Position numbers and translations under genes: made by a program. From Xiphias gladius (taxonomy: Eukaryota; Chordata; Actinopteri; Istiophoriformes; Xiphiidae), in NCBI RefSeq assembly GCF_016859285.1, contig NC_053413.1:23118001-23182000 (forward strand): 64,000 nt of DNA. The letters are read 5' to 3'. The notes beneath the pieces were generated by a model that saw only the letters and a program-made list of their open reading frames with translations, was not told where the DNA came from and searched no databases. Positions 1 through 64,000 of this stretch are shown here, in pieces; position 1 is the stretch's first letter; every line of letters begins with the position of its first letter.

Positions 1-257
1 AAATCAGGCTTAGGATCAAGCTTACAAATGAGTCTTTGGCTATTAGTCCTTGATAGTCCACTTGGCAGTCAGCAGGGCCATGTCACAGGGATTAGTCTGA
101 TATGAAGCTGGCTTTGGCATAAGAGTAATGGTGTGTCAAACATCTGATGACGCTCTGTCAACGTCTTTATCCTTTTTTGTCAGAATGATAAATCTGACTT
201 TCCTGTTTAACTTTCATAGTGTATATCCAAACATCTTTGTCTCTCCCTCCTGACCAG

Positions 258-3200
258 AACTTCGGCCTGGACTACCACATGTTCCAGCACATGGTCGGAG
301 ATTGTCCGCCTGACTTCCTCCAGCTGGCTTTCAACTGCTGCAATGTGAGTTCACCTCACTCCTGACCACGCTGCTTCAGTTTTTGTCGAATTAGAAATGG
401 CGATTGTAAAGATAAGTCCGATAATGTAGCTTGTAAAGGTGATACACTGTGGTTTTCTCAAGTTTCAGTTTATCTATAAGCGATACCGTGTTTATGAATA
501 AGGTGTTTTCTAGGTGTTTCACCGGTTACATAAGTAACTTTTATTCAATTGTTCAGAAATAGCGGGGCAATCTGATTATGTGAATAATCTGATTTAGCTC
601 ACTATCCAGGGGGTCTTCTATTCTCTAAAAGCTGGATCAGTTACTTGGCAGGCTCAGCTTTTCACAAAATGTCATACACTGATTTGTTCTTAAATTGATT
701 AACTAGTGAAATGAGGAGGAATGTAAAGTAGGTAAAACCATATCAAATGTTTTGTTTTTTTTTCACGACATTTATCCAGTTACATTTTGTTCACATCACT
801 TCATAATCCTTGGACTGGAATTGCGACTTTTTTTTTTTTTCTTTTTTTGGAAAATAATTACAAAGCGCCGAGGATGAGAGCATTAAGGTTTTTGGAGCAC
901 CCTGCTGATTGAGCCTGTATTGGCTCCCTCCATCCCTTCTCATCTTTGTCTATTGTGTTGTTTTTATCATCCTTGTCTCCCTTATCTCACACCAAAGTCT
1001 CTCTTCAAAGCACCCCAATCTGAAATTCATTTTCTGAATAGTCACTTTTTGAGTTTCTTTCTAGGAACTCCAACCCCTTTGCACTCCCTAGTTAGCTGTG
1101 TGTCCTCATCTTTTAGGCACATTTTTGTCCTTTTTTTTTTTTTTTCTTTTTCCCTCCCTGCAGCTTGTCTCCCTGCTCCCTACTGTAACCCCCCCCTTCC
1201 ATCCCGTCTACCCACCTCTCCTTATTCCTCCAATTTTGTCTTGGTTTATCTTCAACTGCAGTTCCAAATTTAAAAAAAAAAAAGCTTCATCTAATATTTT
1301 AAAAAGTATATCACTGTTTAAGGAAAGAATACCCAGATATTATTGTTAAAGTCATCTGAAAATGTAACGGACAAATTTAGTAGTCTCAGTGTTATTGCCT
1401 CTGTTTTCTAAAATAAGTCCCGTTGCCTCGAGTTGCAGAGAGAAACTTTGCCTCTTCATAAAAACCCGTTGAGGTGATTTTTTTTTTTCCCCCTTTTGGC
1501 TTTTCTTTTTTGTACAACTCTACCATTCCTCCTTTTTACCGTAGCAAATTTCCTGGGAAACCATCTTCTAAAATACAGTGTAAAGCCTTAAGGGAGGCAT
1601 CAGTTCTGGTCTTGTTTGTTTATGTAAATTATAATGTTACATAATTATGATACTATTTTTTAATGTTTAAAAGTTTCATGTAGCACCTTTTTAAATGGGG
1701 AGTAATCCTATTGGTGTATGTTTTACTTTTCCCTGGTAATAACCTAATAAATGCAATCTATCCCTGGTTCTACACTATGTTACTGTATATATAAATCACT
1801 CTGTCCTTTTCTATACCTCAATTTTTTCCTCTCCCAGATGGACCCTAAACTCCGTCCATCCTTCCCAGACATTGTCAGTCACCTGGAGGAGATTCTCGCA
1901 CGCCTTAAAGTCGAAGAGATGGAGCAGGAGTGCGTCCCGCTCAGTGGGGACAACGACAAGAAGACCATGCCGAAAGGTATGACACCGATAAGGCATTTCA
2001 GCTTCAGAGTCAGCGAAACTCAGCTCCTATTTCTCCCAAGAAGATGCTAGTGAATGCCTGTAAAGGGAAAGTGTTAGCGAGGGGACTGGCAACAGAAGCC
2101 TATTTTATAACACCTCTCATTGCTTCCCTAGCCTTTCACCCCTCTTTACCGCTGCGTACAGGCTCTGCTTGTACTCTAATCTTGTCAGACCGCCAACCAG
2201 TGAGCTAGTCAATATTTCGCTTGTTATCCAGTCAGTGATGAGCCTGACAGAAACCAAATTTCCTCTCCAGTTACACAGTGTTGACTCCATGTTTGTCCAG
2301 TTAGTCAGTAAGAAGCAAAATGTTTGCACTGTCCAGAGAAACCTCAACCAGGTTTGTTTCAGCCCAATTTTTGATTCATTTCCTTTTTAGTCATTCAGTT
2401 AGTTTGTCAGTAGAGTACTATCCCTATTTCTACTGTAATATCCGTATCCCCTGTTCTTTTCACCCTAGATAGATATTCACAGAGCATTTATGCAAAAGCA
2501 AAGTCAAATATGTTCTAACATATACCTGAGTATCTGTATCACACTTAAAATAACATGAGCGCTGGCCCAGAATCCTTGGTTGCTGATAATATAAACTTCA
2601 TCTTGACTTGAAGAGGAAAACTGGTCTGAGATCAACATTCCTATTTTGAGATACTTGATCCATGCCGGCCCAGGTTTCACTTCTAATTTGGTCCGGGGTA
2701 CAGCTGCCTTGCCTGCATGTCTGACCATCGTGGAGTCGGGAGGCGGTAATGTTTTTGTTTAGACAAGCCAAACCGCTCCTTTTCCTTAGGACAACACTCT
2801 ATGAAGAAGGAGAGCACAAACGTATGAGGTCACAGGAAGCAGGAGTGAGTTATACTAGTGACAAATGTGGTTTGTTTGATCTGGTATAATGTTGTATATC
2901 AAGATGAAGCTAACGGAACACATAAAACACAGTCTGAGCCTGTGGATGAAAGAAATATCCCTTATGTGGCTATAATTGTGTGGAAAACACGGCTTGGATC
3001 TGACTCCTCGTCTGATGTCGATTGTTACGTCATGAACTTCTTCTGCTCCCTCCCCTCTGCCCCCGTCCTCCATCTCCCTCGCTCTGTTTATCTGTTACCA
3101 TCAGCGTTTCCTGAAAACCAGGATCATCATCATAGTAGGAAATATTTCTGTTGCATAACAAAAACATTTCAGCCAAATTTTTTTTGTAGAGTAGCACTTT

Positions 3201-6200
3201 GCGGTCCTCATGACTGGCATGAGTAATTGTTTCAGATATTTCTCAGCAGAAGTGAGATACGTGATCGCTCAAGGGTGCAACACAACTTTGAGATTAGAAA
3301 AGAGGATGAAACGAGATGCTTTCTTGGTTAGCTCATTTGTTTACATGCAGCACCATTAGGAAAAACACATCTTTGTGTATTAGGGAACTATTTATGAGCT
3401 TATATGAAAAAAAACCTTTATTCTAAACAATGTGAACAATTGCTGGAAACTGAGTTTTGAAGACTTCTGCATTTTCTTTCTTCTCTGTTGCCGTCATCCT
3501 CAAATCCACCATTTTCCAGCACTTTTCCTGCGCTGATACATATTATTATACGAAGTTTAACAAAAAATTTTTAAATCCAACAAACTTAAAAGAACATTTC
3601 TGTGTTAAACAATCTCCTCCGGTGCTATAGGAAACATTTGAAGATTGGGATTCAATGAACTCATATCTACGTACTCTATGCAGGATTTAGCCTGCATCGC
3701 CACCTAGTGGTTACATTAGATTATCACTTCAGAACACTGAAAAAAGATATCGCCGTATGATTGTTTATTTCTCTTAAAAAATCCAAGATACACTTCTAGA
3801 CTTACAACTTGTAAACTTAATTTAAGGATGTCACAAAATGATCCCATCTTTTTGTTCAAGGTGAGAAGATCCAGGGCTTCAAGCGACTGAACCCTCTCGG
3901 TTTCCAGGATGAAAAAATACCACCGAAATCGCCCCGTCCCAGAAGAAACATCTGGCTCAGCCGCAGCCAGTCAGACATCTTCTCCTGCAAACCATTGAGA
4001 AAGGTGAACGTCCAGGACCCTTACTATAACCCCCCCACTACTCAGCGAGCCTCCAAAGCGCGCAAGATCAACCCATTCACCGCCCGAGAGGACCTGTGTG
4101 GGGGCAAGATCAAGTTTTTCGATGTGCCCAGCAAGTCTGTCTTCTCACTGGTGTTTGACCTTCACTCACCTCCGGGGAGCGCGTTCAGTAACCAGCCGTC
4201 TGCTCACGGACCTGCGGGACCCCAACAGGAGGCGTCTTATTACTGGCAGCAGCTGCCGGGAAGACAGTGTCACTCCTTGCCAGTGTCCCCCCAGCTGCCC
4301 CGCTCCGAGGTCTTCCAACTCGCTGCTGCTGTTAGCACCAATAACAACGGTTCTCTTACCTGTAACTCCGGGCAGCTGTCCACAACACTGCCAGGTGAGT
4401 TGTCTGATGAGGACGTCCCCTTAGGATCTTTGATATAAAAGTTTAATGTGTGAAAATTTACAAAAAGGGCTTTCCTGAAAGTCACACTTTCAAAGAGCTA
4501 AAAACACATATAACAGTAGTCCCACGTAATGTGGTGTTTAAAAATTGGACTTCACCTGATTTTGATGCCGTCCATGGTTGCTGGTAAAGCATGTACACGG
4601 TTTTTAGCAGTTAGTACCAGTGGGAAGCTGTTGCAAACTCAGGAACTAAACCACAGACTAAGATTGCACTGTGTTTGTTATATTTTCCCAATGTTAATCA
4701 TGTGCTTTAAGCACTTTGCTATTATTACCGAATATATTAATAATTAGGCAACTTTACTCCTTCTAAAAAAGAAAAAAAGTGACCGTCTTATAAACATTAC
4801 AAAATAAACAGTATTCAATACGATGTCGTCACGCCTGCGTCTGTTGTGACTCTGTAGAGACATTCTTGTGAACACCATTTGTCAAGAATGATTCATAGAA
4901 ACTTCATGCTTAAACCACAGGGGCCCCAAATGGAGTAGATGATCTGTTTAGATTTTGTTGTGCCTTGACTGCATAGATTTACATATTAATGAGGTAAAAG
5001 TGACTCTTTTAAAACTTCATTTCTGGACCTGCTAGTACTGTGAGTGTTTTTTTTTTTTTTTTTTGTCATGGAGATCATGGCAGGACAAGATGCAATCCAG
5101 GTGCCTCTAGTTTAGACACATGCTACCAAAAAACACAGATAACATGAAAAACTTTGTCTCCCTCCTAACAAAATACCACTACTGTAAAATAGTAAACATT
5201 CTTACTTTATTGTATTTTGGTGGCGTAAAAAATACTTGTGATTCAAAGTAATATAAAATAAATACAGTTTAATTTTAGACACCTCTGATAAAACAAAAAG
5301 ATGTGGTTGAAATCAGCTGATGTAGAATGTAACTAGAAAAACTCAGTACTGCATCTGACACAGTTTGGTCCTGATAACAGGTGCTGCACATGGTGGCACA
5401 CACCGAATTAGTGATTTCAGATGAAAGGTGGCAGTTCCTCCCAAAGGTGTTGATGAGGTGTCCCGTGTTTTGGCCCAGTCATTCTTCATCTTTGGGATTA
5501 CGTCCTCCAGAAAAGCCCAGCAAAATCTACGGCCTAGAAACAGCTCAGTCCTGCTCCTCTGGCAGCCACAGTCACTTATATTGATTTTTTTTCAGGGACC
5601 CTGCATAAAAGTGTTAATCTGAAGCAGCAATTTGAGAAGCTTTGTGCCAGATTAAGCAACGAGCTGCTTGCCATCTGCAGTCCATAGCAGGAAAATGCAC
5701 GTAGCCACACTTCAACAAATGGAAAGATAGCGCCATTACTTTTGTGTATAATTATGCAGCAGTTATATATTGTATGTTTTTGTTGCCTTCTTTTACTATA
5801 GTTATTTCATAGGTTTTAGGTTTACTGCTTTAACTCCGGTTTGAGTTTATACTTTGCCAGAGGTTAGGTCAACATGAATAATTTACCGAATCATAAAAAA
5901 TGGTGAATTTGTCCTGAATTTGTGTGTTTGTTTTTTTTACCTTACTTTTTCTCCTCTTTTCCTTTTCCCCTCTACCTTTACATCTACGTGACTGTCCTTC
6001 CTTTTTCTCCCATTTGTTTTTTTTCCTTTTTTTTTCCTCTCTCTCTCTCAGCGGGCCTGACTGGAAATGACGTCCGACAGAAACCATTGCTGGGTGGCTG
6101 GGGGAAGAAGTACGTTGTGGTTGAGATCCCACCTTACTGCAGGCAGAGAGGAGGGGAGGAGGATGGAGAGGTGGAAGGTAGAAAGGAAGGAAACAAGGAG

Positions 6201-6338
6201 GAGGATGACTTGTTTGGGGAGAGCTGGTCTCCGATGGTCCCCGGCAGTGAGAGAGACGGCGGAGAGGCGATGGACTGCTCCTGCAGCCCGGAGGAAGAGG
6301 AGGAACGAGAAAGAGGGACAGACACCTGCCAAGCGTAA
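258..6338 (+). CDS. tesk2: TESK2-like dual-specificity kinase, 3' exons (5' part outside window)
   Basis: Four coding exons join in frame: 258-344, 1838-1976, 3861-4394 and 6052-6338 (TGA stop at 6336). They encode about 348 residues, the end of the kinase C-lobe plus the tail. The first exon reads NFGLDYHMFQHMVGDCPPDF and ends in FNCCN. The second opens MDPKLRPSF, the usual last helix of a TESK/LIMK kinase domain. The third carries IWLSRSQSDIF, DPYYNPP and GGKIKFFDVPSKSVFSLVFD, and the last has VVVEIPPYC and EAMDCS. As I recall human TESK2, these blocks match it in order, and TESK2 fits better than TESK1. TESK kinases phosphorylate cofilin at its N-terminal serine and so limit actin depolymerisation. 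The catalytic loop lies upstream of the window. The tail ends in a Glu-rich stretch. The donors and acceptors used are canonical (gtgagt, gtatga, gtgagt). Confidence 0.93.
3697..3710 (-). promoter_or_regulatory. CTCF-like motif in tesk2 intron
   Basis: On the minus strand this reads CCACTAGGTGGCGA, matching the vertebrate CTCF core (CCASYAGRKGGCRS, from memory) at 13 of 14 positions. The surrounding 'gccacctagtgg' phrase is also common in fish interspersed repeats, so binding is not assured. Confidence 0.35.
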
Positions 6339-9060
6339 CAGATTCAAACCCACACGCTCACCTTGAGGAGATGACGGGGAGGATGTGGTAGTTTTGGACG
6401 AGAGATGGGGACTCTGACTCCCGACTGTGAGGACATGACGAGGATTTTTTTTTTTTTTTTTTAAGTAGACTCACAGACTGGACACATTTCAAAGATTCTC
6501 GAAAATTCGATGTAAAAAGAAAAGTAAAAGCACTTGATTTTATCTCTCAAGTGAATGTATCACATATGTTCCATAAATCAAGCACACCTGATTTAGATCG
6601 ATATTTTTCAAAGCTATTATCTCCCAGGCGTGACAGAAGAAGGTGTGACGGTCCCCAAGGTAACACAAAAAAGCTTTTATCAACACTTTGGAATAGAGAT
6701 TATTTTTTGAAAGGTTGTTTATATTTACTATTGTAAGATGATGTAGATTTTTTTCCTTCAAAGTTTTGTATATTAGGCGCCTTCTCTATGACAAGGGGTA
6801 CTGAAGATCGTTTTTGTTGCGTATGTGTGAGTGTTTTAAAAATCAAAAATAGCTTTTGATACTTTGACCTTGTGTTCCTTGTCAGACAGACGCTTAAACT
6901 AAATCAAAAAGAACCTTATCCACATCTTTCTGAATAATGACATTGTGCGCTGACATTCAGTGGAAAAAATTAGAGATGATTTATAATACAGTAAACGTGC
7001 GCCTGAGACACATCACTCCTGAGACCGATGTTTAATCTCAAGTCATCCTAGCAACCTCAAACTTGACAACAGTGGTAGAATATTTTACACCAACAGTTTC
7101 CCTCCTTTAAAGTCAAAATGGAAAATTCATTGAAACTATGGGCTCCTTTTTAAGGTGGGAAATCAATCTGATGTCAAACTTACAGGTAAACATAAAGGCA
7201 AGCTGTAATGTAAGTTATACATGAACTAAATACACAAAAAAGATAATTCGCTTTGTCAACAGTCTGCAAAGATGCCGGTGATTGATGCTGAAAGTTCCCA
7301 CAGAAAGTTCCCACCAAGGAGTGTAATGCGGCCCCGTTTGCACGTGCTGCCCCATGCATCTGAGGTTTCACACTGCCAGTGGTTAAAGTGAGGCCAGTAA
7401 ATGAGAAAAGGAGACCAGTTTAAAGGTTTCCTCTAAACTGTGTCAAGAGTTCCAACTTAATCATAGCGGCTTGAAGAAAAAGCACACAACAGTCTTCTGA
7501 CGAGAGAAACAGCACAACCTGGTGTTTCAGTTCCTTCCATTCAGATATGCCAGAGTGCTTGATGTTGGCTCTTCCACTCTGCTCTGAGAAAAACATCCAA
7601 ACCAGACGGAAGGCTCAGCTGTGTTTTTTGAAAAACATTCAAGCATCTGCAAAATGTTTGTCCTATCACACATTATAAGTACTTAGTACATTTTATTGAT
7701 CTTTGGCGTAAAATTGCTCCTTCATTTTCTTCCTGAAAATGAAGTTTTCCCTAAAATTCAGTGTATATTTTCTTCTAATTGGAGCAAATTTCCTTTAAGT
7801 TGAGTGTCTGGTCTTCAGAAACACTCTCTTATGTGATTGCCGCTAACATTTGGTTGAATTTGCTTCATTAAATTGGTGGTCATTTTCTACTTTTATTAAC
7901 ACACTCCGATGAACATCTAAAACAGACTTGGTCTAAGAGTTCCTGTTTTCTTCGTCACTATGTTTTAGTGTTGTCCACTTCCTGTGCTTCCATGGATGTG
8001 GAGGAGGTGAGACTTGAGAGCCGAACGTGTCACAGACGAGGGTTAAAGCATTTCTTCAACTTTTAATGAAAATTAAAAACCACTGAGTCTCATTGGGAAG
8101 GTTTGTCAAACATCAAAACCGTTGTCAGTGTTGATCTGAATGTGATCAGATTTTTACATGTTAAACATGAACCATGATGAACCATGTTCGCTGCTGCTCC
8201 AGCACTTGTTTATGATCCCCTTGTTACATTCTGATGATCTCAGCCTAATCACTCCATGAGGAACTAAAATGCACTTGTACAGTGATCTCCTAGTAACTAC
8301 TTATCACTACTTTTCTATGCAAAAAATGTAACTTTATCACACTGTTTTACAGGATAAAGGTTCTAATTTGGTATTTATGAGAAAAACATTTTTAATGTCT
8401 TTGTATATTTGTGTAAAAAGTTTGTGTTACCTACCTTGATGAGTACAGATGTTTTTGCTGATCGAATAACAAAGCTTCCCTGAGTTTTACTTGTGTTCGT
8501 CTCTTATCCTTTTTTTTTTTTTTCCACGTTGATTTAACTAAAACTCTGACACTGTGAGTGTTTTTCAGAGCCCGAACCACCTCACCTGCTACTGTATCTG
8601 GATGGATAGAGACCAGCCAGACAGTAGCAGTAGTACCTATGGTTTACCCTCTAGCATCACGAAATCTTGACTGATTTTGGTTTAGCGTGGGAAGCACGTC
8701 ATCCGAAGCCCTTTTGACCTAAACAAAGTTTTTGTCGTAAAATAAGTGACGTGTCAGTTTTAATAACCTGACTTTAAATTCTTTTTCTCATGTATTTTTA
8801 TTTAGTATATCATTAATATTTCTGTCTGTGTGGTAAAGTCTCCTAATGTGCATCATTGCATGTCACAACTATAAAACATGTAAAAACACATTCATAAAAA
8901 CATCTCACAGGGTTCCCAATATTTTATTTCTATTAAGAATAAAACAGATTTTTAAAACTGTTTGTATATTGTATCCAATGGCAGATGTCCTTTTTCCCCT
9001 TGAAAGACAGCAGCTTATGTTAATACTCATTTGGCAATAAAATATGACTCATATAGGCAA
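6339..9060 (+). other. Probable long 3' UTR of tesk2, with AATAAA at 9036
   Basis: AT-rich sequence without a credible ORF follows the tesk2 stop. The first good AATAAA that also ends the AT-rich stretch is at 9036-9041. The 2.7-kb UTR length is an inference and would need RNA data. An earlier end cannot be excluded. Confidence 0.4.
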
Positions 9061-10049
9061 ATGTATGTTTTGTGTTGCACGACGAGACCTTAAATGCAGT
9101 TTATGGGTTGTTCACACAGGATAAACAGTGACCTGTTTCATTTAAGGCTGAACAGCAGCATGTCTATTAGACTGCCACCTAGTTGTGTCTGAGGTGCAAA
9201 TCAGTGATAACAATTAGATGTTGCAGGGTCATACTTATTGGGATTTTTACACGACCCGTATGTTTACGTTGTTGCCTACAGTAGTTTCGTGAAAAATGAT
9301 GAAAAAGCTTTGATGCAAACTATAAAAGGGAAAAGTTGGCGCTTTCTCCCCAAATACAAACTTGTATCTCTCACTTTTTTCCTGTCACCTTGCAACTATT
9401 TCTCTCTTTGACAAACTCAAATATCAGCGCGTGTTTGACCAGATATCACTGTATGGTTACGTTACAATATAATGTGACTGATGGTGCTTTTCCAAAGATA
9501 CTTAAACACAAGACAATTCTTAGAAATAACAACATTAGTAACATTGCTATGTTGACCAAACTAGCAGAGGCATTCATCGTCGGTTTACCTCAGATGATCT
9601 CCGAGCACTACATTATTTTACAGTGAGGGAGCCTTTAAAAACGGGAACGTACGCATTTAAGGGACTGCACCAGTGGTTTTGCATATTTTGGCCCATCTCC
9701 TGCAGATCAGAGATACTGACCATTTCCCCTGTTTTAGACATTTTAATGTATTTAAACTCCATCGTCAGGCAGCCCATTGGCTCCAATTCAATTCACGCTG
9801 TTAGTTATTGTGAGGTAACCCGGTTGAAGACTTGCCGTTCAGTGTCATGCAACACACCAAAGAAGCAAATTTCACGAGTCCACTAACTGATTTTCATACC
9901 ACGAAGAAAAGACTGGAAGCTAGTGGCTGCTCAGGGCAGTAGAAAAAGCTGCACAGCATTTATTGGAAAAAGGGCGGCAAAAAAAATCGAAGTACGCATA
10001 ATTTGTAGTCAACCTTTAAAACCACCCTTTAACCCTTTAAGCTAAACCA
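9061..10049. other. Intergenic, nothing recognised
   Basis: This lies between the tesk2 3' UTR and a dispersed repeat. Short ORFs exist but have no recognisable domain and no splice context. Confidence 0.4.
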
Positions 10050-10366
10050 GAGCTGCAATGATTAGATGATCAGTCAATTAGTCATTTTTTAAGCGATAAT
10101 GTCAAATATTTGCTGGTTCGGCTTCTCAAATAAAATAATCTGATGCTTTTCTTTGTTACACATAATAGTAAATGGAATATCGTTGGGTTTTGAACTGTTG
10201 GTTGGACAAAACAAGACATTTAAAGATGTCGCCATGGTCCGTGGACATTTTTTTTTTTTTTTTTTTTTACAATTTTCTGTCATTTTATAGACAAAACGAT
10301 TAACTGATTAATCGAAAGCATAATTATCAGATAAATCTATAATGAAAATTGTTAGTTGCAGCCCCG
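10050..10366 (-). repeat. Dispersed 'gggctgcaac' element, copy 1
   Basis: The right end reads gttagttgcagcccc and the left end agagctgcaatgatta, so the two ends form short inverted repeats. Inside are 'gattaactgattaatcga' and 'ggacaaaacaagacattta', phrases that recur in the other copies of this family in the window (about 13.35, 30.92, 42.63, 46.85, 51.84 and 60.64 kb). It is oriented on the minus strand. Confidence 0.7.
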
Positions 10367-10536
10367 GGCTAAATTATGGTATTACGGTTTTAAACAAAAA
10401 CATTAAAACAATTAAACAGTTTTATCAACATGTTCGCCGGTGCAGTTAAAAGACTTGGGAGTTTTAAGAAAACCTGGAATGTTTCTTAGAGCTACAAAAC
10501 ACAGGAATCCGATGCATAAAATAAACCACTTTAAAC

Positions 10537-10614
10537 TCAGTGTGCTGTTTTCTGATGGGACTTGAGGCTTGAACGCTGGGTGAAGCACTTCCCACACAGC
10601 GAGCACTCGTAGGG
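10537..10614 (-). pseudogene. Third zinc finger of ZNF-A, cut off by the TAG
   Basis: In the same frame directly after the TAG (10615-10617) the sequence reads PYECSLCGKCF, then TQRSSLKSHQKTAH and a TGA at 10537. This is an intact C2H2 finger. One AAG-to-TAG change in the linker HSGE(K)PY explains the break. It could be a fixed nonsense mutation, a polymorphism, an assembly error or a readthrough site. Confidence 0.8.
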
Positions 10615-11489
10615 CTACTCTCCGCTGTGGACCACCGCGTGTCTGATGAGGTTGCACTGCTTGGTGAAGCTCCGGCCGCACTGCAGGCAGCTGAACGGCT
10701 TCTCCCCCGTGTGACTCCTCAGGTGCTCCTTGAGCTTACTGAACCTCACGAAGCTTCTGTCGCAGTACGCGCAGCTGAACCTCTTCTCGCCAACGCTGGA
10801 CCTCCAGGGTGTCCTCGTCCTCCTTGCAAGGCTGCGGCCGCAGAGGGAGGAGGCCGCTGGGTTTGGTGCCATCAGATCCTCATCCGGGCTCCTCACAGGA
10901 GGTGCAAAGTCTCTGTACTGATGCTGCGATTGTTGAGGAATCGAGCTTTGATCCATGGAGTTAATCTGAGATAAAGCATTGTGTCCCTCATCCTCTTGTG
11001 GTCTTTTAAGTCCAAATGTTCTGGCTCGCCTTTTCACTTTTGCTGCATTCGACGTGGCAGAATGAGATTTCCCCACTGAGTGAATTCTGGCTGCCATATC
11101 TTCTAAGTTCAGGCCGTCTTGAGGTGTGAACACAGTGGGAATCTGCCCAAACTGTTGCCCGGCATAGGGGAAGCCTGGATCGCCAGCGTCTCTGGACAGA
11201 TCGGACGACCACAGCTGACCGTCGCCTTCCTCCGTCGCAAACTTGTGGCCTGAGTCGGGCGGAGCTGCGTTCTCATCGGGCTCTGCCACTCCCTCGTGTT
11301 TCACTGTGGGTTCTGTCCCACTTTGGTTCGTGTTCAGCTGCTGCCCTGGCAAAGGGTCGTGGCCGTCCGTTGGGGAAATGGGAGGTTCTGGGCCTCCTGG
11401 GCTCTCAGCTGAGTGGTAACGGTCCAAAAAGCTGTCAGTGTGGGCAGGTCGTGAGGCTTTGAAACACGGTGGCGGTTCGCCTCCAGATG
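10615..11489 (-). CDS. C2H2 zinc-finger protein ZNF-A, last exon, ending at an in-frame TAG
   Basis: An open exon runs on the minus strand from an acceptor (ttttgctgtcttcag) with phase 1, the same phase as the finger exons of the plus-strand cluster genes. The first in-frame Met is deep inside the exon, so the true N terminus must come from an upstream exon that I could not find. The spacer holds TVKHE (psi-K-x-E, SUMO-type) and QLWSSDLS, both shared with ZNF-D. Two complete fingers follow: one begins FSCAYCDRSF and the next FSCLQCGRSF, joined by TGEKPF. The frame then reads HSGE followed by TAG where the linker Lys would be, and a third finger continues beyond. It is probably a DNA-binding nuclear protein, or a recently disabled copy. 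Confidence 0.75.
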
Positions 11490-13044
11490 CTGAAGACAGC
11501 AAAAGGAATCACACATAATATTAAAGTAGAGGGTTTCAGCAGGGTTGGGTTCTGATAGTGAAGAGAATTTTGGATCTGGTTCCGAATACTTAGATCCATT
11601 ATTCTTTGAGTCCGACGAATCTCCTGTCAGACCTTCAGTAGAACGCTGTCAAACCCAAACCCATAACGAACCATCCATTTCGAACAAAACTCGGACCGGA
11701 AACACACCACAGCCCAGACCAACTGGGCCAGCACCTGAACTTACCCTCGGGAGACGGAAAACGATTTAAACCCAATCTGTGGTCAATGTGACCTGGGACT
11801 GATTTCCCCCGCTGGTTCCAAGAGGACCCAAGCTATGAAGCAGAATGCAACGAAACTTGCTGTTTTGCTAATGTGTGAGGCCTCCGGTGTGTTTTAGCTC
11901 TCACGGGGGGGATTGTAGCGAATTGACTGTGTCAGAGCCACACAGCCAAAGCCAGCAGTTTGTTGTACTTTGAATTTTGAGCGGGCGGTGCTCATCGTGG
12001 GCCCTGGCCACAATGGTTTGTGTCCCCTCTGTACGTGACCTGTGGCACATTAGTGATGGCGGCGATTCTAAAAAAACAAAACAAAGCTTTGATTTATTAG
12101 ACTGTAAGTGAATGTAAATGTTCTAGTATTATGACAGGTCTGTCTCCAAACTGAGGACGTTGGGACGGTTTAGGGCTCCACTGTCTTTTCCTTGGCCGTG
12201 TTTTCAGTCAAATTTTACAGTGGAAATGCATCGGACGTACTAAGAAACGCAAGAAATGTAATTATTCTTTGGTCACAATCACCTGTCTATCAACCGAGTC
12301 TTTCAGCTGTAGCAGGATTCTTTAGGGGTGAACACATGCTGCTGACCAGGTGATGAGCAGGCCCGAGGAAAACTGGCAACGTTTGCTCATTCGTATGTAA
12401 ATCACGTGCCGAACTGTCAAATGGAGCCCTGTTCGGGACAAGCCCGGTTTTACGCTGCAATTCTTGAGCTAATACAATACGTTTGGGGGGTTGTGTATGT
12501 GTCAGTTCTAAAACTCCATGAGGTGTCCGCATGAAAGTAAAATCTATATGTAAAACCAACAAAAAAAACTAACTTGCACAGTACATACCAGTGTTACCAT
12601 ACGGAAGTAGGAGGTAAATACTAAATTAACCCTCAATGTTTAGTGGGGTGTTGTATTCATTGGCCCACCTACAGTATATAATCAGTTGAGCCTGTGCTGT
12701 TTGTAATTCAGCAATGCATCTATTGGATTATTCTTCTTATCGGGAGCGATGTTAAATAAAAACCCGTACAGACACGAATAAACGCTAGACTGAGAGAAGA
12801 GGCTTAACCGGGCCTCGGAAATGTTTCCTGCGGTGACAGTTTGTCCTGCCTGTGGCGTCGAAGCTCCGACGCCCGACGTAGTGAGAATCAGAGTCAGAAA
12901 AACTTCACTGGTCCCCAACCGGAGAAATGTCTTTGTCACGAGTGCACGACACGCGGTTGGCAAGTAAGAAGTAAACGAGGTGAGCGTGGTCTCGACAGGT
13001 CAGGCGCCAGCTGACGAGAAACGGAGGAGGGCGTGCGCACTCAC
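11490..13044. other. Region upstream of ZNF-A, no coding exon found
   Basis: Both strands were read for the cluster's KAAVAEI first exon and for other known fish ZNF N-termini, and neither was seen. A 225-bp ORF on the plus strand at 11545 is repetitive-looking and has no family signature. Confidence 0.4.
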
Positions 13045-13260
13045 CCGGTTTGCCCCCCCCCCCGCGTCGCTCTTCCACGCGCCCTCCCCCCCGGACGCTC
13101 CTCCTCGATCCGCGCGCGTTCGGCTCCGTCGGGGGGGGGTCAGTGCTCACGCCAAGCAGGACGACACGCACGCTGGAGGGCGTCGAACGCAGCACGCGAA
13201 CACGCGCGAGCTGCGCAGGTAGACGGAGAGAGCCCGTCCACGCTGAGCTTTACCTCCACA
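13045..13260 (-). promoter_or_regulatory. CpG-rich block with a minus-strand splice donor, candidate promoter/5' UTR exon of ZNF-A
   Basis: This block is strongly GC- and CpG-rich compared with its AT-rich surroundings. On the minus strand CCGG|gtgagt forms a good donor after 13045. No ATG-initiated family exon lies here, so it would be a non-coding first exon. The assignment to ZNF-A rests only on orientation and position. Confidence 0.35.
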
Positions 13261-13344
13261 CACTGACCATATGTATGGAAAGTAAAAGGAAATAAACTCC
13301 ACAAAAGGAATCGAATACAGCCACGCAGGCGTTTCTATATTTTT

Positions 13345-13745
13345 TGGGAGCGAAAAATATTAGTTGATTAGTTCATTAATCGATGACTCGAACTGACGGA
13401 GAAAGAATCTGCAACTGTTTTGATAATCAGTTCAACGTTTGAGTCATTTTTCAAGGAAAAATCGTGAAAAACTGCCAAATATCTGCAGATTTTAGCCTCT
13501 CAAAAGAAAAAAATTGGCTGCGTTTCTTGTTCTTACATCATGGTAAACTTCATATTTGGGTTTTTTGGACTTTCGGTCGAACAGAACCAGACATTTGCAG
13601 ACGTCAGCTCTGTGAAACTTTGGACAGTTTTTTCTTTTCTTTTTCTTTTGCTGCTTCACAGACTAAACGATTAGTTGAACAAGTTACCGGCAGATTAATC
13701 GGTAATGAAAACAATCGTAGTCTCGTAGTCAAGCTGCGACCCCGC
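13345..13745 (-). repeat. Dispersed 'gggctgcaac' element, copy 2
   Basis: It contains 'taaacgattagttgaac', 'cagattaatcggtaatg' and 'caagctgcgacccc', in the same order as copy 1. It is diverged and on the minus strand. Confidence 0.65.
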
Positions 13746-15990
13746 TGCGGGAAAACCGTCAAACTCGCTGAATGTTGGTGCATTTTCTCCTTTTAGCTCA
13801 AACATGGGACAGTTTTCGGTTCCCAAAACAAGAGAAACGTAAATCAATCGAGACAAAACCATGAACAGTTTTGAAAATAAATTCATCATTAAAGTCATTT
13901 ACCAAACAAAAATGGCGAACATTTTCTGGTCCCGGCTTTTCCAATGTGACGATTTACTGATTTTTCTGTTCCGTTTTACTGGATATTGAATATTTTTGGG
14001 ATTTTTGGACAATTACGGAGAGAGGGTTGCTCGCTTTTGTACCCCTGCGCCTCGTACGGGCGGTGTCGTTCCCAAGTAGCTCGCAATAATAATAACAATA
14101 ATAATGGATTTTTTTTTTTTTTAACTAACGTACTTCCATATGAAATGAATACCAGTCGAGAAGTGTTGATCTGTCGTTGTTTGTTTTGTTTTTTTGTTTT
14201 TTTAACGCTAGGAACTAGCGGTTGTCAGTCCCGCGTTATTTCCGCCATCAAGGGAAGAGCAGGAAATGAAAACGAGGTTACCATGGCAGCCTCCCTTGCA
14301 GCCACAGGTGGCACGGCTTTACCTTAAATGTGCGATCACACGCGCACTGTCTAGGATTCGCGCTCCACGCGGTGAAACGTGAAAATGTTTACACAGCGCC
14401 CGACGAATGGGTTACAACACGCTGTAGGGCAGCTGTAAGCAGATAGAAGGACACTTTAAAAGTTTATTAACGTGTTTAACGACTAAGTTCTCTATGAAAA
14501 CGTATTCATATTATTTAATTTCTGCTTTGACAACGGTATGTCAGTCATTATCTGTTTATGCAACAACATCCACTCACGGATGACCACAGGGGGCGCTGCG
14601 GCTGTCGGTAAATACATTAATAAACGCTCAGAACCTGCGTACGACTGCATCATAGTCTGTTCCAGGCCGTTTATTAACTGTGTATGTAGTGTTTATCAAT
14701 TCTAAACAGAGGAAATAAATCAGTACCGTGTTACTGATATCTGCAAATACGGCGAAAGTTGCTAATTCACCAAGGTTATTGACAGAATCGATACGGGCGT
14801 GAAATCGTTCCTAGAGCATCATAATAAATCATTTCCATTACTCGACACATGTGCCACGCATTCAAACATAACCAGTGTATTATTCATAAGCTCTCAAGGT
14901 ATAGAGGTTATTACCCACTAATGACTAATTTACTTATGACTTATACACAAGATTGAGTTGCCAGGTTGCGTTAAAAAGAAAACACCCTGACGGACCATTT
15001 ACCTTCTAGAAGAACTGGGAGCATTTGGACCAAAATCAATTCCCAACGCTGGATTCCCAACATTTCAATCTGTATCAATACCAAACAGAGGGTATAAACA
15101 CTAGCCACGTGGATTTTCAAAACATGGCAATCCAAAAGGCCGCTCTTATTGATAGCTTATAACAGCTCTCTAAAGTATTGGTAAATGATTTATTAACTAT
15201 TACCAAAGCAGAATTAGTTACTGCTCATAAACCCTCCATAAGGGGTGCCTCATAAGAAAGCGGTACGAATTTCTTAAAGATAAAATAAGAGGGAAATTAG
15301 CTGTTAACGCGGCACAAGAAACACAGTACGTTAAGATACAGGAAGTCGGATGGCTGAGGAGAGTAAATAATAAGCAGAGACAGTTTATATGCAGTGCAGC
15401 ATCCTAGTGTGTGTACAGTAAATGTACTTATTAATGTAGTATGTGCAAATACTGGTTATTGTGCTTCCTCCGCCTGTGTGGCCAATCATTTCAATGCGCC
15501 GCGACACTGTGAACTCTAGAGAGCTGTGAAATCCCCCTCCAAACAGTACTTTGGTTTGCAGATACCGCGTGGGACAAGGACTGAGTGAAAAGTCAGTGCG
15601 CCGGCATTGGCCCTCTGTCTCCAGCTGGGAGCTGTAATTCCCTCCGCTGGTGAATCTGAAAATCGAACCCGTCGTTATGTGCACCTCGCATGATAAACTG
15701 TCAGCGCATCACTATCCCGATTACTCGCTGTAGGAACAGTTGTGGCCTTAAACTCACCACACAGGGCCACTATATACTAAACAGTATCAAAGAATATCAA
15801 AAAAACTGCAACAATACCTAAATGCTATGGTTGTTTTGCCATTATAACATTACATCCTATCCAGATGCCTACAGATATCCAGACATTCACTGCTTACTGA
15901 ATGTTGCAGAAGCATGGAAAGTGCCAGGATCTAAGATTTAGACGCATATACAAATGACACTTTCTGGGAACTTGTGGTATGCCACTGGTG
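13746..15990. other. Intergenic, no gene recognised
   Basis: This is AT-rich sequence with scattered short ORFs lacking domain or splice support. A short G-rich phrase (ccacagggggcgctg) at 14584 resembles a partial CTCF core. Confidence 0.35.
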
Positions 15991-16500
15991 TTTTTAATTC
16001 GTTGGAAGCGCTCTTTTATAGTCGGTGTTCTACGTGATTCTTTGGTTATTTCAGTACTTTTTGGCATGTCATGGTGAGCCTTCTTCGTCTTTCTTAATAG
16101 TGCTTTGTAAAACTCCTGGAACCTTCCGTCGTAGCCATTTTCTCCATGGTTCAACAGTGTGTGCTAATTTTGCGGTGCTCTGCGGTACTTGTCGTTCTTT
16201 TGCACCACATTCTGTTGCGATTGTGGTCAGACGCCGTGTGATACTTTTTGGTAATCTGCGGTCGTCTGGGATTTTATTTTTTGCTAGTTTTAGTTCCTGT
16301 TGTGTTATGATTTGTGGGTCTTCGGGATAATTTGTGGTAATCGATGGCACTGGATGGTAATGTTTTGTAGCAGTTGGTAGTAATTTGCGTTATATACTGT
16401 GCGTGAGCGCTTTCTGAGTCTTTGTTGTCCTTTGTGGTCTGCTGTGAGGTACTGTGCGGTAGTCTGTGCTATTTTTGCAGAACTCCGTGTGGCGCTTAAG
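15991..16500. repeat. Degenerate, strand-asymmetric repeat of 'tgnggta' phrases
   Basis: The plus strand is T/G-rich and repeats phrases such as ctgcggtac, ttgtggtaat, ctgcggtc, gatggtaat and tgcggtagt at irregular spacing. Long open frames on the opposite strand (from about 15894 to 16571) follow from this composition rather than from a protein family that I recognise. Confidence 0.4.
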
Positions 16501-17100
16501 TTTGCAGTGATTAGTATTGGTACGTAGTATACATGTGCGACTGAGACAGTCAAAGGAAATGAGCAAAACATGTTTGTCTTTTGTCTACAGCTGAATTGTC
16601 CTATATGTGCATTTACTGTCCATTTTTTTTGCTGTTAGGGTAAATAACACACATGGAGCTTGGCCTGCACTGAGACAAACACAGCCAAAAAAAAAAAAAA
16701 GGGAAATAGATGCACTGTACAGATACACTGAACTGATTTCCCTAGTCAGTCGACAGAGGCGGAGAAACTGTGGGCCACATACAGAGAGAAAGCACAAGAG
16801 AAAGAGAGACACTCAGGAAGTTAACAGGGGAAGTTTAGTGGTTTCTTGCGTCATCATTTTATGCTGCTTCTTGCATGCCGATGTGAAGGTAGGAACGCTC
16901 ATAATCGCTTTTTAACTTGTTTGTTTCCTCGGGTTTCCACACCGAAAGTCTTTTCTAAAAACGGACAGATAGGGAGGGATGGTGGGCAAAAGGCAAGCAG
17001 TGGCAGGTGTCAGGGAAGATGGAGGGGATGGGGAGGGAGTTTGAGTGTCTGTGTGAGTGTATACGTTCAAGCTTAAACGGTGCTCGACTTCCGCTGCAGT

Positions 17101-17783
17101 GAAAAAAGGGCCGCAATGGCTATGTCATGAGGGTAGGGAGGCCAGACCCGGCCCGTAATGAAGTCAGTCCTTAGGCAGGAGCTGAGATTGGAGTTTTAGG
17201 TGGGTCTGCCACTCCAGAGAGATGTTATGGCGTGACTGGAGTGCAACATTAAGAGGCTCGTTTCACTGAATACGAGAAGTACAGAGGCAAGGGTGTGGCC
17301 TTTCATTCGAAAAACTAAATTGAGTGCATCGGGAGGAAGTGGAGAGCCATATATGAACACTGAAGATTCACTGCCAATTGTTGACTTTGTGGGGGAGATT
17401 GCTATCTGTTACGTGAAGCTGGTGTTTGCACAACAAAACATTTGTTATTTCTCCTTTTGCAGAGTGGAAGATAAAACCAATGTATGTCCTAACACTCCAG
17501 GTTTAACATATGATCTCCAATGCAACGCACCTTACAGAGGAAGCAACCTGCACCCAACAACATGCACTGAAGTGAAGGAAACAGAGGCGGCAGCGGCAGC
17601 AGCAGCGGCGGCAGCGAGGTCAAATCTCTGAAATGTGCACCAGCTCCACAAACTGAGTCTCAAATTAACTGAGTTGGTCAACGAATCCAGCAGCCACACG
17701 ATAAATTCTGAAAGTCACTCTGACGGACGCAAACTGAGCAGCTCGGGTCTGAATGTGAGGTGAAGAACAGCAAACAGGAAGAG
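17101..17783 (+). promoter_or_regulatory. Probable promoter/5' UTR region of arhgap30
   Basis: Sequence directly upstream of the ATG at 17784. It includes a (GCN)n run, mostly cag/cgg, at about 17588-17617, which an overlapping ORF would read as poly-Ala but which more likely lies in the 5' UTR. No TATA box was evident. The start is chosen because ATGCGAAGAG leads into KDKVFGCDLLEHL, the expected ARHGAP30 N-terminus. Confidence 0.4.
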
Positions 17784-20700
17784 ATGCGAAGAGTTCGGAG
17801 ACGAGGAGGGACCAAAGACAAGGTGTTTGGATGTGATCTGCTCGAGCACCTGACTGCCTCATCTCAAGACAGTAAGTAAATGGCCCCCGCTCCGAAAAAA
17901 GTCCTATTGTATTGTACTCAGGTGTTGTTTTCTCTTCCATACACTTATTCCTGTAACCATGACAGATCATTAATCTGGTGAAATGGACGTGTTACACAAT
18001 GGGTTTTTCTGAATATTTAATGACATCCTCTGAAACATCATCCCGGAGTTGTCGTAAGATTTTTTCAACAGGATGACGGTTGGCAAAGTTTTGACAACTA
18101 TTATTTGGTTAGAATATTTGTCATGTTTTTTTTTTTTAAATGCTAGGTTTCTCATTTTGCAGTGACCAGACCCACATGAGACCGAAAAAAGACTTGCCCA
18201 TGTTTTTTTTTAAAGTACACGTAATATTAGTTATTTGTCAAGACTCCCACCACACAGCATCAACCACACCAAGTCTCCTCAAATGCTTTAAAGAGTAACT
18301 ACTGTCATTTTTATATTGTGAGCCCTGTGAGTAAATACTGCTAATTCATTTCTCTCAGGACCTCATATATTATTCAACTATCCATCCTGCCATTTAATGT
18401 CCCTTTAGAGTGGATTTAGTCTTTTTATTTTCCTTTAGATAGAAACAAAACTACCGGTCTACCGACTTGCTAGCGGCTCTGCGAGGCCGTACTGAGGTAC
18501 AGCAGTTCTTCGCGCCACATGCTAACGCCAGCATGCTAACATGCTCACAATGACGATGCTGACTTGCCGATGTTTAGCAGGCATAATATTCACCACGATC
18601 ACAATAATAACTTAGCCTGCTAGTTGCTAACATTTGCTAATTAGCACTAAAAACACTGTACCGCTGAGGCTGACGGGAGTGTCATTACCTCTCTGGGTAT
18701 TCGGTCGTTAACCAAAGAATTGGACAAACTGAAATTTTGACCCGATGTCGGCGTACCGTGAAAAGTCAGGGGAAACCGAAACTACTACAATTCATGCTGA
18801 GGGGGGACGTGAATGTTCGTACCAATCCGTCCAATAGTTGCTGGGACATTTTGCTCAAGGCCACAAATACCAAAGGTCATGGTGATGCCAGAGGAAATGT
18901 CCGAGGATCAGTAGCGTTCATCGTCTGTGGCCCGTCATTAGGAATAGTAAACAAATGGAACAATTAGTCTTCCTCAGGTGTTCATGTAGAACGAAAGAGA
19001 AATTTGGAAGGAGATAGCAGTGTGACAGTATCATATTTACCATGATCAAAACATATATGGGCTTCTATACTACCAAATATGAAACACACATACAAAATAA
19101 ATAAAATCTGAATGTGTATGTTCACATTCAAAGTTTATAAATGATTCATATTAATGTTCTGTCGTTATTTGGGTCATTAATTTGAGTCATTTGACACAGT
19201 CCCTCAGGTCTTGCGATGCTGCAGTGAATTCGTGGAGCATCATGGAATCGTGGATGGAATCTACAGGTTGTCCGGAGTGTCGTCAAACATACAGAAACTA
19301 CGGCAAGTTGTGTGTGTCTGTGTGCAGCTGTGTGTCTCTCTTTGAACCTATATCTCTCAATGTACACTCCACAAAGTTTTAATCAGGTGTGTGTGTGTGT
19401 GTGAGGGTGCGTGTGTGTCGCGTTAACATGCTCTAAAATGAATTCCTCTTTGCCCACAACCAGGGGTGAGTTTGAGAGTGACGGGAATCCAGACCTGAAC
19501 AAAGATGTGTACCTGCAGGACATCCACTGCGTCAGCTCTCTGTGCAAAGCTTATTTCAGAGAGCTGCCAAACCCTCTGCTCACATACCAGCTGTATGACA
19601 AGTTTGCTGTGAGTAGCTCAGACACGCAAACATTGCACACAATTTCCTTCCTGTTTGTTCATGGAGTGTTTTGGAAGGATCACAGGGGTGTATGGTGTTT
19701 GCAACCGCTGGCTATGTGCAACGGAAGAATTAATACAGACTTGATGTGCCATACTTCAAACAAATAGATTGCAATAAAAAAAAAAAACAACTGTCTTCTT
19801 AACAGTGATATATTGTCTTATGGTATTGATTCAAACACACGACTGCGTTACAGGAGGCTGTGGCCATTCAGCTGGAGGAGGAGAGGCTGGTAAAGATCAG
19901 AGATGTGCTGAAGGAACTGCCGACACCACATTACAGGTAGAGTCTTGTGCTGCACACTGAATTTTCTTCCTTGAAGAAGCAAGTAACAGTTGGTTTTTCT
20001 CTGCAGTTATACCACCCACTAGGTATCCTAACATTTCAGCTCCATTACTTAACTTCGAGATTCGTTTGAATTCATTTTTGGCCTTTCACTAGGTCCACAG
20101 TTTTCAGGGGACAAGGTGGCATCCTAAGGCAGCTTCTCTGCCTGTTTGTTCATACCGTTAGAGTTTGCTCCTTAGATACGTAAGAAGTTAGCAAACTTCT
20201 AATGTATGGGATTGAGAAAACCTGGAGATTGGGAATTACTAACTATCACTTTGGATATCATACCTACGGAGATGAACATTACACTTCAACCCCCCTTTTT
20301 TTTTCATTTTGTAAAACCCTGTATATGATATGATGTTGGTCGCTTTGTTTTCAGAGAAAAAGCTCTAAAAAACCCACTGTGCACTTCCTGTTCAGCACCA
20401 GATGGAAATGGACACTTTTAGCAAATAGCTGGTGAACATAGTGGAGCATTTAGGTGCTAGAGCTAGATATTTTCCTCGGGAGTATGATGGAGACCAAAAA
20501 CAGAGAAGAGAAAAAGAGTGAATATTGGACTTACATTTGCCAGGTGGCCAGAAACACGACTCCAAATGAATGATAATGTTGGTCTGTATCCACTGGATGT
20601 GTAAATAGGCAACAGTCTGCCAACAAGTGCAATATCAATATAAAAGGTGATGATATGTCAGTGTTGTGTTCACGGCTTGTTTTTCTGCTCTCCCCAAGTG

Positions 20701-21240
20701 GGAAAAAAAAACAAACAATTATTGCGGGTTTAAGTCTTCACCCTCTTTCCTTCAGGACTCTGGAGTTTCTGATGCGTCATCTTGTCAGAGTGGCCTCATA
20801 TTCCTCAGAGACCAACATGCACGCCAGAAACCTGGCCATCGTCTGGGCCCCCAATCTGCTCAGGTGTGCAAATACCAGTGGCATAGATCAGTGTGTGTTG
20901 CGTGTGTGCTGTTGTCCATCTCTGCTGAAGTACCTTTGAGCAAACCACTGAACTTCTTTTTCCCCCCACCTTCTTTATCACTTTTATCCTTATTTCTTTT
21001 AATCATTTTCTTCACCTTTTTCTATCCTGTCACCTTCCCTTCCAACAGATAAGTCAGTTATAAACCACCCTATCAATCAATCAATAAATAATCAGTCAAT
21101 CAATCTGTATGTTTAGGTCAAAGGACATTGAGGCAACTGGGTTTAACGGTACAGCCGCCTTCATGGAGGTCCGGGTTCAGTCCATTGTAGTGGAGTTCAT
21201 CCTCACACATGTCCCTCAGCTGTTTCCTGAGCAAGGTTAG

Positions 21241-21321
<81 letters not shown>

Positions 21322-24300
21322 GCACACTCACTCACTCACACACACACGCCCACAGGCCGGACTACCCTTACCTCTGCCTCATCTCTTTCTTCTGCCGTAT
21401 TCAGGTGTAACAAGTGAGAGAAGGAAGTCCCTCCCCTCCCCAACAGCAGTGTCCGGTCAGGAAGAAGCATTTTTCAAGTCTGTTCCCACTCAGCCTGTAC
21501 CCAACTTTGGGAATATCAGTCCAGGAGACGGTCCTCTGCCCATAAGACCCTACCATGCTATCATTGAAGGCACAGACAAGTGAGTAGACCACCCATTTGT
21601 TGGGAGTGTCCTTACATTACATTCAAAATTGATGCTCATCATCTTACCATACAGGCAGAATGTTAGGCTCTTGTTAGGCCCAATGCGGGCGTAACGTATT
21701 CACGTTACAGTGAAGCATGCTGAAATTATGTCATGACATCAAGCAACTGCAGCTTAGAAAACGAGTTTTTCTGAGTTTCCTTGGTGGGGTTCAGGTTCAC
21801 CGCTGCATTCTTCATGTAAACCATTTCCCCGTGAATGTCTGTGTCTTGTTCACCTCAGGAGGAAAGGATCTCTAAAGGGCAGGAAGTGGATGTCCATATT
21901 CAACATCGGGGGACGATTCCACGACCCACGGCGAAGGCACAAACACTCATCTAAAGGTTCAACACCTTCTCATGAAAATTAGTAGTAGCGATAACTCCTA
22001 CCCTGGTTCCTTCTCTTTTTCCATGAATAATTTTGATTTGTATGGTAATTTTGATGACTTTCCTGTGTTTACTATTTTATTATGTTTTTTGGATTTAGTG
22101 CAAGCCCTCTTGTTTTATACATACAATTAACTGATGCAGAAAGGAAGATGAGCAGAGCAGGAAATTGATGATGATCTTGACCTATGATTTCTTATAGGTT
22201 TAAACTAAACGCATTGGTCTTTCAGGTAATGGTAAGGTTGAGGTTAAAAAATGTTGGGGGCTTTAATCAAAATCAGTCATTCGATTTAGAACCAAGTTGC
22301 TGGGGGCTGTTTGAGACAGGAGGTTTAAAGTTTCTGCGTAATCAGTTTTCACAGCTTCCCTCTCATCCAACTCTCATATAGATATATATATATCTTTAAA
22401 AAAAATGTTTTCTGTTTCAGAGAAAGAGAGGTCTGCTTTGAGACCAGCAAGAAGCATGGACTCCCTCAGCACCCCGTTATATCCAAATGAAGGTGCTGCT
22501 CTTCTCACACAAATCACATATGATTTAGTAATAAGAGGCTAAGGTTTGTCAGAAGGGTCAGTTCACCAAAAGTAAAAAAAGGCAAAAATTAAGTAAGTTA
22601 AAGTTCTCACTTATAGTACCTCCTGGTGGTGTTTGACCATGAAGAAGTTTCAATCGTATGTATGTTATGAGTTTAGGTTTTGAGATCTGCCTGTGAAACT
22701 TGGCGAGTGGGCTTTATTTGTGCTATTGAGATCATTAAAAAAATGAACTTTTGAAAAACTCAAAGGGACTTGTCTTTCCAAAAACAATGTCCCTGTTGCC
22801 CTGAATCCTCAGCAGAACATGCTATCGACAGTTTTCATAGGGAGTATATTTACGAGTAGAAAGTATAGCTCCAGGGAAACCTATTTACAGTGAAGCTTGT
22901 GGGTTATCCGGAGTAACTGGGACATTGAAAGACACATAAAATCTGCCTTTCTAGCTGAGTTTTTCCGGTGTAATTTTTTAATGTTTGAAACTCCACAAAC
23001 AACCGTTTCAGAGCCAAAAATGTCCAAACCTGCACACAAAAACTAAGAAATACCCATGGCTAGAAAACACTGACGACAAGTGGGAAAAAAGTACTTTTAC
23101 CGATTTGTGTGAACTAACCCATTTAAAATTTGAAAGATAAGATGGCTGAAACTGTTGTTTGTTAAGATACAGATTCATGGTTGTAGTTTTACTTAGACTG
23201 AAATATTAAACTGTGTAAAAAAGCAGAAGTTTGTGACCAAGGTCTTATCTGTCAATTATATTCCAGGTTCCAGATGTTCTGCCCAGCGCCCTCCCTCCAC
23301 CAACATTTCTCCCCAAGTCACTCGCTCCCCCCACACGGGCTCAGAAGTAGCAGTATCATCCGGTGCAATAGGTGGCAGCGAATATGCTGTAACATACCGC
23401 AGGGGAACAGGGTTAGTAAGTGGGGGTGCGGGGACCCAGGGCACCTACACTGCTCTTGACCCTGAGGGTTTAGGGGTCACAGGCAACGAGGTCGTCCTGT
23501 CCAGATCCCCGGGACTCTCCACCAAAGTGGGACGAAGAGCAGCCATGCACATCACAGGGCCCACCACGGTTACTGTGCCACTACATATCACCTCTAACCT
23601 GGCATTAGGGATGCTACAAGGGGGTGGGAGCGACAGGGTCATCCACCGTAGCAGGGAGAAAGATGGAAGGGACAGGGTGGAAGGTAAGGAGGAAAGAGAC
23701 AAGGTGGAGAGGAAGGAAAGCAAAGAGATGGAAATGGAAATGGTGGAGGAAGACAGAGAGGTTGATGAAGAGGAGAAAAACAGGGAAGAAGTTGTGGAAG
23801 TGGAAGCGAATACAGTGGTGGCAGGTGGCGCCAACAAGGAAAAGGATGAAGGAGCAAAAGAGGAGGAGAAGAAGGAAGAAGAAGTTAGAGATTTCAGATG
23901 GAAGCCAGAGCTGGGGATGGAAGGTCAAGGTCTGTCCAGAGAGCAAGAAACTAAAAGCCTCGACTCCAACACGTGTGATGAAGATGCTGCATATAATGAC
24001 CAATATGGAGACGACAACGATGAATACATGGGTAATTCCACCTATTTCATAAACTCGACCACCTTTACTTTAAGTATTAAGGCTAAAACTAATGACTGTT
24101 ATCAATATCATTTACTTTTTAAGCAGCTGGTTGATTTGGTCAGTCCACCACTTTGGTCCAAACGGAAATATGTTCGAAACTATCAGATGGATTGCCATAA
24201 AATCTGGAACAGATTTTCAAGGTCCCCGGAGCATGAGTCCATTAATTACTTTGGTGACCCCCTGACTTTTCCTCTAGCACCACCAAGAGGTTGACATTTA

Positions 24301-27300
24301 GCATAAAATATCTCAACAACTGTTGGATCTCTAAAGCTCTGGTTTTTCATTTATCACACAGTTACTTCTGCCCCTTTTCATTTGTACGTCATTATCCTCA
24401 TTTGTACAATCGTTGCATCTCTCTCTTATCTATGACAGCTGGCCTTCAGCCTCACCTTCGTGTGTGGCTGTTCAGGATAGCTATTTGCCTTTAGACGTGG
24501 TTGGACCAGAACTTCATACAAACTCGTTCTTTTCAAACATACTGTACCTCATGCTGTTGACTCTTAGTCTTGTTGCTTAATGAATGGCTCAAATCATTGA
24601 TCAGTTATCAAAATTGTTGCAGATTAATTTTCTATCAGTTGACAAGTCATTTATTCAACTAATCATTTCAGCAGTAAAAGATACAGTATAATTACAAACA
24701 CTGAATAACCATGATGAAAGGAAATACCATAAGCTTTCAATGCACAGGCCCAGTCTTTCTTTACCTAGAGCATTTCTATTAGAGAGGTACAAATGTTTAT
24801 CTTATATTTTCCTCCATATCTAATGTCCTTGTGAAATTACTGTGAACTGGTTTCTTTTAACCCCGCATTCTTGGAATTTGAGCTTATAAATCGTTACTAA
24901 CATTCGGTCGTCTCTGACCGTAGCGTATATTTCATCCGCAGAAATGAAAGGGGCGGAACAGGATGGTTTTCAGCCGACGGCGACTCAGCCTGGAGATGTC
25001 TGTGCGTCTGATGCTCCTGACATCCTCAACTCCACTGAAGTGGAAGGGGACAACCAGGAGCTGTTTGGCTACGTTCAAGATAACTTTGAATTCCTGGACC
25101 AGATGGACTGCAGCGCCCTGGACCATATGGACTGCAGCAGTTTCTATCAGGTTCGTGTTGTTTTATCTATATAGATGAGGTCTGAACAGCATTTGAAGGT
25201 GGCGCTTATTTCTTAACACATGATCCATAAGAGGTAGTAGGTTTGCAGAAGGGAAGAGTAAAACTTATTTGAGCATGTCCAACCGAGTTGCAGTTGTTAG
25301 ATACACTTTTGTTTCACTTTTTCAAATTTAAAAACTGTTTTTTCATTTAGATTACTGTTTAAATTGTCAGCGAGCCGGGAGTAAGAGCAGGATTTAAGAA
25401 CACACTGTACTTGTGAATACTTTCTGACAAGGCTTTCACGAAGAAAATTTTCCTTCCACTTCCTGTCTCTCTTTACCTCTCAGGCGAACGAGTTCTCCGT
25501 CGAACCTCCTGGTCACTCAGACGACGAGTATGAAATCATGATGCAAGCGCAGCCAGGCCCCGAAACACACACCCACAGCCAGACCGAGTTAAATCCACAC
25601 AGGCCGCTCAGCCTCGACCTAGCCACCCGACACACTAAGTCCCTCAGCTTGCCTTACATGACCTCACCCATCCACGGACCGGAGGAGTCCTGCTCTGAAG
25701 AGGATTATCTGGGGGACAACAGTGATGATAATTATTACAGTAGTGAGGAAGATCAGAACATGTTTCTCCAAAGCCTTCCCTCTGATTTCATTTTATGCGA
25801 TCATACTGGCTTTGAACTAGAGACTGATGGAGAAGACAGCTGCACCCCTGGTAGACTTCCTGTTGAGCAATCAAAGAGCGCTGAGGACGGAGAATTTGAG
25901 ACGTTACACTCTAAAGAACCATCCACTGGAAATCAGGAGCAGGGAGAAGCGGTAGACGAAGAAGATGAAGAAGGACCGGAGGGAAATCAGATAATAAAGA
26001 GAGAAGAGGAAGATTCACTTGATAAGCAAGGAGACCAACCAGAAAAACATATGCAAAGGTGAAACTGATTCCTGTTCTACATTTGTGTACATAACACATC
26101 CGTATCCAACAGTTAAAAATATATACGACAAACTTATCAGCTAAGTTCGTAACATTAACTTGGTTATACTGCAAGCTTTAATGAGTACGTATTTATGAAA
26201 TAATGCCCATTTTCTTCATTGTAATTACTATTTTTACATTAACAAACACACACTGAATTATTATTTAATCCCCTCAGCGCTATAGAGCGTTTTATCGTCT
26301 TTCCGCACACTGCTCCGGTACAGTATCGTGGCCTGCGACGTCACTGTTTGGTTCTCTCTCATCCAGCTGCAGCAGGCAGTTGTTTTCAGGAAAGCGCTGA
26401 TAAGCCCACTGCACACATGCCTGCTCAGCACCAAATGGCATTTTGTGGCTAAAAAGGCTTTTTTCTTACGAGTTGGTGGAAATCAAGCCGGAGCTAAAAG
26501 GAGACATTTGTCAGATGGCTAGGAACATGACTCCAAAGAAAGTCAGTTTAAAGCGAGATTATGTATTTATGTATTATGTATTTTCAAAGGAAAAATAACA
26601 CATTCCTTCCCATACAAATTATTATAATTTATAAACAATACAATGCAGCCTTGCTGAATTCCAAGCACTAAGGAGTTTTGCCTTATTTGGTCTGATAGAT
26701 GACTTTAAAACTCACTTCTTTACTTTGCTGCATTTATACTATGCATTAGCATTTACCATTGCAACCTGGGGCCACTGCTCAGAATAGCTTACACAGGCTC
26801 TCTGTTAAGCCACTATACATAGAGTTTTAAAATGACTGAGTTTAGCGCAGGCAGCAATTCTTGCTGCCAACCCCCTTTTTTCCATGGATCTGACCATAAG
26901 CAACACATATACCATATATTTTCACCTTGAGTATCAAATTTTTCTATAAACAAAACACAGAGTGGCTATTCTAAAGGTAAACTAGCAAGAAATATAAAAT
27001 AAGTAGAACTCATTTTGACACACATTACGTTTATCCCAACATAAAAAAGTATAAAACATTCTCCCCAATAAAATAAAATAAACAGTTTCCACAAAATCTC
27101 ATAATTGAAGCAAGCATGTTACGTAAATATCATGCAGGCAAATGTACTATTACAAGCCCCCAAATCTTCATCTGAAAAGCAGGATATCTTATTCTTCATG
27201 CCCACTTATATATATTTTAACTTTCTCTATTTGTCGTCCATATGCAGCATAACAGCAGAGGGAGATCTCAACATCATGGAAGATGTTCAAAGTGAAAAAG

Positions 27301-28670
27301 AAAGGCCTCCTACTTCAGAAGTGCCAACACACTGCTCTGTGGAGTTTCCACTTCCAAGCAATGAGAACACTGATGAACTCAGCACAATTGAGGCCGAGGA
27401 GGAAGTGGTTGATAATCCTCACAGTGATTATCCACCTTGTCTCACAGATTCTTGCGCACCACAGGAGATTGGTGACGTTCCATTAGAGGAGTCCAGGGAA
27501 CATCCCGAAACCTGTGTTGGAGAGGATACAAAAGAGAGACACAGTGATGAGGGAGAGGACACGAGGACACACAACGTGATCGAGGCAATATGTCAAGAAA
27601 TGGTTCTGGAAATAAAAGAAAGTGATGAGAACATGTTGGAAGATCCCATCGAAGAAGGCAAAGAGGGAATACCTGACAAAAAACATGAAGAAGAGATGCA
27701 GGAAGGCGGCAAAGAGCAGAATGGTGAAAATTGTAGCGGGGAAATTTGGGAGGAACGTGAGGATGTTGGATGCGAAGTGATAGTGGATAAGGGAAGTGAG
27801 CAGGCTGAGAGCGAGGGTGTTCCTGGGCAGGGAGATGTAGAAAAAGTTGGAGAGGAGCAAGAGCACAAAGAGAAGGTTTCAGGAGATAAAATAGTGGAAG
27901 TGGAGGAAGGAGGGACAAACGAGAAAGAAGTTAGAACAGAGGCAGAGGAGGAATCAGTGGAGACAACTGAAGAAAAGCTCACAGACCTAGAGACGCAGCA
28001 AGAGTTGGAGGAAAAAAAGACTTGTTTACCAGAGACAAGTGAACTAGAAGAAGCAATTCAAGGGAAGCATGTGGCCAACAAAGAAGCACTGCATCATGAC
28101 AGAGAAGAAGTGGTTTCAAAAGAGCCTGAGAAAGAGAGCAATGACAAAGAGAGGGCCCATGAGCAACTTAGAACCCTGCCAAGTGTAGATGAACAACTAA
28201 AAGAGGCCAGGTCTGATGTGAGAAAATCGAAGTGTGAGGTGACTGACAGTAGCCAAGGAGGAGTAGGCAGGAAGCTGATTATCTCCAAACATCCGAAAGT
28301 TTACCAAGCCAGAGCGGTGCCGGTTGTGCCTCCGAAGCCTCAGCACTGCAAAATCACCGCCCTGACCCTCCGACAGCAGCAGCAGCAGAGAGAGAGAAGA
28401 GATGCAGACGGAGGCAGGGAGAAAGCGCCAAGAGTCCCTAGGGAACAGGACAGAGTTGGTGCCGCAGGGCAGGGAAAAGATGGAGGAGAGAGAGAGAGGG
28501 AGAGGAGGAGGGATGGGGATGAAGGTGCCATGAGGGAAACAAGTAGAAACAGTCCCCTCAGCATGTGTTTCGACGAGGCTGTTGCCATAGCAACCATGAG
28601 GCGAGAAAAAGAGAAAGAGTGCGAGAAGGAGAAAGAAAGGCAGAGGGACTGGGGAAGTGAAGTGCAGTGA
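17784..28670 (+). CDS. arhgap30: Rho GTPase-activating protein 30
   Basis: Thirteen coding exons join in frame to 1320 codons: 17784-17871, 19200-19302, 19464-19608, 19854-19936, 20756-20863, 21117-21235, 21405-21579, 21859-21956, 22421-22492, 23267-24031, 24942-25150, 25484-26058 and 27248-28670. The RhoGAP domain covers roughly residues 15-215. It has GIYRLSG with the arginine finger (Arg52), then KDVYLQDIHCVSSLCK, NMHARNLAIVWAPNLLR and FNGTAAFMEV. The order, the SMDSLS motif, HITSNLALG, EFSVEPP and the C-terminal VPVVPPKPQ (SH3-type) match ARHGAP30 as I recall it, better than ARHGAP31 or 32. It is expected to switch off Rac1/RhoA-type GTPases and affect adhesion and actin. The tail is long and very Glu-rich (exons 10 and 13). 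Human ARHGAP30 is about 1100 aa, so this tail is longer. The intron after exon 2 starts with GC. Confidence 0.94.
18470..18965 (+). repeat. Dispersed 'gctaacatgctaac' fish repeat in arhgap30 intron 1
   Basis: The signature phrases are agcatgctaacatgctcac, ttgctaattagcacta, ggtcgttaaccaaag, tggacaaactgaaattttga and catgctgagggggacgtg. I recognise them as a widespread percomorph intronic repeat. An inverted fragment of the same family is in intron 10 of this gene. Confidence 0.7.
20345..20580 (+). repeat. Dispersed repeat in arhgap30 intron 4 (copy A)
   Basis: It shares cccactg-gcac-, ctgttcagcacca-atgg and agaaacacgactccaaa with 26380-26545 in intron 12 of the same gene. It is therefore a two-copy (locally) dispersed element of unknown class. 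Confidence 0.55.
21242..21348. repeat. (CA)n microsatellite next to the exon 6 donor of arhgap30
   Basis: About 38 CA units, then a mixed ACTC/ACAC tail. It starts six bases after the donor of exon 6 (CAAG|gttaga). Confidence 0.95.
22555..23120. mobile_element. Non-autonomous DNA transposon-like element in arhgap30 intron 9
   Basis: The left end reads gggtcagttcac and the right end gtgaactaaccc, a near-perfect inverted repeat about 565 bp apart. No ORF is present between them. The size and ends fit a MITE. The superfamily was not determined. Confidence 0.55.
24130..24300 (+). repeat. Repeat fragment in arhgap30 intron 10 ('gctaacatgctaac' family)
   Basis: Phrases such as ccaccactttggtccaaa, atggattgccataaaatctgg, accccctgacttttcctc and caccaagaggttgacattt belong to the fish repeat at 18470. 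The exon 10 reading frame runs on through the donor into this repeat and stops at 24292-24294. Confidence 0.6.
24585..24680 (-). repeat. Short 'gggctgcaac'-family fragment, arhgap30 intron 10
   Basis: It reads ttatcaaaattgttgcagat followed by taattttctatcagttgac and caactaatcatttcagcag, the end of the same dispersed family. Confidence 0.5.
26380..26545 (+). repeat. Dispersed repeat in arhgap30 intron 12 (copy B)
   Basis: The second copy of the element at 20345. It contains gctcagcaccaaatggca, agatggctaggaacatg and actccaaag. Confidence 0.5.
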
Positions 28671-29475
28671 GGAGGTTTTCTTGTCTGTATATTGATTTGA
28701 ACTGATTTTTATGTAGAAAGTATTTTTCTACATGAAGCAAAAAGGCTGTATTTTGTCTTTGTCGAATGAGGATTTTAATTCAGTATAAATTACAACAGCA
28801 GTATTGTCTATCAAATGCTACTAAAGATGTTTAAGGGGTTTTTCTGCCAGGCACAAATGTGATGTACAGCCAGAAAACGAATAGGTTTTTTTTTTGTTTT
28901 TTTTTTTTAAAGTATACTGGGGAGGATTTTGGCCTCTTTATTAGACAGAGCATCGAAGAGAGCTGACAGGAAAATGAAGGGAAAGAAACGGGGGGGCGAC
29001 TTGCAACAAAGGTCCCCAGCTGCACTCATTTCAATTAAATGGGCATTGTTTTAAATCCCTGGGCCACAAGAATGCCCCATCAGAATAAGAGAGTGACTGC
29101 GGCTGTGATACCTGACATTAAGTTAGATAAAACACAGAAACTGATTAAGGGTGGAGTGCTGCTCCACCGTGTTGGGTAAGAAATACCTCACGAAGCATCT
29201 GGATTAACTGCCACTTTTACGTGTATTGAATCCCCAAACTTTCATTGCTTTTATACTCACCCCTGTTTGCACTGGTCTAATTATACAGTACTTTGTGATT
29301 ATATAAAGTATATGTATATATACAGTATATGTATAAAGAAAAAGGTCAGCAAGTATGCGGTTAAATGGTGGATTTGAAATGGCAGTTATGATGAGTGGAA
29401 TGTATCATTTAAGATGAATATAATGTCTGAAAAAGTTTTTTTTTATGATTATGGGAATAAAATGATGTTTCCAAG
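28671..29475 (+). other. arhgap30 3' UTR with AATAAA at 29456
   Basis: AT-rich, with poly-T runs. The AATAAA at 29456-29461 ends a T-rich stretch and is the best polyadenylation signal after the TGA. Confidence 0.5.
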
Positions 29476-29599
29476 ATGATGCCTATTCTTTATTATTATT
29501 ATTATTATTGTTGTTGTTGTTGTACAGAGCAGGAGGGACAGAGCCCAGGCGTCCATTGCACCGTTACTGCACCAATATCATTGCCGACCTTTAACTTAG

Positions 29600-29740
29600 A
29601 TCTTCCGTCACTTAGCCGACGATGAGGTTCGGTTCGTGGGCTTCTCCTGTCAGGTGGCCTACGACGAGGCAGGCCGCGGTCGGGAGTATTTTCGGCGGAG
29701 GAAGTACTCCGACCCGTTGGCGTACTTCCTCCGCCGCTGA
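29600..29740 (+). other. Unassigned 46-codon open stretch with a perfect hairpin, possible terminal exon
   Basis: After an acceptor-like tttaacttag the frame is open for 46 codons to TGA. It reads IFRHLADDEVRFVGFSCQVA and ends YSDPLAYFLRR. No family was recognised. GC content is higher than in the flanks. The stretch contains a 15-bp perfect inverted repeat (29693-29707 with 29722-29736, 14-nt loop). An AATAAA lies at 29971. It may be an exon of an unknown gene, a decayed gene piece, or chance. Confidence 0.2.
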
Positions 29741-30304
29741 TTTGGGAATTGGCCTGAAACGAAGAGAGGCTGCTCTCCATAAGTTAGAGGCAGGTTGGCT
29801 CTGTTTAAAGTCGCACTTTCTTTTGAATTCATCCCTCCCATGTCAGATATCACAGATTTATCTAGAAAATACACAGATTATTTTATTAATTGCTTCTGTG
29901 ATTTTGAAGATGTTTTTCTGTAGGTACAATCTCAAAACAGATGAAAAAACTACAAGTATTACACCTAGATAATAAACATTTTCACGTGGTAAAAATCTAT
30001 GCGTTATTTTAAAACTTGTTAACAAGTAAACACTGGAGAGAGCCATAGAGAGAGATTTTCTTTTATTATTATTTTTTGCTTTTATTTACTTTTTGATAGC
30101 GAGACATTTGCGATCTACGTTTATTAGAAAAGTTACGTCCGACTCCCCCAACGTCACATCCGACCCCTGGTTTTCCCGGACGTAAACCAAAATAAAACAG
30201 CTGGGGAAGCGCGTCGCCTCGCCGCAGAAGCCCCGGCTGTTGAATAAACCTGGAAATTTGCCCCCCTCCCCTCCCCTCCTGACCTCATATTCTCGCCCGG
30301 CAGG

Positions 30305-33300
30305 ATGTCTTTCGCCCCCCCCCTCGGTACGCAGATCGCAGCCGTCATGGACGCGCTGGCGAAAGCCGCGGTCGCCGACATAACGAAGCTGGTGGAGGAC
30401 GGGACGGTGGCTCTGCGCCTGGAGATGTGTCGGAAGGACGTCGAGATTCAGGAGCTCAGACGAGGCGTGAAGCGGATGGAGGCCGAGCTCCGCGAAGCGC
30501 GAGGGGCAGCCGTGACCCGGGCGACGCGGGACAAGCAGGGGCGAGCAGCAGCCGGGAGCCGGGTCGCCCCGAAAGGTGAGGAGCACCGTTTGACAGGCCA
30601 GCTCCCACATCTGGGACTGGATAGAACTTTCTCACCAAACTTCGTTTAAAATGTCTTAGGTTACTCAGCGTTCCTTATCTGGCAGAACGTAAGTAGAGAT
30701 CCTTTACGATTTTTTGTGGTCTCCTGTTGAATTCGGCTTAAAGATGGTTGCATCATTTCGATACAGTCCATACTATCAGACTATAAGTACAAATCTATCT
30801 ATTTATTGCCGAAACACAAAGTATTAAGTTCTGGATAATAATGGGAAGAGAAGCAAGAAACCACGGCATTCGGAAGCAGTAATCAGAATGGTTAGATTGA
30901 AGTGATTAAAGTGAATACTGGGGCTGCATCCAACCACTGTTTTCGTTAACGATTAATGTGCCAATTATCTTCTCATTAAATCATTTGATTAATAAAACGT
31001 CAGACAATTATGGAAAATTGGCCCATCACGGTTTCCTAAAGTCCAAGATAACATCATTCAATATAGCAGTGCTAAACACAAAGATGTGCCGTTTTCTATC
31101 ACAAAAGACAAATACATGTCCTGAATCCACAAAACTGAAAAGGAGGAACTGGGGAATATTTGACATTACTTGGAAAATCCCTGAAATGATTAATTGACTG
31201 TCAAAATGGTTGTAAACCAGTTTCTCGTTGATCTACGTGTCAATGAACTGATTGGCTCAATGATGAAATCTGTTTAATAAAGAAAACTTCTTCGCTACTA
31301 CTACTTCGCAAAGCTGCGAACCTTTCCGCTCACCTCGTAAGGATAAGTCGGAGGTTAAAAACGCGCGTACTAAGTATTTCTCTGACCTTACGGCTAAACA
31401 TAAACATGACTCGGTGACTTTTATGCAGACGACTCCCAGATCTATTTCTCATTTTACTCAACAACATAACACAACTGGGGCAAAATACAGTCCTGTCTCA
31501 CAGATGATAAAAGCCGGTCCTCTCGAAACCTTCTTCAGTCAAACGCATATAAATCAGAAGCTACTGTCATTGGTCCAGACTCTTCCAGTGAGCACATTTC
31601 CGCCCACTTAGGTTCTCTGTCTCCCCTGCATTAAAAACCCAGTGCAGATATCTAGGTGTTACCGTCATCGCAGTCGTCATTCAAATACCAGTAGAAGTTG
31701 TGCGTTGTTCAATCTCGCTTCTTTTACCTTTGCAACATTTAAAAAATTCGATCCTTTTTTTTTTTTTTATCCGAAAAGAACCTGAAAACCGTCATCCGTG
31801 CTTTTACAACATCCCAGTTAGATTACCGCAACGCGTCGCATTCCTGCCGTAGCAAATACAACCTATCCAAGGTTCATCTGGTCTAGAATCTGCAGCAAGA
31901 CTACTCACTAGATCCAATAAAAGACTCTGCATAATGCCAATTTTAGCATAACAACACTGTCACCTGAATTTGAGAATTGATCTAATGATTACTCTTTACG
32001 TACTACGTATCTGCGACAGCTAATTCCTTACGATCCTGAATGCAGCTTCACATCCTCCGGCAGATGTGTGTTAGCAATTCCTAGGTCGAGGCCAAAAACC
32101 AGAATAGACCGAGGCGTTGGAGTCAGGGCCCCTTGACTCTGGAACGACTGGCAGGAGGAGATCAGGCAGGCTAGCTCTGTTTCCTCTTTTAAAACCTCTG
32201 TTAATTATGTTCTAACCTCATTTAGTTATTATTTCTGGATTATTACCACTTTTATTAACATTATTTGGTCATTTTTCTTTTTGCTTCATGTCTTTGTGAA
32301 GCACTTTGTAACTTGTTTTACTTGCTTATAAATTAAAGTTATTATTATTATTATCATTGGTTTTTTTTCAGCTCTAAAAATGACTCTTTCAGCCGTAAAA
32401 AACATACTAACTTTTTTAGTAGATCAACTGATTCAACTGACTCATCATTTTGGTTGTAGATTTTAGGGGTATGAGAACATGAGATTAACCATAAAAGCAA
32501 TTACGAAAGTAGAAAGTTTTTTTTGTTTTTTTTTGTTTTTCTTTACTTTCCAGTAAACGGGGTAAGTAAATAGCCATGGGGTTGTACTGTTCCAGTTAAT
32601 AACTGTGTTCTTGCTTTGTTGACTTGCATTTGCATTTGTGGAGTTAAAAGCCAAATTCATGTTTACCTGCAATTTCTTTTGTCTTTATAATTGCAGATGA
32701 AAAAGAAGATCAGCAAACGTGTGCAGTGTATCTGGAACCAAAGACCGCTGATTCACCCTGCGAGCCTCGACGCGGGACAGACGAGAGCCACGACATGAGG
32801 CCAACTGTGAAACATGAGCCAGCAGATGAACTTGCTGTCCAGGAGACAACAGACAACGCTGCGACAGCAGCCACCGATGTTTGCTCTGAGGCGGGAGAGC
32901 GAGATGACCCAATCTGGCCTCCTGCTCCTTGTAGCGTGTTTGAGAAAGGCTCTGTTGCAGCGCAGCAGCACACACAGATTTTACCCTCGTGCGCTGAGCC
33001 TTTTTCTGCTCGCAGAGATACGGAAAATTCCCAAAACTCGTCGTCGACTGCAACGGAGGGAATCGCAGATGATTCCTTAAGTGTGCCGATAAAAGTAGAG
33101 GTAGAGATTCGACCCATGTGCACGGGAAGTACAGCTTCGGAGTCTGTTCATAACGCACCATTTAGACATGTTTCGTGCCCTGCAGTCAGTCAGGACCAGT
33201 GCTTGCAGCCCGCTTTGCCACAGGCCGGGCCGTCACTAGCCCTGCCTCACGCGCAGAGGTCCACAGCGGACACAGAAGATCACATCCTCAGTAGAAACAA

Positions 33301-33685
33301 CCTGAGAGCAAAACGGCCCATGAATGTGTGGCGGACAAATCAGAAACTCTTCATCTGCTCTGTGTGCAACAAGGGTTTCCCCCGCCTGTCTCAGCTGGAG
33401 GAGCACAAGGCCACCCACCAACCCTTCAAACCTTTTAGGTGCCTCGAATGCGGGAAGTCTTTCACCCAGAAGACCCGGCTGAAGACGCACCAAAGTGTTC
33501 ACACGGGAGAGAAGCCGTTCAGTTGTAAAATCTGCGGCAAGATGTTTTCGAGGCAAGACAACTGCCTGAGACACGAACGGTTTCACAGCGGCCTGAAGCC
33601 GTACAGCTGTGGGCAGTGTGGTAAAAGCTTCACGGTGCTAGGCAACCTCAAAATACATCAAGAGATTCACCTGCAAGGCAGATAG
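30305..33685 (+). CDS. C2H2 zinc-finger protein ZNF-B (two exons, four fingers)
   Basis: Exon 1 is 30305-30575 and exon 2 is 32697-33685. The join is phase 1 and gives 419 aa. Exon 1 begins MSFAPPLGTQIAAVMDALAK and has KAAVADITKLVEDG followed by a heptad-like coiled coil, the same module as in ZNF-C and ZNF-D. Exon 2 has a long acidic spacer with TVKHEP and IKVEVE (psi-K-x-E, SUMO-type). Four fingers follow, beginning FICSVCNKGF, FRCLECGKSF, FSCKICGKMF and YSCGQCGKSF. Only the second and third are joined by the classic HTGEKPF linker. The stop comes 4 residues after the last finger. It is likely a nuclear sequence-specific DNA-binding protein of a teleost-type ZNF cluster. I do not recognise a named orthologue. 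The first exon sits in a GC-rich promoter-like block (about 30150-30570). Confidence 0.88.
30918..31270 (+). repeat. Dispersed 'gggctgcaac' element, copy 3, in ZNF-B intron
   Basis: It opens ggggctgcatccaaccac, then cgttaacgattaatgtgcc, and ends with taattgactgtcaaaatggt. Order and phrases match the other copies. Confidence 0.6.
31280..32360 (+). mobile_element. Degenerate LINE 3' end (L2/Maui-like) in ZNF-B intron
   Basis: Reverse-transcriptase remnants occur in order on the plus strand. FYADDSQIYF (the YADD catalytic box) is near 31421. Then come a piece reading like 'YLGVTVI', VIRAFTTSQLDYRNAS near 31795 and LRPKTRIDRGVGVRAP near 32090. The 3' end has the typical gtgaagcactttgtaacttg followed by an ATT microsatellite at about 32335. 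Many frameshifts and stops make it inactive. I assign the clade from the tail only. Confidence 0.75.
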
Positions 33686-34301
33686 TGCTCAGATACTGGG
33701 GCTCCCAGTGTCAATCTATAAGACTTAAGAGAATTTGCACAAACCTTTATTTAATTTGCCAGTGTACTTTGATAGTTTTAAAGAATTGAATGCAGTCATA
33801 ACAGTGTCCGTCTTGCTTTTCATGCGGCAAGGCAGGGATGCTGGCACTGTTGAAAGCACGGGTGAAGGGAAAATGTGATTGTTATTTCTGTTAATTGTTC
33901 TAACCTGTGTACCACGTATAATGTTGGAATGGGCAGTGCATCTGTTCATTCTTTATCCTGTATCACTGTTATCATAGTCTGGGATTCTTTACTGCGAATC
34001 AACAGTCAACAGTACAAGAAGATTTTTCAAAAATACTTTTTTAAAACTTTTTTCACCGAATGAAAATGACAGTTTCAGTCAACTTTACATTCATTTTCCA
34101 GATATCATCGAGACATTTTGATAGGTTTAGCCAGTTTTCTGCAATATGGTGGTTGAAAACTCCCTATAACAGAATTTAAAGTGTTTATCAGAAGTACAAA
34201 ATTTTCTGAAAAACTCAAATGAGAAACTGTTTGTGGATACAATAACCAGGTGACAATGTCTGTTTTGGCTTATCCAGTAAAATAAATACCTGACAAATAA
34301 A
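33686..34301 (+). other. ZNF-B 3' UTR with two AATAAA signals
   Basis: Non-coding sequence after the ZNF-B stop. AATAAA occurs at 34281-34286 and again at 34296-34301. Confidence 0.5.
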
Positions 34302-34396
34302 GATACATCATCACATTGATGCAAAAGTCATATGAAATTCCAAAACTGTCATAAAGAGGCTCGTTTTTTTGCAACATTGCCCATAACGGTCTAATA

Positions 34397-34600
34397 CAGT
34401 GGTTCCCAACCTGGAGGTCTGGACTTCTACAGCGGTAGGGGCACAAGATGATTGACAGGCTAGGAAATAGTTAAAAAAAAAAAAAAAAAAATTCTGTGAC
34501 AGGAGAAAATTTTCAACTTTTCTCTTTTTTTTTTTTTTAACGTAAAATACTGGATATTTTTACCTCTTCAGCCCTCTACAATCATTCAAGTGAAACAGTC
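34397..34600 (+). repeat. hAT-like dispersed element ('cagtggttcccaacc')
   Basis: It starts with cagtggttcccaacctggag, the well-known end of hAT-type non-autonomous elements in vertebrates, then gatgattgacaggctagg and a poly-A/poly-T core. The right end is unclear. Confidence 0.5.
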
Positions 34601-34699
34601 TGAGGGGGGAAAATCGCTCACAAAGTCACAGACATGCAAACTGCTACAAGGTGAGGCAAGTAGATGTAGCGTCGAATTAGGCGCACATGTAAACTGAAA

Positions 34700-34700
<1 letters not shown>

Positions 34701-34730
<30 letters not shown>

Positions 34731-34818
34731 TATAATTTATATGAAATATTATAATAAAATATAAAATATATATAGTATATATATATATTATATATATATA
34801 TATATAGTATATATATAG

Positions 34819-34854
<36 letters not shown>
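34701..34854. repeat. (GT)n-(AT)n microsatellite
   Basis: A GT run of about 20 bases followed by over 100 bases of imperfect AT repeats. Confidence 0.9.
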
Positions 34855-34855
<1 letters not shown>

Positions 34856-35576
34856 AGTACACTCCTTTAGAGTGTCATGGGCTTCTTCGTGGCCTCCCAT
34901 ACTTCCTGTAGATAGCTTTACAGCTATGCAATAGCTTTTAATGTATTAGGTGGACAGGATATCTGCCATAACATGACCAATCCAAATTACTGTATATAAG
35001 GTTTATTTCTCAATATCATTGTAAAATTTAGTGTTTCCGCTACCAGTTAATTCCGTCGCAGCGGGCTATCAGCTCAGTTTTTAGTGCCACAGCAATCTCT
35101 TCTCTTCATCTTACCTTACACGATAATGTTTCCTGTAAGTTCCACACAATGAGGTACACAGAGCTTGATTTCAGAGAAAGAGAGCAAAGGTATCAGATCG
35201 GTACTTGGTATCAGCAGATATCGTGGCTTCATGTACAGAAATCAGTATCAGGAGAGAAAATGTGGGAGCAGTGCATCCCTAGTTTTTGTTTCAGTTTTAT
35301 CAAGACCTTACTGCACTCAGAGGTCTTTCAGTGCCTTGTGAATTTTTGTAATGTTCCTTTGTCTTCATGATTTTTAGTATGTTTTTGCCAGGATATCAAC
35401 TTGCCAGCTGCTCGACCATCCAGTTACAGACTTTATATTAAACCTAAAATAACTTGCCACACATTGAACTCATTATGTGGCCAGTTGGATGCAGTGGTGA
35501 TGATTTAAGCGTGTAGTAGTAAAGGGGGTGTGTACCTATGCAATAATGTATTTTGTTTTATATTTGAACTCGTGTG

Positions 35577-35627
35577 TATGTATGTATATATATATATATA
35601 TGTATATGTGTTTATATATATATATAA

Positions 35628-35668
<41 letters not shown>

Positions 35669-35700
35669 TATATGTGTATATATGTATATATGTATTTATA
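35577..35700. repeat. AT/GT-rich imperfect microsatellite
   Basis: tatgtatatatat-type repeats with interspersed tgtgt. The ORFs on both strands that read as Tyr/Ile repeats are artefacts of this. Confidence 0.85.
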
Positions 35701-36330
35701 ATTGAAAAATGATATACGTAATAATAATGCAAAACTAAGTATGAATATGAATGAATATATAAGTATGTATCCTATTTCCGTTTTTTGAAAATGTATTTAA
35801 TTATAAAATACGTATTATATTTGTATTTATTTATTTTGATAGTTTATTTTATTTAATTACCATTGGCCTTACTTGTCTTTATTTTGATGATCAATTTTGA
35901 GTTAAAGGATATGGTTTAGCGAATTCTATGGCATTTTGATGGGTAAAAAAGTACTTTAAGAAAGTATTAAAAAAATTAGAGTTAATGGTTGTCAAATGAC
36001 ATCCATTGTGATTTAATATTTGGCATACTTTTCATACCTGTCTGAAATACGCCAGGTCACAATGTTGGTAGGTGTGCCAAAAAAAAAAGGAGTAAAATTT
36101 TTCCTAAAACCTTTAGGACTTCTCATCCATGCAGGTTTAAAAGTTGAACTCGACAGTTCATTGATGACCTTGGAAAGAAAAACAGTCTCTACCTACACAC
36201 TCCGCTTAAAAGTTTACGCAAATTTATTCAGTTTTTTTTAAAAAGATGAAAATTTTTTATTTAAAAAAAAAAATCTTTTAGAAAGCCGAAGTTTAAAAAA
36301 TTCCTTAAGACTATGTAAATAGATGGCAAA

Positions 36331-36745
36331 TACAGTCGAATGCAAAATTTGGGCATCCGTGGGCAAATTACATATTTTGGGCAAATTACATATTTTGTTG
36401 ATTTTTGAATTAAAAAAAAGTAACTACAACACCAAACAGACATTAATCAAATACCCTGTTTTTCAAGACTGCACTGTTACTTTGTTCTTTAAGAACATGA
36501 AACATGAGCTTGAAAAAGTAAACCAAACTACTGGCTGCCACACGACCCCGAAGCAGAATATTTCCACCCCAATGCTTAATGGCTGGTAAAAGGGGGATTA
36601 CTAAATAATTACTTGTTAAGTTAATGAAACAATTGGCTAATTTTTACTACCTGTTTGCTGCAGTGGTTGCATTTAATTCTTTTTTCCTCAAAACAAAATC
36701 AACATTATTTGCCCAGAGGTGCCCAAATTTTTGCATACAACTGTA
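36331..36745. mobile_element. MITE with about 25-40 bp terminal inverted repeats
   Basis: The left end reads tacagtcgaatgcaaaattt and continues gggcatccgtgggcaaat. The right end read on the minus strand is tacagttgtatgcaaaaatt and continues tgggcacctctgggcaaat. The ends begin with TACAGT as in Tc1/mariner-type elements, and TA flanks are possible. The 415-bp interior has no transposase, so it is a non-autonomous copy. Confidence 0.8.
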
Positions 36746-37272
36746 TTGTACAATACCATGTGGAATCTATAAATTTTCTACGCTATTTAATTAAGTGGTT
36801 TTAATTTATTTTATATTTCTTTATTTTTTTGAGTTACTGCCACCTGGATGGATAAACCTGTATGTTGGGGGGGTTGTTTTTTTTTTAATTGTTGTTTTTT
36901 TGTTTTTCATTCTTTGTTGGTTATTTATTTATTTATCAGTTACTTGGATTTTTTTTTGTGGGGGGGGGCTAACCTAGAAATTTCCTCGGGAATATGCGTT
37001 GCGCCCTGTGCCTGGAACTTATGGTATCCCTGCCATCACTTCCGCTAACGAGTCCATTCTACGTACCAAGGAGTTATTGTTAGCGGAGAGCGCCACACAT
37101 TAAAACCAGCGCCAGGCTCACCAAGCGGATGCGGTTTGTGTACAGTCCGCGGCTCCTGCGGTGACCCGTTTCGCAAAACCCCGGCCGACCAGCTCACAGC
37201 CTGGCGTCGGAGGGCTGGGCCGCTTCTCGCTTTAAAGTTCAGGCGCCCCTGTCACTTGGCTGGTTTATAACA

Positions 37273-40200
37273 ATGGTGAGCAGCGTTGCTCTGCGGGCTC
37301 AGATCGCCTCAGTCATCGATGCCCTGTCCAAAGCAGCCGTGGCAGAGATCTCCAAAGTTGTAGAGGACGGTATGGTGGTGCTGCGGCTGGAAATGTGTCA
37401 GCGCGAAAACGAGATCAAGAAGCTGAAGAGCAACATCGAGGTCCTTCACACCGAGCTGAGAGCAGCGCGGGGCAGAGTGACCCTGCGACCCAACGACCAC
37501 GGGAGAGATGGTAAGGCGGACCTGATAGACCACCTTTTCCCCTTGAAACAGCACCACTTCCCCCTCGGTACACTCACACCTAGTTTTTGAAGGTACTTGG
37601 CAGGTAGGTAGTTGGAGAACTTGCCTCGGGTCCTCTGTGGATTTAGCCTGTGTCAGTGTCTTCTGTCTCTTCATGTGATCCCAGACTGACTCCTTGACGT
37701 TGAGAACGAGGCTCTGTGGGGGGGGCCAGACCGCCTTTTGCAGGACTCCTTGTTCTCCTTGTCTCTGAAGACCGTTCTCGGTGAATCTGACTGTGTGTTT
37801 GGACGCGTCGACGTGCTGCAGAATGAATGTGGGATCGATCGGGCGCCTCCCTGGTCGGTGTTGCGGGACGGATCAGACTCTAAACATCTAAAGATCTAAA
37901 GTGAAGATTTTGCACAGTACTGTAGGAGCCACTAACTGTTACACTGATGTAGGATATATGACGACAAGGTTTCCTAGGGATGAAAATGCACAAACCTCGA
38001 CAGCGCCTCTGACCTCGGCGTTTGCCTTTGAGGGCGGTACCTCACCAACCTCATCACTCCACCATCTCTGCAAGGCTCTCTGTCTGTCTGGAAGGCGTAA
38101 CAAGTGCATCATGGAGCAGGACCTGCACGCTGGAACTTGATCGCAGTCGTAAACATTGCCATATAGGTGGTTGAATGTCAGCAGGACTCAACTGGCTAAA
38201 GATGTCTGGCAGTGAGCTGTACATGAGACAGGGCTCCAAATATGCCATATCTGCGTCTACAAAGAGGAACAGCAATCTTTAGTAAAAACTAATAGGAGTA
38301 TGGGGCATATTTACATAGCTTTTATAGGATGTTGACCAATACTGCTTCATTGGGTTAAGTCCTCTTCATAAAGGGATTATGTTATTTTATCTACTCTGTG
38401 TCTTGCCTACCTCCGTCCTCTGCTCTGTCTGTTCCTCCTTGTTCTTCCTCCGTTGGGTGTAGCTAAGAATTAGATGGCCTACGCAGGAAGAGCAAAAAGC
38501 CTCTAGGTGATTCTCCCCTCTTCTGTGTCTCTGCAACCATAAACAGTTGTTTTCGTCAGACGTTTTCCTTGATAAATGACTTAGCAAGTAATTGCTTACA
38601 CAAATGATTGTCAAATTTCTGTTGATCGACTCGCCTATTATTTGACTGATTCTTCCTGCACTAAATGCATGCCGACCCGTCAACAAACACCAGCCCCCAA
38701 AGTAATTTACGGATGAATTGTTGATAATAGCAGAAAGTCCGGGTTTTCCGGTGCTACCCTCATGACACCACGTTGCTTTAATTTAGTCTGAAAGGAGAGT
38801 GTCTTTCTCACCTAGCACAGCAGTCGTTTCATGTTTTTGGGAAATTGTTATTTTACAGTTTTGTAGTTTTCACCGAAACCAAGTTTCAGACACCGGAACG
38901 GTGTGAGACACTTACCGTATACAACTGAGGATGACTAAAGGTGTGCTGTCAGTGCGTTTCAGTCTCTTCATATACCCCGAGTTGTTTTTGGGATTGGGGG
39001 CGTGGTCATTACAATAATTTTCTCCTATTTCCAAATGTGTCGGAGTGAAGTTACCAACCGTTTTTGATGCACACATTTAACTATGACATCAAAAAATTAG
39101 AAGCCAAAACACTGTTCCACAACTTTATCATTGTCTTTCCACAGGCAGTCAGTGTGGCACCGGTGACGAGAGGACCTTGCTTGACAGTGTCCACGCCGGC
39201 AAGGACAACAGCAGCCTGTCCATACCTGAGGTCCAGGTTAAACCTGAACCTGTGGAACAGGGAAGGGGAGAGACCAGAGGGCTACCCGATCAGCTGGGAG
39301 AAGACCTGGCTCTATACGAAGGCAATAGTGGGCAGTGGAGGTCCACGACGCAAAATGAGACCGGACGCAACAACTCAGATTATTTACATTTGGGGCAGAA
39401 CTCTCTGTCGTGTCTCCCTGAATCTTCCCTGGACACCGGACTGGCTGTGCCCTGCAGCAGCGCCGGCGGGTTTCAGCACAGCCCGTTCAGCCGTGGGCTG
39501 CTGGGTTACAGTCAGTACCGCAACTTGTACAACACGGTACGGAGGAGGACGGTGAAGAGGTTAATGTTTAAGAAGGGCTTTATCTGTCCATATTGCGGAA
39601 AGTGTTTTGAGCGTGCCGGGCACCTCGAGAGACACAAAAGGATCCATACTGGTGAGAAACCATATCGTTGTGAGATATGTGGGAGACGCTTCAATCAGAA
39701 ATGCAGCCTCAAGGAGCACATGAAGATTCATAGAAGATGTAAGTAAAATACTTTGGATCTTTAAACACGAAGGAATAAACTTTGAGGGGAAAATGAACTG
39801 ATTTTTCTTTCTGTCAGCAACTACCTTTAGCGCTGCCTTTCAGCAAAACACTTTGTCTTCTGAAGCTCATTACAAAGAAAAACTGAAGACTGTTATACTT
39901 GGCAGTTTTCAAGCGACGGTTTGATTAAATGTACATCAAAGCAGGGTGTTGTGGCAAGAGTCTGTGAACTCAGGCAATATTCTCTGGATAGATGTCTCAA
40001 AATACATTTGAAAATGAAGACATTCTGTCCTCTGTTTTCCTGTTCAGGGAGATCAGGACCTTCGGCTGTTGAGCTGTTGGGGATTTAGTGTCTCCCTCAA
40101 GGAATCTTCAGAGGGGCAGGATTAGGATGGCTCACAGGGTTGTGGGGCATCAAATCTGGATGCCCCGAAGCCCCCGTTGAGGACCTTGAATAAAGTTTAG

Positions 40201-43200
40201 AATGGTTTAGATTTGTGGAAAAATTGATGTGGCACATTGGGTAGCTAGTTTTATTTCCTGGCGTGTTATTTTTGTCCTCCGTCTTGGAGTCTTGGCTCAA
40301 TTCACAGTTGGAAGTCTCTGGCTGTGACATTCCTCTGTCACAGTAAGCGGAGAAATAAGCAGAGAATGTGGTTTGGGCGAGACGACAGTAAATGGGAGAT
40401 GGCGGCCTAAAAGAGCCTCGCTGACCGGCGGACTCGCCTGGCTGACTTCTAAGAACACCGCTCTTTTATAGCCTCTCTGCTTCCCAGGGCCAGACTTCAA
40501 CCGGCTATGTCAGACATCTATTGGATATTAAGTACCGGGGCCTCATTTCAGTTCGTGTCCATGAAATGCAACGGTGAAACAAATTGCCCTCAAGACCTTC
40601 AGGTGCTTTCCCGCTACTCTTTAGTTCTGCTAATCTTTGCATAACAATGAGATACAAAAAGTGACAGCTGTGCTTAAGCGTTGCAGAGCCCCCAGTGGAC
40701 CAAAAAACGCATCCTGTCATGTATGCAGGCAGATGTAACAAAATACATCTTCTCAGGATTCCCCCCAGGAAGCTGTTGGTAAACCACCTGGATTCTGATG
40801 CATCTCTTTCTGTGTTCAGTGTAGTTAGCAGATGATGGCCTGAGCAGCTGTCACGCTCAGTAAATGTGGTAAATGCATTTGCTGTGTGAAATGGCACCTC
40901 TGTTCTTCTTCCCTAAAGGTTAATGTTTTAATTCATTAAACTGCACATTTTTAAATGATTTTGGAGGATTTGGCCTTTAAGGCTGTCAGTTTGTCAAAAT
41001 ATCAGCCCATTTAGCCTAATCCTAGACTAACATTGTAAATTAGATTTTTTTTTGTTTATTAATGGTGCCTCTGCTGCCACACTTGGGTGACAAGCTATCA
41101 GGAGACTTCAGATTTATTTTTGTAACAACAACACCGTGAGGTACTTGCATTTTTAAGTGGCGGCGAACAGCCTCACCATTATCCACAAATGTTCCATCTG
41201 TCGAGTTGAATCCAAAAATTCTTCCGCACATTTCCTCTCAGATGCTTTGGTGTCGTGGTTATTCTTTCAGCACGGTTCGGTAGTTTCCAGTTTTGCATTA
41301 ACAAAGAGATCTTCAGTGGCCTCATGTGCTGGGGGCTGTAGAGCTTACAGTGGATCAGAATGACAGTGCATTTTACAACTGCCCACTGCTGGAGCCCAGG
41401 ACATGAGCTGCTGTTCTTACGGGCAGCAAATTTGGAATTTGGGCAGATAAATGCAGATTGAATATTTCATTGCTTTTCCCAAGTTTGAAGGGTGATTTGA
41501 ATTTTTAATCAAAACTGACTGTCCTAGTGGTCTTTACTTCAGGCAAGGTGCCCTGTCTCTGGTATAAAACACTATGGAAAACCTATGGCATTGAATCAGT
41601 TTTCGGTGGACACGGTTTTTACGCATCAGGCGTTTGTGCGGTTGGACCAGGAGAGACCGACGTGTCGGCATGTTTACTCTGAGAGCAACCTTTGCATGAC
41701 CTGCACGCTGTATGTGGCCACAACGAATGTTTAAAAGTTTAAGGGTTAATGGTAAAAAGCTTTTGACTGCTTAGATGTATGTGGAAAAAAAATGCTTGTG
41801 ATGACTTCTTCCTACTTAAACAGGTATTCAGCCCAGACCAGTTGAAGTCCAAGTAGGCGAACAGAAGCCAATTCCTGAGGTGAATCCGTGCACTGACACT
41901 CATCGGCCTGAGGAAGAGAGCCAGACGAATGGTGAGGAGGGCCTACCAAAGAATGACGACATCCTCCCAGCACCTGTACAGGTCAAATCTGAGCCTGCAG
42001 AGGAGGATATAACACAACCACTGTTTCATGGAGAAAATGGGCAGACAAGGGAGGGAGTAGACAACCTCAGTGAGAACTTCACAGGATTTGAGAGAGACAG
42101 CCAGCAGTGGATATCCAGATTACAAGGACAAAACAACACAGAGATGAGCAATAGAGAATATCTCAGCAGCCCGGCACAGAATATCACATCCTTCCCTGGG
42201 ATAGCTCAGTTGCTCCCTGCACCAGTCGAAGCTTCTTGTAGCAACTTCCCCTTTCCAGGGAAACCATATGGGGAGCTGAAAAACAGCATGATCTCCCAAA
42301 CACCCTATGGATCGCTAGACACACTCCTGATATCAAGTGAAGCGGGCTTACATGGTATGGCGGAGGCCTCACTGAATCACCACCGACAGAGGAGAAGCAG
42401 GTCTTTTCAGGTGATCAAACCAAAGAAATGCTTCGTCTGCTCGTACTGTGGCAAGGTCTTCGAGCGCGCCGGCCACCTAGAAAGACATTTACGAATTCAC
42501 ACTGGGGAGAAGCCGTACGGCTGCCATATCTGCGGGAGGTGCTTCAATCAGAAAAGTAGCCTCAAGGGCCACATGAAGACACACAGAAATGGTAAGTGAC
42601 AAACGGTTATTTCCAGACAAGACATTGACTAGGGATGGAACTAATGATTATTTTCATTATTGATGAATCTGTCCGTTATTTTCTTGATTAACTGATAAAT
42701 CGTTTGGTTGATAAAGCGCCAGAGTAGAGTTAACATCACATCACATGCCCAAAGCCCAAGTTGACATATTGTCTGACCAACAGTCCAAAACACAAAATGT
42801 TTAGATTAATATAGTAGAAGACCAAGAAAACCAGCAGATATTCACACGTGAGAAACTGGAACCAGTGAATTTTTTAGCTTTTTTGTTTAAAAATAAATAA
42901 ATAAATAAATAAATAAAAATCTTTTTTTTTTTTTAACACCACCATTCACTAGATCTATGTCTTGCACATAAGCACAACTCTTTTATACTGTGTAAAAGCA
43001 CAAAAAAAGATATTTTGTTAACACTGTTTGCTCATTTAATTCTGTTGCCTTTTTTTCTGAAAAGGGGAGAACACAGATGTGCTGGAGGCACATCAACTGA
43101 TGTTTACAATGCCTGATAATCAACCGCTGGAGAACCTGGCAGAGCCTAAGATCGGACTGGCGGCTTTTGAGGAACAGTTGCCGGGCAGCGAGGCAGTCGG

Positions 43201-43786
43201 TGAGCAAACGGTAATGGTGAAGGTGGAGCCAAATGGGGATTTTCGGACTCTAGGTCAGGCAGGGCCTGGTAATGGCACAGGAGCACCAGACAAAAGTCAG
43301 CTGTGGACATCTGGGATAGAGACGAGTGGTGACACAGCAGAACAAACTATCTGTGTGCTTTCACATGATGTCAAGTACCACATCAGTCCTGCTGCTGGAG
43401 CAGCCTATGAGCAGCAGGGATACACATCACCAATCAAGGATCTGCCTTTTCTAGATGACAAAGAAAAGGAAGAAATGATGCACGGTGATCAGTATTCGGT
43501 GATAGGAATGCAGTCGAGAAGCTCTGATATGACTCGCACATCGGAGCTACAAGACGAACATATTACGCACGAGGTGGCTGTGAACAACTACATCGCAGTG
43601 AGTGACAGGACTCAGGGGGGAACTGCCTTTGATTTGAATATGAGCGGTTCAAGCAAACACAAGGACAACTGTGGCAGTGATGCCACCGGACAAAATTGCT
43701 TTATATGCTCAAGTTGCGGGCAAAGCTTTGATAGTTTCAGTTTATTTCAGCGGCACCAGTGTAAAAACATCACTGAGCAATCCTAA
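37273..43786 (+). CDS. C2H2 zinc-finger protein ZNF-C with repeated finger cassettes (four exons)
   Basis: The exons are 37273-37510, 39145-39738, 41824-42591 and 43065-43786. All junctions are phase 1 and the sum is 773 aa. Exon 1 opens [20 protein letters not shown] and has [14 protein letters not shown] plus a coiled coil. Exons 2 and 3 are homologous: spacer with VQVKPEP or VQVKSEP, then two fingers beginning [19 protein letters not shown] and [12 protein letters not shown] (exon 2), or [19 protein letters not shown] and [12 protein letters not shown] (exon 3). Exon 4 repeats the spacer (VMVKVEP, QLWTS) but ends in one odd finger with C-x2-C and only H-x-C. Exons 2 and 3 end at GTAAGT donors; reading on gives TAA or TGA within two to three codons, so shorter ORFs ending at 39746 and 42599 also exist. 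A named orthologue was not recognised. The joined model is an inference from phase and homology; three separate genes is the alternative, but only one first exon is present. Confidence 0.8.
42630..42935 (+). repeat. Dispersed 'gggctgcaac' element, copy 4, in ZNF-C intron 3, with an (AAAT)n run
   Basis: It has gggatggaactaatgatt, ttttcattattgatgaat and aactgataaatcgtttgg, then a short (aaat)n at about 42889-42919. Confidence 0.7.
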
Positions 43787-44854
43787 GCAAAGCTTAAGCT
43801 GAAGAAAGGCAGTAAAGGCAAATATGTGTGTTTGGCTTCATGTAATTTGCACAAAATTTTCTCCATCATTCTTACTTATTAAAAAAAAGTATTACTCTTG
43901 TTTGAGCATTGTTGGCACGTACAGTGAACACAATAGCCCTTCACTTGCGCTGTGTTGGCCCACACTGGGCTTTTGAGTGGCTTTGACAATAACCTAATTA
44001 CTGTAAGTAGCAACCAAACAAAGTCAAGTGTTGTTTTAAGTTGCACTTGAAGCCGTCCCATTTTCTGGTCTACAGCCAGAACTGTTGCTCAGATTGGTCA
44101 CTACTTTCACTTTACTGGATTTATTTTTTTTTATTATTTATTTTTTTTTTAGAGGATGGCCAAGTAACAAATGTAAAAGAAAATACTGAGGTTTTTTTTT
44201 CTCTGTTCTTGCTGTTTTCATAGCACAAGTTAAGTAAATGTAAGGTTTGGTCCAATCCAAAATGTATGATATTTTATTACTGAAGACTGTTTGGGTAATC
44301 AAATTATTTTCCACTAATCAACCAAGTAATTAGAGAGAATTTTGAGTCTACTGATTGGGAATAGATCAACAATTTTTTTTTAAATAATTGACTAATTAGT
44401 CAATAACATGGCTCAAAATGGTTTTACTTTGTTTTTTCTTTAGTGTGAGGTAGGGTTTCATGGGAAAAAAAAATCACAAAAACCTAAATCAATCAATATT
44501 TAGTGGAATTTGAATTAATACAAATACAAAAACTCGTGGCTCTAGCCTATAAACTTGAGATTTGGCAAAGGTTTTTTTTCTCTGTTCGGCTTTTTTTTTT
44601 TTTTTTTTTTTTTTTACTACGCCGTTCTCAAAAAAAAAAAAAGTCCACAGAACAATTTTGATCAAGCTCTGGAAAATATATCTTGCTGTTGCTCACCGCA
44701 TTGTAATACGCACGCCTTTATGTGGATTCACATCAGAGTACTGTATCATAAAATATGTAATAATGCCTTGTTGTCCTATTGAGGGGGGTACAGTGACGGT
44801 ACTTAAACTTTGTCGTTGAAGGTGTTAAAAGCCTGTGTTTAAAAATACTCATCA
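43787..44854. other. ZNF-C 3' UTR and AT-rich intergenic DNA
   Basis: An ATTAAA at 43878-43883 is a possible polyadenylation signal. A diverged 'gggctgcaac'-family fragment may lie at about 44260-44410. Long poly-T and poly-A tracts occur at 44590-44642. Confidence 0.35.
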
Positions 44855-45374
44855 TAGAGCCTGACCGATACATCGGTTGGCCAATATTGGCCTATCAAAG
44901 ATATATTGGTATCGGCATATATGTTGTCCGATATGTAATGATATGGAAACTGTTTTTTTTTTTTTTTTGTTTTTTTTTTTTAACAGAACATAATGCAGAA
45001 AAAGATGCTTGGGGCAATTAATCACATAATTTGTCCAGCAGAACACGCTCTGACTCCATTGTTTACAATACTCTCAGCACTGTGTGCAGCACATGTACCA
45101 GAGTACCCTTCACAGCTGAGCAGACAGCGGTGCGGAGTCAAGCGATGTCTTCACGGCAAGTTGCTTACTAGTTTGTAAAATATTTTGCTGGACAGTTAAC
45201 AAACAACGACCCCATTATTTTCCTTTTTCAATATACCTTTAATATATATGTATATTTATATAGATATGTATATATATATAAAGAAAATAGGCTGATATAT
45301 GAACATCAGAATTTTTTATGCCCTATAATCGGTATCGTCATTGGCCCCAAAAATCCAATATCGCTCGGGCTCTA
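44855..45374. mobile_element. Non-autonomous DNA element ('gaccgatatcgg' family)
   Basis: The left end is tagagcctgaccgata. The right end on the minus strand is tagagcccgagcgata, 14 of 16 identical. Inside each end are further tatcgg/ccgata phrases typical of this fish element. There is no transposase ORF. It is probably hAT-like. Confidence 0.65.
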
Positions 45375-46849
45375 ATTCATAGATATTGTATCAGATTGAC
45401 AGTAGCATCCTCATTCAAACTGAACAAACCCTGTTCTCATACAACAATGTACTGTATACCTCAAATTACCCATTGCCTTCAAAGCTGCATGTAAATGTGT
45501 CTTGATGATATCAGCACAATATTCTGTTGGTATGGTCTTTCAAATGGTAAATTTAAAGCGAATGCCGTGATTCTCTGAGTCAAGCCAAGGTTTCAGATGT
45601 AACAGACCTCCCACTAACCAAAAATGGCAACATTCTTATGTTATTCTTGGAGAAAGGCAAGGGACTACAACAAGTTGCAGCTAAATGATACGCAGGAAAC
45701 GTGTGCATTATGCATAACTAAAGAAATGTGAAATACCTCAGTGATACACAGTCTCCATAGTTACCAAGGATTTGGAGAAGTCAAGGAATTTGAGGCTTCC
45801 CTTTGGTTTCGTTATTACCTCTGACTGATATTTATTTTGTGGGATATATCTTTGCGAAGTATTCCATGGGTCAACGAAAATAACCGTCGGATAAAACAAA
45901 TTACACAGACAGTGTTAAGCATTGGAAGACTGTAATATGAAAAGCCATTCATCTGGTTGAGTAAGTTGTTATGGATGCTGAATGAACAGTGCAGTCTTCA
46001 ATGATTTGTAGCAGGTGGCTGGACTTGAAGAGGTCATTAAAATAGTTTGACAAAACTGACACTCAAGCTGACCCCACAGAGAGAGCACCGGTCCAGGGCC
46101 GCCAGGGTGACACAAAACCCTTTTATAGTACAGTGTGATGAGTGCCTACATTTTACACATGGGGAATGAAATCCCTAACCCTGCAACTGCAGTGTAACTG
46201 CCTTTAAAAAAAAAAAAAAGAATTGTCACAAAGTCAAATTTCTGTATTTTTTTATTCTTCCTTAATTTATAATGTTTTTGGTTTGCTTTAATTAGATAAA
46301 TAGATAGACAGATCAATAGATAAGATTAATAAATTGACAATATATAAATTGTCAATGCAGTGGTTTACTTCACAAGATCACTGATCAATAATTGTCAGTG
46401 TAACGCCCGAGACGCCCAATTGTTGCATGATTCAAAAGGTATCACATGACCTTTACAGTAATAGCTTATCACATTATACAGGATGATAAATTACGTCTGA
46501 AAAGATGAATATAATGAAAACATTTGACCTTCCTTGTTTAGCTTTTTGCATTTTCAAATAAATTAAAAACTCAGTTAATCGAATTGTGGAGTCTGACACT
46601 GGTTATTTTTTAATATTGATCAGTGTAAATAAATGATTGTTGATCTTTCCTGCATTACCTGCTCCTCCCTCCCAATTTTTTTTTTTTTTACTTCTCTCAC
46701 CTTGCCTTCTTTTCTTCCAGGGTTTCCACATTCACGGAAAAGGTATAAAAACCCCTCGAAATTTGTGCTAAATTGATTGTCCCTGGAGGAGACGAGGGGC
46801 CTGTAGAACAAAGTTGTCTTTAACCACTGAAATGCTAACCGGTCACTTT
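45375..46849. other. Intergenic, nothing recognised
   Basis: AT-rich with short ORFs only. No domain, splice or promoter signal was convincing. Confidence 0.35.
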
Positions 46850-47215
46850 ACAGCTGACAATTTTTGATCAATCTTACGATCAAACTATTTTCATTTGAGA
46901 TTAATCAGTCATTTAATTTTATCGATTAATTGTTTAATCTATGAGACATCAATAAAGAGCTTAAGGTGACGTCTCCGGATGTCTTGTGGTGTTTTTGACC
47001 AAAAGTCAAAAAACCCAAATCAATTTACAGTGACACATGAAAAAGAAACCGGCAAATCTTCTCATTCGAGAGGCTGAAATCTGCAACATTATGGCATTTT
47101 TTCACAATTTTTGCTCGAAAAATCACTGAGACGATTAATCAATTATTAAAATAGTTGTCGAGTAGTTTTCTGTCCGACGTGTAATCGATTAACTGACTAA
47201 TTGTTTCAGCCCTAA
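46850..47215. repeat. Dispersed 'gggctgcaac' element, copy 5
   Basis: It contains tttatcgattaattgttta, aggtgacgtctccggatgtc, attaatcaattattaaaata and tgactaattgtttcagccct. Confidence 0.7.
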
Positions 47216-47565
47216 TCTTGTCGAGGCGAATGTAGACTGCATCGGTGGTTACAGTAGGCTAGCTTTTTCGTTGTCCAAACTGGACTGGAGATGGTCCGCT
47301 TTCTTAGGATTGACCGATGCAGCCATCGGTAGGGAAATTTAAGAAGTAGAAACAATAAACCAAACGTATAGAAAAGGGCTGACCCACACGCAGCTGCGAT
47401 TTCAACTGACCCATCTGCTTTGCTTTTAGCGACCTGAGCCTGCCAGACAGCGGCCGGGGTTAATTTAACAAGGCGGCGTCACGCAATTTCGTCACTTTTT
47501 AAGGCCGTGCAGTCAATTTGTAGTTTTACCTGTACCAGCCCTCACCTGAGACTCGTGCCCCCCCC

Positions 47566-47570
<5 letters not shown>

Positions 47571-47605
<35 letters not shown>
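47571..47605. repeat. (TC)n microsatellite upstream of ZNF-D
   Basis: An uninterrupted ct run of about 35 bases, roughly 245 bp upstream of the ZNF-D ATG. It may lie in the promoter or 5' UTR. Confidence 0.9.
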
Positions 47606-47609
<4 letters not shown>

Positions 47610-47752
47610 GCCTTGTTGGTCGTGATTTCACTGCGTTTCTACTCGTGTATTTACGGGAGATCAATCCGCCACACGGAAGAAAGGTTCCGGTTAGCCTTAG
47701 CTAGAAACACACAGGGATGTAAGGTTTTCTAGTGCGTCGGTCCTTTTCGCAA

Positions 47753-47783
<31 letters not shown>

Positions 47784-47848
47784 CTAGACGGAGGGACCTT
47801 GTGTAGTGTATTTTTCCCCCCTCTGATATTATTTAAATATAAATTAAC

Positions 47849-50800
47849 ATGGCGACGTGCATTCCCTTTCAGACGCAGTTATCCTCAATAATGGAGGTTT
47901 TGGTGAAAGCAGCGGTGGCAGAGATATCCAAACTAGTCGATGAAAAATGTGCGTTCTTGCATCTAGAAATATCCCGAAAGCAGAGCGAGATAGAGATGCT
48001 GAAAAGGAAACTGTTAATGATGGAGAACAAAAATGCGCAGCTGCACCGCGGGTTCGGTAAGATGCTCGTCTGCCTCGGTCGTGTTCATAATTTACGACTT
48101 CATCAACGTGTGTTGTGCACATTAACGTAGAAAATATCAAAAACAAGACGCCTAATCATTTTATAAAAACAGCAGCACTGTAGGAATGCTGTGCATCTGA
48201 TATAAATGAATGTACGTTGTTATTAAAATTGTTGCTATTTCCTCCTTTTAACCTGATGTTAAATTTCACTTTAGTCCACCTCTTTTTTAAATGTATTTTT
48301 TATTTTTTTTTTATCTTTTCTGCACCCAGAAAACTACATGGACCGAGGAACTGATGTGGGGAGTAATTGTCCGCACCCCACAGGAGATGTTAAAGTCTGT
48401 GTGTTTTTCATAACTCCATAACTTTGATTTATGCCAGTGATTTTACTCAGTTACGTACGTGTAGACCCACCCGAGTCAAGGCTGGATTACCGACCGGGCG
48501 AGGCAGGCAACTGCCCCGGGGGTCCAGAGAACCCCAGGTTCGGTGGGGCAGTTGGTTTGTGGTGATTTGTTTATCTGTTTGGCACTGTGCGATGACGTAT
48601 TTAGGATTATGCACACAGTATCAAATGACTTAATAAAGGGGGCCCTTGCTTTATTCAATGCAAATAAGGTTGACGACGTATATATCCAACCCAACCCATC
48701 CAACCTCTGTACAAACACAGCATAAAAAAGAAATTCCCCAAGAATTTGTTGATGCAACTTTTTGATCTTGTCAGACATTTGCTCGTTGAAGACCTGGTGT
48801 AGCATGTGGAAAGCCTCTCTTTTTTTTTAACTTTGGGTCTTGAGACCCTGTGTATTAAAATCCAGGTTGAAGGTCTTCATTATTGCAGCTGACACCCTAT
48901 AAATGAGGTTGTGTTCAGTCGAACGCCAACAAGGCAAAACTGGGGTCGTGTAATTTTCCGAGAATAACTGTACCCGATTCGCAAGGAGAGGTAGGAATTG
49001 GGGTTAATGGGAGTTAACTCATTTTTGCTCCAGGGCCCCAAGTCAGGTTAAACAGACCATGATATGAATCCTGGTTGTAAACGTAGCTTCTAAACAAACT
49101 TCTATTGAAACCCAGCAAGGCCGTCTGATTTGGCCCCCTTAGTGATGGCGGTGGTCATGAACATGGATTAAAAGCTGCCCTCTTTCTTTTTATACTAACG
49201 CTTGATCAAAGGACTCTGTGCAGTACTAATGGTGTCATTTGTATTGACAAATCCACAGAGAAGCACCACCCCACTCTGCGGTTCCTCTTACCGCTGCCGA
49301 GGGTTTGTGTGTTGCAGCTCATTGTTTTAGTTTTATTGCTGCAGCCTCACCGATTTTGTTCAGTCTCGCCACTCTGGTCAGTGTCATTTCCAGCGGCGTT
49401 TTTTTTTTTTTTCCCCCCATCAAAAAAGCTGAAAAACCAACTGTACACTAATTCCCCAGCCAAATGTGTTAAAAGGCACTTCGTAAGGTGGTAATATGTC
49501 CCCGTTGTGTTTACAGCTTGTGTTGCCCCCAAGTGGGCAAAAAATGTAATATTGCAGTTTGGGGTTTAATCCATCCTCTTTCGATTTAGTTCCGTGAGAC
49601 TGAAGAAGCCACTGTTTCCTTCACAATCAAAGAAGAGAGTCCAGATGAACCACTGTGGATCAGTGATGCCGCTGGACCGATTGGTGAGTTAAAAAAGTGG
49701 ATTTTGTGCAAGAATTCCATTTTAAAAAGTCATCTCTTTTTGGTCAAATTTAACTACACGGCCCCCTCCGAACCCCCCCCCCCCACACACACACCCGCTA
49801 CCTGTAGGTTCTGCTGTACATTACCCTAATCCAGGCAATGCTCCAGAAAGCCAGCAGCTTGAAGAGGACCGTCAGTTAAACCCTTCAGAGGTCGCCAGGC
49901 TAAAAACATCCGAGTTTGGTGACTTGTACAACTCTGGTCAACATACAGGAGACATCGGCGGCCTTCACTTCACTGTCAAGACAGAGAAGGAGGAGGACCG
50001 ATCGGGATTCAGTCAGGATGGGTGCCAGCACGGCGCGGGGAAGCAGACTCAACTAGCTGTGGACTTTTCCATGGATGAAAGAGAGAATCAACTCTGGTCA
50101 TCCATCATTGAGGGTAATGACATTGATGCTGGTTTTCCTGACTTTTCTAGTGTGGTGGAGGAGTATTCCAACACATTCCCAGACCATTCAGATACACATG
50201 TGGTTTCTAACACTAGCAAGTTGACAAGTGTCCAGCAGTCGTCCTCTCAGAGGCCGTGCAATGGGATCTACAATAGTGAGTATCCAAAGGATGCTCCGCA
50301 GTCGTCCAATTTTCAGACCAGGCCTCAGAGCGCTCTTTCACAGCAAGACGGGCAGAAAGAACAAATTTACTCGCAGAGAAACGCGCCGCATGTCGCACAC
50401 CCGAGGCAGCCAGATGAACACCCCGAGAGGGACGCCGCAGCTGGGGATAGACCAGTCGTAACTCACTCGCACAACGCTTTTACGCCCAGCAGCTACCACA
50501 CTCACGCCCCCGGCAGACCTTTTCCTGGCGGGGCGCGAGGCTACGTTTGCTTGCAGTGCGGGAAGACGTTCGGCCGTCTGCACCAGTTCAAGCTGCACCA
50601 GCAAAGCCACAAGAGAAAGCGAGCATTCTGGTGCACGGTGTGCGGGAAGAGCTTTCAGTGTTCATCCCACCTCAGCATACACCACCGGACACACACGGGC
50701 GAGAAGCCCTACGGATGTGGGCAGTGCGGGAAGAGGTTCACGCAGCAGAGCAGCCTGAGGGTCCACCAGCGCACTCACAGCGGGGAACGGCCCTACAGCT

Positions 50801-50874
50801 GCTCACAGTGTGGGAAAACCTTCATCCTGATGCACCATCTCAAACGGCATAGAATTATTCACACATACAGCTGA
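47849..50874 (+). CDS. C2H2 zinc-finger protein ZNF-D (four exons, four fingers)
   Basis: The exons are 47849-48056, 48330-48394, 49590-49683 and 49808-50874. The phases (1, 0, 1) fit and give 477 aa. Exon 1 starts MATCIPFQTQLSSIMEVLVK, has [13 protein letters not shown] and then a coiled coil. Exon 2 encodes GENYMDRGTDVG; its donor (aaa|gtctgt) is weak, so this small exon is the least sure part. Exon 3 gives FTIKEESPDEPLWISD. Exon 4 has FTVKTEKEED (SUMO-type), QLWSSIIEG and four fingers beginning YVCLQCGKTF, FWCTVCGKSF, YGCGQCGKRF and YSCSQCGKTF. The linkers between fingers 2-3 and 3-4 are HTGEKPY and HSGERPY. The stop comes 3 residues after the last finger. It is expected to be a nuclear DNA-binding protein. 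Spacer motifs place it closest to ZNF-A. Confidence 0.86.
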
Positions 50875-51839
50875 GGCGGAGATGTATGAGGTTGTGTCGC
50901 TCAGGTGAAAGGACACAAATGACCCTTGAAACCAAATCAAAAAGCCAATGAACAGCAACTTTTTTTGGTTGGGATTTGTAACCTTGTGGAATTGCTCACA
51001 GACTTCCTATATCAATGCATATTTGACTATGCAAAATCCATCTGGATGGATTTTAAGGCATTTGCTTCGTTTTTAAATGCTTGTTTTATAATGATCAAAA
51101 TGTGAAACGGAATTGGGACCCTCAAACAGAACTCACACGTCGGCATTTTTAAGATACTTGCAAAGCTAGAAATCCAAAAAACAAGGTCTAAAATGTGGAC
51201 TCATTTAAAAAAAACGGAAAAAAAACAAACAAAACCCTGCAGTTTTCCTCTTACAGTTTCCTGCATACATACTGTTTGCCACTCAAAGGCACCGTTTGTT
51301 TCAGCTTCTCGTGTAGAAATGAGCATTATTTCATCTCAGCACTGGAACTGTAGAAGCACAAGATGCTCATTATTCCCATTAAGTTTCGGCTTTGCAGTCA
51401 CAAGTGCGTTTTTCTGTTCAGTGCCATCGAAGCACCTCTCAGGTTTATGTTTTGATGTCATTATTGGTAAAAACCCGCTTGAATACTGTTCCAAGATTCA
51501 TTTTCCATGAAACCCCCCCCCAAAAAATCCCTTGCTATTTGTTATGATTCATATTAAAGCATCGTTAAAATCAGCAGCTGGATTTTTTTTTTTTGGACTG
51601 TTTGTGACTCTTAATTAAAAAATTGCAGGTATTAGAGGATGTGTTATTCCCAGAAGCGTTTCTAGTTTTGGACGTCAACACTTTGGTCGTACTTGTCAAT
51701 AGCTACAATTTTTGGGTTCCTCAAACGGGTTGTCAACAAACAAACAAGCGTAGATTTCATTGCTGAGTTAATTATCATTCACTGCGATCATTACATTAGT
51801 TTATTTTAAAATGTGTACATCATTTAGTACTAAAAATTA
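50875..51839 (+). other. ZNF-D 3' UTR and flank
   Basis: No coding signal was seen. An ATTAAA near 51553 is a possible polyadenylation signal. Confidence 0.35.
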
Positions 51840-52115
51840 GGGCTACAAAATTATTCGGTAAAATTGTAAAAAAAAAAAATATACATCACAATTTCCCAGA
51901 GCCTTGCTTTTACTGACCAGCAGCAAAAAAAACAAAAACTAAGATATACAGTTTACAATTAAATGAAAAGGGAAAAGTAACAAATTCTCACTTTTAAGAA
52001 GCTGGATCCAGTGACTTGTTGGCACTTTTGCTTGGTAAATGATGATTAATCGAGTATCAAAATAGTTTCAGATTAATTTACCATCAATTGACTCATCAGT
52101 TCAACTAACTAACAG
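51840..52115 (+). repeat. Dispersed 'gggctgcaac' element, copy 6
   Basis: It begins agggctacaaaattattcgg and ends aatcgagtatcaaaatagtt, taccatcaattgactcatc. Diverged. Confidence 0.55.
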
Positions 52116-52148
52116 GCCGGTCCTTCTGTCACTCTGGTGGATGACGTG

Positions 52149-52162
52149 GCACTAGAGGGCAG
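52149..52162 (+). promoter_or_regulatory. CTCF-like motif
   Basis: GCACTAGAGGGCAG matches the CTCF core CCASYAGRKGGCRS (as I recall it) at 13 of 14 positions. It lies between ZNF-D and pnp. Binding is not shown. Confidence 0.3.
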
Positions 52163-53013
52163 TGTGACTTGTCCTTTAAATCATGACGGTGCAGAAAGGG
52201 AACTAGGACCCTACACTCTGCTACTCCAGACCGTGGAGTTCAGAAGTGTCGCCTTTGTCAGCTGGGTTTGGTTCATGTGCACACGCTGTCCATATATTTC
52301 CAATAGCAAACTGTTGTTCCTCCAGCTTTTGTTCTGGATTCTGGATTTCCATTATGCGTGTGGTTTACTAATGTACCTGAAGGTCTAAATGGGTTTAGTT
52401 CGGCATCGAAAGGGTTGAACAGGTAGTAAAGTACAGTATAAACACTGCTCTGGAACAGTATGTCCTACAGTAGTGTGTCAGTGCCAGAGCCGCTTCCTCT
52501 TTTATCACATAGAGTCTTTCCAGATTGTTAGCTTAACTGAATGAGCAGCCGTCATACTTGCCGGATGTACTGTAATTTTTGGATTGGTAGAGCTACACTG
52601 CAGACGCACACACACGTTTCTTTAAAAGTGATAGAGGAAGAGGTTAATGTCTTGAGGATACTTGTAGGGGTTTTTTGTTTGTTTATAAAGGATAATTGAA
52701 ATAGTAAGAAGTGATACAAATGTAAGGAGATTAACACAGAAACATTGAATTATGAAATGTAATAAAATAAGATGTTTTTTTACGTATGAAATCAGCTTCA
52801 TTTTAGCTTATATTCCATGATTTTATACATTTGAAACAAGACAAAATTAACTTTAATAATTTAAATTAGTTGTATTAGAGAACGTGCAGACTTGAAAGAA
52901 GGTGAAAAAGTAGTTGAAGCAAATACAAGGTTGGAAACACAAATCATTTGACTTGTCCCAAGAAGAAATTGAGGTAACAAACGGAAATGAAACAACTTAA
53001 ATAAGCAACTATT

Positions 53014-53017
<4 letters not shown>

Positions 53018-53058
<41 letters not shown>
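53018..53058. repeat. (GT)n microsatellite
   Basis: An uninterrupted gt run of about 40 bases. Confidence 0.95.
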
Positions 53059-53060
<2 letters not shown>

Positions 53061-53680
53061 CCATTAATCTAACCTGCAGAACCAGAAGAATAGCCCATCA
53101 ACACCATGTCAAGGCATCTTAAAAGGGTTTCCTGCCTCACTTGGCCTCATTCCACGACAGTGAATCAGAACATTTTTGACATGATCATTTGCTGCAGGCA
53201 AACCGATAGTTCATGGAGTTCTCACAACCTTGTATGGCCATAAACACTGGTGCCTGAGCAGCATGGAACTGTTTTTTTTTTTTTGTGGAAGGAAGGGGAC
53301 AAGTGGCAGTGGATATATTAAGGGTAAGGAAGTGAGAACAGACAGGGGGTGGACCGGAGAGCGAGTGAATAGCGAACAGCATGGAAAAAAGGAGAGCTGC
53401 TGAAACAGTGAAGGACAAACTGACAGTGAAAATGTCAAACATCATGATAATTGTTCTCTTTCCCAGAGGAATGGCAGCATGCACTGCCTAGATTTACTGT
53501 ATGTTTTGCATTCCTACGCACGGAGGCTTACACTTAATTTGTAGTTTGTGCTTTAATGGCAAATTCCTCCTTCAGGCACTGTTAGGAGACAGATGACAGA
53601 TTTTGCTTTTTTTTCGTGTTTTTTTGCTTTTTCCTGTCGATAAAAAGCCGAACATTAAACACAACGCTTGATTAATACAG

Positions 53681-53900
53681 TATACACTATATTGCAAGAA
53701 GTATGCGGACACCCATGTCCACTGTACCATTGAGCTGGCGCCCTTTTTCATGGCTCGGTCCGACTCCTAATTAAGGGCAAGCTTACTGCTACAGCATCAC
53801 CATGATATTTAGGACAATGCTAGTCAAACTTCAAACTTTGTGGCAGCAGAATACTGCCCATGGTTTTGGAATGAGATGTTCAACAATGACAACTTGGCGC
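53681..53900. mobile_element. Deleted Tc1/mariner-like remnant
   Basis: It starts tatacactatattgcaagaa followed by gtatgcggacaccc, a common Tc1-like fish terminus. It also holds tactgcccatggttttggaa and tgagatgttcaacaatgac, which in full copies lie next to the opposite end. It is therefore an internally deleted copy. Confidence 0.6.
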
Positions 53901-55664
53901 CTACTTTTGTCCATGTAGGGAGTTCTAACAGACTTTTGTGTCTGTTCCTAAGAATCAAAGAGCAGTTTTATAATTTTTGCACCGATGTTCATCAAGTGGG
54001 AAGAAATTCGTCAAACGGGAGCCTTGCGGTGGCATTACACCTAAAACCAAATTTGATAAATGTCAACAAGGTCAGGTCGGCTCTTTGCAGAGCTGGATGA
54101 ACATACCAGGAAGCTCCGATTACCGTCCAATCACTCCTCCCATTCTCTGCGCATTTCCTGACCGCCTGTAGCAGTTTACATGCCAGATGCGTGCCAGTTT
54201 GATCATATTTTACTTTGAGCCCCGGAAACCAACCAGTACTCCCCTCTGCTGCATTGCTACAGGGGCGCGTTTCACCGAATTGAAGACTTGCGGACTGGGC
54301 TTTGCAACATCGACTTCATTTCCTCTCCCGTTCATTTGGAAGCATTTCCCGGACCAAACCGTGTGCTGTACTTGCAGCCCATTCGAGAGCCCACTTGGAC
54401 TCACAAATGTATCTGCAATTTGCAAGCGACAGTCATTTGTGAAATGTGACGATGCCACCAATTTGCGATCTGCATATCATCAATTCCCGCAGATGGCTCT
54501 TGTAAAAGCCCCAGATTCGCAGTGTGGCAGTTAGTTTGGGGTAACTTAATTGACAAATACATTTAAAGAATATGCAACATATAAGCACGATAACAAGTGA
54601 AATAATAAAGGAGCTGCCTCACCGCACCTCAATATGACGGGGCCTTAAACGATTTGGTATGTAAAAAAAATCTCCTGAAGGCTGTCATTTCAGTCCAATT
54701 AATCAAATCACAGCCCCCACACAAATTATATAATATGATTCATTTTTCCTTTTAAGACTGTTACTCAAGACCATCTGTAAGGGGAAAGGTCTAATACAGC
54801 CCACCGACAAAGAAACGACGAGCTGAGATGAGCACACATAAGGTCAGACCTTTCCATTTCACATGTAGCACTCCAAAAAAAAACAACAACACACCCCAGC
54901 ATTGCTTTCAAGTCTTTTAATTGTACTAGTAGATCAGCAGCTGGTAGACTTTTTTAAGTATAAAGTACCTCTAAAAAGGACAGACAGCCAAAAAACCCAG
55001 TCTGTTAGTTAACACAGCGACAAGACATAGAAAGAGATTTGACTTTGGTAACCGTCCCCTGTAGGAGATCATCCCTTCCCCCAACTCTGTCCATCAAACA
55101 CTCGGAATAAAGCAAAATAAAAACACCACTTACATACATTTAGTTTAAATATTTAATAAAATTTTACACCTTTATGGAATTATTATTTCCACCGTCTTTC
55201 AGCCATGATCCATGAAGACGTGTGTTGAGTTGCCCTACATTAAAAATAGGAATATCACCGTGTTCATAATTAGTTGTTAACTGATATCAGGGAATGTAAA
55301 AGAAACCAAGCAATAAATATTCAATCTTATTAAGTTAAGTTATTAAATTAGAAATTAAAATACGATGGTGTTTCACTCAAACACTACAGTTGGCTGAATA
55401 CGGTTCAGTGTATCACAGCAGGAATTTGTCAGAGAATTACTGCACCAAAGTAGTATAATGTATCTGTACACCTCAAAAAAGCAAATGTTGCTGACAGAGG
55501 AATGTATAAAAATAGAAAGTGGAACAGTTTCTGGGATTTTAAGACTTGAGGCTTTCGAAGCAGAGCTTTTCTAACAACATTTTTTTTTAAATCTTCTCAC
55601 TAGGATGCAGAGATAAAGCAGGTTAGCTGACCCGGGACCAGGTACAGTGGTCCCAGTCAGGTGC
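53901..55664. other. ZNF-D to pnp intergenic region and pnp 3' UTR
   Basis: No gene was recognised. A 115-codon ORF at 54187-54534 has no family signature. For pnp on the minus strand, an ATTAAA (complement at 54916-54921) is a possible polyadenylation signal. Confidence 0.35.
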
Positions 55665-56317
55665 TCAGAGGGAGTTGTTGTAGTTTTGCTCCAGCCGAGC
55701 CACCATGGTGTAGACCAGCTTCTCCAGCTGCTTGGACCTCTGCCTGCCCGTCTCCAGGACTTCTTCGTGGTTAGCCTTCTCCTGGCTGTCGTAATCCATC
55801 ACCGCGCGGTTACTGATCAGTGACAGGGCGAAGCAGCGCATGCCGGCGTGGCGGGCAATGATCACCTCGTGGACAGTGCTCATCCCTGCAGAGGAGACAT
55901 GGAGAAGGTGAGACATCGGAGTGCAATGTTTTCAATACATGGCTCAAATTTTGGTCGGTGTGCCTGTGCCAGCGTACAGATTATTATTATAGCAATTAAA
56001 TAAGGTCACGTTTCAATTATTGCAATCTGTCTTTATTCTTTTTTTGAAATTCCAATGTTATTTTTTTTCTCTTTCGTACTGACATCACGACGTTAGTCTT
56101 ACATGCAGACCTGCCATTAAATGAGACTGGTCACCGATATTATGAAATTCTGTAAACTTACGAGGATTTACGTGCAACTAAAATGAAATTTGGAATATCC
56201 AGTAATATCCAGGAAGTATTTCTTCATTGAAGTTGCTTAAAAGTGAGCTTTTGAAGGACTAGTCCTGCAACTCACTTCCCTCTATGTTTTTAGTTTAGTT
56301 ATGTTCTGTAGGATTGG

Positions 56318-56386
<69 letters not shown>

Positions 56387-58923
56387 AGAAAGGGAGCACG
56401 CAATGTGGTCTGGTCCTCACTTCTTCAAAGGGCTGTTTAAAGGCTGAGGCTTTGAGGTTTTCTGGATAGGGTAAGGGAAAGATTAGGCTTGTGGGGCGAG
56501 GGAATGCATCAGAGTGTGTCGGAGAGATTTAAAAACTCACCGACAGCGTCGGCGCCGAGCCTGTGCAGCAGGCGACACTCAGCGATGGTTTCGAAGGAGG
56601 GTCCTCCGAGGACACAGTACACTCCCTCTCGCAGGAAGTCGTCGTAGCCCAGCTCTGCTGCCACGTCGTGCGCCAGCTGACGCAGCTCGCGGCTATAGGC
56701 GTCAGACATGCAGGGGAAGCGAACGCCGAACCTGCAGGGAGGAGGACGGTGTGGCTCGAGTTCATCCCTGAAATTCTCGCACATGACTCGAGCAACATTA
56801 AAGCAAACCACAAAGCTTCACAACACTACACACAGGTCCACCTGTTTTTTTCTGATGCAGGGGGGCTGACAGTACATTTGAACACTGCATGGGGAAATTT
56901 GTCATCTCAGCTCAGACCATCGAAGAGATCAGCAGGTCGCTCTTGCAGTCCGTGGACGGAAGACAACAGAGTACAAGTCTCCACTTTCCTGTCATGTAAT
57001 GCCTCTAAATTGCGGCCTTTCGAGGACAACAGGCGCTCGGGTTGCAACCGACGTCAGATGCCTCGAGGCTGAGTTGTGGCAGTTTTGTGTAGGAGACTGC
57101 AGGAATGCGCATATTGTACGAGATGAAATATGATGTGGGAGGGAAAACCCGGTACAGCTGAGTCATTTGCACAATGACTGAGTGGCAAGTGTTTGCTTGA
57201 AATTTCCAGAAAAATAAGACCTCTGACGGAAATTACCTATTGAGCTGATGACAAATCTTTTTAATGTCAATTTTGAAGTCTTAAGGCAGAATATATAAAT
57301 CATTTAAAAATTATGCACAAATTCTGGTGAACCAGCTCTTTCATGTGCTAAAACACTACTTGAAAGACTGTGACTTTCCACTGTGACAAAAAAAAATTAT
57401 GCAACTGAGGAGGAAATACTAGTTGTTTTTGGCATTAAAAGCTAAAAAAATTTAAATGTAAAATATCAACCATAAGCAGTTTCAAAACAAAACAATGTTA
57501 ACTGTATCTGCCCTGATGAAAACTGTACTCTACCCCTCCCTCTCCTCCACATACCTGTCATCGTTGGGTCCAGCCAGAGGGTTGATTCCAGCAAAACCAG
57601 GCATGTTGATGTGGTCCTTGATGATCATGACGTCTCCCACTTTGTATTCCTCGTTGAGGCCTCCGGCTGCGTTCGTCAGAATCACCGTCTCCACGCCCAT
57701 CAGCTTGAAGACACGCATGGGCAGCGTGATCTGGAGAGCACAAGGTGACGTAAATTCAATCATTTAGCAGGGAAAAATATAAGACTCGCTCGCAGGCCAG
57801 GTGCAAAAGCCTCACTTAAAACAGAGACTGCATAAGGAGAGAGGAGAATTGAGAAACGCGAAGTGTGTCCCCTTCGAAAACAAAAGGTTTTTGGAGGGAA
57901 CATGTCTGTTTCTTAATCATGTCAAGTGGCTGAAATAAGCAGAGCTTTAAATAAATCCACTGATATCAAACACTTGAGGCACAAAGGTATTTCCACGTTT
58001 ACTGCCTGAGGTCGGTTTCAGCTGTTTTCACTGAAACAGAAGGAAAAGGTAAGACACCTGTTCCTTCTGTTTCATCGAGGTGGGAAACACACAAGTGGCT
58101 TCAGAGAGTCTTCAAGACCCCTTCACATTTTATTGTGTTGTAAAAAAAACGAAAAAAAAAACACCATATAGAAACAAAAGTAATGGCAAAGCTTAGTAAC
58201 GCTAAGATTAAAGGGGGAAAATATTGATATAGTTTATATGTATGATATATAGGGAACTGAGCGTTTAAATTACCCTTTAAAGCTAATGCAGACTTAAAGA
58301 CTTAAGCTGTTGCTCACACTACAAGGACATTTTTTGTCCCAGACCCGCCCTGACATGCACGGGGTTGCGCACACTACACAACTAAACCTCAGTTGGGATG
58401 TTGGGATTAAAGGATTATTCCGGCTGCAGAGATCCGTGACTGAAGCGAACAAGTGCGATCTTCAGCAAAATCCTGCAAGAGGTCAGCGTGTGCGTTTACT
58501 GTTACTCTTGCTGCAATGCTGCTCATCTGCCGACCGCGCTTCTTAACGGGCGTATCTTGAAATCGCTTGAGCTGGACAACGGGTTGTCCGGTTCAGGAGC
58601 CAGGCCCGATTTTGTGCAGACTCGGGGGTGTTTGTCTCAGATCGCAAAAAAAAAAAAAAAAAACAGATCCAGGTCGGACAATTCACGGAAAAGTGTAGAC
58701 CTGTTGTCGGTGCTAGGCCTTAACTCTACTCCACTCACCTTCTGGATGGGGTAGCCCTCGTACAGGTGGAACCTGCCCTGCATGCAAACACACGGCTTCC
58801 CTTTTAGTGTTCCAAACACCAGCTGGCCGGCATGACCATGCACTGCAACACACACACACACACACTCCCGCTGTTAGACACCCAGTGCAAACTAGAGCTC
58901 ACGAACATGCACGCACACGCACA

Positions 58924-59008
<85 letters not shown>

Positions 59009-59662
59009 GCACGCACACAGAGATTAACAGCTGCGTTTTCGCAGGCAGCGGCAGGCTGTGCATACCTGTGCTCTTGGGGAAGTTGGGAATGTCACTGTAT
59101 TTGAAGACCTGCGGGTCCTTGAGCATCTCAGCCAGCCCCCCCAGACCTGAACCGCACACGATTCCCACACGTGGCTGCACTTGGGTGTTGGACAGCAGCC
59201 AGTCGGCCGTGGCCTGGCACTCCTGATAGTTGTCACTGAGAGAGCGTCAGAAAAACAAAGGTCGGTCACGTGTGTACTAAACTCTTATGTCAGCAAAGTT
59301 TATTTTCTGTCATTTTTTTTTAAACACGCCACAAGGCCTGGCTTGCAGGCTGCGTTTCAGTTCATCCCAAAGGCATGGGTTGTGGCTGAGGTATTATGTT
59401 CTTTTTCTAATTTTTACTGTTTTAAAATAAATTAATAATATCATTATCTCCATTCGTTAAAAACCAATGCTTTGTCAACGTATACTAAACTGGACCTGTT
59501 GACGAGACAGTATTCATTTAAAAGAGACATAAAGCTCTTTTTAAGTTTAGGCATTAGACAACGTAAACACAACGATGTCCTCGGTTCCCCTCTCTGCATT
59601 CACGGAAATGCCACATTCAATAACCAGGAAATGACCAGGAATATCTGCTTTGACTACACACA

Positions 59663-59759
<97 letters not shown>

Positions 59760-61851
59760 TATCCTGTTGTGAAACACGGGACCTTAACACACCTTGATGA
59801 GAAATACAGCCTACAGTATTTCTCAAACACACAAACACATAGTTACATTTCTATACTTGTGAGGACCCACCCATTCAATTCACCCACTGACACTGGCCTT
59901 TGGCTCCAGGTCCGGCCGGGGCCGGTTTATACAGATAATTTTATTAACCCCTTTATTAATCCTCAGGAGTCTGTCTAACCACTAATTTAAAAAGTGACTG
60001 CTACAATTAATCGGTTAATAAAAGGCCCAGTCATAAGTGCTGCACCTGAAATAAGACCAGGACGATAGGTGTTGTATATGAAAGGAAAACTTAAAAATAA
60101 TGTCAAATATATAGAAAACATGAGAATGTCACGTCATTCCCAGTCATTAGTTTCACAGCTTTGGGCGCAAAAGATGAACTGTTCTCTGGAGAATCTTGGC
60201 ATCCTTTTACTGGTCACTTAACACACTTTATAAACTGGTAAAAACACTATAACTGGACAGTGCTTGAATGGGACGAAGGGTTTGAACCCTTCCTCCAAAA
60301 CGTGCTCTTCTTTTCCCTCAGCCTAAACCTAACGTTTAACCCTAAATCGAAGGGGTCAGATCCTCCCGCCGGAGCCGCCTGATATTTGATTTTTTTTTTC
60401 TCTTTTCTTTTTAAACACAAACCAGATGACATGAAAAAAAACAAACACAAAGGGCTAAGATGCCCTTGAATTTGGTTATAAGGGAATTGTGACCGAGATT
60501 TGTCCTGAGTGGGTCATTTTCCAGCTGAAAAAAAAGAAAATCCTAGGTGCTCTCTGGTGGACAGACTATACACGGAGAGATTCTTCCTAAACTTCCACGG
60601 AAGCAACTTTGGCACTTCTGTGCCGTGGCTTCTTGTTAATCATCAGCAGCGTGCGACCGTCCTGATCACTGATTCATCCTCATTTTCGAGCAAAAATGCC
60701 AAACTCCCCCTGGGTTGAGCGTCTCGGTTACCAGGATTTGCTGCCTTCCTCCGTCTTATGGGACAGTAAACTGAACATAGTTGGATTTGGGACAGTTGGT
60801 CGGACAAGACGAGACATCTGAAGGGGTTACTTTTGGCTTTAGGAAATTGTAATGGGGATTTCTCATCATCCTCTGACATTTAAGAGACCTGACGATTCAC
60901 AGATTAATCAAGATTACTGCCAGATTTAAAAAATAAGCATTAATTGCAACCCTATAATAAGATAATATTGGTTTATGTTTTGGCCTGGTCAGTGTTTCGG
61001 GTCCAGCTCTACCTGACAAAGCCCCCTTAGAGTAGTGAGCTGCCTTTTCAAGATCGGGTCTAAGACTGGATCTCGCTGCTCCTGGGCCTCTCATAAAGAC
61101 AGATGCTGCTCCGTTGGCTTCCCCATCACGGTCGCCGGTTTAACTTTGGCCTTTTGGATTTCTGTCTTCGGTTTATTTAAAGAGGTAGAGGAACATAAAG
61201 GCGATTAAGCTTTACATTTAGCTCCGCTGGGGGTCGAGCACAAAAAAGAAACAAAAAAACCAAACACGGTCTCCCGGGGAAGAACTCAGCCTCCCCGCGC
61301 GAGGCCGAGGTCGGCGGGTTTGCCGAGATGACGTCGTGGCGGAGCGCACATGGTGCCAGGTTGGGTTTTTCCGTCCCCCGTCCGTGGGGCAAACCGGGGC
61401 TGCGCCGCTCCGGGTTCGCGGAAGAGCCCGTTCAATCCCCAATCCGCCGAGCAGCATCCGCGGGGCCCGCGACACCCTGCCCGGGCGGCCGCGCGCTTCT
61501 CTGGCCGCCGTTAATCGTCCGGCTTTAGCCGTCTAACCCGCGCGCGTCTGTGACCCGGGGGGACGCTGCGGGAAAATGCGGCGACATTAAGGGAAGTTTC
61601 ATCAGAGCGGTGAAGCCTCAGCCTGGAACTTCCGCCCCTGCCGAACGGGCGATGGCAACCGGTGATGCCTTTGAGACGCATAGGTCAACATTTATCACGG
61701 CAAATGCAGCAAAAACCCAGCGCGAATACGGGCAGAGTTGTCATACACGCGACGGGACCAGACACACAGGCTTTAGTCTGGAACAAGAACCTTGTGTTAA
61801 ATATGTTTCTTTTTCAACTCACCCAGACACAATCTCGGACATGGACAACAT
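55665..61851 (-). CDS. pnp: Purine nucleoside phosphorylase
   Basis: Six minus-strand exons are 61823-61851, 59066-59235, 58739-58842, 57555-57730, 56541-56731 and 55665-55885. Phases agree at every junction and give 296 aa (human PNP is 289). The enzyme cleaves inosine and guanosine with phosphate to free base and ribose-1-phosphate (purine salvage, cytosol, trimer). Motifs seen in order: [10 protein letters not shown] (phosphate-binding Ser), [74 protein letters not shown] (catalytic Glu), [19 protein letters not shown] (base-binding Asn) and KANHEEVL (His). The first exon encodes only [10 protein letters not shown]; its ATG has a good context (caccATGt) and lies in a CpG-rich island. Teleosts have several pnp paralogues and I cannot tell which this is. 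Introns 1, 2 and 5 each carry a long CA/GT array. Confidence 0.95.
56321..56384. repeat. (GT)n microsatellite in pnp intron 5
   Basis: A pure tg run of 64 bases, which is (CA)n on the pnp coding strand. Confidence 0.95.
58926..59004. repeat. (CA)n microsatellite in pnp intron 2
   Basis: A pure ca run of about 79 bases, (GT)n on the coding strand, starting about 60 bases downstream of the exon 2 donor. Confidence 0.95.
59668..59757. repeat. (CA)n microsatellite in pnp intron 1
   Basis: A pure ca run of about 90 bases, (GT)n on the coding strand. Confidence 0.95.
60547..60560 (-). promoter_or_regulatory. CTCF-like motif in pnp intron 1
   Basis: The minus strand reads CCACCAGAGAGCAC, with one mismatch to the recalled CTCF core. 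Binding is not shown. Confidence 0.25.
60640..60955 (-). repeat. Dispersed 'gggctgcaac' element, copy 7, in pnp intron 1
   Basis: It has ttggtcggacaagacgagac, gacctgacgattcacagatt and gcattaattgcaacccta, in the same order as copy 1 and in minus orientation. Confidence 0.65.
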
Positions 61852-62070
61852 GGTGAGGCGTGATGCGGATGGAGTCGGCAGATTGCGCCGCGCTGTACCG
61901 AGCCTGCGAGCTTGTCGGCTTCCCGACGGAGGGGACGGGTCGTGGGCGCACACCCTTCCACCCGTCTACGGCACCGCGCGGGCTCCGATTGGCTGAAGCG
62001 CAGGCGTGCCCGCTGCTGCGGCCACGCGCGCGGGGCCCGTAAGCAGTGCTGCGTTCGGGAGCTTCATCCG
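61250..62070 (-). promoter_or_regulatory. CpG-rich promoter island of pnp
   Basis: A GC- and CpG-rich block (for example around 61380-61560 and 61880-62050) surrounds pnp exon 1 at 61823-61851, so transcription probably starts on the 62-kb side. ORFs read across this block in several frames are composition artefacts. Confidence 0.65.
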
Positions 62071-63285
62071 AAGTAGGAATCGAGAGCATGTCAAGGCGCC
62101 GGACGGAGCTTATGACAAAATAAACATGAGGCAGTTTTTTTTGTTTTGTTTTTTTTGTTTTTAAAGGCAGGATGTGTTATCTAAATTTAAACAAAGGGCA
62201 GACCCATGGCTAAAAAAAACAAACAAACAAACAAAAACAAAACAGATACAGAGTGGAATGGGAAAGAGTGGCCCCGCCATCACTCTGAAACTGACTGACA
62301 GGTCTTTAAATAGCTACAAGAAACCAACACAAGAAGCCACTTTAGTCTAACTCATCATCGCATAGTGGAGAGAGATATTTGAAATTTCTGTCTAGATGTT
62401 GTTACATGTTTTAAAGCCTTTGTAGCAACGGCTGCAAAAAACAAAACAAAACGAAAAAAAAACCTGACTATAGGCCAGAGTTTTGGCAGTTCTTGTGTGG
62501 TTTATATGCGCAGCAACAGATTCACTAAAAGAAATCTAAAAAATTAACAAAAATAACCAAACAATCCATAATAACAAAAAACATGGCCACTTTACATGTG
62601 GAATATAACTTATACACTTAATTATCATTGATCCCGACTTTTCTACTGTTGTGTCTCGTTATAATCTTTCCAGTCTTGATTTGCATTGTATCACGTTTTT
62701 TATTTTATTTTTTTTTTTTTTTCCCCATTATGAAGCGTACGTGACAACTTCAGGAGTTTGTGCTGTAGGATTGCCCACAGGACCTGAAGGCAGCACCAGA
62801 CCCCACCGTGCCCCCAACGTGCTCGTGTTGCTTTTGGTGCTGATGCAATCGCCCTGCTACGTGCGACCAATGAGTTCTTACGAAGCTTCCCAGATAATCC
62901 TTAGTTGGGAAAAGGCAAAATTCAGCTTAAAAATGATCAATTTACACTGTTTCAAAAACGGTTCTCTGTTCAGTTTTCACGGTCCCGGGTCAAAAGTTAC
63001 CAGTAATTAGTACGGTATTGAGAAAATGTCCCCAGAAATGACTGTTGACTATCAATGTGTCACTTAAGTGGGTTAAAGAAGAGCAGCCGCTAAAATTACC
63101 ACCAGGTTTTCTGGCAAGTCACTCGTCCCAGTTCTCACAAGAGAGAACCAGAGAGATCAAGAGACCAGCTGGTCATCCTTCACATGTGTTGTTCAGTCTT
63201 CTCCCTGCTGATGTACAATTTCTACATCAGGTTTTTAATTAACTTGACACACTCATAACTCAGCAGTGTGGGATGTACTAGAGTG

Positions 63286-63316
<31 letters not shown>

Positions 63317-63600
63317 GTGGTGCAGCAGCAGCACAGAGAAGCCAGCGAGACATACCAGACATTAACCCTACTTGCACCTGTAGTAGAAAGGCAGTTGTTG
63401 CGCTAAAAGAAAAAACCAACATAGTGACCACTTTGCAAAATAGCTTTAATAGGCTGTAAGATGCAGTTGAACGCTCTGGGGGGTACAAAAAGTTATGTAG
63501 TTGACTTTGAGTTAAGCTCTTTTTGTCAAACGACTTTTTAACCTACTACCACTACTAACTAATACCGTTTTTGAGAGTGAACTTCCAGGCTAAACCGAAG
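62071..63600. other. Upstream of pnp, no gene recognised
   Basis: AT-rich with poly-A/poly-T runs and a (GT)n array at about 63288-63316. Possible TE-derived pieces, but none could be assigned. Confidence 0.3.
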
Positions 63601-63870
63601 ATTTTTCAGTTCTTGGCTCTGAAATGCCGTGTTTGCTCTCAGGCCTGAGGGTGGTGCCAGAGGAAAGGGCATGGCTTCATTAAAAGTAAAAGGTTTCATC
63701 CCACTGGGAGCATGGACGTGCTCAGCAAATGGGAGGTCAGCCTCCTTCGATGATGGACCGAAGAATGGAACTAGAGGAGAGCCCGCAGACAGGACTGAGA
63801 TGAGGAGAGGTCTCTGCTCGGAAAATTTCACTTTAGACTCAGCCACTGGACACTGAAGTACATTCACAGT
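63601..63870 (+). repeat. Diverged dispersed-repeat copy
   Basis: ggtggtgccagaggaaaggg, followed by catcccactgggagcatgga, resembles the 'gctaacatgctaac' family downstream block (ggtggcgctagaggaaaag). The 145-codon minus-strand ORF over it (63559-63996) is therefore probably not a gene. Confidence 0.4.
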
Positions 63871-64000
63871 AAATGTCATGAAAATCTGGCCATTACTGCT
63901 CAAGCTGGAATTTATGAACTGACTGTGGCACCTAGATGAAAGGTCAAAAGGTTCACCGAAATCACAAGGACTCACCCTCTCGGATACAACAGTCATCCGC

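Follow-up and report, generated by a model that had tools for sequence, protein, structure and literature searches.

A putative four-exon C2H2 zinc-finger gene of Xiphias gladius with a duplicated spacer-plus-finger-pair exon

C2H2 genes usually grow by the addition of fingers within one exon. The locus described here, called ZNF-C, raises the question of whether a gene of this class has grown by the copying of whole exons together with their spacers, how many of its exons are copies, and whether these exons belong to one gene and are all retained on splicing. ZNF-C lies on the plus strand of a 64,000-nucleotide stretch of Xiphias gladius DNA (hereafter the window, the positions of which are used throughout). 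The original prediction held that exons 2, 3 and 4 are three repeated cassettes, each with a spacer and fingers, and that exons 2 and 3 could be skipped without a frameshift.

The gene model comprises four exons on the plus strand. Exon 1 (37273..37510, 238 bases) begins with ATG and contributes 79 codons and one further base before a phase-1 donor, GTAAGG. Exon 2 (39145..39738, 594 bases) and exon 3 (41824..42591, 768 bases) are in phase 1 at both ends, and each encodes a spacer followed by two C2H2 fingers, the spacer holding VQVKPEP and QWRS in exon 2 and VQVKSEP and QQWIS in exon 3. The terminal exon 4 (43065..43786, 722 bases with the stop) has VMVKVEP and QLWTS in its spacer and a single degenerate finger. 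All three introns have GT-AG borders and all three are in phase 1, and in exons 2 and 3 the donor GTAAGT occupies a matching place, just 3' of the second finger. The predicted exon coordinates and phase-1 ends proved exact on re-reading, and the motifs named for exons 2, 3 and 4 (VKPE and QWRS, VKSE and QQWIS, VKVE and QLWTS, respectively) were all found there. When splice sites were scored with general splice-site base frequencies, the three donors ranked 3, 8 and 1 among the 520 GTs between about 36.5 and 45.5 kb, and the three acceptors ranked 7, 14 and 16 among the 585 AGs of the same region. Joined in order, the four exons give an open frame of 773 residues and a stop.

Judged by their sequences, exons 2 and 3 arose as copies of one exon. 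A two-sequence BLASTP comparison of the two gave an E value of 4e-37 and took in residues 19-196 of the 197 encoded by exon 2, with exon 3 having a longer start. The relationship extends beyond the fingers: the two spacers, compared without them, reached an alignment score of 99, while shuffled spacers averaged 36.9 (z 9.2) and none of 1000 shuffles came up to that score. This was the highest of the 15 pairs formed by the six body-exon spacers of the window, which include those of three related genes, ZNF-A, ZNF-B and ZNF-D; the next-highest pairs, ZNF-A with ZNF-B (z 3.1) and exon 3 with ZNF-A (z 3.0), were scored with the spacer starts of ZNF-A, ZNF-B and ZNF-D untrimmed to their acceptors. 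Spacer residues paired by MAFFT were identical at 39 of 130 positions, and the finger blocks of exons 2 and 3 at 44 of 56. In the comparison that also included the neighbours, 42 of 54 finger residues agreed between exons 2 and 3, as against at most 24 (ZNF-A), 25 (ZNF-B) and 29 (ZNF-D) of 54. Exons 2 and 3 thus share homology over most of their length and the same phases at both ends, as is required of a tandem exon duplication.

By its codons the duplication is an old one. Codon positions 1, 2 and 3 of the two finger blocks were identical at 46, 51 and 24 of 56 codons, respectively. Where the two blocks have the same residue (Met and Trp left out), the same codon was used in 19 of 43 cases, close to the 18.0 that codon usage predicts (P 0.43), and the NG86 method gave a dN of 0.13 and an undefined dS. 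Silent sites have therefore been randomised while the finger protein was retained, which means an old duplication after which both finger pairs were conserved. Because exons 2 and 3 both carry a donor after the second finger, we infer that the ancestral exon was already internal when it was copied. Introns 1, 2 and 3 and the 3' flank, compared with each other on the plus strand, yielded nothing significant (lowest E 0.12).

Both finger pairs follow the classical C2H2 pattern (C-X2-C-X12-H-X3-5-H, with TGEKP links). At helix positions -1, 2, 3 and 6, which we take to be the finger-reading positions, the pair of exon 2 (39579..39737, plus strand) has R-G-H-R and Q-C-S-E and that of exon 3 (42432..42590, plus strand) has R-G-H-R and Q-S-S-G, so that the first fingers are identical in these letters and the second fingers differ at two of the four. 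That both copies have kept one and the same first-finger reading helix for so long suggests selection for the reading of a repeated site. Among solved structures, the finger pair of exon 3 found general C2H2 relatives, the best of them a ZNF568 chain, and a scan of viral contigs with exon 3 returned one pattern match and no confirmed relative.

A psi-K-x-E site alone is unremarkable, appearing in shuffled spacers of exons 2, 3 and 4 at rates of 5, 13 and 11% (10,929 of 100,000 for exon 4). A psi-K-x-E site followed by a Trp box, which for exon 4 was sought as Q-(x)-W-x-S, appeared in 21, 36 and 29 of 100,000 shuffles, respectively; the strict form of the motif pattern was defined after all three exons had been viewed, and the loose form was taken from the motif of the original prediction and of the gene family. 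The V-x-V-K-x-E-P sites are similar to the SUMO motif of synergy control, of which a proline beside psi-K-x-E is a trait, and they are candidate sites of SUMO attachment.

Exon 4 fits the proposed scheme of three repeated cassettes less well. Its spacer aligned with those of exons 2 and 3 at z -0.8 and 1.6, scores reached by 795 and 81 of 1000 shuffles, respectively. A canonical finger (C-X2-C-X12-H-X3-5-[HC]) had no match in exon 4, and the exon scored 16.1 bits against the Pfam zf-C2H2 profile, below the cut-off of 25.2. The degenerate finger nevertheless aligned by two-sequence BLASTP with the first finger of exon 3 at 9 of 22 residues (E 3e-05) and with the first finger of exon 2 at 8 of 20 (E 7e-04), and across the window the first finger of exon 3 was its best match (E 0.004), followed by ZNF-B (E 0.057). 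These alignments, of a kind that zinc fingers in general may give, favour a common origin a little. By codon usage exon 4 is coding: its in-frame score, calculated with stops ignored, was 0.131, whereas the highest value among 39 overlapping non-coding stretches was -0.047; with exons 2 and 3 out of the training set the values were 0.134 and -0.077.

A protein alignment of the three exons, the check by which the proposed duplication was to be judged, thus placed exons 2 and 3 far above chance and the exon 4 spacer at the level of shuffles. The evidence that whole exons were duplicated together with their spacers is good for exons 2 and 3 (spacer z 9.2, fingers 44 of 56) and weak for exon 4, in which the predicted order of motifs held while the spacer similarity and the canonical finger did not. 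The view of exon 4 as a complete third copy finds no support in its spacer alignment, which is at chance; its motif order and degenerate finger would still allow that view. The best description of exon 4 is a worn, terminal body exon of the family, and it is assigned to ZNF-C by its splice signal and codon usage, together with its motif order and degenerate finger.

The other members of the family in the window indicate which features ZNF-C may have inherited. ZNF-B (30305-30575 and about 32697-33685) and ZNF-D (47849-48056 and about 49835-50874, the start of this body exon being approximate) each combine a first exon homologous to that of ZNF-C with a single body exon of four fingers that ends in a stop, and candidate phase-1 donors of their first exons lie at 30576 and 48057, respectively. 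ZNF-A is represented by a body exon on the minus strand (10615-11508), for which the window yielded no known type of first exon. A stop at 10612-10614 (minus strand) falls inside a finger linker of ZNF-A, and a further finger can be read after it in the same frame; ZNF-A may be a truncated gene or a pseudogene. Both spacer motifs occur in the single body exon of ZNF-A (VKHE, QLWSS) and of ZNF-D (VKTE, QLWSS). In ZNF-B, the segment 32807-33100 has two psi-K-x-E sites (VKHE, IKVE) within one spacer and a divergent Trp site, so the number of sites also varies without exon duplication.

ZNF-C itself belongs with these genes, as its exon 1 has a phase-1 donor and is homologous to the first exons of ZNF-B (beginning at 30305; 51% over 72 amino acids) and ZNF-D (beginning at 47849; 40% over 52 amino acids). 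Exons 2 and 3 show the family order of psi-K-x-E, Trp box and fingers, and in exon 4 the motifs come with a degenerate finger. Given the phase-1 donors of ZNF-B and ZNF-D and the motifs of ZNF-A and ZNF-D, the phase and spacer of ZNF-C look inherited, and the novelty of ZNF-C, by comparison with these sequences, is that its finger-pair body exon is internal and copied. Open stretches are also present nearby at 19405-28670, resembling a large RhoGAP gene (ARHGAP32-like), and at 56509-59246 on the minus strand, resembling a purine nucleoside phosphorylase gene.

A clustered family could also have given rise to ZNF-C by the fusion of tandem genes that subsequently lost their first exons, with no exon duplication within one gene. 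The family is tandem here, with first-exon copies at 30305, 37273 and 47849, and the same kind of motifs recurs across the body exons. However, introns 2 and 3 retain no remnant of a known first exon: neither of the two known first exons gave a match there with E values up to 10. In exons 2 and 3 alike, the finger pair is followed by an internal donor, whereas ZNF-B and ZNF-D run through four fingers to a stop, and no neighbour in the window comes nearly as close to either exon as the two do to each other. The lack of a first-exon match, the lack of a common stretch among the introns, and the GTAAGT donors at a matching place together favour the copying of an internal exon, and we regard fusion as decidedly unlikely.

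The same search bears on whether exons 3 and 4 could belong to a gene of their own, next to ZNF-C, that starts with a different kind of first exon. The introns concerned, of 2085 and 473 bases, were screened for the known first-exon type only, which leaves room for such an exon; against this, the phase-1 acceptor of exon 3 fits the family junction and the well-scoring donor of exon 2 needs a partner, and a separate gene seems very improbable. Since no known first exon was found in introns 2 and 3, one four-exon gene is favoured. We consider it probable that ZNF-C is one C2H2 transcription-factor gene with four exons, belonging to a clustered family, with exons 2 and 3 duplicated and skipping a minor event.

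The protein encoded by exon 1 was modelled as one long helix covering residues 3-70, with a mean pLDDT of 88.2 and a pTM of 0.52 from three aligned sequences. A Foldseek comparison of this model with the PDB gave no matches at E up to 10, and the two matches to Pfam were both below their cut-offs (15.7 of 26.3 bits and 14.7 of 27 bits). On the basis of the model, exon 1 may form a coiled-coil dimer.

The products of a single four-exon gene could vary at their ends or in their internal exons. If the donor of exon 2 or exon 3 were left unused, the cassette would become a last exon, and an intronic poly(A) signal would lead to shorter proteins. Both donors do read through to a stop two codons on (HRRCK and HRNGK before the stop). 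An AATAAA lies at 39774, 36 bases past exon 2, with another at 40189 and a run of them at 42892-42912 in intron 3, whereas the first AATAAA after the stop of exon 4 comes only at 46328; the nearest signal past that stop is an ATTAAA at 43878. The two AATAAA in the 2085 bases of intron 2, however, are about the window average (57 on the plus strand in 64,000 bases), the cluster in intron 3 arises from a simple AAAT repeat, and a stop is built into any phase-1 donor of the form GTAAGTRA. Shorter products that end in a cassette are possible but not indicated, and alternative ends are a rather improbable account of the locus.

Skipping of internal exons is permitted by the frame. All four combinations that retain exons 1 and 4 are open to one common stop, with 774 codons including the stop for exons 1-2-3-4, 518 for 1-2-4, 576 for 1-3-4 and 320 for 1-4, so that exons 2 and 3 (594 and 768 bases) can be removed without a frameshift, as had been predicted. 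If skipping were regulated, exon 2, exon 3 or both would be omitted according to tissue, so that a single promoter would yield proteins with between 0 and 2 finger pairs and between 1 and 3 psi-K-x-E sites. The open combinations and the phase-1 ends of both exons would allow this, but the symmetry follows from the copying of a phase-1 exon in a family with a phase-1 first junction and is hence no evidence of skipping, and the splice sites of exons 2 and 3 score well. The piccolo b (pclob) gene of teleosts, which has 8 to 16 copies of an exon that combines a variable spacer with zinc-finger parts, can be read in both directions (PMC3484663). In zebrafish every repeated exon is reported to be spliced in; RT-PCR detected the skipping of one amplified exon, with a product much less abundant, and RNA-seq showed few skipping products in heads and some in other tissues (PMC3484663). 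By this precedent inclusion would be the default in ZNF-C, with skipping still possible, and regulated skipping is unlikely. More doubtful still is the fuller form, in which the tissue-wise inclusion or skipping of an exon combining a SUMO switch, a Trp box and a finger pair would set the equipment of a coiled-coil dimer at 0 to 2 pairs and 1 to 3 sites from one promoter.

Our preferred reading of ZNF-C as one gene with a duplicated internal exon would begin with an ancestor that had an internal two-finger body exon and a terminal exon like exon 4, followed by the duplication of the single internal exon. The main product would be the full 773-amino-acid protein, with the N-terminal helix serving dimerisation. 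Its two finger pairs, about 200 residues apart and with an identical first-finger reading helix, could bind two similar short sites at once, SUMO on the spacers at the three synergy-control-like psi-K-x-E-P sites could tune repression, and exon skipping would be a minor event. Growth by the copying of a whole spacer-plus-finger-pair exon would make ZNF-C a test case for a one-step change in DNA contacts and SUMO sites, and for whether both copies of the cassette are needed.

Several known systems share part of this arrangement. In the SALL and HIVEP/ZAS proteins, C2H2 finger pairs lie far apart along one protein, as in ZNF-C; to our knowledge, unlike those of ZNF-C, these pairs are not on successive duplicated symmetrical exons. 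In the Drosophila genes Broad-Complex, lola and fruitless, finger pairs are on separate exons, as in ZNF-C, but these finger exons are alternative ends, whereas the cassettes of ZNF-C occupy internal positions and can be spliced together one after the other. A literature search covering titles and the openings of abstracts found no C2H2 gene with serially duplicated spacer-plus-finger-pair exons, the absence of such a gene being unproven. The FiNZ-ZNF genes of cyprinid fishes form a large family in which one short N-terminal exon, encoding a 28-amino-acid glutamate-enriched FiNZ domain, is spliced to one exon with the finger array (PMC10547256). ZNF-C has a comparable short N-terminal exon spliced to a finger exon and differs in a first exon predicted to form a long helix and in the spread of its fingers over three exons. 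The synergy-control motif of steroid receptors likewise places psi-K-x-E in the spacer of a transcription factor (PMC3373386).

The nearest precedent found for ZNF-C is piccolo b (PMC3484663). There a single exon with zinc-finger parts and a long variable spacer was repeated within one teleost gene, and the copies have conserved ends and very unequal sizes and were apparently gained and lost as single exons, which are features shared with ZNF-C (PMC3484663). The two genes differ in that piccolo b encodes a synaptic protein with CxxC-type fingers in 8 to 16 copies (PMC3484663), whereas ZNF-C has C2H2 pairs, likely encodes a transcription factor, and has two clear copies.
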